From: Conchocele bisecta
Taxonomy: Eukaryota > Mollusca > Bivalvia > Lucinida > Thyasiridae
DNA: 64,000 nucleotides
Direction: 5' to 3'
Assembly: GCA_029237695.1 (NCBI GenBank)
Contig: CM055271.1
Coordinates: 83,029,488-83,093,487, forward strand
Shown here: in pieces, positions 1-64,000 of the stretch
Layout of the letters: every line of letters begins with the position of its first letter
Position numbering within the stretch: the first letter of the stretch is position 1
The notes under the pieces: model-generated
What the model was told of the DNA's origin: nothing
Database searches by the model: none
The model's input: only the letters and a program-made list of their open reading frames with translations
Translations under genes and position numbers: made by a program

Positions 1-25
1 ACAAAAATTAACCAAAAAACTTAAC

Positions 26-1140
26 CAAAGTGCCGACTATATTGCGCTTTCCGCAAGCGGGGACGACAAAAAGTAATTTGACCTTGACATTGGGCACAGG
101 GGCCGCACGGATGGTGGGTAGAATGAAAATATGGATGATGATAAACAGGCATGTGAAGGTTCAAGGTAATGGGCAAAGTAGGTGCATAGATATAGTACAT
201 GAAAAAACTTTGACCAAAAACTTTAACCAAAAACTTCAAAGTAATTTGACCTTGACATTGGGCACATGGGCCGCACGGGTGGGGGTAGAATGAAACTATG
301 GATGATGATAAACACCCATGTGAAGTTTGAAGGTAATGGGCAAAGCAGTTGGAGAGATATAGAATAACGAAAAACTTTAACCAAAAAACTTTAACCAAAA
401 ACTTCAAAGTAATTTGACCTTGACATTGGGCACATGGGCCACACGGGAGGGGGGGGGGGGGGTGGTAGAATTAAAATATAGATGATGATAAACACCCATG
501 TGAAGTTTCAAGGTAATGGGCAAAGCAGTTGCAGAGATATAGTATAACGAAAAACTTTAACCACAAAATTTAACCAAAAACTTGAACCGGACACACGTAC
601 GTACGTACGTACGTACGTACGTCGTACTCCAAAGTGCCGACTATATCGCGCTTTCACCAAGCGCGCGACAAAAACTTTAAAGTAATTTGACCTTGCCATT
701 GGGCACAGGGGCCGCATGGGTGGGGGTAGAATGAAAATATGGATGATGATAAACAGTCATGTGAAGGTTCAAGGTAATGGGCAAAGTAGGTGCATAGATA
801 TAGTACATGAAAAAACTTTAACCAAAAACTTTAACCAAAAACTTCAAAGTAATTTGACGTTGACATTGGGCACAGGGGCCGCACGGGTGGGGGGTAGAAT
901 GAAAATATAGATGATGATAAACACCCATGTGAAGTTTGAAGGTAATGGGCAAAGCAGATGCAGAGATATAGTACAACGAAAAACTTTAACCAAAAAACTT
1001 AACCAAAAACTTCAAAGTAATTTGACCTTGACATTGGGCACAGGGGCCGCACGGGAGGGGGGTAGAATGAAAATATAGATGATGATAAACACCCATGTGA
1101 AGTTGCAAGGTAATGGGCAAAGCAGTTGCAGAGATATAGT
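26..1140. repeat. Tandem satellite, ~168-bp unit
   Basis: The block 'agtaatttgaccttgacat' recurs at about 71, 239, 407, 681, 849 and 1016, with steps of about 168 bp and one longer step of ~274. Each unit continues through a GGCCGCACGGG segment, a G-run, 'gatgatgataaac' and short 'actttaacc' repeats. An (ACGT)n run sits at about 593-622. Short open frames across it share the repeat period and are not genes. Confidence 0.85.
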
Positions 1141-2030
1141 ATAACGAAAAACTTTAACCAAAAAACTTAACCAAAAAACTTAACCAAAACTTTAACCAAA
1201 AAATTTAACCAAAAACTTTAACCAAAAAATTTAGCCAAAAACTTTAACCAAAAAACTTAACCAAAAAACTTAACCAAAAACTTTAACCGGACCCACGTAC
1301 GTACGTACGCCAAAGTTCCGACTATATCGCGCTTTCCGCAAGCGGGCGCAACAAAAACTTAACCAAAAAACTTAACCAAAAACTTTAACCAAAAAACTTA
1401 ACAAAAAACTTAACCAAAAAACTTAACCAAAAAACTTAACTAAAAACTTTAACCGGACACACGTACGTACGTACGCCAAAGTTCCGACTATATCGCGCTT
1501 TCCGCAAGCGGGCGCAACAAAAACTTAACCAAAAAACTTAACCAAAAACTTTAACCAAAAAACTTAACCAAAAACTTTAACCAAAAAACTTAACCAAAAA
1601 ACTTAACCAAAAACTTTAACCGGACACACGTACGTACGTACGCCAAAGTTCCGACTATATCGCGCTTTCCGCAAGCGGGTTTTTTTCGCAACAAAAACTT
1701 AACCAAAAAACTTAACCAAAAACTTTAACCAAAAAACTTCACCAAAAAACTTAACCAAAAACTTAACCAAAAACTTTAACCAAAAGACTTAACCAAAAAC
1801 TTTAACCGGACACACGTACGTACGTTCGCCAAAGTTCCGACTATATCGCGCTTTCCGCAAGCGGGCGCAACAAAAACTTAACCAAAAAACTTAACCAAAA
1901 ACCTTAACCAAAAACTTAACCAAAAACTTAAACCAAAAAACTTAACCAAAAACTTTAACCGGACACACGTACGTACCGCCAAAGTGCCGACTATATCGCG
2001 CTTTCCGCAAGCGGGCGCGACAAAAAAGTG
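1140..2030. repeat. Second tandem array, 150-186-bp units with ACGT runs
   Basis: The marker 'caaagttccgactatatcgc' begins at about 1311, 1477, 1644, 1830 and 1980. Earlier relatives lie at 26 and 630, so the two arrays share a module. Each unit combines ~12-bp 'aaccaaaaactt' sub-repeats, a CACGTACGTACGTACG run and a short palindromic 'cgctttccgcaagcg' segment. No coding sequence is evident. Confidence 0.85.
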
Positions 2031-3950
2031 ATACTACCTCAGAGGAAGTTAACATATATCTGGAACTGCTGCAATATAACAGTCGTCGTCTCTGCTATAC
2101 CCTACATGGCACCAGATAACAAAAGCTGGAACTACTGCCGAAACGTCCCCGCATAAATACTTCAAATAGGACAATGTAACACACATAAACTTCATCTCCT
2201 TGAAAATTATAAATTTCCAGTATATATATTCAACAATTGTATTTGGTGATGAACAATCCATGAACTTAACTTCTGTGGTGAAAGATGCTACTAGTGACAT
2301 ACTAGGTGTGCCTACGAAGGCAGAATATATATACAAGAACAAGAACAAGAACATGGTGTATTTTAAATACCAAAATCATCTATGAATACTGGAACAATAA
2401 GACTGTTCTTCCTGTTCTCCAGAAATCAGAACCCACAATAGCAAACTATGGTCCTTGTCTTATACATGTATATCAATTATATAAAAAGACCCACAAAAAA
2501 AGTATGTACGCACGATTTGCATACATCGTGTGACATGCCGGTACAATGGACAACACAAAGTGCTTCACACAACTATATACCTTGCTATAGTCTGCTTCCC
2601 TAGATTCGGCTACCATTCCAACTATGCATAGTACACTGACTCCACCCAGACATACTATATCCAACATTACACTGGAAAACGCACAATGTAGATCCAGATT
2701 ATGAAGCACTAAATGACTCGGCTGGTCTCGGAACTAAAGGATTGCTATTCGACACCGAAAACAGCCCACATCGCCGCACTGAAACGCTGCAATGAAAATA
2801 GGTCCTGATTTCGTGATCACTTATGAAGCTAGCAATAAATAAATCTACGAACTTTACGTGATCTTATATTTCCACGAATGTTAGTTTCCGACTACGTTGA
2901 CCACTAGGACACAACATCTAGAACAGCGCCGATTACGCCAATATTATATTGGCTATACACTGGCCTCAAACACACACAGACCTTTATCTCCTGGGTAAAA
3001 CACACCACACGTTCCACCAAGGTAGAACGATAATTGTCCTCTTGCATGGAAAGTGGTTTTTCCCAATTGCTAACCAAGCCTGCATTGTCGGACGACTCTG
3101 CGCAGTATCTACGTGGTGAGTGTATAGCCAATATGTCAGTAAACCGATATTACACCGCTAATAAAGTGGATGCGTAATTAACTCCTCACGGGACACGAAC
3201 GATGGTATTTCCACAAATACATCATAAGTCTGGTTATTACAGCTAATATGTTCATATGTGAATGTACTTGTGTTTGACATCCACTATGTTACCGTGGAAC
3301 ACCTCTAAATCTGAACCTTCAATACAAGCACATGTATACCCGAATCAATATATACAAATTCCCGTGTCACGCGACAGGTGGAGCTTTAGAGAATGGTTTA
3401 TGCAAACATCCCTGGGCCTCACTCTTTCGCCATCTTATGCACGGAATCAAGCGGTATTTTTGGATGAGGCAGTATGTGTGCGATTAAATTACCTTTTCGG
3501 CATTAAAACGCCATGTGCACATGTTCAGTATGTGTAGACGACGTGTGTAAAATGTCAGATTGATTGCCAATTCACTGTTGGAGAGGTTGAATACACTATG
3601 TACCTAATGAAGGAAACTAGAAAAATATCCACGCTGAAGAGGTAGAATTGTTCCATGGTCTTTATCATTATTTACGATTATCATATGGTCTCAAAAGATC
3701 ACAACTCGTGTGTCAATATACACGTGATCAGTGTCTTGATGATCGAAATGGTGTTTCACTTAAATTATCATATTATGACTTGACAAAGCCAGAATACACA
3801 GTAGACCTACGCATCTAGATCTGCATTATGTTGTGCCGCCAGTGGCCACTGTTTCCATATCATTGGCACTCGCAGAATGAACATGACTAATGAGACATGT
3901 TATTTGGCCGGAAACTGTTTCATTATGTGTACGGACTGACTGCTAATATA
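2031..3950. other. Non-coding stretch, nothing recognised
   Basis: Only short, codon-poor open frames (below ~100 codons) are present on both strands. I saw no recognisable domain, RNA gene or repeat family. It may be decayed retrotransposon sequence, given the integrase remnant downstream, but the sequence itself does not show this. Confidence 0.5.
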
Positions 3951-4112
3951 GGGTTAACTGTATTGTAATTTTCAAATTTGCGGCGTATATCAGAAAATGA
4001 TAGGTAGGAACATCTGTTTAATGGCGACGCGCTAGTGGAGCCATTAAACATGTTTTCCGACCTATAATTTTCTGATTTACGCCTCATATTTCAGAATTAC
4101 AATGCGGTTAAC
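3951..4112. repeat. Foldback (MITE-like) element
   Basis: The left arm beginning 'gggttaactgtattgtaatt' pairs with the right arm ending 'attacaatgcggttaac'. The inner arms, 'tatcagaaaatgataggt' and 'acctataattttctgat', also pair around a short centre near 4030. This is an imperfect long hairpin typical of non-autonomous DNA elements. Confidence 0.65.
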
Positions 4113-4799
4113 ATATTTCTAATGCACTCCTTTACTACTGGCGTAGGAATACATATTGAAATTAATTTCCGACCAGATGTTTCCTCCAACAATGATTATT
4201 ACCTATTAATGTATGACCATCAGCCAATCTGATTGCGTGATATTTATAGAGTGCATTATAAGTGCAATAAGATCGCTTGCCTCTCATATCCATGAAATTA
4301 ATACTCTATTCATGTCCTCACATACTACATGATATTTTTCTGCTGAAGCAATATGGCCTGTCAATGAAACATGTTTCTGGCAAAAACATACTATAGTTAC
4401 TGATACGGTATCCCACAAGTCAGTAACAGACATATATTCTAACTTTATTAAGGGTATGAATTCACAGGTACATGTAGTATTCACGAAATTACCTGTCAGT
4501 GATCACGAGTTTCAAGAAATTGCAAACTTGACTAAGTAAGATGCGCAATCGATTCTGCTCGAAAAACGATTCTAAAGGGATAACTCAATTTCAGAATGAA
4601 ATGTCCGCCATAAATATTGGCGTTTTGGGATTACAGCGATAAGCTGAAAGGATCTATATAAACACATAATTCTGACACGACTCGAGTCCAAAATGCTGTA
4701 AGCCGTGCACAATGGCCATCTCGTCATTCAGAAATGTCTCAAGATATTATGTTCTGGTAAAATGGTAGGAAGATATTCAATTGAAAATAGAAACTCAAA
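4113..4799. other. No gene seen
   Basis: This is AT-rich sequence with short random open frames. Nothing was recognised before the integrase remnant that follows. Confidence 0.4.
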
Positions 4800-5525
4800 T
4801 GGTGAAGAGACTCTGATATCACACTATGTACCAGACCACCCATGGCAACTGTTGCTACAAACATCTCCACATGGAATGAAAAGGAATTTCTGGTAACTGT
4901 TATCTACAACTGTCACATTGCATAAATCCAAAACGGCCATTGGGAAGTTGAAAGGGATTTACAGTCAGCATGGTGTACCAAGTACACATGTGTCAGATGA
5001 AGTATAATTGCCTTCCAGGCATTTGCTGATTTTGCAAAAGAATGGGATTTCCTTAATGCCACGTGCTTTATGTAGCCAATCATGCCCAGTGGGTTAGCTG
5101 AGCGAACAGTAATCATTGAGAAACATCGTTCCTTAAAAACAAAAGTTGTATGTATAGACCTATATTTTGGTATACTGGAATATCGAAACTCCCATTACCG
5201 GCACGGACTGGTCACCTGCACAATTATTGATGGGACAGCGGCTTCTATACAGTTTATTGACCATTTGTGAGCGTGTATTGCCAAAACATGTTTCTATTTG
5301 TGACAAGATCAAATCCAGTCACACCAATAGAGTAAGAAACGATATGATCAAAACACAGTAGCTTTAAAATTAAAAGAGCTAAACACTGGCGACCAAGTTG
5401 GACTCCATAAAGACAACAAACTCTTGAGACCAGTTGCAGTCTGCTAGCGCAATGTCAGATCTTATATTGTACATACTCCAGATGGTGCATATTATCGCCG
5501 GAACAGACGCTTTCTCATGAAAGCA
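4800..5525 (+). pseudogene. Decayed Ty3/Gypsy-type retrotransposon integrase
   Basis: Fragments in shifting plus-strand frames keep the order expected of a Ty3/Gypsy integrase. The linker before the core contains VPDHPWQ (around 4829). HGVPSTHVSD follows (~4972-5001), then FADFAKEWDF (~5023-5052), PSGLAERTV (~5083-5109; the family usually has SNGLAER), a RNTPI...SPAQLLMGQRL segment (~5177-5235) and a C-terminal RSYIVYTPDGAYYRRNRR-like tail (~5452-5510). In-frame stops after the HGVPSTHVSD block and before the GLAER block, plus several frame changes, show that it is dead. No intact reverse transcriptase or LTR was seen around it. Confidence 0.75.
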
Positions 5526-5689
5526 AGGGATAATATGATTATTTACGTTTGCAATGCAATATACAAAACAGTGATATATACTTTATTGGATAAAACGGAT
5601 GATTTGCCATATTCTTTATCTTCTTACTTTAAAGGAAAACTTGTGTGCTGACCAAGATATCATTTGAAGAAACATAACTATCAGCCACA

Positions 5690-5963
5690 ACAATACTAAC
5701 ATACGCAATACATGTAAATCCTTGAAGTGGCAATTATGTATGTGGCACACTTATTTTCAGCTGCCATTTTGAAGATAATGATGTCTAGTACCACAATACT
5801 AGTTAGAAATGAACTCACCAGTTTGTGTGCATTGCATTATGAGTAAAAGCAGAAGAAACATACTAATATTCACCAATGCATTAAACATGAATAATATTAG
5901 ATTGTCAAGTTTAAAATGGTCGCAATTTCAAAATATACTGAAATCAGTATGCCAATATTTCTT

Positions 5964-6002
<39 letters not shown>

Positions 6003-6560
6003 CACCACATATAATGACGTTGACGTTAAATATAAATTAATTTTAATGGCGGTCATTTTAAAATTCAAAATGGCGTCCATGCGGCTCTTTGAAAAATAGA
6101 AGCAACTTCAGTTTTGTTATATGTTGTATATATGTTTTCAAGCAAACACACACGTGCCAATCACAATACCATTTGAAAGAACATAACTACAGCCAAAGAC
6201 TACTAGAAAGTGTAACACATCTTTGATGTGGCGATGTACATAACACACTTAGTTTCGGTGGTCATTTTGAAGATAACGATTACGTGTAGGACAATACCAG
6301 TTAGCAATAATCTCAGCAGACTGTGTTCAATGACATATGAGTAACCAGAAGAAACATACACAATGTTACCACGACATTCATTCAAAAATGTACACTAAAT
6401 ATTGGATTTCCTAGTTTGAAATTGCGGCCATTTTGTTTTTCGTTGCAAAAACACCACACACATAATGACTTTGATCTCGAAATATTTCAAGATGTCGGCT
6501 ATATGGCTTACAGAAAAAATGGAACCAACCTCAGTTTTGTTGTAGGTGGTCTATAGATGA
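5690..6560. repeat. Diverged tandem duplication, ~490-bp unit
   Basis: A segment of about 5690-6110 is repeated at about 6175-6560. Matching landmarks in order are 'gaaacataacta..cagcca', 'tgaagtggc/tgatgtggc', 'cattttgaagataa', 'acaata..agttag', 'atgagtaa..agaagaaacata', and 'ggcttacagaaaaa/ggctctttgaaaaa' at the end. Divergence is high, so the duplication is old. No coding content was identified. Confidence 0.65.
5964..5998. repeat. (AAT)n microsatellite
   Basis: This is an uninterrupted run of about eleven AAT/ATA trinucleotides inside the first copy of the duplication. Confidence 0.9.
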
Positions 6561-6789
6561 AAAAAACAAACTTGGTTCAAACAATGTAACAACAAATTTC
6601 ACAAGACCTAAAATAACGACATAACAGTATACGCTAGTACATGTATGAAGGCAACAAAAGCTTGATCACGATTGTAACATTCCGCGATTTTTAATCCAAG
6701 CTGGCCCTCTTCACATATTAGACACGCCATGGGATTTTGTACCTTCGAACATCTGCGTATCTAGTAATATAGACATCTAGTAATTTCAT

Positions 6790-7005
6790 TAACCCTTACT
6801 ACGCTGAATTAAATTGTGTCGTCTGCTGGGAATGTTTTATTTTAAATATTTCTCGATAAAACCCTGTTTTGACAGCACATGAGAATCGTCTCCACTAGTG
6901 GAGACGATTCTCATGTACTGCCAAAACAGGTGTTTTTTTTAAAGAATTAAGGCAAAAATGAAAAACAGCAGACGACAATTTTCGTCTCCCGCGTAGTGAG
7001 GGTTA
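6790..7005. repeat. Foldback MITE-like element with perfect central hairpin
   Basis: The ends 'aacccttactacgc' and 'gcgtagtgagggtt' pair. The interior GTCGTCTGCT pairs with AGCAGACGAC, and the centre is a near-perfect palindrome around ACTAGT at ~6896-6901 (stem 'catgagaatcgtctcc'). It has the same architecture as foldbacks at 27030, 28690 and 43960, though with different centres. Confidence 0.75.
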
Positions 7006-7249
7006 AATACGTTTACAACATTTACAATATTTTTCATAAATAAAGACAAAAGTTGACAAAATTGCGGAATAATCTGAAAATGTGATGCCTTTTAAGGAAA
7101 ATATTGTAATTTTGTCCAAAGGTACAAAATCCCACGGCATGCCTCTTATGTGGCTGTTACTGGAGAAATGGGTTTTATGTGTTTTGTGACCAGAGTATTT
7201 CCTGATCAAACGGCACACTCCAGCCTGATAGCGATATACAGTGCTTGTT

Positions 7250-7539
7250 AAAGACGCACGACGGGTGTTTTATTGTTGGAATGGCGAACAGTGCAGAACT
7301 TGATCAGACTGTGCGGATGCACAGGCTGATCTGGATCTACACTGTTCGCAAAACCCATAAGCCCCATTTATTCAGTCACAGCCACGGATAGAGATTTGTA
7401 CAGCTCAGTCACCATGCCAGCCATACAGAACCACTATTCCAACGGCTATGCTAAATTTAAAACGCATGTGGGTTGATCTTGGTTAAACAGAGCAGTGACC
7501 ATCTACCTGACCCCATCTGCCAGGTATACGGACGTTACA
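7250..7539. repeat. Host dispersed repeat (left flank of the large insertion)
   Basis: This contains the block 'ttggaatggcgaacagtgcag' through 'ctggatctacactgttcgc' and a 'cataagccccattt' block. These recur in whole or part at 22240, 23030, 27590, 39290, 40560-40790 and 41580-41770. The last part, ending 'gacgttacaaatgt', is the same ~123-bp unit found uninterrupted at 22300-22440. Confidence 0.7.
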
Positions 7540-7544
7540 AATGT
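7540..7544. other. Left target-site duplication AATGT
   Basis: AATGT immediately precedes the left terminal inverted repeat and is repeated at 22040-22044 directly after the right one. The uninterrupted host repeat at ~22318 reads 'gttacaaatgtcactg', which gives the empty-site sequence. Confidence 0.85.
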
Positions 7545-7776
7545 AGCAGCAGGGAGGCTGGGCAGACTGAGAAAATAATATGAGAAAAGATGGTGTTTTT
7601 TATCGTTGCTATATATCCGTTTAAATGTGTTGTTTGTCTATGTTTTTATATAGTTTTTTGTCATACTTTCTCATGTTTTCTAAAAAACATGAGAAAATCC
7701 GCTTATTTTCGTGGTTGATAATTTTCTCATATTTTTCTCATATTATTTGTAATATTTTCGCGGCTGATAATAATTT
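7545..7776. repeat. Left terminal inverted repeat (232 bp)
   Basis: It starts AGCAGCAGGGAGGCTGGGCA and is matched in inverted orientation by 21808-22039. I counted two mismatches, one in the 'catatttttctcat' segment and one in 'atattttcgcgg'. The repeat is AT-rich apart from its outermost ~25 bp and holds a perfect internal hairpin. Confidence 0.93.
7667..7696. other. Perfect hairpin inside the left TIR
   Basis: A 13-bp stem, TTTCTCATGTTTT (7667-7679), pairs exactly with 7684-7696 across a 4-nt loop. The equivalent hairpin in the right TIR is at 21888-21917. It may be a recombinase or replication-protein binding site, which is inference only. Confidence 0.8.
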
Positions 7777-7858
7777 TTTAATTGTCGGCTTTAATAATTA
7801 AAATTGAAAAAAAATAAAAATACTTATTTATAATTGAACATAAAATAGATTGTTATAA

Positions 7859-8128
7859 ATGACAAAAACAATTTTATCTCGTGAAGATCTAATAGCTATT
7901 GACGGCGCGAGGGGAAATATTCCCGCCGACTGGGTTAAGATAAAATATAAGATTGGAACGCGTAGACTTAATAATTTATGGAACCGGGACTTAACTTTAC
8001 AGACTGGGTCTGAAGTATGGGTTTCGGCTTCTGATAAATGTGATAAAAAATCCCGCGGCAGGCCTAAGGGCACTAAAAACCCCGATAAATTATGGGCAAA
8101 GGAAAATAACTGGATAAGGACAAATTAA
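7859..8128 (+). CDS. Small basic protein with C-terminal AT-hook-like motif
   Basis: An 89-residue protein beginning MTKTILSRED. It has no membrane segment or signal peptide. Near the C terminus (about residues 67-76) is the basic SRGRPKGTKN stretch, whose GRP core is the hallmark of AT-hook minor-groove binding; tryptophans occur in the middle and at the end. A role in binding the AT-rich element DNA, as a chromatin-like or regulatory protein, is plausible but inferred. It is the first gene inside the left TIR. Its stop overlaps the stop of the convergent gene in the tetranucleotide TTAA at 8125-8128. I do not recognise the rest of the protein. Confidence 0.6.
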   Translation: MTKTILSREDLIAIDGARGNIPADWVKIKYKIGTRRLNNLWNRDLTLQTGSEVWVSASDKCDKKSRGRPKGTKNPDKLWAKENNWIRTN

Positions 8129-8619
8129 TAATATCTCTTTATTATAAAGTAAGTAGTAATTAGACCGGCGCCGACGTATAATAGAGGTAATAGGGGAGGA
8201 AACCCCACGGGGGGGGGGGGGGGGGGGGGGGGGTGGGGGGGGGGGGGGGGGGGGGGGGGGGGTTTGTGTTTGGGGGGGGGGGAGGGGGGGGGGGGGGGGG
8301 GGGGTGGGGGAGGGGGGGAGGTGGGGTAAACATATGAACGTTCGGCCATTTGATAATTAAGTAGGGCATCGTCTGCGCGCCTAAACCCTATTAATGAATT
8401 TATTTCTTCCTCTTTCATCGCAGATAACCAACCCATTCTGTCTGTTTTAATAGTGTTTGAATGAATTAGTTCTTTTTCTTCTTCTGACATCTTAGCTTGG
8501 GTTATTTCTGGTTCATCTCTGAATAAATCTTGAGCAAATGGTGTAATAAAATTTACCGCCGACGTAACCGCAAGCGGAATTCCTACTACTAATGCTGTTA
8601 ACACTGCTGGTGCTACCAT
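8125..8619 (-). CDS. Membrane protein with long polyproline tract
   Basis: A 164-residue protein. Residues ~1-28 form a hydrophobic segment after MVAPAV. Residues ~30-95 are charged and acidic (MSEEEKEL motif). Residues ~100-140 are almost pure proline, encoded by a G-run-rich plus strand at ~8210-8320. The last ~22 residues form a second hydrophobic segment ending KRYY. It could be a minor virion or membrane-anchored protein of the element. The polyproline region would form an extended rod. Such homopolymer tracts are prone to both true length variation and base-calling error, so the frame across the tract is less certain. It reads leftward and follows the fibre gene after a 43-bp gap. No family was recognised. 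Confidence 0.6.
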   Translation of the reverse strand: MVAPAVLTALVVGIPLAVTSAVNFITPFAQDLFRDEPEITQAKMSEEEKELIHSNTIKTDRMGWLSAMKEEEINSLIGFRRADDALLNYQMAERSYVYPTSPPPPPPPPPPPSPPPKHKPPPPPPPPPHPPPPPPPPVGFPPLLPLLYVGAGLITTYFIIKRYY

Positions 8620-8662
8620 TATGTTAGTATATAAATGTGTTTTTTTTTTACATCAAAATTAA

Positions 8663-10255
8663 TTAAGTTTCGATACCACGAATTCTACTGTTTAAATATT
8701 TAAACATCGTCGTCATTTCGTTTGGTGCGAACGCCCGAGGGTATATCAACATTCCATAAAAATTCATATTTCCGCGATAGTTTGAGTCTCCCGGCAAACT
8801 TCCTATATGTAGATTCTTTTCAGAGTTTGATATGGTTGTTGTAAAAGTTTCCGTAGCGTCTGGTGGTATATGGAAATCGGATCTAAATAAATTAGCAGTA
8901 ACGCCGTCATATGTATATCCCCAAGCCTCTAATCTACCCCCAATTGGTGGGTCTAAATTAGCAACATATAATCTTCCAGCCGGTAGTAATCCATAATCTA
9001 AAGTAATGCTGTCGGGTTTTTGTATATGCATGGAAAATCTATCACTACCACGACCCCAAAAGAACGCAGACCCATTAGTGCGCATCTTATTTTTACAAAT
9101 GAAAAATAGTGTAGTTTTATTTCTATTAGCGCCGCCGAACGTTCCACCATTTATATCAGACGCGATAAGATCGCATCCAATTTCTCCGTTGAATTTTAAG
9201 TAGGGTTGGTTGAAATCGTCAAATTCTTCTAAAAGAGGGGGTTGATTACCTGCCGCGAATGGGACGCTATTATAAATATCCATAACTGTATTTATTTCAC
9301 CATTATTCGAATATAAAACGCTTCTAAGGCTGGGGATTAAACCAAGAACTATATCTGAATATGGTATACCGGGTAGTACCGCCTCTATCGCGTGTAACCT
9401 GTCGTCGTTATATTTATCCACGGAATATTGGCTATAATTAATGGGGTCGCCCGCGTCTACAGCCTTTGGTAGATTTATTATTTTATTGTTAGACATATCA
9501 ATATTACCGGACATGCTACCACCCACTGTCGGTAAAAACGCATCTCCAACACCAACCCCCGCCATTTCATTTCTAAGAGCCTCATAAACAACATCGGCAT
9601 TGGCGTAAACTTCAGTTTTAACCGCCGTGTCTGATCTAACAATTTCCCTAGAAAGTAAATCTACGGACGTTACTAAATCCGTTCTTAGTGTATTATTTTG
9701 GTTGGTATACCCATCTTGGAGTAGTGTAAAAGAAACCGCCGCTTCATCCGTAAGTGTTTTTTTAACCGATTCATCTCCTGTAATGGCATCTGCGCGAATT
9801 TCTCCATGAACGGTTACCATATCACTCGTTAGATCGTCAACGGTTTTATTAACACCATTTATTAGTTGTATAAGGGCATTATCGACGACGGTTTTTTGAT
9901 CGGCTAATTCTTCTGCGAACTCGTGCCTAATAACCGCACCTTGTACAATATCCTCGTCTCGCAACGCCGTTGCTAACTCCGCCGCCTCTTCTCTGGTTGT
10001 GGTAAACATAGCAGTTGCCCGATCTCGAGATGTTCTATCACCACTTTCTATTTTATCTCTTAAGGCGTTTTCTAACGTGTTAACTTTCGTATCCATGATG
10101 TTTTTTTCCGTATTAATAAATGTTATTGTCCAATCGTGAATAGTGCTTCTAGCGGCCTCTATTTGGTTTGAGGTATAGGTGGTCATTTCCACCTTCAACT
10201 CATCTAGAAGAGTGTCTATATTATTGGCAATTCTTTTAGCTCCATAAATGCTCAT
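8663..10255 (-). CDS. Fibre-like protein (coiled stalk, tail-fibre motif, LamG-like head)
   Basis: I take the ATG at 10255 (MSIYGAKRIA), giving 530 residues. The open frame continues upstream, but only through an implausible Ile/Tyr-rich stretch of AT-rich promoter. Residues ~1-230 are charged and heptad-like without prolines, a predicted helical stalk. Around 233-275 lies a GDAFLPTVGGSMSGNIDMSN...INLP...DPINYSQY segment resembling the repeat seen in phage and viral tail fibres ('MSGNIDMNNNKI..LPDP'). Residues ~320-530 look like a concanavalin/LamG-type beta-sandwich with aromatic-rich strands. The layout is stalk, trimerising linker and globular head, as in receptor-binding fibres of adenovirus-like virions. 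The reading frame is intact. The receptor-binding role is inference from architecture. Confidence 0.7.
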   Translation of the reverse strand: MSIYGAKRIANNIDTLLDELKVEMTTYTSNQIEAARSTIHDWTITFINTEKNIMDTKVNTLENALRDKIESGDRTSRDRATAMFTTTREEAAELATALRDEDIVQGAVIRHEFAEELADQKTVVDNALIQLINGVNKTVDDLTSDMVTVHGEIRADAITGDESVKKTLTDEAAVSFTLLQDGYTNQNNTLRTDLVTSVDLLSREIVRSDTAVKTEVYANADVVYEALRNEMAGVGVGDAFLPTVGGSMSGNIDMSNNKIINLPKAVDAGDPINYSQYSVDKYNDDRLHAIEAVLPGIPYSDIVLGLIPSLRSVLYSNNGEINTVMDIYNSVPFAAGNQPPLLEEFDDFNQPYLKFNGEIGCDLIASDINGGTFGGANRNKTTLFFICKNKMRTNGSAFFWGRGSDRFSMHIQKPDSITLDYGLLPAGRLYVANLDPPIGGRLEAWGYTYDGVTANLFRSDFHIPPDATETFTTTISNSEKNLHIGSLPGDSNYRGNMNFYGMLIYPRAFAPNEMTTMFKYLNSRIRGIET

Positions 10256-10326
10256 TATTATTAATTTATGTAAATATATATATAAATAAATATATATATA
10301 AATAAATATATTTATATAAAAATAAA
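10256..10326. promoter_or_regulatory. Divergent AT-only intergenic promoter region
   Basis: These 71 bp separate the leftward fibre gene from the rightward 10327 gene. They are nearly pure A/T with repeated TATATAAA and a TTTATATAAA at 10311-10320, ending 6 bp before the ATG at 10327. A shared bidirectional promoter is likely but inferred. Confidence 0.45.
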
Positions 10327-10887
10327 ATGGCAACAACAACAAATTTTACTATAGTGAAAGACTTTAGGTTAGATAATGTAAAGGCTATGCAAGATATATT
10401 GATAAGAGAGGGAAATAATAGAATGAGAAGCGCTAGAAAATATAAAAGAGCGGCTAATATTGCGAACGCTATAGAAACCTCCTTAAGTTCTGTATCAATA
10501 ATTACTGGAACCGCTACAGCAGCAATACTATCTGCCGTGGTAACGATACCAATGGCTGGTGTTTTAAGTTGTGTTACAGTATTATCTGGTTCGCTAAGTA
10601 TGATAATTAGGGTGGCTGGTATAAAATTAAATAAAAAATGTAGAAAACACGATAGAATAGCTATTTTAGCCAAAGCAAAAAAAAATAGTGTAGATTTGCT
10701 AATATCTTCCTCGTTGGTTGATGATGTTATATCTAACTCAGAATTCGAGTCTATAATACAAGAAATGGGAAGGTATGAAGAGTTAAAAAATGAAATTAGA
10801 ATGAGGAATAGTGCAAAAATGCCCAAAATATTCGATACGGATTGGGATAAATATAGGGGAAAAATTGGGAATAAAGTTTATAATTAA
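10327..10887 (+). CDS. Two-TM protein with cytoplasmic helical tail (SLATT-like topology)
   Basis: A 186-residue protein. Residues ~1-45 are basic and helical (MRSARKYKRAANIANA). Two adjacent hydrophobic stretches, about 50-75 (ITGTATAAILSAVVTIPMAG) and 78-98 (LSCVTVLSGSLSMIIRVAG), make a hairpin membrane region with a very short loop. The rest is a charged helical tail ending near DTDWDKYRGKIG. The helix, two-TM hairpin, long helix plan resembles SLATT-type domains (the 2TM effectors of nucleotide-signalling systems), but I cannot confirm homology. The frame is intact, the gene is divergent from the fibre gene, and it is convergent with the next gene across a hairpin. Confidence 0.6.
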   Translation: MATTTNFTIVKDFRLDNVKAMQDILIREGNNRMRSARKYKRAANIANAIETSLSSVSIITGTATAAILSAVVTIPMAGVLSCVTVLSGSLSMIIRVAGIKLNKKCRKHDRIAILAKAKKNSVDLLISSSLVDDVISNSEFESIIQEMGRYEELKNEIRMRNSAKMPKIFDTDWDKYRGKIGNKVYN

Positions 10888-10920
10888 TTTTAGGAAATAA
10901 TTTTCCTAAATTAATTATAA
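10879..10920. terminator. Inverted repeat between convergent genes
   Basis: An almost perfect palindrome of about 20 bp per arm (TTATAATTAATTTTAGGAAA against its complement, with a one-base slip) sits across the ends of the 10327 and 10915 genes. It could serve as a bidirectional 3'-end signal. That role is inferred. Confidence 0.5.
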
Positions 10921-11310
10921 TGATTTAATTGATAAATAAATGTTTGAATTATTATTAAATGTAGAATAATTGAATACTTTTTTCAAACCCACTCTGTATA
11001 AATCGTTTAAAAAAACATTTTTTGTGCGAAATAAATTTACTGGGTATGATAATTTACGCAACTTACGTACATTTTGCATATGTGTTTTTAATAAGTTACA
11101 TATTTTTCTATTAAATATCGTAAATCCAACATTATTGTCGGTTCTTAAAACATTATGTTGCCTTAACATATGAAAAATATAAATGAATATAGTTATTTTT
11201 ACTTGCGGGGTTTCGTAAAAACTAAAATTTAATCCATTCTCCGTTTCGTCAAAATTAAAAATATTATCGAGTTCGTCGATATATAAACTTATTAATTGTT
11301 TAATCTTCAT
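10915..11310 (-). CDS. Unknown 131-residue element protein
   Basis: Begins MKIKQLISLYIDELDN and has an intact frame. The first ~55 residues are acidic and hydrophobic, with a VKITIFIYIFHML stretch. The C-terminal half is basic (KTHMQNVRKLRKL). No cysteine or metal motif and no clear membrane segment are present. It lies in a leftward pair with the putative penton gene (23-bp gap). I do not recognise the family; a DNA-binding or regulatory role would be a guess. Confidence 0.5.
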   Translation of the reverse strand: MKIKQLISLYIDELDNIFNFDETENGLNFSFYETPQVKITIFIYIFHMLRQHNVLRTDNNVGFTIFNRKICNLLKTHMQNVRKLRKLSYPVNLFRTKNVFLNDLYRVGLKKVFNYSTFNNNSNIYLSIKSL

Positions 11311-11332
11311 TGTTTATAATTAATCTAATATC

Positions 11333-12115
11333 TTAAATTATTTCTAATTCTATGGAAATTGGTAAACCGTGATTATCTACAAGCTTTCCTTCACAATCCG
11401 TAAATGTTAGTTCTAGTTCCGTAATAATTCCGGCCGTTAGTTTTTTATATAACGGAGTTGTTGGTGTAGTGTTAAAACTTTCACCATAAGTAGTCTGAGG
11501 AATGGAAATTTTAGATAATACTTTAGAATTTTTTCCATCTAATATATTATCACTCGTGCCGATTTGTTTTAAATTAATATCGAAGAATTTAGGCCACATA
11601 TTTAATTGTCCAGTATGCGCTCCATATCTATAAATAATATAATCCGTCCCTGGTATTTTTTTCTTTTTTGATAAACCTAAGGCATCTACAATATTATCAG
11701 ATATTAATATTGCAAACCCACTTTCCACGGTTACTGTACATATACCAGAATCGTAATCTATACTAATTGGATTTTTATCGATTGTTACAAAGGTATAAGT
11801 ACCATCGTCGTGTTTAACGGGTATATCTAACCTACTACCCAAATTTATAATATCCCTAGCGCCCCTAAGTCCTGATCCGATAAAGGCCTTTGTAACCCCA
11901 CCAAAACCAGTACCAGTATTTGGATCACCATCATCTTCTCCCTCATCGGGGCCTATTTGTAACATAGCCATCCAAGAATTTTCAATAGTATTATACCACC
12001 CTATCCAAACCGTTAATGATCTTATTCCTATTCTTTTATCGTAATTAGAATTATCTATCGCAGTTTGTAGAGAAACTGCACCATTTAAAATGTTGCTTAT
12101 AGTATGAAAGGACAT
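11333..12115 (-). CDS. Putative minor capsid (penton-like) protein
   Basis: A 260-residue protein beginning MSFHTISNIL, with an intact frame. It is rich in beta-prone segments and glycine/asparagine turns: IRSLTVWIGWYNT near 32, an acidic GPDEGEDDGDPNTG loop near 53, and IITELELTFTD near 232. There are no membrane segments. Size and beta-rich composition fit a single jelly-roll penton of polinton-like viruses, which is expected alongside MCP and ATPase. The assignment rests on size, composition and genome context, not on a diagnostic motif. It is divergent from the 12180 gene across a 64-bp AT-rich gap. Confidence 0.4.
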   Translation of the reverse strand: MSFHTISNILNGAVSLQTAIDNSNYDKRIGIRSLTVWIGWYNTIENSWMAMLQIGPDEGEDDGDPNTGTGFGGVTKAFIGSGLRGARDIINLGSRLDIPVKHDDGTYTFVTIDKNPISIDYDSGICTVTVESGFAILISDNIVDALGLSKKKKIPGTDYIIYRYGAHTGQLNMWPKFFDINLKQIGTSDNILDGKNSKVLSKISIPQTTYGESFNTTPTTPLYKKLTAGIITELELTFTDCEGKLVDNHGLPISIELEII

Positions 12116-12179
12116 TTTAATAATTTGTAAAAATTAAATTGCTATATATATAATTAAAAATTTTTATATAAATTTAATA
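12116..12179. promoter_or_regulatory. Divergent AT-rich promoter region
   Basis: A 64-bp gap between the leftward penton-like gene and the rightward 12180 gene. It contains 'tatatatataatt' and TTTTTATATAAATTT (12161-12175), close to the ATG at 12180. A TATA-like motif of this form precedes several element genes. Confidence 0.4.
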
Positions 12180-12970
12180 ATGACACAAGACGGCTTTAAA
12201 TATAAACCTTCTACAACATATAGAATAGGTGGGCATTATAAAGTTAGACGGGATGTGTTAGATATAATATCAAATATTGTTAATCCAACTAAACTATAAG
12301 AATTAATCAAAAGGATGAATTTAAGGTTCGTTATTTTAATATTTTTAATAAATATAAAATCGAAAGGGTTAAAACTGAAAGGGAGGTTAAAAAGTGGAGA
12401 AATAATCATATGATATTTTTACAAAATCAAATAAATTTTGCCGTATGGTGTGCAACCACCGGCTGTGGTGTTGGTGTAGACACCCATCTAAAAAATTCGG
12501 ACCCATTTATAAGAAGTCTTTACAATTTCCACACATATTTTACAATACGTAGAATTTTGAAAGAAATGAAGGTGAACGTTAATAGTTTAACAACGAACAA
12601 CCATAGTCCATATAATGTGGTAGAATATCAAAAAATATGTAGAGAATTTAATATACCACTAAATTCAAATTGGAGGCAGATGGTTTTTACAGATACACAG
12701 GGGCTTGGTACAGTATATGCTAATGGGTTGGCACATGGTGGTAGTTTTTACAGAGAGGCGAAATTTAGTTTACCGTTCTTTCCGATAAGCTATGAATATT
12801 TAGATAGAAAAACTGGGGGGTGGACGTTAAAGGATTTTACCGAAAAAACAACGTTCGGAGAGGAAACCCCCACCACCGAGCCTAAATGTAACGATGATGA
12901 TAGATGTTGGTGGCAACCACCTTCTATTGCTCACGTAGAATATATCGAACAACCCCCCCAACATAATTAA
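12180..12970 (+). pseudogene. Unknown element gene split by one frameshift
   Basis: An ATG at 12180 (MTQDGFKYKP...) opens a 39-codon frame that stops at 12297-12299. The next frame is open from about 12293 to 12970, so a one-base indel near 12297 separates a short N-terminal part from a C-terminal part of ~225 codons. The downstream part includes a basic segment before the methionine at 12410, FAVWCATTGCGVGVDTHL at ~12434-12488 (Cys/Gly-rich), and a proline-rich, acidic C-terminus ending at EQPPQHN. No known domain was recognised. It heads the rightward block of small and structural genes. Whether the lesion is biological or an assembly error cannot be told from sequence alone. Confidence 0.55.
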
Positions 12971-12986
12971 TGCCATTTGAACGTTT

Positions 12987-13640
12987 ATGGTCGGAAAGGG
13001 AGGGGGTTTTACTCAGGCCGGCATTGTTAGAATTAATGAGTCTATAAGAACCTATATTTGGGCTCTACTCGCCGCGCAGATTGAGGTGCGGAAACCCTTC
13101 GGGCGCGGGGCGGAGTCCTTCGGTGCGCAAAAACAGTTTATATCTCTAATGGAAGCTAAAATAAAGGCCGCATGGAACGTAACTGAATCTGTGAACAGAT
13201 ATCAACAATATCTATCAAAAACTAAAACTCCCGTAAATTATGTGTTTGGAACTGGGTTATATATGGCGCCTAGTAATATGATTATTGAAATGGGTGATAT
13301 GGGAAATTTTAATAATAAATTAATTATTGCCGGTGATATGTCGTCTATAGGTTTAAATGATAAAATAAACGCGATAAACTCGCGAAAAAAACCTATGCCC
13401 GATTTTGATTCTTTAGAAGAAGATGTGCAGTTGGGTGGGGTCATATCTAAAGAATCAAAATCCGTTATTTTAGATGAAGAGTTACAAATCGAAGATGATA
13501 TAGTTAAATATAAGTCTAAAATAATAGATTTTATAGGAAACGATTTAGAAAATAAAGATGAAACGTTATTGGATAATTTTGAAATAATGGTCGTGATTGG
13601 AGGGTTGTTTATTATTTATTTTTTAAAGAAAATTCTATAA
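12987..13640 (+). CDS. Tail-anchored element protein (possible minor virion protein)
   Basis: A 217-residue protein with one C-terminal hydrophobic segment (VVIGGLFIIYFLKKIL), so tail-anchored. The N-terminal half contains GGFTQAGIV and a basic, helical ESVNRYQQYLSK region. Residues ~140-195 are acidic. An alternative ATG lies at 12971, one nucleotide after the upstream stop. That frame (MPFERLWSE) joins this one only if a base is gained or lost in the G-rich run at ~13003-13012, so the true N terminus is uncertain. It is in tandem with its neighbours and the gap is 16 bp. No family was recognised; a membrane or virion-internal role is inferred. Confidence 0.5.
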   Translation: MVGKGGGFTQAGIVRINESIRTYIWALLAAQIEVRKPFGRGAESFGAQKQFISLMEAKIKAAWNVTESVNRYQQYLSKTKTPVNYVFGTGLYMAPSNMIIEMGDMGNFNNKLIIAGDMSSIGLNDKINAINSRKKPMPDFDSLEEDVQLGGVISKESKSVILDEELQIEDDIVKYKSKIIDFIGNDLENKDETLLDNFEIMVVIGGLFIIYFLKKIL

Positions 13641-13674
13641 TTATATACTTAATTATAAATTAATTTTATAAGCA

Positions 13675-14376
13675 ATGACGATAACCCAAGCTGGAACAAT
13701 AGCCCGAAGGGCACAAACATACGCGGGGGGGGGGGGGGGGGTACGCAAACGGTCGGGTGGGGTGGAGGCGACCACCGGTGCGGAGAGTGGGGGTGGGTCG
13801 TGGGTTTAATATACCCCCCAACCCCGCAACAGCGCGAAACCCTACCACATTAGATTTAGCTCAAGGGGGGCGCAGGAGGATGTTGGGGGTGAGCAGGATA
13901 TTATGGTAGGTAGTAGACAGCATACACAGGGGGAGGAGCTTTTAAAACAACATTCGGACGATTTTTATATGTTTCATAACGAGCGCGGGCAATTCCCAAC
14001 CGCGGGGCGGGCAATCCGTCAAGAATTTAAGTACATAGCGGACCAGAGTGGTGGGCCGTTTCACCTTCGTTTGGCAGACCACCCCAGCGCTAAATTAACT
14101 AATAGGAATGGTACCTTTAAATCCCTCGAAACTATAGCCAGAGAGAGTGGTATTGGTGTGGTTAGGGCTTTAGGCTTTGTTGATTTTAAAAGGGGAGGTG
14201 GTCGGGCGGCGATGGCCAACAGATTACAAGAGCTGCACGTAAATATACCAATGAACAACATATACCCAAACCTAGACGCCCTTACAAATACTGCAAAAAC
14301 AATATATAGGGGTATAGACGGCTCTAATACTGCGTTTTTGCCTAAACATTATAGAGACGCTCTAGGGGGGATGTGA
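13675..14376 (+). pseudogene. Unknown element gene interrupted by a stop and a 17-base G run
   Basis: An ATG at 13675 (MTITQAGTIARRAQ) is in the same frame as the open stretch 13903-14376, but a TAA at 13807-13809 lies between them and a run of 17 G at 13725-13741 precedes it. The intact 157-residue part begins MVGSRQHTQGEELL. It includes HNERGQFPTAGRAIRQEF and a glycine/arginine-rich FKRGGGRAAMANRLQELHV segment, and ends FLPKHYRDALGGM. No domain was identified. It overlaps the start of the next gene by 4 nt at a GGGGGG run, so the two may be one gene shifted by an indel. It may be a core or minor capsid component, judged by position just before the membrane protein and MCP. Confidence 0.5.
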
Positions 14377-15212
14377 ACTGGGAAAAAAATAAAGCCGACG
14401 CAGCTATCGCCAACCGTGAAAGTGATATTTTACGAAAAGATATAAAACTTTTAAGTAAAGTAAAGGCCGCCATGGTGCGGTTTAACAAGATTTTAGCAGA
14501 TAGTGTTTTGGGGGGTGTTATTTATAAAATTAATAGCGCAAAAGCAACATTAAAGCAATTAGCAAATAAACATTTAGCGTTAAGAAATAACATCACCACG
14601 CGGAGTAATAATATTAAAGATAGGTTGGCAAGTATTAAAAATACACTCTCTGAGATAAAGAGAGAAGATTTAACGGTATTGGAAAAAGTTAAAACTGTTT
14701 TTAGAGAACAGGGTATTTCTATTGGTGCTGTGTTATCCGCACTTGCAATAATAGTTGGTATTTCTGTTACGCCCGCGCTTCTGGAGTCTGAAGCCGACGA
14801 AGATCAAGATTTCCAAGATGGTGTTGTGGAACCAGATACGCCGTTAGATGACGAGGGTAATTTGGTTGATATAGAAGACGAGGATTTTTTTGAAGATGAT
14901 AATGTGTTGGAAGGGGGTGAACACATTAATACCGACGAAATTGATGATATTATAGACGCGTCAGACGGTTCGCTGTTAGATGATGCTGGTTTAGTAGTAA
15001 GTAAAAATATGTATGGTGTATTTAGTACGATAGGGTCGTATCTTATTTCAAAAGGTGATATGATATTAACAGCAATACCTGGATTGTTTGGTGCAATCTT
15101 AGGTGGTATTTTAAAAATATTAGGAAAGGGCGCTATCGCAATTGCAAATAATATATGGATGGGGTTGTTATTAATTTTCGGAGGGGTTGGTATACTTTAT
15201 TCAAAAGATTAA
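14373..15212 (+). CDS. Membrane-active minor virion-like protein, two hydrophobic regions
   Basis: A 279-codon open frame. Its first methionine-like codon (14373) is GTG and the frame runs upstream through a G-run, so the start is uncertain; an eukaryotic start may lie in the preceding gene. Residues 1-110 are basic and helical (KVKAAMVRFNKI, KREDLTVLEKVKTVFREQG). Residues ~113-135 form a hydrophobic segment (ISIGAVLSALAIIVGISVT), ~138-200 are highly acidic (EDEDFFEDDN), and the C-terminal ~60 residues are glycine-rich hydrophobic (IPGLFGAILGGILKILGKGAIAIA) ending LYSKD. The glycine-rich amphipathic tail resembles membrane-disrupting or penetrating segments. Placement directly before the MCP suggests a virion protein. 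The function is inferred. Confidence 0.55.
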   Translation: MNWEKNKADAAIANRESDILRKDIKLLSKVKAAMVRFNKILADSVLGGVIYKINSAKATLKQLANKHLALRNNITTRSNNIKDRLASIKNTLSEIKREDLTVLEKVKTVFREQGISIGAVLSALAIIVGISVTPALLESEADEDQDFQDGVVEPDTPLDDEGNLVDIEDEDFFEDDNVLEGGEHINTDEIDDIIDASDGSLLDDAGLVVSKNMYGVFSTIGSYLISKGDMILTAIPGLFGAILGGILKILGKGAIAIANNIWMGLLLIFGGVGILYSKD

Positions 15213-15281
15213 TTAATTTAAATTTAAAAATGTTTATATTCTATTTTATAATAATTTCAAAGAAATTAAAATTTAAAAACA
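15213..15281 (+). promoter_or_regulatory. AT-rich leader of the capsid gene
   Basis: A 69-bp, nearly all-A/T gap with TTAATTAATTTAAATTT after the preceding stop and TTTTATAA at 15244-15251, 31 bp before the ATG. Related TATA-like motifs precede the 10327, 12180, 16601, 17298 and 18397 genes. A viral-type promoter is inferred. Confidence 0.4.
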
Positions 15282-16559
15282 ATGTCTTATGGTAATAAAC
15301 TCGAGCCCCATCGTAGATTTCGCGAACCTAATGCCGCAAAGGGGGTTAGGCAAAGTGTAGTAATTACTAATAACCCATCTACAATCGATCAAAATCAACA
15401 ACTACTTGTAAGGTTTCCTAATTTGGGTGGTGATGATGTTATTGTACCAGGTAGCTCTAAGTTGGCCTTTACTATAACGTTGGATTCGACAGACGTAAAT
15501 AGAACGCTTGTTCAAAATATTGGGCGCGCGATCGTTCAGAAAACGACTATTAAAATTAGCGGTAATGAAATAATGTCTCTTGACGACTCAGATATATACG
15601 GATGTTATCAGGACCTATGGAAAACAAAAACCGCGCGAGATAACTCGGTTTATCAAGGTATTGATACTAGCGCAAATAGAAACGTGACGAAACGTAGGAT
15701 AAACGCTGGTGATAAGGCGTCAAATGCCGCAGACGATGTAGTTGCTAGTGTTTATGGTAATAGATTTTATATTCCTCTAGATTTTGAATTACTAGAGACC
15801 GTTATGCCGTTTTACCAAAGCGGTTTGGCAGACCGTCTGGAATATGAACTAACGTTCGGTGAGTATAATAGGGTAATAAATTCTGCGAACACCAGCACAT
15901 ATAAAATTGACGGAATCTCTCTAGAGTTTGATACTGTCACCCAGATGGATCTTGCGGCCACAATTAGAGAAAGATATGCCGGTAAGGTTGCGATTCCATA
16001 TGATAGAATTCTTCGTCATAGACGAGTCGTTAAAAATAAAGCCGACACGTTGTGGAATTTTAACGTTAACGTTCCAGCCAGATCGATGAAAGGAATATTA
16101 ATGTTATTCGAAGAAACCGCCGTGGCGGGGGTTAGAAATTCTGAACATTTTTATAATCCTAAAATTACGAAGGTAGAGACAACTGTAGAGGGTGTACCAA
16201 ACCAATTGTTTAGTCAGGGTATGCTTGGTCACCATCAATGGGACGAAATCCGTAAAATGTTTGGCGGTGGTCATAATGAGGCGGCTGTAACCGATATAGT
16301 TTCTAAACAGCTACAAACTTCCGACGTAACTGTGGCCGAATTCTTCACATCTAAATACGCTCTTTGGATGGATCTACGACTGAGTGATGATAGCAATTTA
16401 CACGGCTCTGGAAGACGGGTTATAAATGCCAGCGAAGGAATATCCCTTCAAATTACAAAAGACGCGGACGGCGATGGTGAAATAATAGTTTTCATATTTA
16501 TAGTTACAGACGGCGCCATAATTATAGAAGGTGGTAGACTTAGCCGTGTTATGTATTAA
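15282..16559 (+). CDS. Probable major capsid protein (double jelly-roll)
   Basis: A 425-residue intact frame beginning MSYGNKLEPHRRFRE. It is the longest rightward gene, with no membrane segment. It is rich in beta-prone stretches separated by polar loops: SSKLAFTITLDST (~60), IVQKTTIKISGNEI (~84), RFYIPLDFELLETVMPFYQSGL (~161), LADRLEYELTFGEY (~181) and ISLEFDTVTQ (~207). The FYIPL...LLE...MPF segment followed by LEYELTF is typical of the strand pattern in NCLDV, polinton and polinton-like MCPs ('ipLp.w' type). Length is near that of compact PLV capsids. The gene lies immediately upstream of the packaging ATPase, the conserved order in this virus group. Assigned by architecture and context, not by a unique motif. 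Confidence 0.6.
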   Translation: MSYGNKLEPHRRFREPNAAKGVRQSVVITNNPSTIDQNQQLLVRFPNLGGDDVIVPGSSKLAFTITLDSTDVNRTLVQNIGRAIVQKTTIKISGNEIMSLDDSDIYGCYQDLWKTKTARDNSVYQGIDTSANRNVTKRRINAGDKASNAADDVVASVYGNRFYIPLDFELLETVMPFYQSGLADRLEYELTFGEYNRVINSANTSTYKIDGISLEFDTVTQMDLAATIRERYAGKVAIPYDRILRHRRVVKNKADTLWNFNVNVPARSMKGILMLFEETAVAGVRNSEHFYNPKITKVETTVEGVPNQLFSQGMLGHHQWDEIRKMFGGGHNEAAVTDIVSKQLQTSDVTVAEFFTSKYALWMDLRLSDDSNLHGSGRRVINASEGISLQITKDADGDGEIIVFIFIVTDGAIIIEGGRLSRVMY

Positions 16560-16600
16560 TTTAACAAATTAATTATAAAAAAATGTAGTAATTTATAAAG

Positions 16601-17140
16601 ATGGATAATATAATAAAAACAATCTGTAAAACTCCACACGCCGCAATAATATGCGGACAAACTGGGTGTGGGAAAACTGTTTTCATATTAAATCTACTAG
16701 AAACGGAATATATTAATATATTTGAACACATCGTGATTATATGCCCAAATTTAAAATGGAATGAAGCTTATAAAAAACGTAAATGGATAAAAACAGATCC
16801 AAATATATATTTAGTAGATCCTGGAGAAAATTTACACGAATGGATAAGAGTTTATTATACTTTATTTCAGGGCGAAACCTCTCTGTTTATTTTAGACGAT
16901 TGCTCGGCAAAGTCTGCGATGATAAAAAAGAGAGATATGTTAACCGAACTCGCCTTTTCTGGTAGACACGCTGGTCATAGTGTATGGGTTTTAACACAAA
17001 AATATAATTCTGTGTTAAAAGATTTACGCGAACAAACAAAATGGACTGCTTTATTTCATTGTAAAGATCGGGATTCTATAGACGATACGTTAAGAGAAAA
17101 TGACGTAATTTCTACAAAAAAACGAACGAGAAGAAGTTAA
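16601..17140 (+). CDS. A32-like (FtsK/HerA) genome-packaging ATPase
   Basis: A 179-residue frame. Walker A is GQTGCGKT at residues 19-26. Walker B is LFILDDC at 95-101, and a sensor-type stretch, SGRHAGHSVWVLTQKYNSVLKDLREQ, follows at about 121-146. This is the layout of A32-like packaging ATPases of polintons, PLVs and large DNA viruses, which pump genome DNA into capsids. The frame stops at 17140, but the next frame is open from ~17124 to 17234 (36 further codons). This suggests a one-base indel in the A-run at 17115-17122 and a natural protein of ~215 residues. Both catalytic motifs lie in the intact part. It sits 41 bp after the MCP gene. Confidence 0.85.
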   Translation: MDNIIKTICKTPHAAIICGQTGCGKTVFILNLLETEYINIFEHIVIICPNLKWNEAYKKRKWIKTDPNIYLVDPGENLHEWIRVYYTLFQGETSLFILDDCSAKSAMIKKRDMLTELAFSGRHAGHSVWVLTQKYNSVLKDLREQTKWTALFHCKDRDSIDDTLRENDVISTKKRTRRS

Positions 17141-17297
17141 AGAAATTTTAAAAAAGAATAAACATTCGCTTATTATTATTTTAAAAACAAAAACCGATCA
17201 ACCGACGGATTATAATATAATTTTACAGGATTAATTTTTATATTATATTTTTATAAAAATTAAACTATACTTTTAATTATTTTTCTCAATCGTTACA

Positions 17298-17870
17298 ATG
17301 CAAGACGAATTATTAGATAATATTTTACCAGATGTTTCTAAAATATCAGAGGAGGTTGGTTTTGAAAAAATTAATGAGAAACTTAAGAAAAAAATTAAAC
17401 CAAAGAAAAATCTAAATGTAGAAATTTTATCAGACGAAGTTGTTGAAATGCGGGAAGTGTTAGCAAAAATAACTATGGGTGGGCAGTCTCAATTTTATTT
17501 AGGAAATAAATATTTAGTAGCAGATATTAATAACTTAAAAGATTCGGCCGAAATTATTAAACTTTATTCTTTATATGAATCTAAGTTAGGATTAATAATG
17601 ACAAAAACGTTGGGAGAAACTATTATAAACACCGCGGTAAATGGAGTTGGGTGTATAATAAATTTGAAAAATGTTGAAGAGTTGAAAGACGAACTTAAAA
17701 ACGATCCGTTTATTGATACTGCACTTAGATCCCTCTGTACAATGGCATACTATTCGTTGGGTGTTTACATGGCACCACTAACAGCCGCTCTTAAAACTAT
17801 TCAACATTATGACAACACACCTAAACAGGATATAACAGAAAATTTACAACCAATAACTGAACCTAATTAA
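17298..17870 (+). CDS. Unknown 190-residue element protein
   Basis: Begins MQDELLDNILPD with an intact frame. The N-terminal ~45 residues are charged and helical with a basic LKKKIKPKKNL patch. The middle contains QSQFYLGNKYLVADINNLKDSAE and TKTLGETIINTAVNGVGCII. The C-terminal third is mildly hydrophobic (LCTMAYYSLGVYMAPLTAALKT), not a clear membrane helix. It sits in the late-gene block after the ATPase and may be a small virion or assembly protein. No family was recognised. Confidence 0.5.
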   Translation: MQDELLDNILPDVSKISEEVGFEKINEKLKKKIKPKKNLNVEILSDEVVEMREVLAKITMGGQSQFYLGNKYLVADINNLKDSAEIIKLYSLYESKLGLIMTKTLGETIINTAVNGVGCIINLKNVEELKDELKNDPFIDTALRSLCTMAYYSLGVYMAPLTAALKTIQHYDNTPKQDITENLQPITEPN

Positions 17871-17918
17871 TTTTAACAGAATTATAAATATTAATATGTA
17901 TAACGATAAAAAAATATA

Positions 17919-18317
17919 ATGACCGAGTTAAAAAATGAGGACGATAAAAAACCTATAGAGGATGATAAAAAATCCATAGAGGATGACAAAAAACCCATAG
18001 AGGACGACTCGATCGATGAAATTAAACAGGTAACTAAGAAAAACCCAAAGAGGGTAGAAGGTGGAAAGGTTTCTGCCATGAAACGAAAGGTGCTTAAACA
18101 ATTAAAAAACCAAACCATAACACCAACAGAAAATTAGGAAGTTATACAAACCGATACACACACACCAAGTCGGTATAAACATAAACATAACTTACTTTAT
18201 GTTGGTGGAGTGGTTTGTTGTTTATTTATTGGATTAGCTACATATACATATTATTCACAACCAGAACCAGTTAAAAATAAAGTGGTAGGTTTTTCACGCA
18301 GGACGATAATATACTAA
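17919..18317 (+). pseudogene. Acidic-repeat membrane protein interrupted by a TAG
   Basis: An ATG at 17919 starts a charged N-terminus with three tandem EDDKKPIEDDKKS-type repeats, then a basic KKNPKRVEGGKVSAMKRK region. A TAG at 18135-18137 stops it after 72 codons. The same frame stays open for 59 more codons to 18317 and encodes a clear membrane helix (LLYVGGVVCCLFIGLATYTYY, about 18198-18260) followed by a short polar tail. The simplest reading is a type II or tail-anchored membrane protein broken by one nonsense mutation. A second frame continuing to 18337 hints at a further indel near 18300. No family was recognised. Confidence 0.55.
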
Positions 18318-18396
18318 GTGATCGTGATATGGATTAATTAATTATAATTAATTTAAATAAATTAATATATATATAATTTTATAAGAAAATTAGAAA

Positions 18397-18630
18397 ATGA
18401 CTTGGCAAAGTGCAGTAAACTCCTCATATAATGCTGGAATTGTTGTAGCTCTCACACTGGGAATTGGTGCTGGAGTAAAGGCGGTTACTAAAACCAGAAA
18501 CCCCAAACTAGACCTAAACGTATATGATATTTCTATGCTGACCGCCTATCTAGCGGCGGCAACCATAATAAAAGATTATTTAGTATCTATAAACGCTATA
18601 GATGATGACATTACTAATATGTTGGGCTAG
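18397..18630 (+). CDS. Small two-helix membrane protein
   Basis: A 77-residue intact frame beginning MTWQSAVNSSYN. Hydrophobic segments lie at about 13-30 (AGIVVALTLGIGAGVKA) and 47-64 (ISMLTAYLAAATIIKDYL), joined by a short polar loop. It is the last gene of the rightward block. TTTTATAA at 18377-18384 precedes the ATG. Its TAG stop overlaps the TAG of the convergent helicase in the palindrome CTAG (18627-18630). It may be a virion membrane or assembly protein; the function is unknown. Confidence 0.55.
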   Translation: MTWQSAVNSSYNAGIVVALTLGIGAGVKAVTKTRNPKLDLNVYDISMLTAYLAAATIIKDYLVSINAIDDDITNMLG

Positions 18631-19577
18631 TTCCACCCAACCATACCCAATTGATTTAAATATTCTACTCGCGATACTGCGAGATATGAAAGATTTGACC
18701 ACGCAATATTATTATCTATAATCCATACTTTTTTAGGGGCTTTTATAGTAAGACCTTGACTTGCGTGTACAGTCATCGCATATCCAAATACCCAATCGTT
18801 AAACTTTTCAAACGCCACCCCCCCTTTAAAAAACGAAATAGGAACATATTCTATATCATTCATTACGAGCATTTTTTTTTCATCTGAGCCCGGAATTTTA
18901 ACCATAATGTTTTGTTTACGACTATCCGTTGGGTGGTATAATATCGGCACTGGGGTATTTGGAAAATGTTTTTTATGATATTTAAATAATAGTTTTTGAG
19001 CAGAGTCTCTAACAATTTTACGGCTCGCAAAAATTACATCGTTCGGGGTCCAATTTTTTATAAATTTTTTCCAACATAAACTATCTGGAAGACCTTCACA
19101 CATTTCATTATATTGAACCTCGTCTGGTTTAAGTCTCATACGAATCTTTAATTTCTTAAGATCTTCACACTTTGCTCGATAATCGGTCGTGATGTGCTCG
19201 TAATATGCAACCTTTTTTTCCAACCAACTATGTGGACTTTCACCAGCTATGGGTGGTGGTTGCCCATTATCTCCACAAAATATTATTTGTGTACCCCTAA
19301 TACTTAACCATTCTATAAATTCTTTTAAAATATGTAGTGGAACTGTACATATTTCATCCCATATTATAATTCTGGGAATATATTTATTGCCCATTCTTTC
19401 GGGTGTCCACTGCACGTTCCCGTTCCACCTAAAGAAAGAATGATATGTTTGAGCCTCTACCCCCCTTTCGTGCATTTCCTTAGTTAGTTTATGTGTTGGT
19501 GTTAAAACGATAACTTGTTGTATTTTATCATTAAACGCGTTTATAGCTCTAGTAGTTTTACCGCTTCCACCACCCCG
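18627..19577 (-). CDS. SF1 (RecD/Pif1-type) DNA helicase domain
   Basis: The helicase frame is open from ~19577 down to 18627, though the first methionine is at 19475. Upstream of that methionine the frame encodes GGGSGKTT, a Walker A (19552-19574). Walker B is IIIWDE (residues 36-41 from the Met) and motif III is FCGDNGQPP (residues 66-74). A late TVHASQG motif (~229) and SRVEYL (~265) are the signature of SF1B helicases. The preceding polymerase frame ends at 19541, overlapping this frame. No start codon lies ahead of the Walker A in this frame, so the helicase is probably the C-terminal part of a polymerase-helicase fusion broken by a one-base indel in the C-run at ~19573-19576. Expected role: unwinding the replicating element. 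Confidence 0.85.
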   Translation of the reverse strand, partial: RGGGSGKTTRAINAFNDKIQQVIVLTPTHKLTKEMHERGVEAQTYHSFFRWNGNVQWTPERMGNKYIPRIIIWDEICTVPLHILKEFIEWLSIRGTQIIFCGDNGQPPPIAGESPHSWLEKKVAYYEHITTDYRAKCEDLKKLKIRMRLKPDEVQYNEMCEGLPDSLCWKKFIKNWTPNDVIFASRKIVRDSAQKLLFKYHKKHFPNTPVPILYHPTDSRKQNIMVKIPGSDEKKMLVMNDIEYVPISFFKGGVAFEKFNDWVFGYAMTVHASQGLTIKAPKKVWIIDNNIAWSNLSYLAVSRVEYLNQLGMVGWN

Positions 19578-21463
19578 TTTAAATAAACCGTCTTACACAT
19601 TAACATTTTATCTACATTTATCGGTTCATATAAAATGGATAAACTTCCAAAATGCTCATCTTTTGGAAAGTAAACCGCATGGTCTTGAGATTTGAAAACC
19701 TCCCCACCCTTGGATCTCCATTGTGCTGGTTTTGCCTCAATTATTTTGGTATATTTGTCCGTTATTATATCTCTAACGACCGCATTATTATTATCTAATT
19801 TATGTAATGCATTTTTATAAATATATACGCTATCCGTAGCAACCCTTACAACCTCTTTTTCATTAAATAATATAAGCATAGATAAAAGATTTATATGTGC
19901 GTACGCCAACATACTAGACCGGAGATGAGTATATTGAACAGTTTGTCCACTATAATACGTTAAAATATGTCCAAGTGGACACCTTTGTGGTGCGCCTACC
20001 ATAGTACCGTTTTCTGTAGTGTCTCTTACTAGAAAATCTAATTCATTTTCGTCTATTACCAACCGTCTAGTCATTTGTTTATCGTCTTCCTTATTTCCCT
20101 GCGTAAATTTACCTATAACACTACATGCCATATTTCTTTGCTCTGGTAACCACACACATTTTTGATTTTCAAAGGCTATAATAACCTCACCTATTATAAT
20201 ATTTTGTAATATTCCAGACTCTTTTAAATATACCAATAATTGTGTAGGGGTCCACTTATTTTCTATAAAATGAGACCCAATCCACGAAACAATAACTGGG
20301 TGAAGACAATCTCTAAATTTCCATTCTACAACCCGCGCAAAACCAGTACCAATGTTTTCCGGTAAAGCCCCATCAATTTTAATCCTGGTCATTTGATGTC
20401 TCGGATGGCCAAATCTGTTAAAATATGATTTAGCATCTCCAAGGCCGCGGAAACTTGCCGGGTAACAAGCCTTCATATCTAATTCTACAACGTCATCAAT
20501 ATCATAATTAATTGAATTCCACAACCCACCATGTCCATGTTCGACGCACGATTTTTTAATATCTTCCAAAAAGCTCGCCTGTGTCGGTTTCCATTCGTTT
20601 TTTTCTTTCGCAGCCACAAACGCTGCGTGGTTTTCGCCGAAAATTTGATCTACTATACTCGGATATCCAAACTCGTTACAAATTTGTATTAACGATTGGT
20701 GTAATTCGTTTGTTCTATATACTGAACCATCTTCTAGTACAAATTGAGAAACGCTTAGCTGGTTAGAGCCACCACCCACCAACCAAATAGCGGCTGGTTT
20801 ATCTTCTATAACCTCTTTTAACGATTCCCATACATCACCCTCATAAAATTTAACAACTCTCTTTTTTGGAAAAGATAACGAATTTGTCCACGCGTGTTTA
20901 TTATGTGATAATACTTCTATAACGTTTCCCTTCGTTATATATTTTCCACTATTATATAAATCATATCCGGTAATATCCTTTACTACAACCCCCCTCTTTA
21001 TAATATATTCTAACTTTACTATATCTTTTATAGTTGCACCACCCTCTCTTACACCAACCTCCCATTTATTAATCTCTTCTAATCTTTTCTCAGTAAGCCC
21101 ACTACCCCTCACGGCGTTCTTAAAATTATCAATAACTAAATTAGCTACACAGTTTATATCTCCTTTCTTCATTGGTGGTAGTTTTTCGATATCTGGTTCC
21201 CGCATTTTATATATTCCATATATAACTGCAGATAGTGGATACGCCCTCTCATAATATGGTTTATCTATACCAACTAAAACCCCAGGTGGAGAGGTTTTCA
21301 TAAGAACTACTATACCGATACTATCCTTGTGTAATTTTACAGGACTAAGTTTATCCTCAATCAATAGCTTATTGTGAGCGCCCCGTCTTAAATATTTTAA
21401 ACGTAGAATATACTTACCGTCAGGTAATTTAGCTAATATTTCGGTCGCTCGCCCCTGTGTCAT
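19541..21463 (-). CDS. Family B-like DNA polymerase
   Basis: A 640-residue open frame. VELDMKACYPASF (about residues 326-338) matches polymerase motif A (DxxxxYP). An 'HLRSSMLAYAHINLL' helix (~515-530) lies in the motif B/thumb position, and VRVATDSVYIYK (~541-552) is motif C with the catalytic TDS. The N-terminal ~300 residues may hold an exonuclease- or primer-handling domain that I could not assign. The frame continues upstream of the first methionine to ~21740 except for a TAG at 21635-21637, so the natural protein is probably longer. The C-terminus runs into the helicase by a frame change. It is the largest gene, leftward from the right TIR, and would replicate the element. Confidence 0.8.
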   Translation of the reverse strand: MTQGRATEILAKLPDGKYILRLKYLRRGAHNKLLIEDKLSPVKLHKDSIGIVVLMKTSPPGVLVGIDKPYYERAYPLSAVIYGIYKMREPDIEKLPPMKKGDINCVANLVIDNFKNAVRGSGLTEKRLEEINKWEVGVREGGATIKDIVKLEYIIKRGVVVKDITGYDLYNSGKYITKGNVIEVLSHNKHAWTNSLSFPKKRVVKFYEGDVWESLKEVIEDKPAAIWLVGGGSNQLSVSQFVLEDGSVYRTNELHQSLIQICNEFGYPSIVDQIFGENHAAFVAAKEKNEWKPTQASFLEDIKKSCVEHGHGGLWNSINYDIDDVVELDMKACYPASFRGLGDAKSYFNRFGHPRHQMTRIKIDGALPENIGTGFARVVEWKFRDCLHPVIVSWIGSHFIENKWTPTQLLVYLKESGILQNIIIGEVIIAFENQKCVWLPEQRNMACSVIGKFTQGNKEDDKQMTRRLVIDENELDFLVRDTTENGTMVGAPQRCPLGHILTYYSGQTVQYTHLRSSMLAYAHINLLSMLILFNEKEVVRVATDSVYIYKNALHKLDNNNAVVRDIITDKYTKIIEAKPAQWRSKGGEVFKSQDHAVYFPKDEHFGSLSILYEPINVDKMLMCKTVYLNGVVEAVKLLEL

Positions 21464-21740
21464 CCTATTATCCTTAACGGTGTTCTTATATTCCTTTCTA
21501 CACGTAGAATAAGATGCTATTGCACCGTCGTTTTTAAATTCAACCTTCGCCTCTTGTATCTTTTGTACCCACTGAGTAGAGCTTCTAGATAGTTTTTCAT
21601 TGTGCGGTACTAAACCATCTATATCAATAAAATCCTACACAACAGGCCTAAACAATTCTTCAATTTCTACCCAATCTTCGAGTGTAAAGTTTTTTATCTT
21701 TATAATATAGCATATAAACTTTTGTTCAAAAATGAAAATT
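21464..21740 (-). pseudogene. Detached N-terminal extension of the polymerase gene
   Basis: In the polymerase frame the sequence upstream of 21463 is open for 57 codons (SRSSTQWVQKIQEAKVEF etc.), meets a TAG at 21635-21637, then is open again for ~33 codons with a plausible coding segment (NFTLEDWVEIEELF). No ATG in frame was found at the upstream end. This suggests a nonsense mutation inside the original 5' part of the gene, or use of the downstream ATG at 21463. Confidence 0.5.
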
Positions 21741-21807
21741 AAATAATTAATAACAAATTATCGTTTACAACAATAACATTTATGTTCAATTGATAATATT
21801 TTTTTAG
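21741..21807. promoter_or_regulatory. AT-rich gap between polymerase gene and right TIR
   Basis: 67 bp of AT-rich sequence that probably contains the leftward promoter of the polymerase-helicase unit. No specific motif can be singled out. Confidence 0.3.
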
Positions 21808-22039
21808 AAATTATTATCAGCCGCAAAAATATTACAAATAATATGAGAAAAAGATGAGAAAATTATCAACCACGAAAATAAGCGGATTTTCTCATGTTTT
21901 TTAGAAAACATGAGAAAGTATGACAAAAAACTATATAAAAACATAGACAAACAACACATTTAAACGGATATATAGCAACGATAAAAAACACCATCTTTTC
22001 TCATATTATTTTCTCAGTCTGCCCAGCCTCCCTGCTGCT
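21808..22039. repeat. Right terminal inverted repeat (232 bp)
   Basis: The inverted match of 7545-7776, ending in the complement of AGCAGCAGGG. It contains the second copy of the perfect 13-bp hairpin at 21888-21917. Confidence 0.93.
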
Positions 22040-22044
22040 AATGT
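22040..22044. other. Right target-site duplication AATGT
   Basis: AATGT directly follows the right TIR, and the host repeat resumes with 'cactgatctgtgttcaccaa'. Confidence 0.85.
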
Positions 22045-22800
22045 CACTGATCTGTGTTCACCAAGACCAACCCATATGTGTGTTAGCATGTCTTGTATGG
22101 TCAGTTATTGTCTGTAAATTGTCGGGTCATCCTCCTGTCTAAAGAAAACAATTTTTTTTCAAGAATATGAAACACCTTTCTAAATAAATATATGGCTGAC
22201 GGAGCAAGGATTTATGGTTAGGTACATGTCTCTGGGACGAGTGTTTTATTGTTGGAATGGCGAACAGTGCAAATCCTGATCAGACTGTATGGATCCCATC
22301 TACCAGGTCTATGACCGTTACAAATGTCACTGCTCTGTTTTCACCAAGACCAACCCATATTAGTGTTAGCATGTTTAGCGGGTCAGTTATTGTTTGTAAA
22401 TTGTCCGATCATCATCCTGTCTACCAGGTCTACGAACGTTACAAATCAGGCCCGTAGCCAGACCTGTTTGAAGGGGGGGGGGGGGGTCGTTTCGAAGGCT
22501 CAATGGGTCTGAAGTATCTACCTGTTTGAAGGAGGGGGGTCGTTTCGAAGGCTCAAGGGGTCTGAAGTATCTATGGGGGTCTAAAAAAGTGGACATCAAG
22601 GCTAAAAAAGTGAACCTCGAGCTGGGCGGGGGGGGGGGGGGGGGGGGGCGGCGGGTCGTCCGACCGCTCCGACCCCCTGGCTACGGGCCTGCAAATGTCA
22701 CTGCTCAGTTTTCACCAAGACCAACCCATATTAGTTTTAGCATGTTTAGCGGGTCTTGTATGGTCATTTATTGTTTGTAAATTGTCCAGTCATCATCCAT
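22045..22800. repeat. Host tandem/dispersed repeat, ~123-bp unit
   Basis: The unit 'gttacaaatgtcactgctctg ... caccaagaccaaccca ... gtttgtaaattgtc' occurs after the big insertion (22040-22135), again at ~22313-22440, and again from 22692 to 22790. Two of the copies are interrupted by mobile elements at nearly the same base. Confidence 0.8.
22447..22691. mobile_element. Short MITE with CAGGCCCGTAGCCAG termini
   Basis: Terminal inverted repeats CAGGCCCGTAGCCAG (22447-22461) and CTGGCTACGGGCCTG (22677-22691) enclose 245 bp. The interior has long G-runs and a direct repeat of 'cctgtttgaagg...tctgaagtatct'. It is flanked by the duplication CAAAT (22442-22446 and 22692-22696) within the same host repeat unit hit by the large element. 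It is non-coding. Confidence 0.8.
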
Positions 22801-22864
22801 TTGAATCTAAGAGGCGTGACACACCGTTTCCTGCATTCTCAGAAAGTTTGAGGATGATACAATT

Positions 22865-23000
22865 TGCTTTACTACATAATTATTGAGGGGGCCAGGCCCC
22901 CCCCCCCAACAAAATTATTGGGGAGGGGGCAAGGCTTCCGCCCACCCCACTCCACACTTCCGCCGCCCCTGAAAATGACAGCCGAGGCGACCGGCTCGTC
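22865..23000. repeat. GC-rich homopolymer-bearing repeat fragment
   Basis: Contains a C13 run at ~22895-22910 and G-runs, ending in 'gcgaccggctcgtctgcc'. It looks like a truncated copy of a G-rich mobile element. No gene. Confidence 0.4.
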
Positions 23001-23199
23001 TGCCTCCTCCTGGTTACGGTACTGCTGTGCACTGCGGATGCACATGCTGATCTGATCTAAACTGCTTGCAAATACCATAAGCCTCATTTCTTGTAACAGC
23101 CACATCTTTAGATCTAGATATATAACGCTTGTAGTTAATGCCCATAAATCGACTACAACGATGTGCACTAGTTTCACTTGAAACACAAGCTTAATCCAA

Positions 23200-24430
23200 G
23201 GGTTATGTCCCTTAAATGAAATTTACGCCATTTGCTGGCCATTTGTGCTGACAGCTGAAATTGACAAGGAACCAATTATCAAGGTATGTAAATCGCTACG
23301 AAAGCGTGGAGCGATCGTATTGTTTCAGTGATCATGACATAGAAATAATTAGGCAACCATAATTGGTATCATCGAATATAATGCTCTGTGTTTGTCATGT
23401 TTATAAATAATCCCAGTTATTTTCTCTTGAAACACAAGCGCAATCCAAGGGTTATGTCCCTTAGATGGAATTTACGCCATTTGCAATGTGGGTGACCATC
23501 TGTGTAGTTGCGAACATAGGAGCTTTATGGGATGAACGAAAACCCGATGTGATAATCCAGTTACACTGAGGATCTGTATGAATCTAGAAGGAATGACAGC
23601 ATCCATATTTTCAGTCAACGGAAGTAACGTCATTTACCTTTGACCGGCTCGCTAATTGTAAGTTACTAATCCGCATGTAGGCTGGGAACAATTTTTCAAC
23701 CAATGGAAGTACGGACTGGTTTCGTGATTGGTTTTGTCACTTATCTGAATAGGTAATCATGAATTAAATATTGTAAATGACATTAATATGAACTATTTCT
23801 TGCCATGTGTTCATGTTAATGTGACTTTCCATGTTATAACTTGTATGTCAGCACAGGCACCGTAAGTGCATATGGCTGTTTTTAACCTCCTTCACACTTT
23901 TAACATTACTTTTACTTTATTTTCCATGCTATTCTACTGTTTGCTATACTTTTACTAATTTGACACCGACGCGCAGTTGCCCGATGATGCCCGCGAGGGC
24001 GTGTGGCAGAAATAAATAGATAGATAGATCTGGCACAAAAACAAAATCAGCTGGTGAACAGCAAGGTAAATCACGAAACCAGTCAAGGGTAGCCTAATTT
24101 ACGTCACTTCCATTGGTTGAAAAAAACAACAACAAGGAAACAAGATGGCGAATGTCTGGCCTTCCCATATACTATACATCCTGCGATAGGAATCATTAAC
24201 ACATCGGTTTCGTTCATCCCATAAAGATGATAAAGTGCCTATGGTTGCGAACGGTAATTCTTGCAATCTACTCGCGTACATTCCGTAGGCAGTGCTACAG
24301 ACGGTACAGCAGTAAGTTACAAGAGTTACAGTTCGCAACTACCATCTGTGCCGACAGCTGAAAAGGAAACAATCATCAATGCAGAAATGTAGAATACAAC
24401 TTTTCTGTGATTCTGATCAAGGTAAGGCCT
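23200..24430. repeat. Long foldback element, ~1.2 kb
   Basis: Sequence near 23240-23290 ('gacagctgaaattgacaagg') and 23500-23560 ('ctttatgggatgaacgaaa') reappears inverted at about 24340-24390 and 24200-24240. An inner pair, 'caaccaatggaagta' (~23698) and 'cttccattggttgaaa' (~24108), also matches. No coding capacity; probably a non-autonomous foldback transposon. Confidence 0.6.
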
Positions 24431-24848
24431 AGCGACTAGACATTTACCCCCAAACAAATCACGTGACTAGTGATACGTCACGCCGACTTCCAGAATTACA
24501 TAAGAGTTATGACGGAGTAGTCTTTCTAAATGTGCGTTTGAAGTGTTCGTTGTTTACTTTCTACTTCGTGGAGAGTGACCTAAGAATTTTGCTAATACAC
24601 ACTTTATTTTATGTATAAGTTTATGGTAATATTTTTGTGTCATATTGTAGAATTGTCTCTAATTAACAACATAGCGAAGTATGAACGTCAACTCATTGCA
24701 GGTTTTTTGCTATATTTTAGTGCGCGAAGTGTAAATGCTATTACACACATTTTTACTTTGTTAATAGCATATAATACGGTAGTGCAACCTGTTGCCTATA
24801 AACATGATAAAGCGGAAAACATACAGCTAACCCTATAACCATACCTTG
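24431..24848. other. No gene seen
   Basis: AT-rich sequence with one weak open frame (24611-24838) that lacks recognisable domains and is more likely non-coding. Upstream non-coding exons of the TRMT10B gene could lie here, but nothing shows it. Confidence 0.35.
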
Positions 24849-25026
24849 GTACAGAGCTCCAGTTAAGGTGCGTAATTTGATCAAATTTGGGGTGACTTTC
24901 GTTATTTCTTCGCCAAAATTGGCAAGTCGTGAGTGTGCAATCCCAACTTACCATTTTTCGTGAAGAAATAAGAAAAATGCCCAGAAAATTTTGTCCAATT
25001 ACGCACGTTAACTGGAGCTCTGTTGG
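24849..25026. repeat. Foldback MITE, ends ACAGAGCTCCAGTTAA
   Basis: 'acagagctccagttaaggtgcgtaat' pairs with 'attacgcacgttaactggagctctgt', and the interior 'ttatttcttc' pairs with 'gaagaaataa'. Related GAGCTCCAG ends appear at 34555-34866, 34915 and 37566-37925. Confidence 0.75.
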
Positions 25027-25069
25027 TATATGAATATCCCTGATATCTAAACCTAACCCTGAATCTACT

Positions 25070-25650
25070 GTCCGTTTCACGAAAGCTGCCCAAATTTTAC
25101 GGCTATATAGACAATTCAAAAACAATTTTTTTTTTGATAATATTAAATTAAAGGAAAATTTAAGAATGAGCCTTCTTTTTATTTCGTGAAATGTAGTCAA
25201 ATATTGATTTTATTACGAAAAATTGATTTCTCTATGGGAATTTAACATGGGGGAAAAAGAGGTATTAAGGAAGTGTGGGAGGAGTCAAAAAACGAAAAAA
25301 TTTGGAAATTGACTCCGAAACCTGACTAGATAGCTTGGATATGATCTAACTAAGAAAACAAAAGTTAAATTTTAAAAATCGGTCCAGTATTTCTGAAATT
25401 CAAAAGAATTTCCCCATGTTAAATCCCCATAGACATCTTCACTCACTCCGTGAAGATGTCTATGGGGATTTAACATGGAGAAATTTTGTTTTCGCAATAA
25501 AATCAATATTTGACCAAATTTCACGAAATAAAAAGAAGGCTCATTTTTAATTTTTCCTTTAATTTAATATTATATGAAAGAAATCTTGTTTTTGAATTGT
25601 TTATATAGCCGTAAAATTTGGGCAGCTTTCGTGAAACAGACAGTAGTGTT
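25070..25650. repeat. Long foldback element with nested perfect hairpin
   Basis: The arm 'tttcacgaaagctgcccaaat...atttcgtgaaa...attttatt' is matched inverted from 25480 to 25645. The centre near 25440 is a hairpin 'catagacatcttcac/gtgaagatgtctatg'. A related foldback sharing 'attgattttattgcgaaaaa' and 'ggaatttaacatgggg' is at 40085-40380. Confidence 0.75.
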
Positions 25651-26084
25651 AATGTTAGGAGTTATATTACGTTAAAACTTATAGCTAGGACCTTGTTTTT
25701 ATGGCTGAAACCCTATAATGTTATTGTTAGGTCAGGTCAGAAAGGTGGTGGACCAATTCTGCAGTCTAGCACAAGGTAAGTAAATCGATAAGTAAGAGTG
25801 AGGCGATCACATTGTAGCAATGATTGAGCTAGCGTCATTTGCAATGCCGTTGTCATTTCATTTGAAATTGAGGGGCCTTGAACATTTAATTTCTTCCAAC
25901 AAATGGCGTCACTGAACTATACTGCAGATCTAAATTATTTAGAGCCAGCACACCTGCACCTTGTGGTATGAACGACACAAGCCTCTTTCTTACCCAATTT
26001 TACTCCGGTATTAAATATCTAACAATGTACGACACTCGCCACCTTTTCGACCAACAGAAGTGGATCATTTACCTTGTGCCCGGC

Positions 26085-26195
26085 TCACTAATTCAGTAAT
26101 TGTAACGTGTGCGAAGGCAGGGACCCTGCTGATCCCGGTCCCGACCTTCGCGTGCGTTACAAGTACTGAATTAAAGAGCCGGGCCCAAGGTACAC
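26085..26195. repeat. Foldback element
   Basis: 'ccggctcactaattcagtaattgtaac' pairs with 'gttacaagtactgaattaaagagccgg' around a hairpin with loop near 26135 ('cgaaggcagggacc/ggtcccgaccttcg'). Non-coding. Confidence 0.75.
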
Positions 26196-26412
26196 TTTGA
26201 GCATGTTGTGGGAGTAATCATTTATTTTGCCCGAAATGAAATATTTAATTTTGAACTAACGACTGCATATATTTGATGATTAAAAGTATGCATACTTATA
26301 CTGAAATTATTACATTATCACAGCCAAAATAAATTTATCCTTAAATTGATTCTCCCTCAAAGTGTACTTAGCAAGATAAGTATACTTTGCAATTTTGGTG
26401 AAATCGGCTACT
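26190..26412. repeat. MITE family 'AAGTATACTTTG', copy 1
   Basis: Shares with three other copies the ordered landmarks 'actttgag...gagtaatcatttatttt', 'tgatgattaaaagtatgcat', 'attacattatcacagccaaaa', 'ctccctcaaagt' and 'tttggtgaaatcggctac'. Other copies are at about 30170-30460, 36060-36305 (inverted) and 38148-38455. Confidence 0.7.
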
Positions 26413-26575
26413 ATAGGAATGAATGGCCTTTTTGTGGAATTTATCGGGGTATAAACTTGGAAAAGTCGCGGGAATACTGGACGAAGGCCGGAAGGCCTCG
26501 ACCATTATTCCCGCGACGATTCCAAGTTTATATCCCCGATAAATTCAACAAAAAGGTCATTCATTCCTTATAATT
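26413..26575. repeat. Foldback element nested by the MITE
   Basis: 'ggaatgaatggcctttttgt' pairs with 'aaaaaggtcattcattcc', and 'ggggtataaacttgg' pairs with 'ccaagtttatatcccc'. The loop lies near the GGCCGGAAGGCC palindrome. Non-coding. Confidence 0.75.
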
Positions 26576-26777
26576 CCAGCATTTGAAATAAATTCATCAA
26601 GAAAATGTGTTTATTTTCCGTTTTCTTAAGAATTATTTTAACTGCGCCTCACGGTTACGGAAAGTAGTTCGGCGTGGGAGTTTACTGGGATATAAATTTT
26701 GGACAGAGACTTGCTACGAGCCAATCAAATGTTAGGGAATTGTGTAAATATTTTATTGGGGAATATCTTTGTTTCAG

Positions 26778-26988
26778 GTCATGGAGGAAACAATAGATCA
26801 TGCACTCGCCGTGGATGACGACAATCTTGATCGTCCAGAAGATATCAACAAGAACGATGTCGGAGATAATGATGACCAGGATGAGATGAATGTGGTGGAA
26901 AACACAGCTAACAGTTGTGACAGCAGTGAGGACCAATGTGGTGTCAATGATGAGCACGGATAACGCTACAAAGGCTAAAAGGCCTCCG
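26778..26988 (+). other. Candidate first coding exon region of TRMT10B, acidic frame
   Basis: After a plausible acceptor (tttcag at 26772-26777) an ATG at 26781 opens a 60-codon very acidic frame ending TGA-free at a TAA (26961-26963). The exon that splices in frame to exon 2 uses another frame, with an ATG at 26950 and a GT donor at 26989. Human TRMT10B also has an acidic N-terminal leader. The acidic frame may therefore be the real N-terminus, separated by a one-base error, or an unrelated upstream frame. Confidence 0.4.
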
Positions 26989-29900
26989 GTAGGTGTGATT
27001 TTGTTGCTCCAAACATTGTTTTTGTTGAAAAAATATTATTTTTTTTGTTTATTTCTCGATAAAGGTATATGTTGTTACCACTCGTTTGAACCGTCTTGTT
27101 GAGACGGTTCAAATGAGTGGTAACAACATATACTTTTGATGTGAAATAAAGGAAATGGGAATTATTTTCTCTCTAAAGTTTCATACTAGTATAATTGTAT
27201 CCCATCTGTAATGGTTTAAAGTTGGGGTCCCATCAATATGGCACAAAATGTTCTTTATAGGAATTAACTCTTTGCATGCTAGCGGCGAAAATATCCGCCA
27301 AACGAATTAGGAGTATATGTTTTATTTCTCTCTGTAAATATGTCTTGAAGTTTCATTAGAATTGAGTCTTCAGGACTCAATTCTAATGAAATTCCAAGAC
27401 ATATTCATGATATTTATGGGGAGAAATACAAGAAAATATGAGGAATTTTTGTCTGCTAGTTTTGAACTATTTATAGCCCACAAGTTTTCCAGCATGCAAA
27501 GAGTTAAATAAGAGAATATTGTGTAACTATTCCACTGCTTTGGTGCTATGATTTTAACAAGCAATATAGATAATTATCGGGCTACATGAGTGTGCTATTT
27601 GATCAGGAGCTACTCTGGTCGCAAATCCCATAAGCCCCATTTCTCTAGTCACAGTCACGTATGGTATGTGTTTTATGAAGTTTTATCAAATTCTTCCCAG
27701 TATCAGGGGTGAGAATTTTCAGGATATATCCTGAAATCAGAATTTGGTGTTCCTGATAATTGCAGAAAAATACTGTTTCAACATGGGAAGCACGCATACT
27801 GCCAAGTGCTGAAAATGGCTAAGCAAACATATTTTTGCACCCACATTTGTGGGTGCCAAAATATGTTTGTTTAGCCATTTTCAGGATTTGGCATTGGAAC
27901 TGTTCCCACCCCTGCCTTATTACCAGGAGATCTATACATTACAGGTTCTTTACCATTCTCGGGCAGTCAGTTACTGCCAAGTGCTGAAAATGGCTAAACA
28001 AACATGTTTAGTGCCACGCCGAGAATCGACAGTGCCCTATAGGTGCCTCCCTGTCTGTAGTCTGTCTGTCTGTCCGTCCGTCTGTCTGTCCGTACAAACA
28101 AGAGCTACATTGTGAGGTTAACCACACAGTGATGGACTTGTTAAGAGATGCTGATTCCATTTTTAACCCCGTATGAATTGCTCTTGTGGGGTTATTTACT
28201 CTTATGGGGTTGTTTTTTTTATGTCTGATTGATCTTTACGGGGTCTGATTTAGGATAGGAACCCCACAATGTAGCTCTAGTATGTACGTCCGTCTGTCCA
28301 TCCGTTTATTTTTTGAAAGTTTTTGTAAGATTTTCTCAAATCACCTACAATTTTTGTTTGCCTTCAGCTAATATCTTCATATTGCACACTTGCATTACTT
28401 TATAGTAACAATACATTCTTTCACATTAATACAACTACCCTTGCTACTGATCGTACGTCCGCTCGTCTGTTTATTTATTTGAAAGTTTATGTAAGTGTTC
28501 TCAATGAGTCGGTCTATCTGTTTATTTTTTTGAAAGTTTTTGTAAGAGTTTCTCAAATAGGGGGGCCCTAAGTGTGTTGACAGACCACATTTTCTTGTTT
28601 TGCAACCACAAATGGCATTTGTGGGTGCAAACATATGTTTGTTTAGCAATTTTCAGGATTTGGCATTTGGCTGTTGCCACCCCTGCAGTATACTAGGCTC
28701 TCATAGAGAATAGTAGGTTACTGCCGTGAATGGGAAAAAATATCCGGCAAGGCTCAAGAATTTCTTTATTTCTCATCAGAAGTATATGTTGTGACCACTC
28801 ATTTGAACTGTCTCGCCGAGACAGTTCAAATGAGTGGTCACAACATATACTTTGGTTCAGAAATAAGGAAAATAGATAGAGAATAGTAGGTTAGTGCCGT
28901 GAATGGGAAAAAATATCTGGCAAGGCTCAGGAAACGGGATTGGCGAGGCTCTGCCGAGCACATCCCGTTTCCGTGCCGCGCCAGATTTTTTTCGCATTCG
29001 CGGCACTAACCTACTATTCTATTTATCCCGTCAACACCTTCAAATGGCTGTAAAATGCAAAAATTGTATTGACTGGATATCAAAAATGTTTCACGGCACC
29101 GTGTTTCACGGCACATACGCACTGTGTTGACGGGATAATATCCAATACCCGTCCATTTACAGAGATCTGAGCGCAAGCGGCAGCGTCATCAGGAGCTGTT
29201 AGTGGAGAGAAGGGAGAACAGGAAGAAGAAGAAGATGGAGAGAAAAGACAGGATGAATAATGAGAAATTGGACCCTCATGATGGTTAGTTCCTGCTCCGT
29301 GAAAAAACAGGACTTATTACTGGTGGGCAGGCGGGCAGGCACAGCTTGTCCACGTAATAACTAGAGTCCTACTTGACGGATTGTAACATAATTTGATAAC
29401 ACACTGACTGATAACATATTGCTGTATCAGCCATTGACCTGATACACACATCCGGGTTATAACGAAGTGAAAACTGACGTTCCATTGGTCGGATGACGTC
29501 ACGTGACGTTACTGAATGACGTCAGTGTAATGACGCAACGTAAACAAGTCCGCGTTCTGTCAATTGATAATGACGTCATATGTGGTCATTTTCGAGCATA
29601 AAAAGTTACCTACGCGTTTCCTAGGCTTGCCTGATAAACTTGATATCAAAAGACACTAGCCTGGTATTCTCTATTTCATAGCCTATTCATTTTCAACCAT
29701 TTCTGATGACTTATCTCCCCTTGGTGGCCATTGCTAATTTTCACACTCTGTATCATTGTCCACACATAACTCGGATTGTAACCAAATTCGGTTTTCATGT
29801 TTAATACGACAAGACGAAGAACCCTAATATTTTTTTGAATGTCTCCTTGTTGACTGGTTTTGCCTCGACGGGCATATATTATGACCTTCAGCACTCTTAT

Positions 29901-32900
29901 TTTATGTAAAATATTGTCACGTTTTCTCTAGCTCAGTTGACTCTTGTTTGTCAAAATGTCACCAAACTAAAAACTACACAATTTTGAAATTAGTGCCTAG
30001 TTTGGTGCAGATTTCTAATAAATGTACTGACCTGAAAATCATTATGTGCTGATTGGATTGGTCCTTAAATTAACATATCACATTCCATTCTAGTTATTTC
30101 AAAGGGTTAAATATTCATACCTTAATAGTGACTCTTAGTTGAATTCATACCTGGAGCCAAGTGATCTGTAGCCGATTTCATCAAAATTACAAAGTATACT
30201 TATCTAGCAAAGTATACTTTGAGGGAGTAATCATTTATTTTTCCCGTAATACATTATGTCATATGGAACTTAACTACTGCATATATTTGATGATTAAACG
30301 TATGCAGAATTATTATACTGAATTTATTACATTATCACAGCCAAAATTCAGTATAATAAAAATTAATAAATTTTCCTTAAATTGAAAATTTTTCTCCCTC
30401 AAAGTATACTTTGCTAGCGAAGTATACTTTGCCATGTTGGTGAAATAGGCCATAGGTGCAGTAAGGGTTTATTGTAATTTCTGTGCAGATACACCCTGCC
30501 CCTCCCTCACCCACCGCCCTCACCCACCACCCTCTCCCCCCTACAGGTGCATACCTGTCTCTGTATGACCTTGCTGTTGAACGCAAGCTTTCCGAATTAA
30601 TGCAACATGAACAATACTTCTGTAACCAAGAACCAACTCTTCCAACGTTTCTGCACAAGGCATTTATCAAGGATCAAGGAATTGGTGTCTACTATACGCT
30701 AAGTGGCCTCCATTTTAGATTTCTTAATTGTATCCCCCGGACTCCGTCGGGGGATACTATGGATTTGACAGCGCGCCGCGTCCGCCGCAGACACTTCTTG
30801 TCTGGAGCATAACTCGAACACCCTTTGGAATATTTTCATGAAACTTCACACATGCATAGACCACGACCAGAAGGTGTGTCGCGCACAAGAATGACAACTC
30901 TTGCATAGCTAATTTTTGAGTTATCTCCCTTTTTTGTTTCTCGCACTCATTTCGTGTCCGGAGCATAACTCCACCACCCTTTGGAATATTTTCATGAAAC
31001 TTGACACATGCATAGACCACGACCCGAAGGTGTGTCGCGCACAAGAATGACAACTCTTGCATAGCTAATTTTTGAGTTATCTCCCTTTTTTGTTTCGCGC
31101 ACTGATTGACGATAACTCGACCACCCTTTGGAATATTTTTATGAAACTAACACATTGAATTAGACCACAAACCGAAGGTGTGTCGTGCACAAGAATGACA
31201 ACTCTTGCATAGCTAATTTTTGAGTTATCTCCCTTTTTGTTTTCGCTCACTGATTTCCTGTCCGGAGCATAACTCGACCACCCTTTGGAATATTTTCATG
31301 AAACTTCACACATGCATAGACCACGACCCGGAGGTGTGTCGCGCACAAGAATGACAACTCTTGCGTAGCTAATTTTTCAGTTATCTCTCCCCTTTTTTGT
31401 TTTGCGCACTCTACAAACTGGACAATAATGCATGAAGACCTGTTTTCTCGTCTGCTCTGTATACCTTTTTCTCGTGTGCTCTGTACACCTTACCTGTAGA
31501 GAGAACAATAGAAACTGGGAGAACCATGTGCTAAGCATGGGCTAGCATGTGCAGATGTCCAGTGCTTGACCACTGCTCACCAGGTAATTTATACAGGTAA
31601 ATCACTACATTGGGTACTGTGTTGAAAATATTGTGGCATTAGTGGACCTCTGCAGATATATGTAGATAAATATAGGACTATTAAAAAAAATCTGGTCTCC
31701 AATAGCAAGCATTATTATTTTTAAACTTTTTTGTAATTTTTTTTTTTTTTTTTTTTTCATTATTTTTTTTTCCTTTTTTTTTTATTTTTTTCAAATTATT
31801 TTCAATTTGACTGGAAACAAAATCTGGGCTCCAGTAGCAAGCATTATTATTTTTAAACTATTTTTTTTTCCATTTTTTTTTTTTTCATTTTTTTTTTTTT
31901 CATTTTTTTTTTTTCAAATATTTTTCAATTTTTGTCCAGTAGCATAAGGTCGTAAGTGCTATATACAGACTATTCACCTGTGCATGTGCTAGCATGTGCA
32001 ACTGACCACTTACAGGTAATTTATACAGGTAAATGATTATATTACATTTCCGTAAACTGTGTTGAAAATATTGTGGCATTATGTGGACCTGTGCAGATAT
32101 ATGTAGATAAATATAGGACTATTAAAAAAAATTCTGGGCTCCAGTAGCAAGCATTATTATTTTTAATTTTTAAACTTTTTTTCCATTTTTTTTTTTTTCA
32201 TTTTTTTTTTTCAAATTCTTTTTCAATTTTTGTCTAGTAGCATAAGGAATCGTAAGTGCTATATACAGACTATTATCATATAATAAAACAATTATTGACT
32301 AGTGAGCCATAGAATATAATCTGATATTCTATGGTTCACTAGTCAATAATTGTATAATATGTTCGGGCCAGTGAAAATTGCTTTCGGGCCCAGGCTCGAG
32401 GTCAAGGCGGGACAAGGCGAGGCATCTGATTCCGCGGAATTCTTGTTTACTTATCTCCCTTTGTTGTTTCGTGCTCTGATTTTGTATCCAGAGCATAACT
32501 CGAACACGCATATACGCATTGCTCTCTAATGGTCCTCTACCGCCCTGTGCCAAATCCACGTTCGTTTCTGCCCCCGTCAAGCCCAGGGTCAAGGTCACAT
32601 ACTTAGTGCTTCAAAAACATTAACGCTTGGGTAAATATCTTATACTTTCTGTTTTCTTTCATGGATCATGGATCATCTTCATATTTCATATACGCATTGC
32701 TCTAATGGTCCTCTACCGCCCTGTGCCAAATCCACGTTCGTCCTGCCCCACCAATCCCAGGGTCAAGGTCACATACTTGGTGCTTCATTCAAAAACTTTA
32801 ACGCTCAGGTAAATATCTTATAATTTTTATTTCCATTCACGGATCAACTTCATATTTTTCATATACGCGTTGCTCTAATGGTCGTCTACCGCCCTGTGCC

Positions 32901-35900
32901 AAATCCACGTTCGTCCTGCCCTCCCCCGCCAAGCCCAGGGTCAAGGTCACATACTTAGTGCTTCAAAAACTTTAAACGCTCAGGTAAATATCTTATAATT
33001 TTTATTTCCATTCACGGATCAACTTCATATTTCATATACGCGTTGCTCTAATGGTCGTCTACCGCCCTGTGCCAAATCCACGTTCGTCCTGCCCCCGCCA
33101 AGCCCAGGGTCAAGGTCACATACTTAGTGCTTCAAAAACTTTAACGCTCAGGTAAATATCTTTTATATAATTTCTGTTTTCTTTCATGGATCATCTTCAT
33201 ATTTCATATACGCATTGCTCTAATGGTCCTCTACCGCCCTGTGCCAAATCCACGTTTGTCCTGCCCCCGCCAATCCCAGGGTCAAGGTCACATACTTGGT
33301 ACTTCAAAAACTTTAATGCTCAGGTAAATATCTTATAATTTTTCTTTCCATTCACGGATCAACTTCATATTTCATATATGCGTTGCTCTAATGGTCCTCT
33401 ACCGCCCTGTGCCAAATCCACGTTTGTCCTGCTCCCGCCAAGCCCAGGGTCAAGGTCACATACTTGGTGCTTCAAAAACTTTAACGCTCAGGTAAAAGAA
33501 AATTTTGACTTGCAATTTGGCCTCATTTATTATCAAAGCGATATGTGGGGACATCCGTGATTCTATGAACACATTTTCTAGTTTATTAAACTTCACACAT
33601 GCATAGAAGACGACCCAAAGGTGTGTCGCACGTAAGAATGACAACTCTTGCGTCGTTAATTTCTTAGTTATCTCCCTTTGTTGTTTCGTGCACTGATTTC
33701 GTGTCTGGAGCATAACTCGAACACCCTTTGGAATATTTTCATGAAACTTCACACATGCATAGACCACGACCCTAAAGGTGTGTCCCGCAAGAATGACAAC
33801 TCTTGCATCACTAATTCTTTAGTTATCTCCCTTTGTTTTTCCGTCACTGATTTTGTCTCCGGAGCATAACTCGAACACCCTTTTTTCAAACTACTTGTGT
33901 ATCTGGGGAGGGGGATACACATGCGCTTGTCGACAAGCGTCCATTTCTAGTTTCACAAGGCCTTTATCAAGGAATTGGTGTCTACTATACGCTAAGTGAC
34001 ATCCATTTTAGATTTCATAATTTCACAAGACCTTTATCAAGGAATTGGTGTGTACTATACACTAAGTGACATCCATTTTAGATTTCATAATTTCACAAGG
34101 CCTTTATCAAGGAATTGGTGTCTACTCTACGCTAAGTGACATCCATTTTAGATTTCTTAATCTCACAAGGCCTTTATCAAGGAATTGGTGTGTACTATAC
34201 TCTAAGTGGCATCCATTTTAGATTTCACAAATTGTGAAATAAATCTGAAAATGGATGCCACTTAGCGTAGTAGACACACATTGAAAAAGTGGGTTCTTGA
34301 TTACCTTGGTTACTGAAGCATTGTTCTACATGTACATACTGTTGAACGGAAATACAGTTCCAACCAACCAATCAGTTTGACTGTAGCCTATTTTCTCAGA
34401 CACAGCACGGCTCAGTAAGCGAGACGTGAAGGTCCAGACGAGACAGAGACTGCAAGACGCCATGGTGACCGGCCAGAAGATATGTATTGACTGTAGTCTC
34501 GAGGACTGGATGAGCGAAAAGGTATACGTCACTATTATACATGTACATGTACCTCCAGAGCTGCAGATAAGGTGTGTATTGATGTATTTTACACACTTAT
34601 TTGAGCTGAATACGCATTGATTATCAACAGTGGGAGTTCAAAAGACTCACAGCAATGTGAAAATACGCATTGATTTTCAAATTGAGTAGTGAAAATGCTG
34701 TAATAAAGTTGAAAATGTACTTAGTTGACTGCAAAAAAGCAAACATGTTTGTTCCCTATTTAATATTAATGAAAATCAATATATCCATTTGGAAAAATAA
34801 AATACGCATTTCATTTGAAATCAGGGGGTACAATACTCTTTAGACACGCTTATCTGGAGCTCGGTACCTCGTTGTAAATTCTAGGAATTATACACGGTTA
34901 AAGAGTGTAACAGAGCTCCAGTTAAGATGTGTAATTTGACCAAATATTCGAGGTATTATTCTTAGTTCTTCACCAATGGCAATGCAGATTGGGGGATTGT
35001 TTGGGCGAACAAGAAGGCACACTGTTTATGCAGCACTGTCTCTTTAAATTTGCACTCGTCCAGATCAAAATTTCACTCGTCAATGCGAGTGGACGAGTGC
35101 ATTTATCGAGGCCGGCATCAGATGTCATTAACCCTTTAACACCACAGACAGGCCTGTATAGTGGTATTGGCAAAAAGTGTAGATCCAGATGAGACGGCTC
35201 GTAGCGAGCTGTCTCATCAGGATCTGCACTTTTTACAAAGAATTTTAATATTTTTCAGAACATTAACACCCCCTTTTCATAAATGGACTATTCTGAAAAT
35301 TGTTTTGTGACGATTTGATTGGTTGCAGAATTAACATATCAAAATCCATTCCAGTTAAAAGGGGTGAAAGGGTTGAATAAATTAATAAATCTTCACACAC
35401 AGGAGAAGGGAAAGCTGGCAATGCAGATTGGGCGACTGTACGGGGCCAACAAGAAGGCAGACTGTCCGGCTCACATATACCTCACTGGTCTAGACTTGGA
35501 GAAGTCGCTGTATCGCGAATGTGTGAAGAAAAACGACGGATTCCAACATTATCTCGTAAGCCACACCAGGGTTTTCAAATCCAGAGTTAGCTGGCAGCAA
35601 ATTCAGACTTAGGAATGGGACACTCTAGCTGTCTAGAATAGCTTAAAGTAACTCATGAATGCAACATTCAGAAGATTATGATTCAGTTAAATACTAATAG
35701 TAATGTTTTGTGTGTCTTAAGGGCTTTGGATCGTAATTTTGACATGCTGGATTTACAACTTGATATCTTGTCATATGTTTGTCCAGGAAGCTGTTAAATG
35801 CATCTTTATCTCCATTAAATTAATTAAACCTTTCTAGTCGGGGTATGCCACAAGTTCCACTCCATATGCACCTTTAACCATTTCAACACTACAGACCTCT

Positions 35901-38144
35901 ATAGCATTTTTTGCAAACAGTGTAGATCCAGATGAGCCGTTTTGCAAGTAATTTTTATAATTTTTTTTAGGAACAAAACACCCCCTTTTCCTAAATGAAC
36001 TAATCTGAAAATCAGTTTGTGACAACTTGATTGGTTGAAAAATTGACGTATCAAAATTTGCAATTTAAGGATAAATTTATTATTACTTTAAATTTTATCA
36101 CAGCCGATTATCACAGCCATTTTGGCTGTGATAATGTAATAAATTCAGTATAATAATTCTGCATACTTTTAATCATCAAATATATGCAGGCGTTAAGTTC
36201 TATATGACATAATGCATATCGGGAAAATAAATGTTTACTCCCTCAAAGTACCAGGTATACTTTGCTAGATAAGTATAATTTGCAATTTTGATGAAATCGG
36301 CTACTGGTGAGCGTCGTGTATTTCTAGAAATGGATGACCATTTAAGCCTTCCACCCCGAAGTAACTGTAGCCGATTTCAGAATCAGATCAGAATACAAAT
36401 ATGAAGGAAACATGCTATCGGGACTCATTTCATTTTCCACGTTGACATAACCCCGAAATATCGACATTTCCGATATCGGTTTATCAGGAGTAAAATACAT
36501 GCTCTATATATAGGGAATTCGGCCGGGACCTCGGACGTATATCGAGATAAGCAGGTATATCGAGATAAGCGATATCGAGATAAAGAGAATCAGCTGTATT
36601 TCCATCCAATCGGTCTTGCGGATGGGACTTTCAAACTGAGGACCAATCTCTATATGACCATAGCTGTTGCTGGAATTATAAATCCATTCATTTACACTTC
36701 TATTTTCGCCAGATGGACATAAAAACGGAAAGTCATACAGAGTTATTTCCCTTGGAGAAAATTGTGTACCTCAGTCCCGACTCCGACAATCTCCTTACCG
36801 ACATTGATCCAGATAAAGTGTACATCATTGGAGGCTTGGTGGATGAAAGTGTTACAAAGGTATGTGTATCTAAATTGTGACTATGATTGGAGACTTGCTT
36901 ATAAATGGGATTAGGGGTTGGTTCAGCCCAGCTTCATTCTGATCTGTGACGGGACATTGGGGTTTACAACATTTGAAATGATTCTAAAGTGTTGTTAAAA
37001 CATTGTTTTGATGAGAAAAACAGACAATTTTAAATAAACAGCAGCCGACAAATTTAACTCTGCATTGTAAGGGTTAATATGAAATAATCTTCACCACATT
37101 TTCAGAATATCACAGAAACAAAGGCGAGGGAGGCTGGTATAAGGACGGCTCGACTCCCCATTCATGAGTATATGGACAGGCTGCACCAGAACACGTATTC
37201 TAAAGTGTTGGCCCTCAACCAAGGTACTGTACGCTTAGGCCAAATGATTTAAAAGTAATGGAAACTTAACCGTTTTACCCGTAAGTAATTGGAATGGACT
37301 GGGATATGTTAATTTTCCAACCAATCCAATCATCACAAAACTATTTTCAGACTAGTCCATTTATGAAAAAGGGGTGTTTTTGTTCTCAAAATGATGAGAA
37401 TTACGTGTAAAATGTGCAGATCCTGATGAGATGGCTCGTATCCATTTTCCGTTCTTTTTTAAACACCAGAAAAGGAGAAATTGACTGATGGCTGGAACAC
37501 ACAAAAATTGCCGAGTTGGCCACACCATGTGCCGTATAGGATACAGTAACGAGGCAGTGTTCACATATATGTCAGAGCTCCAGATAAGCTGCGTATTTGC
37601 TTAAATACCCAATTAAAATTGCGAAAAACCCAATTGAAATCAGAAGTAGCGAGTATCAAAAAGCAATAAAAATTCTGTAGTACCTTTGTCATGCTGCAAA
37701 AAACAATAAACAGACCACAAATACATGTATAGCATATTTTTCTTATTTTCCATGAAAACACACCTTGGTATTTCGAAGCAAACTATTCAATAATTGCTGT
37801 CTGTTGATGTGTATTAAAACAATAGTGTGATTTTATTTTACCCAATTAAAATTTTGAAATACCCAATTGCTTCAGAAATGATGGAGTGACAATACTCAAT
37901 TACTAATTACTTATCTGGAGCCCTGTATGTTATACATGCATTCCATCACATTTACAAAACAATTATCTTTCAATCAAAGGATGATTAGTTATAGCTCGAG
38001 TCGTTAAATAAATCGCCCAATTTTCTCATTCTAGTGTTCGACATCATCGTCGCGTATAAATCAACGCATGACTGGTCACAAGCCTTGGCTGCCGGTGTGC
38101 CACGACGAAAAGGATTTGTTCTGAAAGACCTGTCTAAAACTTGA
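26950..38144 (+). CDS. tRNA (guanine-N1)-methyltransferase 10 homologue B, seven exons
   Basis: Exons: 26950-26988, 29163-29283, 34400-34521, 35403-35555, 36713-36859, 37106-37223 and 38035-38144. All have AG acceptors and GT donors and every junction phase agrees, giving ~269 residues (human TRMT10B ~316). Order of features: a basic helical N-terminus (SERKRQRHQELL), ICIDCSLEDWMSEK, IGRLYGANKKAD, YLTGLDLEKSLYRECV, FPLEKIVYLSPDSDNLL, then the SPOUT-type SAM-binding VYIIGGLVDES, and finally TARLPIHEYM and NQVFDIIVAYK. The NKKAD, YREC and LVDES stretches match the TRMT10B branch better than TRMT10A or C. The family uses SAM to make m1G9 in tRNA, and the human B enzyme is reported to act on tRNA-Asp. 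The first exon and start are the weakest part. Confidence 0.88.
27030..27140. repeat. Foldback MITE with GTTGTTACCACTCGTTTGAACCGTCT arms
   Basis: An almost perfect hairpin of ~35-bp arms in intron 1, with 'tatatgttgttaccactc' and 'gagtggtaacaacatata' and centre 'cttgttgag'. The same family is at 28780-28860, and a half copy is at 43955-44029. Confidence 0.85.
27245..27510. repeat. Foldback MITE, ends TTAACTCTTTGCATGCT
   Basis: 'ttaactctttgcatgct' pairs with 'agcatgcaaagagttaa'. The interior 'ttcattagaattgagtc' pairs with 'gactcaattctaatgaa' at the centre (~27362). Non-coding. Confidence 0.85.
27690..28690. repeat. Composite of foldbacks and (CTGT)n-like microsatellite in intron 1
   Basis: The phrases 'gccaagtgctgaaaatggc' and 'ccattttcaggatttggca' form inverted pairs (27800-27890), and the first recurs at 27975. 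A CTGT/CCGT run lies at 28045-28100, and 'agagctacattgtg' at 28105 is inverted at 28270. No coding content. Confidence 0.6.
28690..29035. repeat. Two nested foldbacks ('gaatagtaggttactgccg')
   Basis: 'gaatagtaggtta(c/g)tgccgtgaatgggaaaaaatat' occurs at 28706 and 28882 as direct copies. The second pairs with an inverted arm ending 'gcggcactaacctactattc' (~28997-29020). The first encloses a GTGACCACTCATTTGAACTGTCTC hairpin at 28790-28850. Confidence 0.8.
29310..29890. repeat. Dispersed bivalve-type repeat fragments
   Basis: Landmarks 'gggcaggcacagcttgtccacg' and 'gacggattgtaac' at 29330-29390, with 'tcatgtttaatacgacaagacgaag' and an inverted 'gacgggcatatattatgacct' at ~29870. The same family is at 38860-39100, 39170-39245 and 39530-39830. 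Intronic and non-coding. Confidence 0.6.
30170..30460. repeat. MITE family 'AAGTATACTTTG', copy 2
   Basis: A full copy with terminal inverted blocks 'aagtatacttatctagcaaagtatactttgaggga' and 'tccctcaaagtatactttgctagcgaagtatactttg', in intron 2 of TRMT10B. Confidence 0.85.
30483..30725. other. Intronic sequence with exon-like look, not assigned
   Basis: A pyrimidine-rich tract and 'ctacag' precede an open stretch (GAYLSLYDLAVERKL...). Splice phases between exons 2 and 3 already match without it, and its last part (~30655-30725) is one unit of the 68-bp tandem repeat at 33955. It may be a cryptic exon or chance. Confidence 0.35.
30780..31440. repeat. Tandem repeat, ~150-bp unit, four or more copies
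   Basis: 'gtgtcgcgcacaagaatgac' recurs at about 30877, 31029, 31181 and 31333, with 'cataactcgaccaccctttgg' between. Diverged extra copies are at 33600-33890. Intronic. Confidence 0.85.
31600..32260. repeat. Poly-T-rich duplicated segment
   Basis: 'gtgttgaaaatattgtggcatta' with 'gcagatatatgtagataaat' occurs at ~31620 and ~32057. Each is followed by 'ctccagtagcaagcattattattttta' and long T runs, so this is a local duplication within intron 2. Confidence 0.7.
32289..32353. repeat. Perfect-arm palindrome
   Basis: 'caattattgactagtgagcc' pairs with 'ggttcactagtcaataattg'; the inner 'atagaatat' pairs with 'atattctat'. A hairpin of ~28-bp arms. Confidence 0.85.
32500..33510. repeat. Tandem repeat, ~170-bp unit, six copies
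   Basis: 'gctctaatggtcctctaccg' or close variants recur at about 32522, 32698, 32872, 33046, 33217 and 33385. Each is followed by 'cccagggtcaaggtcacatac' and 'ttaacgctcaggtaaatatct'. Intronic, non-coding. Confidence 0.9.
33955..34290. repeat. Tandem repeat, ~68-bp unit, ending in a foldback
   Basis: 'cctttatcaaggaattggtg' occurs at about 33961, 34031, 34099 and 34169. The last copy is followed by an inverted partial copy (34230-34290), forming a hairpin around 'aaattgtgaaataaat'. Confidence 0.85.
34555..34866. repeat. Foldback MITE, GAGCTCCAGATAAG family
   Basis: 'ccagagctgcagataaggtgtg' near 34553 is inverted as 'cacgcttatctggagctcgg' near 34846. 'aatacgcatt' motifs lie inside. A related element is at 37566-37925. 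Confidence 0.6.
35125..35360. repeat. Foldback fragment, 'gatccagatgagacggctcg' centre
   Basis: 'aaaaagtgtagatccagatgagacgg' pairs with 'tctcatcaggatctgcactttttac' around 'ctcgtagcgag'. The same element recurs partially at 35876-36060 and 37380-37445. In intron 3 just upstream of exon 4. Confidence 0.7.
36060..36305. repeat. MITE family 'AAGTATACTTTG', copy 3 (inverted)
   Basis: Opposite orientation to copy 2, with 'tttggctgtgataatgtaat' and 'ctccctcaaagtaccagg'. It ends 'gatgaaatcggctac'. Confidence 0.8.
37566..37925. repeat. Foldback MITE, GAGCTCCAGATAAG family, second copy
   Basis: 'cagagctccagataagctgcg' is inverted as 'ttacttatctggagccctg' at 37907-37925. The interior repeats 'acccaattaaaatt' and 'acccaattg'. 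Last intron of TRMT10B. Confidence 0.75.
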
Positions 38145-38147
38145 ACC

Positions 38148-38455
38148 AGTAGCCGATTTCACCAACATTTGCAAAGTAGACTTTTCTAGCAAAGTATACT
38201 TTGAGGGAGTAATCATTTATTTTTCCCGAAATGCGTTATTTCTTACAGAACTACTGACTGCATGTATTTGATGATTAAGAGTATGCAGAATTATTATACT
38301 GAATTTATTACATCATCACAGCCAAAATGGCTGTGATAATGTAATAAATTCAGTATAATAAAAATTAATATATTTATCCTATAATTGAAAATGTCTGCCT
38401 CAAAGTATACTTTGCTAAACAAGTTGCAATGTTGGTGAAATAGGCTACAGGAAAT
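38148..38455. repeat. MITE family 'AAGTATACTTTG', copy 4, in the TRMT10B 3' end
   Basis: Begins within about ten bases of the TRMT10B stop codon (TGA 38142-38144) with 'agccgatttcacc' and ends at 'gttggtgaaataggctac'. It contains AATAAA at 38343-38348 and may supply the gene's 3' end signal. Confidence 0.85.
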
Positions 38456-38519
38456 ACAATGAGGGCTTTTAACCCTTACAATGCTCAATTAAATTTTGTT
38501 GTCTGTTGATTATTTTTAT

Positions 38520-39860
38520 ATGCCGGTTTGGGACATTATTATGTTTTACCCTTCAGTGTGTGGGCGGACGGCAGGCAGAAAATCATTGGTTAGAGCACAT
38601 GTCAAATACCGCTCAGAATATCTTCATGAAACTTCACAGGTGTATTGATATCATTTAGGCAAACATGACGTCACGCCGTTCGGAAACCTCGTGATCGCAC
38701 ACCCTGACAGAGCCGCATTTCTACACATTACTGCCTACAATTCGGTATAGGAACTCGACAGCTTTCTGTCGATCATTCCCTTGATGGGCGTATTTTGTAA
38801 CTGGCAGGATCCTTTTTATACGCCCGTTTGAAAAAAATGGGACATATTATGTATTCACCTTGTACGGGCGGGCGGGCGGGCACAGCTTGTCCATGCAATA
38901 ACTAGTTATACTTGACGGATTGTAACCAAATTCGGTATACATGGTTATCATGGCAAGACGAAGCAGCCTATTGATTTTGAAATTGTTTGTACTTTGTCCA
39001 CGCAATAACTCAAGTTCTACTTGACAGATTGTAACCAAATTCACTATACATGTTTATCACGTCAAGATCAAGCAAGTTATCTCCCCTTGTTGACTGGCCT
39101 TATTTTTCATGGTTAACAGTTCAGTTACAACAAGAGTGCCGAAGGCCACAATATACGCCTGTCGAGGCAGATGTGCGATTTTTCATGGTTAACAGTTGAG
39201 TTACAACGAGAGTGCTGAAGGTCACAATATACGCCCGTCGAGGCAAGGCAAGACTTCTTAGGTACATATGTGGCTGTGACTGGAGAAATGGGCGTTATGG
39301 TTTTTGCGACCAGTGTAGATCCAGGATCTGCACTGTTCACCATTACATCAATGAAACACCCGTCATGATTCTATCAAAGATTATAGATCGTTATCATGCT
39401 CCAGCCACAGTCGCATATGAGACACGCCTTGTGATTTTGTACCTTTGGTCATCTGCGTAATTTTATTAAATACATCTACAAAATTTACAATATTTTAAAA
39501 ACGGGACGTATTATGTACCCGGTACTCACCTTGTACGGGCGGGCTGGTGGGCGGGCACAGCTGGTTATCCTTGTCCATGCAATAACTCAAGTTCTACTTC
39601 ACCGACCGTAACCAAATTTGGTATTCATGTTTATCACAGCAAGTTGAACAAATTCTGATAACTTACCTCCCCTTTGTGACTCCATATCCTTGTCCACACA
39701 ATAAATCAAGTTCAACTTGACAGATAGTAACCAAATTCGGCTCGTTTATCACGTCAAGATGAAAAACCCTATTGGTTTTCCGGCCTTGCCTTGACGTGCA
39801 TATATTGTGACCTTTGGCATTCTTGTTCATAAATAAATTAAAAAGTCGAATCTGCATGCA
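38520..39860. repeat. Cluster of dispersed repeat copies
   Basis: Several partial copies of the 'cacagcttgtccatgcaataactagt ... tgacggattgtaaccaaattcggtat' family, with 'agtgctgaaggtcacaatatacgcccgtcgaggc' fragments at 39135 and 39205. The 'ggctgtgactggagaaatggg' family sits at 39270. No gene was recognised. Confidence 0.65.
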
Positions 39861-40084
39861 GATGTTCTTAGGTACAAAATCGCATGGCGTGTCTCGTATG
39901 TGTTGATATACAGTCTATATTCGTTTGCTGAGACTTTGAGGTAATTACGAACCTGTTGGCCTGGCCATAAATGACCTTAGCTGTTGATAGACCGTTAAAC
40001 ATCATTAAGCATTAAAACGAACATTGAGGTATCTAGTGCAGACTGTACATGTAACTACATTTATCATTTCTCCAGTGACAGTCA

Positions 40085-40380
40085 CATATTGATTTTATTG
40101 CGAAAAAACGATTTTCCTATGGGAATTTAACATGGGGAGTCAATTTCCAAAACTTTTCTTTTTTTGATCCTGAACGAAAATTTTTGGAAATTGACTCCAA
40201 AATCTGGCGAGATAGCTTGAAAATGATGTAACTAAGAAAACAAAAGTTAGATTTTGAATATCGGTCCACAAATAAACAAAAATATTTAAAAAAAAAATCT
40301 ATTTTTAGCCCCCATGTTAAATTCCCATAGGAAAATCGTTTTTTCGCAATAAAATCAATATTTGATGGAATTTCATCAAA
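40085..40380. repeat. Foldback element, 'ttttattgcgaaaaaacgattttcctatgggaa' arms
   Basis: Perfect or near-perfect inverted arms (40085-40140 and 40310-40365) include 'tcctatgggaatttaacatgggg'. Related to the 25070-25650 element. Confidence 0.85.
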
Positions 40381-40489
40381 TAATTTTTTTTGTGGAGGGT
40401 GACTTTTTTGTTATTGATAAAAAAATTACTTGCATTTAAATATTTTTTAGATTTAATGTGTTTAATAGCCAAAAGTTTGTCGGCAGCAA

Positions 40490-41820
40490 AACGTGGAACA
40501 GACAGTAGTGCGGACTGTACATGTAACTATATTTATCATTTCTCCAGTCACAGTCACATGCATGGCTGTGACTGGAGAAATGGGGCTTATGGGTTATGTG
40601 ACCAGTGTAGCCCTGATAAATTTTTTTAGCACACTTCAGCAACCTGATAACGATCTACATGTATATTGCTTGCTAGAAGCTCGACGTGTTTCATTGAGGG
40701 AATCACGAACAGTGCAGATCCTGATCGGATGCACAGGCTGATCTGGATCTACACTGGTCGCAAAACCCGTAAACCCCATTTCTCCAGTCGCAGCCGCAGG
40801 TGAGACACGCCATGTGATTTTGTACCTTCGTACATTTGCGTAATTTCATGAAATACGTTTACAAAATTTACAGCCATAGTCACAAATCGGTGGATTTTAC
40901 AATCAAACTACAGTAATATATATACATGTATACAAGATAGTGAAGTACAAATTCCAATTAGTTTCAAGAAGTATAATTGAGACGCACCATGTGATTTTGT
41001 ACCTTCGGACATCTGCGTACATGTAATTTTATGAAATGTGTTTAAAGAATTATAATACTTTCTGTAAATGGCGTCAAAAGATGACAAAATTTGGACAATA
41101 ATGCGGCAGGTGTATATTGAATCTGTGAGGACCTATGCCAAGCTGATTTGTTGAGTCCAATTTGACAGACATGGTAGAATAGATACACTGTGCACATCAG
41201 GGTGCTTTCTACAGTTCCGAAAATCCATTCTTGATGTGTTTGTTTTTACACATGGATGAATGTTATATTGCAGGACTAAAATTGTGTAACTTGAATGTCC
41301 ACTCACTTATTTTTCCGTAACTACTGTTTTCAAATACTAAAATATAACTAAATCACATATTTTGTTTGTTGACAGATAAAAAGAATTAAAAGTATATATT
41401 CAATTTTGACATGTACAGTAAATTCTTTACTATTTCTAATTTATTTTCCTACTGACTTGTTTCAAATAAATAGAAAATGTTTGGACTTGATGTTAAAAAC
41501 TAAAGATGTTTTCCAGAAGAAAATTGTTGTTTTGCCAAATGGGTGTTACGTCGAAGCTTGGTCCTATATGTGGCTGTGACTGGAGAAATGGGGTTTGTGT
41601 GATTTGTGACTAGTGTAGGTCCTAATCAAATATAACACTCCTGTAGTCTAAATAGATTGCATGTTAGTGTGTCTTATTGAAGGAATGCCGAAAAGTGCAG
41701 ATCCTGTTCAGACTGTGCGGATGTACAGGCCGAACTGGATCTACACTGGTTGCAAACGCCATATAAGCCCCATGTTGTGTTTGGCTTATTGCAATTTTTC
41801 AGTCGCAGTGTACAGCGGAT
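40490..41820. repeat. Further dispersed repeat copies and unassigned sequence
   Basis: 'ctccagtcacagtcacatgcatggctgtgactggag' forms a hairpin at 40540-40577. The 'gaacagtgcagatcctgat..ggatgcacaggctgatctggatctacactgg' block is at 40690-40760 and, diverged, at 41680-41760. The stretch 40860-41570 shows nothing recognisable. Confidence 0.6.
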
Positions 41821-41824
41821 GTTA

Positions 41825-41908
41825 ACACAATCTTCAAACAACAATCCAAAACACCCCCCCCCCCTGACACAATCTTCAAACACAATCCAAAACACCCCCC
41901 CCCCCCCA
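41825..41908. repeat. 43-bp tandem duplication with C13-C14 runs
   Basis: 'acacaatcttcaaacaacaatccaaaacac' followed by a C-run occurs twice, at 41826 and ~41868. Confidence 0.85.
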
Positions 41909-42151
41909 CCACTCCCATGAAATCCGTAAAAGAGCTGCACATACTGGTTGGATTACTGTAACATTTGTTTTATTTGATATATAAATGATGAATACATAAG
42001 CGTATTGCGAACACAGAAGCTTGTTATATCTCCTTTAATAGCCAAAAGTTTGTCGGCAGCTAATTATGGAACAGACTAGATCATATGGTTATTATTTGAA
42101 TAAACAATATTTCTCGAGAATTTATCGGCGATATAAACTTCTAAAAATCCA

Positions 42152-42260
42152 GGGTCCGGTTGCTCAAAACCTCTGTTAGCTTAACAGACTGTTAAATCCT
42201 TAGCATTGCTAATGATTTAACAGTCTGTTAAGCTAACAGAGGTTTTGAGCAACAGGGCCC
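42152..42260. repeat. Palindromic MITE, ends GGGTCCGGTTGCTCAAAACC
   Basis: A 109-bp element made of two ~45-bp arms. The inner arms are 'gttagcttaacagactgtta' and its exact complement; the loop is near 'ccttagcattgcta'. Confidence 0.9.
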
Positions 42261-43046
42261 AGCTAGCCAGTATTGTTGGACTTTTCACAGCCTATATCTT
42301 CAATGAAGTCTTCACACGTGTTGTTTTTTTCCTTATTACTTTTAGGGAATGGGGCTAAGCAACCCTTTCACTGAAATTTGTGCAACTAAAATGTTTGTAA
42401 GTGCCAATTTAGGATAGTCTGGAAATTTCAATTGATGGATTTACATTTATTGAGCATAGGCTGCATATGTGAATTTTACAGACTATCATAATTTTGCACT
42501 TACGAACATTTTAGTCGTACGAAGTGTAGTGAAACGACACCCAGTATGCCATGGGGGTATATCCATGTTTTTATAAACACAATGTCTAGTTATTATTGCA
42601 GGTTATATATGACTGCATATTGGTGTGAAATTACAGACTATCATAATTTGGCACTTACAAACATTTTAGTCATACAAAGTTTAGTGAAACGGTCCCCAGA
42701 TGTGGACCTGGCACCATATCGGGTTATTATCCCCTCGAAGATAGGCAAGAGGGGATCACCAAATGTGATAATATTTGGCCACTATGTGTGTCTAGCGATG
42801 GTGCTTTGTTTTGCATATGACCCACGTCCGACCGTCCAAGGTCAAGGCCATTGAGGATTTATTTTCACCTTGTATGTAAGGCAAAATAAAATGTGAAAGT
42901 TCTTTTTTGTTTTATTTGTTTTATTATCAAGGCTGCCAGCGAGGTGATTAGCTTAGTGATAACAGTGTAAACAGGTGAAATACGGGATACAACCCAATTA
43001 ACCCAGCCTATAATGACCTCAGTTGTTGACAGGCCATTAAACACCA
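42261..43046. other. Unassigned repeat-like sequence
   Basis: A pair of related inverted blocks ('ctaaaatgtttgtaagtgcc' at 42387 and 'ggcacttacaaacattttag' at 42650) and a direct relative at 42490 indicate another foldback. Nothing coding was recognised. Confidence 0.45.
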
Positions 43047-43050
43047 TTAA

Positions 43051-43496
43051 AGGTACATGCCCACTCAGTAGGCACAAAATGTTCTTATATCAGAGACATC
43101 TTTCATGTCTTCACAACATTCATTCACAATTACCCCACGTATTGATTGGCAGTATTATACATTTTATATCAAATGTAAATTTCCACACTGATATCAGGGG
43201 CGATAACCGTGTTTCCTTAAAATGTAAACGGACATTACTTTTTATACAGTTTGTCGAACAGGTTACGCATTTATTATTATATAAATAAAAAATATACATG
43301 CCTCATTTGCATATGAAAATAACCCGATACCACCGCGAGTCACAATCAGTAAAATAAATATTACTACTATAAATGATTATATTGGTTTAGCAGGCACTCA
43401 TAATTTTTAGAACTGGTGGAATAGTGTCACAATTATACACTGATTTAATTTCTATAAAGAACAGTTTGTGCCTACTGAGTGAACATGTATGTACCT
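43051..43496. mobile_element. 446-bp piggyBac-type MITE flanked by TTAA
   Basis: The ends AGGTACATG and CATGTATGTACCT extend to 'cactcagtaggcacaaa' / 'tttgtgcctactgagtg'. TTAA lies directly outside both ends (43047-43050 and 43497-43500), the target duplication typical of piggyBac-like transposases. No transposase. Confidence 0.8.
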
Positions 43497-43500
43497 TTAA

Positions 43501-43960
43501 ATAAATAAATAGACAAATAATGATATGAACTCTAGCCATATACCCGGATGTTGCTACTTGCGGTCAATGGAATGGAATGGTGCTTAACGGCCCATGAACA
43601 CAAAAGAGTATCATTTAGGGCCAAGCAATTTAGATGAAGAATAACAATAATAGTAAAATAGTGTGTTAGATGTGGTAGTCAATCAGATGATTAGGGTAAA
43701 ACATATTAATATGATGAACAATATAAATGAACAACGTAGTATAGAAATAATTATATAGATAGAAATGAGAGACATGTATGCGATCAATGGAAATGCACAG
43801 GATCGTGTACACATTTTGGAGTTGCAATTATAGTGTACAACCCCATACCATAAATAGATGAATCTTGCAGGAGTGATGATTTAACCCATTTCATGCTGAG
43901 GATACGCCATTTTGTTTGTGGAAAATCAGAAATATTTTGTTTATATGTGCTTACAAGTAT
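43501..43960. other. Repeat remnant, no gene seen
   Basis: Includes 'ggaatggaatggtgcttaacggccc', a fragment I associate with dispersed mollusc repeats, plus AT-rich sequence. Confidence 0.4.
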
Positions 43961-44029
43961 ATGTCGCGACCACCATTGGAACCGTCTCATCGAGACCAGT
44001 AGATGTCGCGACCACCATTGGAACCGTCT
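43961..44029. repeat. Half-hairpin direct repeat at the satellite boundary
   Basis: 'atgtcgcgaccaccattggaaccgtct' (27 bp) occurs at 43961-43987 and again at 44003-44029. It is one arm of the foldback family at 27030/28780; the other arm is missing. Satellite DNA starts immediately after the second copy. Confidence 0.85.
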
Positions 44030-47000
44030 ATCACCATCATCGTCCCCCATCACCATCACCGCGCCATCATCGTCCCCCCTAACAATCCCCATCCCCGCGC
44101 CATCATCGTCCCCCATCACCATCCCCGCGCCATCAGTGTCCCCCATCACCAACCCATCCTCGCGCCATCATTGTCCGCCAACATCATCCCCACCTCCGCG
44201 CTATCATCTTCCCACATCACCATCTCCGCGCCATCATCGTCCCCATCACCATCCCCGCGCCATCATCGTCGCCCCATCATCGCCCCCATCATCGCCCCCA
44301 TCACCATCCCCGCGCCATCCCCATCCCCATTCCCATCGCATCATCGTCCCCCATCCCCATCACCATCCCCATCCCCACGTCATCATCGTCCCCCATCATC
44401 GCCCCCATCACCATCCCCGCTGCCATCATCGTCCCCCATCACATCCCCCATCCATCCCCGCGCCATCGTCCCCAATCATCGCCACCATCACCATCCCCGT
44501 GCCATCCCCATCCCCGCGCCATCATCGTCCCCATCACCATCCCCACGCCATCATTGCCCCCATCCCCATCCCCGCACCATCATCGTCCCCCATCATCATC
44601 ATCCCCATCCCCACCCGCGCCATCATCGTCCCCATCATCGCACTCCCATCAACATCCCCGCGCCATCCCCATCGCCCCATTCACCTTTCCCGCGCCATAC
44701 CCATCCCCATCTCCCCGCCCCATCATCATCCCCCATCACCATCCCCATCCCCGCACCATCATACGTCCCCCATCATCGCACCATCACCATCATTGTCCCC
44801 CATCCACCATCCACGACCCCATCCATCGCACCATCATCGTCCCCCATTACCATCCCCATCGCCATCATCGTCCCCCATACATCGCCCCCATCACCATCCC
44901 CGCGCCATCCCCATCCCCCCCATCCCCACACCATCATCCCCCATCATCGCCCCCATCACCATCCCCGCACCATCACCACCTCATTGTCCCCCATCATCAT
45001 CCATCCATCCACCCGCCATCATCGTCGCCCATGACCATCACCATCCCCTTACTATCATCGTCTCCGCGCCATCATCCCCGCGCTATTATCGCCCCCCCAT
45101 CACCATCCCTGCGCAACAACTTTCCCACATCACCATCCCCATCACCATCCCCATCCCCACGTCATGATCGTCCCCCATCATCGCCCCCATCACCATCCCC
45201 GCGCCATCCCCATCCCCATCCCGCGTCATCATCGTCCCCCATCACCATCCCCATCCCCGCGCCATCATTGTCCCCCATCATCGCCCCCATCACCATCCCC
45301 ACGCCATCATCCCCATCCCCATCCCCAGCGCCATCATCGTCCCCCATCACCATCCCCGAGCCATCATTGTCCCCCATCACCATCCCCATCCACGCGCCAT
45401 CATCGTCCCCCATGGCCATCACCATCCCCTTACTATCATCGTCTCCGCGCCATCATCCCCACGCTATTATCGTCCCCCCCATCACCATCCTGCGCCAACA
45501 ACTTCCCACATCACCATCCCCATCACCATCCCCATCCCCACGTCATCATCGTTCCCCATCACCATCACCATCCCCTTACTATCATCGTCCCCCATCACCA
45601 TCCCTGTGCCAAGATTACCCCATCACCATCCCCCATCATCGTCCCCCATCACCATCCCCATCCCCATGCGCCATCATCGTACCCCATCACCATCACCATC
45701 CCCTTACTATCATCGTCCCCCATCACCATCCCTGTGCCAACATTACCACCCCATCACCATCCCCGCGCCATCATCGTCCCCCATCACGATCCCCGCGCCA
45801 TCATTGTCCCCCATCAACATCCCCATCCACGCGCCATCATCGTCCCCCATGACCATCACCATCCCCTTACTATCATCGTCTCCCGCCGCGCCATAATCCC
45901 CGCGCTATTATCGCCCCCCCCCCCCACATCCACCATCCCTGCGCCAACAACTTCCCACATCACTATCCCCATCACCATCCCCATCCCCACGTCATCATCG
46001 TCCCCCATCATCGCCCCAATCACCATCCCCACGCCATCCTGATCCCCATCCCCGCGCCATCATCGTCACCATCACCATCGCCATCACCATCATTGTCCCC
46101 CTTACTATCATCATCTCCTTACTATCATCACCCCTTACTATCATGTCCCCCATGACCATCACTCATCCACTTACTTTCATTCGGTCTCGCGCCATCATCC
46201 CCGTCGCATTTATCGTCCCCCCATCTCCATCCCTGCGCAACAACTTCCCACTATCAACATCCCCATCACATCCCCATCCCAGTCATCATCTGTCCCCATC
46301 ATGCCCCCATCACCATTCCCGCGCAATCCATCCCCGCGCCGATCTTCGTTCCCCCATAGCATCCCATCCCATCACCGTGCCATCATCGTCCCCCATATAG
46401 CCCCATCACACCCCGCGCCATCCCGCATTCCCTTCCCCGCGCCAATCATCGTCCCCCCATTCACATCCCCGCGCCATCATTGTTCACCATCACCATCCCC
46501 ATCCATCGCGCCATTCTCGTCCCCCATGACTATCACCATCCCCTTACTTTCATCATCATCCCCGGGCCAATCATCGTCCCCATCCACCATCCCTGGCGCC
46601 ATCTTGTCTCCCCATCACCATCCCCATCCGGCCATTCATGTCCCCCATGGCATCACATCCCCTTATTTTCATCTTCTCCGCGCCTTCATCCCCGCGCTAT
46701 TATCGCCCCCCCCCATCACCAATCCCTGCGCCAACACACATCCCACATCACTATCCCCATCAACATCCCCTTCCCCACGTCATCATAGTCCCCATATCGC
46801 CCCCATCACCATCCCGCGCCATCCCCATCCCATCACCGCGCCTTCATCGTCCCCCATCACCATCGCATCCCCGCGCCATCATCGTCCCCATCATCGCCCC
46901 AATCACATCCCCGCGCCATCCCCATCCCCTTCCAGAGCCATCATCGTCCCATCACATATCCCCGCGCCATCATTGTCCCCATATACTTCCCATCCAGGTG

Positions 47001-50000
47001 ACCATCATCGTCCCATGACCTTCACCATCCCTTACTTTCATAGTCTCGTTCCTTCATTATTATCGACCCCCCATCACCATCCTACGCCAACAACTTCCAA
47101 ACATCACTATCCTATCCCCACGTCATCATGCTCCCCATCATCGTACCCTATCACCATCACCGCGCCATCACAATCCCGCGTATATCGTCCCCCATCACCA
47201 TCCCTATCCCCGCGCATGATCGCCATCATCGTCCCCATCACAATCCCCGCACCATCCCCATTCCCACACCGCGACATCATCGCCCCTCATCATCCCAATC
47301 CCGCGCAATCATCGTCCCAATTCATCACCCTTTATCACCATCCCGCGGCATCCCCATCCCCGCGCCATCATCGGTCCTCAATCCCACCTATCCCCGCGCC
47401 TCATTGTCCCCATCACCTCACCATCACGTGCCATCTGCGTCCCCCATGACACCAATCTCATCCCCTTATATCATCGTCTCAGCTCCATAATCCCACGTAT
47501 TATCGTCCCCCCCATCTCCATCCCTGCGCCAACAATCTTCACATCACCATCCCATCACATCCCCATCCCCACTTTATCATTCTCGTTCCCATCACCATCA
47601 CCATCCCTTACTATCATCGTCCACCATCACCCTCCTGTGCCAAGATTACCATACCAATCCCCATCAGCGTCCACCATCACCATCCACCATCCCCGCGCAT
47701 CATCGTTAACCCCTCAACCATCACCATCCCCTTACTATCATCGTCCCCCGATCACCATCCCTGTGCCAAAATTACCCATCACCATCCCCGCGCATCATCG
47801 TCCCCCATCCACGATCCCGTCGCCATCTTGTCCCCCATCAATCATCCCCATCCTCGCGCCATATCGTCCCCATGACCTTCACCATCCCTTACTTTATCGT
47901 TCTCCGCTCCATTAATCCACCGCCGCTATTATCGCCCCCCCCCCCCCCCATCACCATCCCTGCGCCAAACAACTTCCACATCTACTATCCCCAATTCACC
48001 ATCCTATCCCCACGTCATCATCGTCCCCCATCATCGCCCCAAATCAACCATCCCACGCATCCCGATCCCCTTCCCCGCGCCATCATCGTTTTCCCCATCA
48101 CATCGCCATCCCCAATCATTGTCCCCTCTTACTTTCTTCTTCTCTTACTATCTTCCTCCCCTTACTATAATAAGTCCCCCATGACCATTCACCATCACTT
48201 ACTATCAGTCTCCGCGCCATCTATCCCCGCGCAATTATGTCCCCCCCATCACCATCCTGCGGCCAACAACTTCCCACGATCAAACATCCCCATCCACCAT
48301 CCCATCCCCACGTTCATCATCGTCCCCATTCATGCCCCCATACATTTCCGCGCAATCCCATCCCGCGCCATCATCGTCCCCATCAGCATCCCATCCCCAT
48401 CCCCGTGCATCATCGTCCACATCATCGCCACCATCACCAACCCCGCGCATCCCCCATACCCTTCCCCGCGCCATCATCGTCCCCATCACCATCCCGCGCC
48501 ATAATTGTTCCCCATCACCATCCCATCACGCGCCATTTGTCCCCCATGACCATCACCATCCCCTTACTTCATCTTCTTCCCCGGGCCATCATCTGTCCCA
48601 CATCCCATCCCTGCGCCATCTTTGTTCCCCTCACCATCCCCATCCACGGCCTATCATTCGTCCCCATGGCCATACCATCCCCTTAATTATGATCTTCTCC
48701 GCGCCATCATCCCCGCGCTTTTATCGCCCCCCCCCCCATCACCATCCCGCGCAAAACATCCCACAGCACTATCCCCATCACCATCCCCATCCCACCACGT
48801 CATCATCGTTCCCCATCATCGCAACACATCACATCCCGCGCATCCCCATCCCCATACCCGCGCCATTCATCGTCCCCCATCACCTCGCCATCCCCGCGCC
48901 ATCCATCGTCCCCCATCATTCGCCCCGTTCACCATCCCCGGGACGCCATCCCCATCCCCTTCCCGCGCATCATCGTCCCACATCACCTTCCCGCGCCATC
49001 ATTGTCCCACCATCACTATCCCTTCCACGTGCCATCTTCGTCCCCATGACCATCACCATCCCCTTCTTTCATGTCTCCGTACCATCATTATTATCGAACC
49101 CCCCCATCTCCATCCTACGCCAACAACTTCCCACATCACTTCCCTATCCCCAGCGTCATCATCGTCCCCATAATCGTACCCATCACCATCCCCGCGCCAT
49201 CCCATCCCCGCGCAATCATCGTTACCCCATCACCATCCGATCCCGCGCCATGATCGCCCATCATCGTCCCCATCACAATCCCCGGCACCATCCCCATTCC
49301 CCACACCGCGACATCATCGTCCCCCATCATCTTCCCCATCCGCGCAATTCATCGTCCCCCATCATCACCCATATACCATCCCCGCGCAATCCCCATCCCC
49401 GCGCCATCATCGTCCACCTCACCATCCCCTCGCCATCATTGTCCCCCATACTCCCCATCCAATCGTGCCTTCTTGATCCCCCATGACCATCACCTTCCTT
49501 ACTATCATCGTCTCCGGCGCCATCCCACATCATCGATCCCCCATGTCACCTCCCAGCGCCATCTCCTCACCATCCGTGCATCCCCATCACCTTTCCCCGC
49601 GCCATCATCGTCCCCCATCACCATCCGCGCCTCATTGTACCCTCACCATCCCCATCCACGCGACTTCATCATCCCCCATGAACCATCAAATCCCCTTAAC
49701 TATCATCGTACCATCATTCCCCGCGCTTATTATTGACCCACCCATCATCATCCCTGCGCCAAACAACTTCCCCACATCACCATCACCATCACCATCCCCA
49801 TCCCCAGTCATCATCGTCCCCCATCATCGTCCCCATCACCATCCCCGCGCCCATCCCATCCGCGCCATCAATCGTCCCCCATCACCAATCCATCCCGCGC
49901 CATCATCCCCAATCATCGTCACCACATCAAATCCCCGCGCCTATCCCCATCCCCATCCCCGCGCCATCATCCGTCCCACTCCCCATCGCCATCCCCGCCG

Positions 50001-53000
50001 CCGCAACATCATCCCCATCCCCGCGCCATCATCGGCCCCCATCATCGCCCCATCATCACCATCCGCGCCATTCCCCTTCCCATCCCGCGCCCCTCATCGT
50101 CCCCCATCACATCCCCACGCATCATGTCCCCATCACCATCCTCCGCGCCATCCCATCCCCATCCCATCCCAACGTCATCATTCGTCCCCATCATCGTGTC
50201 CCCATCACCATACCCACGCATCCGCATCCCCTCCCCGCGCCTGATTCGTCCCCATTCACCATCCCCATCCCGCGCAATCTCAGTTCCCCATCATAGCCAA
50301 CCATTCACCATCCCCCGCGCCATCCCCATCCAGTCCCGCACCATCCCCTTCCCCGCACCATTCTCAGTCCCCCATCTCTCATCCCCGCGCCAGCCCCTTC
50401 CCAATCCCCGCGCCATCATTCGTCCCCATCACCATCCCCAGCCATTCATTGTCCCCCAATCACATCCCCATTACACGCGCCCATCTTCGTCCCCCTTTGA
50501 CCAATCACATCCTACTATCATAGTCTCAGCATCCATCATCCCCGCGCCATCATCGTCCCACCAATCACCATCCCCGCGCCTTCTATTGTCCCCCATCACA
50601 TCCATCCACGCGCCATCATCTCCCCCATCACCATCCCATCCCCTCGTCATCATTCGTCCCCATCTTCGCCTCCCATCTCCATCCCCGCGCTCATCGTCCC
50701 CCATCCAATCCCACCCGCGCCATCATCGTCCCCTTTATCGCCCCCATACCATCCCCTGTAGCCATCCCCATCCCCGCGGCCATCATCGTCCCCATCACCT
50801 TCACCTCGCCATCAATTGTCCCCCATCCCCATCCCACACTCATCGTCCCCAATCAACATCCCCATGCCCCATCCCCGCGCCTATTCATCGTCCCATCATA
50901 GCCCCCATCAACATCCCCGCGCCATCCCCGGTCGCCCCATCATCTTTCCCACGCCTATACCATCCCCATCCCGCACATCATCATCCCCCATCACCATCCC
51001 CATCCCACACCATCATCGTCCCCCATCATCGGCCCCATCGCCATCATTGTACCCTTCTCATCCCCATCCACGACGCTCCATCATCGTCCCCGATCACCAT
51101 CCCCATCCCCGGCGCCATAATCGTCCCCCATCATCGCCCCATCACCATCCCCGCGCATCCCCATCCCGCACCATTCATCCCCACATCGCCCCCTTCACCA
51201 TCCCGGCCATCACCATCATTGTCCCCCATCACCATCTCATCCACCCGCATTTCATCGTCCCCATGACATTACCATCCCCGTACTATCATCTCGTCTCCGC
51301 GCCATCATCCACGCGCTATTATCGTTCCCCCATCACCATCCCTGCGCCAACATACTTTCCTACATCCACCATCCCATCACTTCCCATTCCCCACTTCATC
51401 ATTCGTCACCCCTATCATCCACCCCATCCCATCCCCGCGCAATACCAGTCCCCATCCCGCGCTATCATCGTCCCATCACCATCCCCCCCAGCGCATCATG
51501 TCCCCCATCATCGCCCCCCTTCACCATCCCGCGCCATCCCATCCCATCCCCGCGCCCATCATAGTCCACCATCACCATCCCCGCGCTTCATTGTCAACAC
51601 CCATCACCATCCCCATCCACGGCGCCATCATCGTCCCCATGACCATCACCATCCCTTACAAATCATCGTCTCCGAGGCCATCATCCGCGCCATCACTAGT
51701 CCCCCATCACCATCCTGCGGCTACAACTTCCCACATCACCATCCCCATCACCATCCCCATCCCACGTCATATCGTTCCCCTATCACCATCACCATCCCCT
51801 TAATATCATCGTCCCCCATCTCCAGCCCTGTGCCATGATTACCCCATTCACCATCCCCATCATCGTCCCCATCACCATCCCCATCCCGCGCATCATCGTA
51901 CCCCATCACCATCACATCCCCTTACTATCATCGTCCCCCTATCACCATCCCTGTGCCAACATACCCCATCACATCCGGCGCCATCATCGTCCCAATCATC
52001 GCCCCCATCACATCCCGCGCCATCACATCGCTCCCATCACATCCCCGGCGCCATCCCCATCCCGCGGCCATCATCGTTCCCCATCATCCATCCACGCCCA
52101 TCATTGTCCCCCCATCACCATCCCCCATCCCGCGTCCATCATTCGTCCCCCAGCACCATCCCTCGCATCTTCGTAACCTCACAATCCCGCGCCATCACCA
52201 TAACCCATCACCCATCCCGCCCATCCCATCCCCGCGCCTATCATCGTCCCCCATCACCCATCCCCATCCCCGCGCCATCATCGTCGCCCCATCAACATCC
52301 CCATCCCCAATCCCCGCGCCATCAACGTCCCCCTCATCGCCCACATCAACATCCCCGCGCCATCCCCATCGCCCCATCCCTCTCCCGCGCCATACCCAAC
52401 CCCATCCCCGAGCCATCTACAACACCCCTCACCAACCCCATCCCCCCCGCACATCAAACATGCGTCCCCCATCATCGCCCCCATCACCATCATTGTCCCC
52501 CATTACCATCCCCATCCACGCGCCATCATCGTCCCCCATCACCATTCCCATCCCCCGCGCCATCATCGAACCGCCATCAACGCCCCCACACCATCCCCCG
52601 CGCCATCCCCATCCCCCACCATCATCCCCCATCAACGCCCCCAACACCATCCCCCTCCGCGTCATCACCATCATTGTCCCCCATCACCATCCCCATTCCA
52701 CCCCCATCATCGTCCCCCATGACCATCACCCACCCTTACATCATCGACCCTCCGCGCCATCATCCCCAGCTCCTATTATCCACCACCTTCCCCCATCACC
52801 GCTCAACCCTGACCCAACAACTTCCACATCACATCCCCATAACCATCCCCATCACCACGTCATCAACGTCCCACATCATCGCCCCCATCACCTCCCCGCG
52901 CCATCCCCATCCCCAACCCCGCGCCATCATCGTCCCGCCATCACCATCCCCATCCACAGCGTCCATCATCGTCCCTCATTTCATCGCCCTATCACCATGC

Positions 53001-56000
53001 CCGCGCCAGCCATCCCCTTCCCCCGCGCCATCCATCGTCCCCCATCACCTTCCCCCGCTCCATCATTGTCCCCCCATCACCATCACCATCCAACGCGCCA
53101 TCATCGTCCCCCATGACCATCACCATCCCCATACTAACTATCGTCCACCGTACTAACATCCCCGCGCATTATCGACCCCCCATCACCATCCCTCGCCAAC
53201 AACTTCCCACATCACCACCCTATCCCCACTGTCATCATCGTCCCCCATCACCATCCCCATCCCCGCGCCATGATCCTATCCCCATCCCCACAGCCACCAT
53301 CCTCCATCCCCCGCACTAACCCCCATCGCCCCCCATCCCACGTCACATCGTCCCCCATCATCTCCCCCATCACACCATCCCACGCGCCATCCCCACCCCA
53401 CGCCCGCCATCATCCGTCCCCCATCACCATCCCTGCGCCAACAACTTCCCAACTCACCATTCCCATCACCATCCCCCATCCCCACACCATATCGTCCCCC
53501 AATCAACGTCCCCCATCACCATCCCCGCCAATCCCCAACCCCATTCCCCAAACCCCATCCCCGCGCAACAACTTCCACATCACTAACCCCCATGCACCAT
53601 CCCCATCCACGGCGTCATCATCGTCCCCATCATACGCCCCTATCACCATTCCCCAAGCGCCATCCCATCCCCATCCCCGCGCCAATCATCGTCCCCCATC
53701 ACCATCCCTCCCCCAGCGCATCATTGTCCCCCATCACACCATCACCATCCACGCGCCATCATCGTCCCCCATGACCAACACCAATCCCCTTTACTAATCA
53801 TCGTTTCCGTACCATCATCCCCGCGTCTAATTATCGACCCCGCCCATCACCATCCCTGCGCCAACAACATCCCACATCACCATCCCTATCTCCACGTCCA
53901 TCACGACGCCCATCCTACCATCCCCATCCCCGCGCCATGATCCCCATCCCATCCCCACACCATCCCCATCCCCCGCACTATCCCCATCGTCCTGCCCCCA
54001 TCCCCACGTCCATCATCGTCCCCCATCAACGCCCCCCCATCACATCCCCGCGCATCCCCACCCCAATGCCCGCGCCATCATCGTCCCCCATACTATCCCC
54101 GCGCCATCATTGTCCGCCCATCACCATCCGCCAACCACGCGCCATCATCGTCCCCCGATAAAACCATCACATCCCCATACGATCCATCGACTCCGCGCCA
54201 ATCACCCCGCCCTATTATCGTCACCCCCACATCACCATCTCCTGCGCCAACAACTTCCCACATCACCATTCCCATCACCATCCCCATCCCCACGCCATCA
54301 TCGTCCGCCATCATCGTCCCCATCATCACCAACCCACTGCGCCCATCCCAACCCACATCCCCAACCCCATCCCCGCGCCAACATCTTCCACATCACTATT
54401 CCCCACACCAACCCCAACCACGCGTCATCATCGTCCCCCATCATCGCCCCTATCCACCATTTCCCGAGCGCCATCCCCATCCCCTTCCCCGCGCCATCAC
54501 GTCCCCCATCACCTTCCCCGCGCCAATCATTGTCCCCCATCACATCAACATCCACGCGCCATCATCGTCACCCATACCATCAACCATCCCCTTAACTAAC
54601 AGCGTCCTCGTACCATCATCCCGCGCTATTATCGACCCCCCCCATCACCATCCCCCATCGTCCCCATCACCATCCCCGCGCCATCCCCAACCCCATCCCC
54701 GACCACCCCGCGCCAACAACTACCCACAATCACTATCCCCCTCACATCCCCATCACCATCGCCATCCCCCAACATTGTCCCCCTTACTATCATCATCTCC
54801 TTACTATCTTCATACCACTTACTATCCTCGTCCCCCATGACATCACCATCCCCTTACTAACATCGTTCTCCGCCCATCAATCCCCGCGCTATTATCGTCG
54901 CCCCCATCACCATCCCAAACCCCTCCCCATCAACCAACCCCATCCCCACGACTCATCATCGGGTCCCCCATCAAACGCCCCCATCACCATCCCCGCGCCA
55001 TCTCGTCCCCCAACAAACCATCCCCATCCCCCGCGCCATCATCGTCCCCCATCATCGACCCCCATCACCATCCCCGCGCCATTCCCCATCCCCCCCGCAC
55101 CATCATCCCTCATCAACGCCACCCATCACCATCCCCATCGCCACACCATCATTGTCCCCATCACATCACCATTCCCATCACACATCCCCATCCCCACGAG
55201 CCATCATCTCCCCCATCATCGTCCCCATCCACCACCCCGCGCAATCCCCAAACCCCATCCCCAACACCATCCCCGCGCCAACAACTTCCCACATCACTAT
55301 CCCCAATCACCATCCCCATCACCATTCGCCATCCCCATCATTGTCCCCCTTACTATCATCATCTCCTTACTAATCATCATCCCCTTACTATCATCGTCCC
55401 CCATGACCATCACCATCCCCTTACTATCACGTCTCCGCGCAACATCCAGCGCTATATCGTCCCCCCATCACCATCCCATCCCCATCCCCATCACCAACCC
55501 CATAACCCCACTCACATCGTCCCCCATCATCGCCCCCATCACCATCCCCGCGCCATCATCGTCCCCCATCACCATCCCCAACCCCAGCGCCATCATCTCC
55601 CCCCATCACGCCCCCTCACCCCCCATCCCCGCGCCATCCCCATCCCCCGCACCGATCATCCCCCATCCATCGCCCCCATCACCATCCCCGCGCCATCACC
55701 ATCATTGTCCCCCATACACCATCCCCATCCACCCCCATCATCGTCCCCCATAACCATCACCATCCCCTACTATCATCTCTCCGCGCCATCATCCCACCCC
55801 GCGCTATTATCGTCCCCCACCCATCACCATCACTGCGCCAACTACTTCCCAACATCACCATCCCCATCACCATCCCCATCCCCACGTCATCAACGTCCCC
55901 CGATCATCACACCCCAATCACCATCCCCAGCGCATCCCCATTCCCATACCGGCGCCATCATCGTCCACCATCACCATCCCCACCCCCGCGCCATCATCGT

Positions 56001-57179
56001 CCCCCATCCATCGCCCCCAAACCATCCCCGCGCCCATCCCCATCCCATCCCCGCGCCATCATCGGTCCCCCAATCACCATCCCGCGACATCATGTCCCCC
56101 ATCACCTCCCCATCCCACGCGCATCAGCGTCCCCCCCCATGACCATCACCATCATCCCCTTAAAATCATCGCTCCGCGCCATCCATCCCCGCGCTATTAT
56201 CGCCACCCCATCACCATCCCTGTGCCAACAACTTCCCACAATCACCATCCCCATCACCATCCCCATCCCCGAACATCATCATCGTTCCCCATCACCAATC
56301 ACCATCCCCTTACTAACATCGTCCCCATCACCATCCCTGTGCCAAGATTACCACCATCAACAACCCCTTCCCCCCCCCCCCCCCCCCATCACCATCCCCC
56401 CAGCATCGTCCCCCATCACCATCCCCATACCCCGCGCCATCATCGTAACCCCATCATCCATCACCATCCCCTACTATCATCGTCACCCATCAACATCCCT
56501 GTGCCAACATTACCCCAACACCATCCCCGCGCCAATCACGTCCCCCATCAATCGCCCCCATCACCAACCCCGCCGCCTCACCATCGCCCGCATCACCAAC
56601 CCCTCGCCATCCCCCATATTCCCGCTCCATTCATCGACCCCCATCACCATCACGCCCCATCATTGTCCCCCATCCCCATCCCCATCCCAGCGCCATCATC
56701 GTCCCCATCACCATCCCCGTCCCCGCGCCATCATCGTCCTCCCCATCATCGGCCCCCATCACCATCTCCTGCGCCATCACCAACGCCCCCATCACCATAC
56801 CCCTCCCCATCCCCATCCCCGCGGCCATCAACGGCCCCCATCACCATCCCCCTCCCCGCATCCATCATCGTCCCCCATCATCGCCCCCATCACCATCCCC
56901 ACGCATCCATCCCCCATCTTCTCCCCCATCAACCAACCCCGTCATCCCCGCGCCAATCCCCATCATTGTCCCCCATCTCCATCCCCAACCACGCGGCCAT
57001 CACGCCCCCCATGACCACACCATCCCATACCATCATCGTCTCCGCGCCATCAACCCCATGATATTAACGTCCCCCCCATCACCATCCCTGCCGCCAACAC
57101 TTCCACATCATCCAATCACCATCCCCATCCCCAACGACCACATCGACCACCATCATCGCCCCATCACATCCCCGCGCCA

Positions 57180-58946
57180 TCCCCATCCCCACCCCGCGCC
57201 ATCGTCGTCCCCCATCACCATCCCCATCCCCGCGCCATCATCGACCCCCATCCAACGGCCGCGTCCATCCCCATCCCCATTCCCGCGCCATCATCGTCCC
57301 CATCACCATCCCCGCGGTATCATCGTCCCCCCCATCATCGCCCCCCTCACCATCCCCTCCGCGCCGTCCCCATCGCCACATCAACCATCCCGCGCCATCC
57401 CCACCCCGCTCCATCATAGTCCCCATCACCATCCCCGCCCCATCATTGTCCCCCATCCCCATCCACGCGCCATCATCGTCCCCCCATCCCCCATCACCAT
57501 CCCCATCCCCACGTCATCATCGTCCCCCATCATCGCCCCCATCACCATCCCCGCGCCATCATCGTCCCCATCACCATCCACATCCCCGCGCCATCATCGT
57601 CCCCAATCATCGCCCCCATCACCATCCCCGTGCCATCCCCATCCCCGCGCCATCATCGTCCCCATCACCATCCCCACGCCATCATTGTCCCCCATCCCCA
57701 TCCCCATCCCCGCACCATCATCGTCCCCCATCAACATCCCCATCCCCATCCCCGCGCCATCATCGTCCCCATCATCGCACATCATCCCCGCGCCATCCCC
57801 ATCGCCCCATCACCTCTCCCCGCGCCTACCCATCCCCTCCCCATCCCCGCGCCATCATCATCCCCCATCACCATCCCCATCCCCGCACCATCATCGTCCC
57901 CCATCATCGCCCCATCACCATCATTGTCCCCCATTACCATCCCCATCCACGCGCCATCATCGTCCCCCATCACCATTCCCATCCCCCGCGCCATCATCGT
58001 CCCCCATCATCGCCCCCATCACCATCCCCGCGCCAACAACTTCCCACATCACCATCACCATCCCCATCCCCACGTCATCATCGTCCCCCATCATCGCCCC
58101 ATCACATCCCCGCGCCATCCCCATCCCCATCCCCGCGCCATCTTCGTCCCCCCATCACCATCCCCATCCCCGCGCCATCATCGTCCCCCATCATCGCCGC
58201 GCCATCCCCATCCCCTTCCCGCGCCATCATCGTCCCCATCACCATCCCGCGGTATCATCGTCCCCCATCATCGCCCCCATCACCATCCCCGCGCCGTCCC
58301 CATCGCCACATCACCATCCCCGCGCCATCCCCATCCCCGCGCCATCATAGTCCACCCCCATCACCATCCCCGCCCCATCATTGTCCCCCATCCCCATCCA
58401 CGCGCCATCATCGTCCCCCATCCCCATCACCATCCCCATCCCCACGTCATCATCGTCCCCCATCATCGCCCCCATCACCATCCCCGCGCCATCATCGTCC
58501 CCCATCACCATCCACATCCCCGCGCCATCATCGTCCCCAATCATCGCCCCCATCACCATCCCCGTGCCATCCCCATCCCCGCGCCATCATCGTCCCCCAT
58601 CACCATCCCCACGCCATCATTGTCCCCCATCCCCATCCCCATCCCCGCCATCATCGTCCCCCATCAACATCCCCATCCCCATCCCGCGCCATCATCGTCC
58701 CCATCATCGCCCCCATCAACATCCCGCGCCATCCCATCGCCCCATCACCTCTCCCGCGCCATACCCATCCCCATCCCCGCGCCATCATCATCCCCCATCA
58801 CCATCCCCATCCCCGCACCATCATCGTCCCCCATCATCGCCCCATCACCATCATTGTCCCCCATTACCATCCCATCCACGCGCCATCATCGTCCCCCATC
58901 ACCATTCCCATCGCGCCATCATCGTCCCCCATCATCGCCCCCATCA
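57180..58946. repeat. Two adjacent ~930-bp higher-order repeat copies
   Basis: 57180-58012 and 58114-58946 match at an offset of ~934 bp. Shared distinctive words include 'gcggtatcatcg', 'gccgtccccatcgccacatca', 'catccacatccccgcgcc', 'ccccaatcatcgcccc' and 'catcacctctcc'. A diverged third copy is at about 44340-44930 and a partial fourth at ~52230-52700. Confidence 0.8.
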
Positions 58947-60888
58947 CCATCCCCGCGCCATCCCCATCCCCGCACCATCACCCCCATCATCGCCCCATCA
59001 CCATCCCCGCGCCATCACCATCATTGTCCCCCCATCACCATCCCCATCCACCCGCCATCATCGTCCCCATGACCATTACCATCCCCTTACTATCATCGAC
59101 TCCGCGCCATCATCCCCGCGCTATTATCGTCCCCCCCATCACCATCCCTGCGCCAACAACTTCCCACATCACCATCCCCATAACCATCCCCATCCCCCAC
59201 GTCATCATCGTCCCCCATCATCGCCCCCATAACCATCCCCGCGCCATCCCCATCCCCATCCCCGCGCCATCATCGTCCCCCATCACCATCCCCATCCACG
59301 CGTCATCATCGTCCCCATCATCGCCCCTATCACCATTCCCGCGCCATCCCCATCCCCTTCCCCGCGCCATCATCGTCCCCCATCACCATCCCCGCGCCAT
59401 CATTGTCCCCCATCACCATCACCATCCACGCGCCATCATCGTCCCCCATGACCATCACCATCCCCTTACTAACATCGTCTCCGTACCATCATCCCCGCGC
59501 TTATACGACACCCCCCCCCCCATCACCATCCCTGCGCCACAACTCCCACATCACCATCCCTATCCCCACGTCATCATCGTCCCCCATCACCATCCCCATC
59601 CCCGCGCCATGATCCCCATCCCATCCCCACACATCCCCATCGCACTATCCCATCGCCCCCATCACGTCATCATCGTCCCCCATCATCGCCCCCATCACCA
59701 TCCCCGCGCCATCCCACCCCAATGCCCGCGCCATCATCGTCCCCCATCACTATCCCCGCGCCATCATTGTCCCCCATCACCATCCCCAACCACGCGCCAT
59801 CATCGTCCCCCATGACCATCATCATCCTCTTACTATCATCGTCTCCGCGCCATCATCCCCGCGCTATTATCGTCACCCCCCATACACCATCCAATGCGCC
59901 AACAACTTCCCACATCACCATTCCCATCACCATCCCCATCCCCACGCCATCATCGTCCCCCATAATCGTCCCCATCACCATCCCCGCGCCATCCCCAACC
60001 CCATCCCCAACCCCATCCCCCGCGCCAACAACTTCCCACATCACTATCCCCACACACCCATCCACGCGTCATCATCGTCCCCCCATCATCGCCCCTATCA
60101 CCATTCCCGCGCCATCCCCAACCCCTTCCCCGCGCCATCATCGTCCCCCATCACCATCCCCGCGCCATCATTGTCCCCCATCACCATCACCATCCACGCG
60201 CCATCATCGTCCCCCATGACCATCACCATCCCCTTACTAACATCGTCTCCGTACCATCATCCCCGCGCTATTATCGACCCCCCCCCATCACCATCCCTGG
60301 CGCAACAACTTCCCACATCACCATTCCCTATCCCCACGTCATCATCGTCCCCCATCACCATCCCAATCCCCGCGCCATGATCCCCATCCCCATCCCCACA
60401 CCATCCCCATCCCCGCACTATCCCTATCGCCCCCATCCCCACGTCATCATCGTCCCCCATCATCGGCCCCATCACCATCCCGCGCCATCACCCCATCCAA
60501 TGCCCGCGCCATCATCGTCCCCATCACTATCCCCGCGACATCATTGTCCCATCACCATCCCCAACCACGCGCCATCATCGTCCCCCATGACCATCATCAT
60601 CCCCTTACTATCATCATCTCGCGCCATAATCCCCGCGCTATTATCGTCACCCCCCATCACCATCCCTGCGCCAACAACTTCCCACATCACCATTCCCATC
60701 ACCATCCCCATCCCCACGCCATCATCGTTCCCCATCATCGTCCCCATCACCATACCCCGCGCCATCCCCAACCCCATCCCAACCCCGCGCCAACAACTTC
60801 CCACATCACTATCCCCATCACCATCCCCATCACCATCGCCATCCCCGCGCCATCTTTGTCCCCCATGACCATCATCATCCCCTTAATA

Positions 60889-61550
60889 TCATCGCCCCCA
60901 TCACCATCCCGCGCCATCCCCATCCCCATCCCGCGCCTTCATCGTCCCCATCACCATCCCCGCGCCATCATTGTCCACATACCATCACCATCCCCATCGT
61001 CCCAACAACACCTTCCCCATCCCCGCGGCATCCCCATCCCCGCGCCATCATCGTCCCCCATCACCATCCCATCCCCGCGCCATCATCCCCCATCATCGTC
61101 CACATCACAATCCCCGCGCCATCCCCATCCCCGCGCCATCATCGTCCCACATCCCATCATCGTCTCCGCACCATCATCCCCGCGCTATTATCGAACCCCC
61201 CATCACCATCCCTGCGCCAACAACAATCCCCGCGCCATCTTTGTCCCCCATGACCATCATCATCCCCTTAATATCATCGCCCCATCACCATCCCCGCGCC
61301 ATCCCCATCCCCATCCCCGCGCCTTCATCGTCCCCCATCACCATCCCCGCGCCATCATTGTCCACATCACCATCACCATCCCCATCGTCCCCCAAACACC
61401 ATCCCCATCCCCGCGGCATCCCCATCCCCGCGCCATCATCGTCCCCCATCACCATCCCCATCCCCGCGCCATCATCCCCCATCATCGTCCACATCAGAAT
61501 CCCCGCGCCATCCCCATCCCCGCGCCATCATCGTCCCACATCCCCATCGA
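60889..61550. repeat. Tandem duplication within the satellite, ~378-bp offset
   Basis: 'cttaatatcatcgcccc ... ccttcatcgtcccc ... tgtccacat ... ccatccccgcggcatcccc ... tcgtccacatca' occurs at 60889-61156 and again at 61268-61540, nearly identical, so this part of the array expanded recently. Confidence 0.8.
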
Positions 61551-64000
61551 TCCCCGCGCAATCATCACCATCCCCATCCACGCGCCATCATCGTCCCCCA
61601 TCATCGCCCCCATCACCATCCCGCGCCATCCCCTTCCCCATCCCGCGCCATCATCGTCCCCCATCACCATCCCCGCGCCATCATTGTCCCCCATCACCAT
61701 CCTCGCGCCATCCCCATCACCATCCCCATCCCAACGTCATCATCGTCCCCCATCATCGTCCCCATCACCATACCCGCGCCATCCGCATCCCCATCCCCGC
61801 GCCTTCATCGTCCCCCCATCACCATCCCCACCCCATCCCGCGCCATCATCGTTCCCCATCATCGCCACCATCACCATCCCGCGCATCCCCATCCCAATCC
61901 CCGCACCATCCCCATCCCCCGCACCATTATCATCGCCCCATCACCATCCCCGCGCCATCCCCATCCCAATACCCCGCGCCATCATCGTCCCCATCACCAT
62001 CCCCGCGCCATCATTGTCCCCCATCACCATCCCCATCCACGCGCCATCTTCGTACCCATGACCATCACCATCCTCTTACTATCATAGTCTCAGCGCCATC
62101 ATCCCCTCGCCATCATCGTCCCCCATCACCATCCCCCGCGCCATCATTGTCCCCATCACCATCCCCATCCACGCGCCATCATCGTCCCCCATCCCCATCA
62201 CCATCCCCATGCCCACGTTATCATCGTACCATCATCGCCCCCATCACCCATCCCCGCGCCATCATCGTCCCCCATCACCATCCCCATCCCCGCGCCATCA
62301 TCGTCCCCATCATCGCCCCCAATCACCATCCCCGCGCCATCCCCATCCCCGCACCATCATCCCCCATCATCGCCCCCATCACCATCCCCGCGCCATCCCC
62401 ATCCCCATCCCGCGCCATCATAGTCACCATCACCATCCCCACCCCCGCGCCATCATCGTCCCCCATCATCGCCCCCATCACCATCCCCGCGCCATCCCCA
62501 TCCCCATCCCCGCGCATCATCGTCCCCCATCCACCATCCCCGCGCCATCATTGTCCCCCATCCACCATCCCCATCCACGCGCCATCATTGTCCCCATGAC
62601 CATCACCATCCCCTTACAATCATCGTCTCCCGCGCCATCATCCCCGCGCTATTATCGTCCCCCCCCCCCATCACCATCCTGCGCCAACCTAAAAACTTCC
62701 CACATCACCATCCCCATCACCATCCCCAATCCCCACGTCATCATCGTTCCCATCACCATCACCATCCCCTTACTATCATCGTCCCCCATCACCATCCCTG
62801 TGCCAGATTACCCCATACACCATCCCCCATCATCGTCCCCATCACCATCCCCATCCCCGCGCCATCATCGTACCCCATCACCCATCACCATCCCCCTTAC
62901 TATCATCGTCCCCCATCACCATCCCTGTGCCAACATTACCCCACCCACACCATCCCCGCGCCATCATCGTCCCCCATCATCGCCCCCATCACCATCCCCG
63001 CGCCATCACCATCGCCCCATCACCATCCCCGCGCCATCCCCATTCCCGCGCCATCGTCGTCCCCCATCACCATCCACGCCCCATCATTGTCCCCATCCCC
63101 ATTCCCCATCCCCGCGCCATCATCGTCCCCCCATCACCATCCCCATCCCCGCGCCATCATCGTCCCCCCATCATCGCCCCCATCACCATCCCCGCGCCAT
63201 CACCATCACCCCATCACCATCCCCGCCCCATCCCCATCCCCGCGCCATCATCGTCCCCCATCACCATCCCCATCCCCCGCCATCATCGTCCCCCATCATC
63301 GCCCCCATCACCATCCCCACGCCATCATCCCCCATCTTCGCCCCCATCACCATCCCCGCGCCATCCCCATCAATTGTCCCCCATCACCATCCCCATCCAC
63401 GCGCCATCATCGTCCCCCATGACCATCACCATCCCCATACTATCATCGTCTCCGCGCCATCATCCCCATGCTATTATCGTCCCCCCCCCATCACCATCCC
63501 TGCGCCAACAACTTCCCCATCCCCATCCCCGCGGCATCCCCATCCCCGCGCCATCATCGTCCCCCATCACCATCCCCATCCCCGCGCCATCATCGTCCCC
63601 CATCATCGCCCCCACCCTCACCATCGCCGCCCCATCCATCTTCCCCATCCCCGCGCCATCATCGTCCCCCATCACCATCCCCGCGCCATCATTGTCCCCC
63701 AACACCATCCCCATCCACGCGCCATCGTCGTCCCCATGACCATCATCATCCCCTTACTAATCATCGTCTCCGCGCCATCATCCCCATGCTATTATCGTCC
63801 CCCCCATCACCATCCCTGCGCAACAATTTCCCACATCACCATTCCCATCACCATCCCCCATCCCCACGCCATCATCGTCCCCCATCATCGTCCCCATCAC
63901 CATCCCCGCGCCATCCCCAACCCCATCCCCGCGCCATCATCATCCCCATGCTATTATCGTCCCCCCCATCACCATCCCTGCGCCATCACGCGCCATCGTC

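Follow-up and report, generated by a model that had tools for sequence, protein, structure and literature searches.

A two-module, capsid-encoding element of the polinton supergroup in the genome of the bivalve Conchocele bisecta

A virus-like element of 14.5 kb lies in a chromosome of Conchocele bisecta, at 7545–22039 of the 64,000-nucleotide stretch of CM055271.1 analysed here (the window), and it raises the question of how an element with well-defined ends but no recognisable integrase was inserted, and to which viruses it is related. We consider it reasonably probable that this is a two-module, capsid-encoding element of the polinton supergroup, inserted most likely in trans by a polinton RVE integrase. 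Its features are as follows (positions in the window, strand).

7540–7544: left target-site duplication AATGT, from comparison of the flanks
7545–7781, +: left terminal inverted repeat (TIR), tip AGCAGCAGGGAGGCTGGGCAG, from arm alignment
7859–8128, +: small, basic 89-aa protein with what by eye is an AT-hook-like RGRPKGTK, kept in copies
8125–8619, −: protein rich in proline and hydrophobic at its ends, with weak conservation in some copies
8663–10255, −: fibre candidate with, by eye, a coiled-coil-like N-terminus, a tail-fibre-like GGSMSGNIDM and a lectin-like C-terminus
10327–10887, +: 186-aa protein, by eye a candidate membrane protein, kept in at least one copy
10915–11310, −: 131-aa protein (ORF)
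11333–12115, −: candidate minor capsid (penton) protein, by place only
12410–12970, +: gene A, first part, in a single frame with the second in other copies
12987–13640, +: gene A, second part, hydrophobic C-terminus (ORF)
13903–14376, +: gene B, first part, in a single frame with the second in copy L020
14472–15212, +: gene B, second part, hydrophobic segments (ORF)
15282–16559, +: capsid protein, from Capsid_N below cut-off, model fold match and dN/dS
16601–17140, +: A32-type genome-packaging ATPase (Pox_A32, phrog_2666)
17298–17870, +: conserved protein, 190 aa, after the ATPase in both element kinds
17919–18137, +: small charged protein (ORF)
18397–18630, +: small hydrophobic protein (ORF)
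18627–19475, −: SF1 helicase part, AAA_30/AAA_19 below cut-off, Walker A GGGSGKT in its open frame
19541–21463, −: protein-primed PolB-like part, OTU-like region in front, model matching phi29 polymerase
21803–22039, −: right TIR, from arm alignment
22040–22044: right target-site duplication AATGT, from comparison of the flanks

The element is complete at both ends, as an earlier note on this DNA had held. The TIR arms described there are present, although their length is 237 bp each and not 232 bp; they align gap-free with 4 mismatches, and a value of 238 bp in another comparison includes one flank base per side. The 5-bp target duplication was also correctly recognised, and a paralogous empty site, in the flanking repeat unit at 22314–22348 (..GTTACAAATGTCACTG..), carries a single AATGT. 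The terminal sequence of this kind of element is AGCAGCAGGG, and the tips of the window kind and of the polintons resident in the same genome are AGTAGTATATAGGGAG and AGCAGCAGGGAGG. Other copies with the same ends, on which the earlier note had made its reading depend, do exist: a genome search allowing at most 2 mismatches gave 22 TIR tips, against 1 for a control. Ten two-ended copies run from TIR to TIR and are flanked by 5-bp duplications, 9 of them exactly, which contradicts the idea that host DNA repair inserted a free virus by chance. Such an event would need no integrase, and no integrase gene was found, but with these ends we regard it as hardly credible.

The capsid protein matched Capsid_N no better than E 0.0012, below the Pfam cut-off. 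Its predicted structure (pLDDT 80, pTM 0.85) matches double jelly-roll virus capsid structures, the best with E 1.1e-15 among the 50 matches listed, whose titles name the entries and not always the matched chain. The probable capsid gene of the earlier note, for which a structure prediction had been proposed, thus acquires a jelly-roll fold in the model, and its dN/dS is 0.05–0.09 in 6 of 8 comparisons, the other 2 being saturated. The packaging ATPase, named as such before, matches Pox_A32 (E 3.4e-12, above the Pfam cut-off) and, in PHROGs, the terminase phrog_2666 (E 2.4e-10); an A32/FtsK-type packaging ATPase, a criterion for Preplasmiviricota, is therefore present. The fibre gene proposed earlier retains its fibre-like features by eye but matched no Pfam family; its dN/dS is 0.16–0.42 in 11 comparisons. 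A homologue of the penton candidate is present in 11 other copies, and a database search gave it no relatives. The small basic protein, without a match in the Pfam scan, is 72–96% identical in 7 other copies. Gene A is undivided in copies L021 (500 aa) and L013 (530 aa), as is gene B in L020 (419 aa); the frames concerned lie at 6535–8037 of L021 for gene A and at 183–1442 of L020 for gene B. Gene A has no family in Pfam or PHROGs, and the protein at 10327–10887 has one PHROGs match, of unknown function (E 0.0007). The polinton-supergroup capsid fold, as modelled, and the A32 ATPase bear out the suggested kinship with polinton-like viruses and Mavericks: the element is an endogenous, capsid-encoding member of the polinton supergroup, phylum Preplasmiviricota, composed of two modules of different history.

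The second module comprises the polymerase and the helicase. The Pfam scan of the polymerase (19541–21463) gave no match, and no polymerase family was matched by the window protein; its predicted structure matches phi29 polymerase, in agreement with the polymerase gene called previously. The first Asp of the DTD of motif C is missing in the window protein (ATDS) and in 14 of the 16 relatives that reach the motif among every second row of the alignment, and the motif is disrupted in relatives P0146 and P0206. No exonuclease motifs were seen by eye, the superposition of the model beginning at phi29 residue 52, and the OTU-like region before the palm (the vOTU criterion) is weak. The helicase matches AAA_30 (E 4.5e-5) and AAA_19 (E 8.6e-5), both below the Pfam cut-off in the window copy; its frame is open upstream of the annotated ATG and contains the Walker A motif.

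The joining of polymerase and helicase, also claimed earlier, applies to the family but not to the window copy, where the two lie in different frames. In another copy, C10, they form one intact frame of 938 aa, whose AAA_19 match (E 8.3e-8) is above the cut-off; the combination of a protein-primed PolB palm, as modelled on phi29, with a C-terminal SF1 helicase is found in that frame and is split in the window. Here the upstream part of the polymerase and the helicase junction are broken, and, with the broken frames of genes A and B, the window copy itself is probably non-functional. Broken frames, together with the co-resident pPolB/RVE polintons, could suggest an ordinary Maverick decayed after loss of its integrase and polymerase. 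This is contradicted by the purifying selection on the polymerase-helicase (dN/dS), by the intact frame of C10 and by 102 relatives of the polymerase-helicase elsewhere, some of 930–1,090 aa with the helicase attached, and we give it almost no weight. Relatives of the polymerase occur in sea slugs, a coral (Desmophyllum) and mycorrhizal fungi.

Integrase-bearing polintons number in the thousands in the same genome (7,228 TIR tips, 4,607 integrase matches), and those sampled have the same capsid gene family as the window element and 5-bp duplications. In C10 the TIRs are of the window type and the polymerase-helicase is 90% identical to that of the window, and the capsid protein and the ATPase part are 94–99% identical to those of a PolB element; by its sequence, this copy at least is a recombinant between the two element kinds, which amounts to module swapping within one genome. 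The separate lineage proposed in the earlier note is accordingly to be restricted to the replication module and its TIRs, which are distinct, and does not extend to the capsid genes, whose family is common to the resident polintons. The idea that the window kind has capsid genes of its own was overturned by the genome-wide capsid search and the flanking genes. Nor do all near-identical capsid genes lie in polymerase-helicase elements: at 18 places with capsid identity of at least 79%, the polymerase-helicase DNA signature, found at 9 places genome-wide, lies within 15 kb in 6, and the other 12, with C2:42.87M, C12:51.00M and C8:0.61M among them, had no adjoining polymerase-helicase protein match among the 49 of 966 candidates scored. 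That protein search, within the same 49 of 966, gave 40 further candidates at 46–62% identity, many with stops. To judge from these relatives in the same genome with a different replication part, such viruses seem to exchange entire modules, and they may borrow one another's integration enzyme.

The absence of a recognised integrase, reported in the earlier note, was found again: the window element has 17 ORFs of at least 80 aa, of which 16 gave no RVE match in Pfam scans, and the resident integrase gave no tblastn match in the element or in the retrieved polymerase-helicase copies. The resident polinton pPolB likewise had no tblastn match in the window element, and DNA_pol_B_2 was absent among the best 25 of 40 families listed for 43 relatives. 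With neither RVE integrase nor DNA_pol_B_2 pPolB found, the gene set is indeed not that of a standard Maverick. A Ulp1-type cysteine protease had no Pfam match in the window ORFs or in longer forms from copies, a diverged form being possible. One copy, C2, is an inverted dimer that lacks the genes for polymerase, capsid and ATPase and is yet precisely integrated, so machinery probably acted in trans. It retains gene A and the gene at 10327, which would fit an integrase or recombinase of the element's own, encoded in cis by an orphan gene and requiring no partner; genes A, B, 10327, 10915 and 17298 have no convincing family match in Pfam or PHROGs. However, RVE-bearing polintons too have homologues of gene A, 10327 and 17298, which gives these the look of genes common to the capsid modules and not of a replacement integrase, and genes A and B contain hydrophobic segments; we find an enzyme of this kind unlikely. 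LTR-retrotransposon integrases and Transib-type transposases also give 5-bp duplications, and insertion by such a host-resident enzyme could not be told apart by the length of the duplication. These enzymes recognise their own ends, of TG..CA or CACWATG type, whereas the tip here is AGCAGCAGGG, and a more obvious source of the enzyme is the polintons, which have capsid genes of the same family and make 5-bp duplications; we regard this explanation as quite improbable.

Since the element codes for no recognisable integrase, we favour the polinton RVE integrase acting in trans. The double jelly-roll capsid, A32 ATPase, fibre and penton candidates, gene A and others make up a capsid module that shares its family with that of the resident integrase-plus-pPolB polintons, and the replication module, TIRs and polymerase-helicase, would be of the Tlr1-like-helicase kind. 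Protein-primed synthesis from the TIR ends would copy the linear genome, the fused SF1 helicase aiding strand displacement; the ATPase would pack genomes into capsids, forming virions, and the RVE integrase of co-resident polintons would insert the element through a 5-bp staggered cut. More tentatively, at a little short of even likelihood, polymerase-helicase elements may be a recurrent integrase-less, capsid-forming class beside integrase-bearing polintons, acquiring capsid genes from them by recombination and using the polinton integrase in trans, with TIRs and polymerase as one exchangeable cassette. If true, this would be a satellite relation for integration inside one animal genome.

Polinton evolution has so far been inferred from distant genomes with discordant capsid and replication genes. 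In this one animal genome the two module types occur together with a recombinant between them, at 90–99% identity, so that the exchange is open to study at its breakpoints; it also allows a natural test of whether an integrase acts in trans on foreign ends. Outside this genome, no free-virus relatives emerged from IMG/VR, for which the capsid protein and the polymerase alignment served as queries, and a phage collection gave no match (polymerase among the queries). A scan of bacterial and archaeal genomes yielded a single contig (L023), of 4.6 kb and probably misbinned; it encodes the C-terminal portion of a capsid protein, 48% identical, and two frames that by eye resemble an ATPase and, with YTDIDS, a pPolB. 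A heavy polinton load is not without precedent, since PMC8905726 lists 7,091 Maverick entries (31 Mb) in Mercenaria. No Tlr1-like helicase elements of molluscs were found in the accessible parts of the open-licence literature, including PMC10120064, PMC12451622, PMC7805220, PMC12220804, PMC10328495, PMC4642659 and PMC10294476.

The polymerase-SF1 helicase, which the earlier note counted among the departures from the standard Maverick set, is not unusual as such: it corresponds to the 'Tlr1-like helicase' described for polinton-like viruses in PMC11071308, a type best known from viruses of protists. Those named there come from a ciliate, an algal virus and a mimivirid transpoviron; the present element, with its relatives in sea slugs, a coral and mycorrhizal fungi, extends this type beyond these sources and places it in an animal. 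With Tlr1 and the polinton-like viruses of this type it shares a PolB palm in which motif C lacks its first Asp and an SF1 helicase behind it, possibly an OTU-like region in front (weak here), an HNH-like tail in some relatives, a double jelly-roll capsid, as predicted, and a packaging ATPase. It differs in that Tlr1, according to the same source, carries its own RVE integrase and none was found here, and in that its capsid family is common to the resident polintons. The Oxyrrhis marina polinton-like virus, as described in PMC12721341, is likewise endogenous, with mostly fragmented copies, an SF1 helicase fused to PolB and no RVE integrase detected; there, however, the helicase is N-terminal to an exonuclease-bearing PolB, instead of C-terminal, and a tyrosine recombinase is present, whereas no recombinase was found in our element. 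Coral polintoviruses (Stephens et al. 2024, as cited in PMC12220804) have an animal host in common with it. Finally, polintons/Mavericks (Polintoviricetes, including the resident ones) share with the element the capsid-module genes, TIRs, size and, in this genome, the 5-bp duplication, but where they carry DNA_pol_B_2 pPolB and an RVE integrase, the present element has the polymerase-helicase module instead.

The element under study is bounded by 237-bp terminal inverted repeats (TIRs), whose arms differ at 4 positions, and is flanked by the 5-bp duplication AATGT, which bears out the complete-ended unit claimed for 7545-22039. An empty version of the insertion site is present in the right-flank repeat unit at 22314. 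The genes compared below are as follows:

8663-10255, fibre candidate
11333-12115, penton candidate
12410-13640, gene A, split in this copy
13903-15212, gene B, split in this copy
15282-16559, capsid protein
16601-17140, packaging ATPase
17298-17870, g17298
18627-19475, helicase
19541-21463, polymerase

Further genomic copies with the same ends, proposed as a test in the earlier note, were found. The TIR search of the 1.89-Gb host assembly found 16 matches arranged as 8 convergent pairs. The first 21 TIR bases occurred 22 times (≤2 mismatches), compared with once for the control; these make up 10 pairs and two single ends. By eye, exact 5-bp duplications flank nine of the ten pairs, with 4 of 5 bases matching at C4; the elements span 13.0-16.1 kb, except for C3:2.87M, which reaches 27 kb with internal duplications. 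For the single tips, C8:597590 and C14:23554793, neither a second tip nor a polymerase-helicase match was found by tip search, DNA signature or protein search of the genome. About 10 kb inward of the C8 tip lies a capsid gene with 87% identity to the window's; the C8 copy also holds a zf-RVT (retrotransposon) fragment (L029:4179-4658, E 1.3e-8). Elsewhere in the window, a sharp border near 44,030 opens a 20-kb stretch of degenerate, C-rich tandem repeats (44000-64000; GC about 0.6, GC skew about -0.7; example unit CCATCATCGTCCCCATCACCATCCCCGCG) reaching the window end.

The 425-aa capsid protein has 3,416 relatives at E ≤ 1e-3 among 7,998 candidates scored. Its AlphaFold model, built on 81 sequences (pLDDT 80, pTM 0.85), resembles, among the matches listed, capsid structures of PBCV-1, grouper iridovirus, EhV-201, mavirus, faustovirus and Sputnik (best E 1.1e-15), the structure titles not giving every chain. 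All six are double jelly-roll viruses, and the model supports the jelly-roll fold anticipated for this protein. The packaging ATPase exceeds the Pox_A32 cut-off, and the fibre gene is a candidate based on features seen by eye.

The same genome contains polintons with related capsids. Among the best 99 of 14,683 first-look candidates scored, capsid identity to the window was at least 79% at 18 places, 70-72% at 4 and 65-67% at 77; 68 of these 77 genes contain no stop, in a list biased toward intact genes because it holds best matches only. Two members of the 65-67% group, C2:125.3M and C1:123.5M, carry an RVE integrase and a pPolB. The integrase, with D-D-34-E spacing, passes the PF00665 cut-off in one fetched sequence (L044, E 3e-9) and falls short of it in another (L046), at 32.0 bits where 32.6 are required. 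C7:89.9M and C5:69.2M also have pPolB, which in the former passes DNA_pol_B_2 (E 4.6e-13); searching with the resident integrase gave no match to the C2:125.3M/C1:123.5M type in either. The tip shared by C2_125, C1_123 and C7_89, AGTAGTATA(T/G)AGGGAGTC, occurs 7,228 times in the genome (≤2 mismatches) and an integrase 30-mer 4,607 times (≤3 mismatches), both against 0 in controls; these counts suggest about 3,600-4,600 polinton insertions, fragments included. Exact 5-bp duplications flank all ten sampled tip pairs, as well as C7_89 and C1_123; that of C2_125 is 5 bp by eye, script shifts giving 4 or 6. At some of the places listed first, the two tips of a pair are just 1.6-5 kb apart, perhaps marking short deletion derivatives.

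The two kinds of element meet in the copy C10, where a TIR of the window type and a polymerase-helicase matching the window's at 90% identity (708 residues) accompany capsid-module genes closer to those of the pPolB element C7_89. The capsid protein of C10 shares 94-99% identity with that of C7_89, compared with 91% to the window over the first 75 residues and 65-70% beyond; part of its ATPase is 98% identical to C7_89 against 64% to the window over the same region, the last 66 residues being 91% identical to the window. The g17298 protein (87% against 43%) and gene A (67% against 43%) also lie nearer C7_89, and the fibre is near both (94% over 240 residues with C7_89, 88% with the window). 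C7_89 itself ends in the polinton tip, and its pPolB shares 92-97% identity with the one in C2:125.3M. Where tip and polymerase were both read, the window tip occurs in nine polymerase-helicase copies and the polinton tip in three pPolB elements. These comparisons argue that TIR type tracks polymerase type while capsid genes switch partners. In a capsid tree of 51 rows (C3b and L023 left out as too short, C7_89 absent), eight window-kind rows, C10 included, form one clade (support 100/99) and twelve amplified polinton rows another (100/100), and two origins are required for the rows of this genome; the C7_89 capsid, nearly identical to that of C10, would break the correspondence between the first clade and the polymerase-helicase kind.

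The polymerase-helicase DNA signature marks 9 places (≤3 mismatches; control 0), every one a known copy, and the best 49 of 966 protein candidates comprise these nine at 75-100% identity and an older group of at least 40 places at 46-62%, many with stops (for example C3:18518697, C4:34232392 and C1:4938099) and some with frames of about 1,175 aa. Relatives P0154, P0191, P0192, P0206, P0219 and P0221 come from arbuscular mycorrhizal fungi (Diversispora, Gigaspora, Racocetra, Rhizophagus). A Diapherotrites MAG contig (L023, 4602 bases), probably a misbinned eukaryotic-virus contig, encodes the C-terminal piece of a capsid protein with 48% identity, followed by ATPase-like, g17298-like and pPolB-like frames recognized by eye.

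The window copy is probably non-functional, with frames broken upstream of the polymerase frame, at the polymerase/helicase junction and inside genes A and B, some of which stay open in other copies. With this copy as reference, dN/dS was 0.05-0.09 for the capsid protein in six of eight comparisons (the other two saturated), 0.05-0.15 for the polymerase and 0.08-0.24 for the ATPase (eight each), and 0.16-0.42 for the fibre and 0.20-0.55 for the penton candidate (eleven each). Silent-site differences from C4 (capsid 0.17, polymerase 0.25), set against the 1.7% between the window's own TIRs, suggest that the two lineages split as functional replicons long before the window insertion.

Pfam scans and searches with the resident integrase as query detected no RVE integrase in the window element or in the other fetched polymerase-helicase copies. 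At C2:157023292-157036296 (L015, L016), two left halves lie inverted head to head; leaving aside an insertion, identity between their arms is about 98%. This copy gave no match to capsid protein, ATPase, helicase or polymerase, yet its TIRs are present and an exact duplication of 5 bp flanks it. Head-to-head dimers are expected by-products of TIR-initiated replication, as in adenovirus-like systems. This dimer required outside help for replication and probably for integration. Tips of the two kinds resemble each other weakly; the likeliest helper is the polinton integrase, given the equal duplication length and the great abundance of polintons, and we lean slightly toward its inserting polymerase-helicase elements in trans.

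One published source (PMC8905726) lists Mavericks by the thousand in another bivalve. Known kinds already include the replication architecture, double jelly-roll capsids and polinton-like viruses that lack an RVE integrase; as far as the literature searched goes, what is new is this gene combination in the genome of an animal, together with the recombinant uniting both modules and a specific case for trans-integration.
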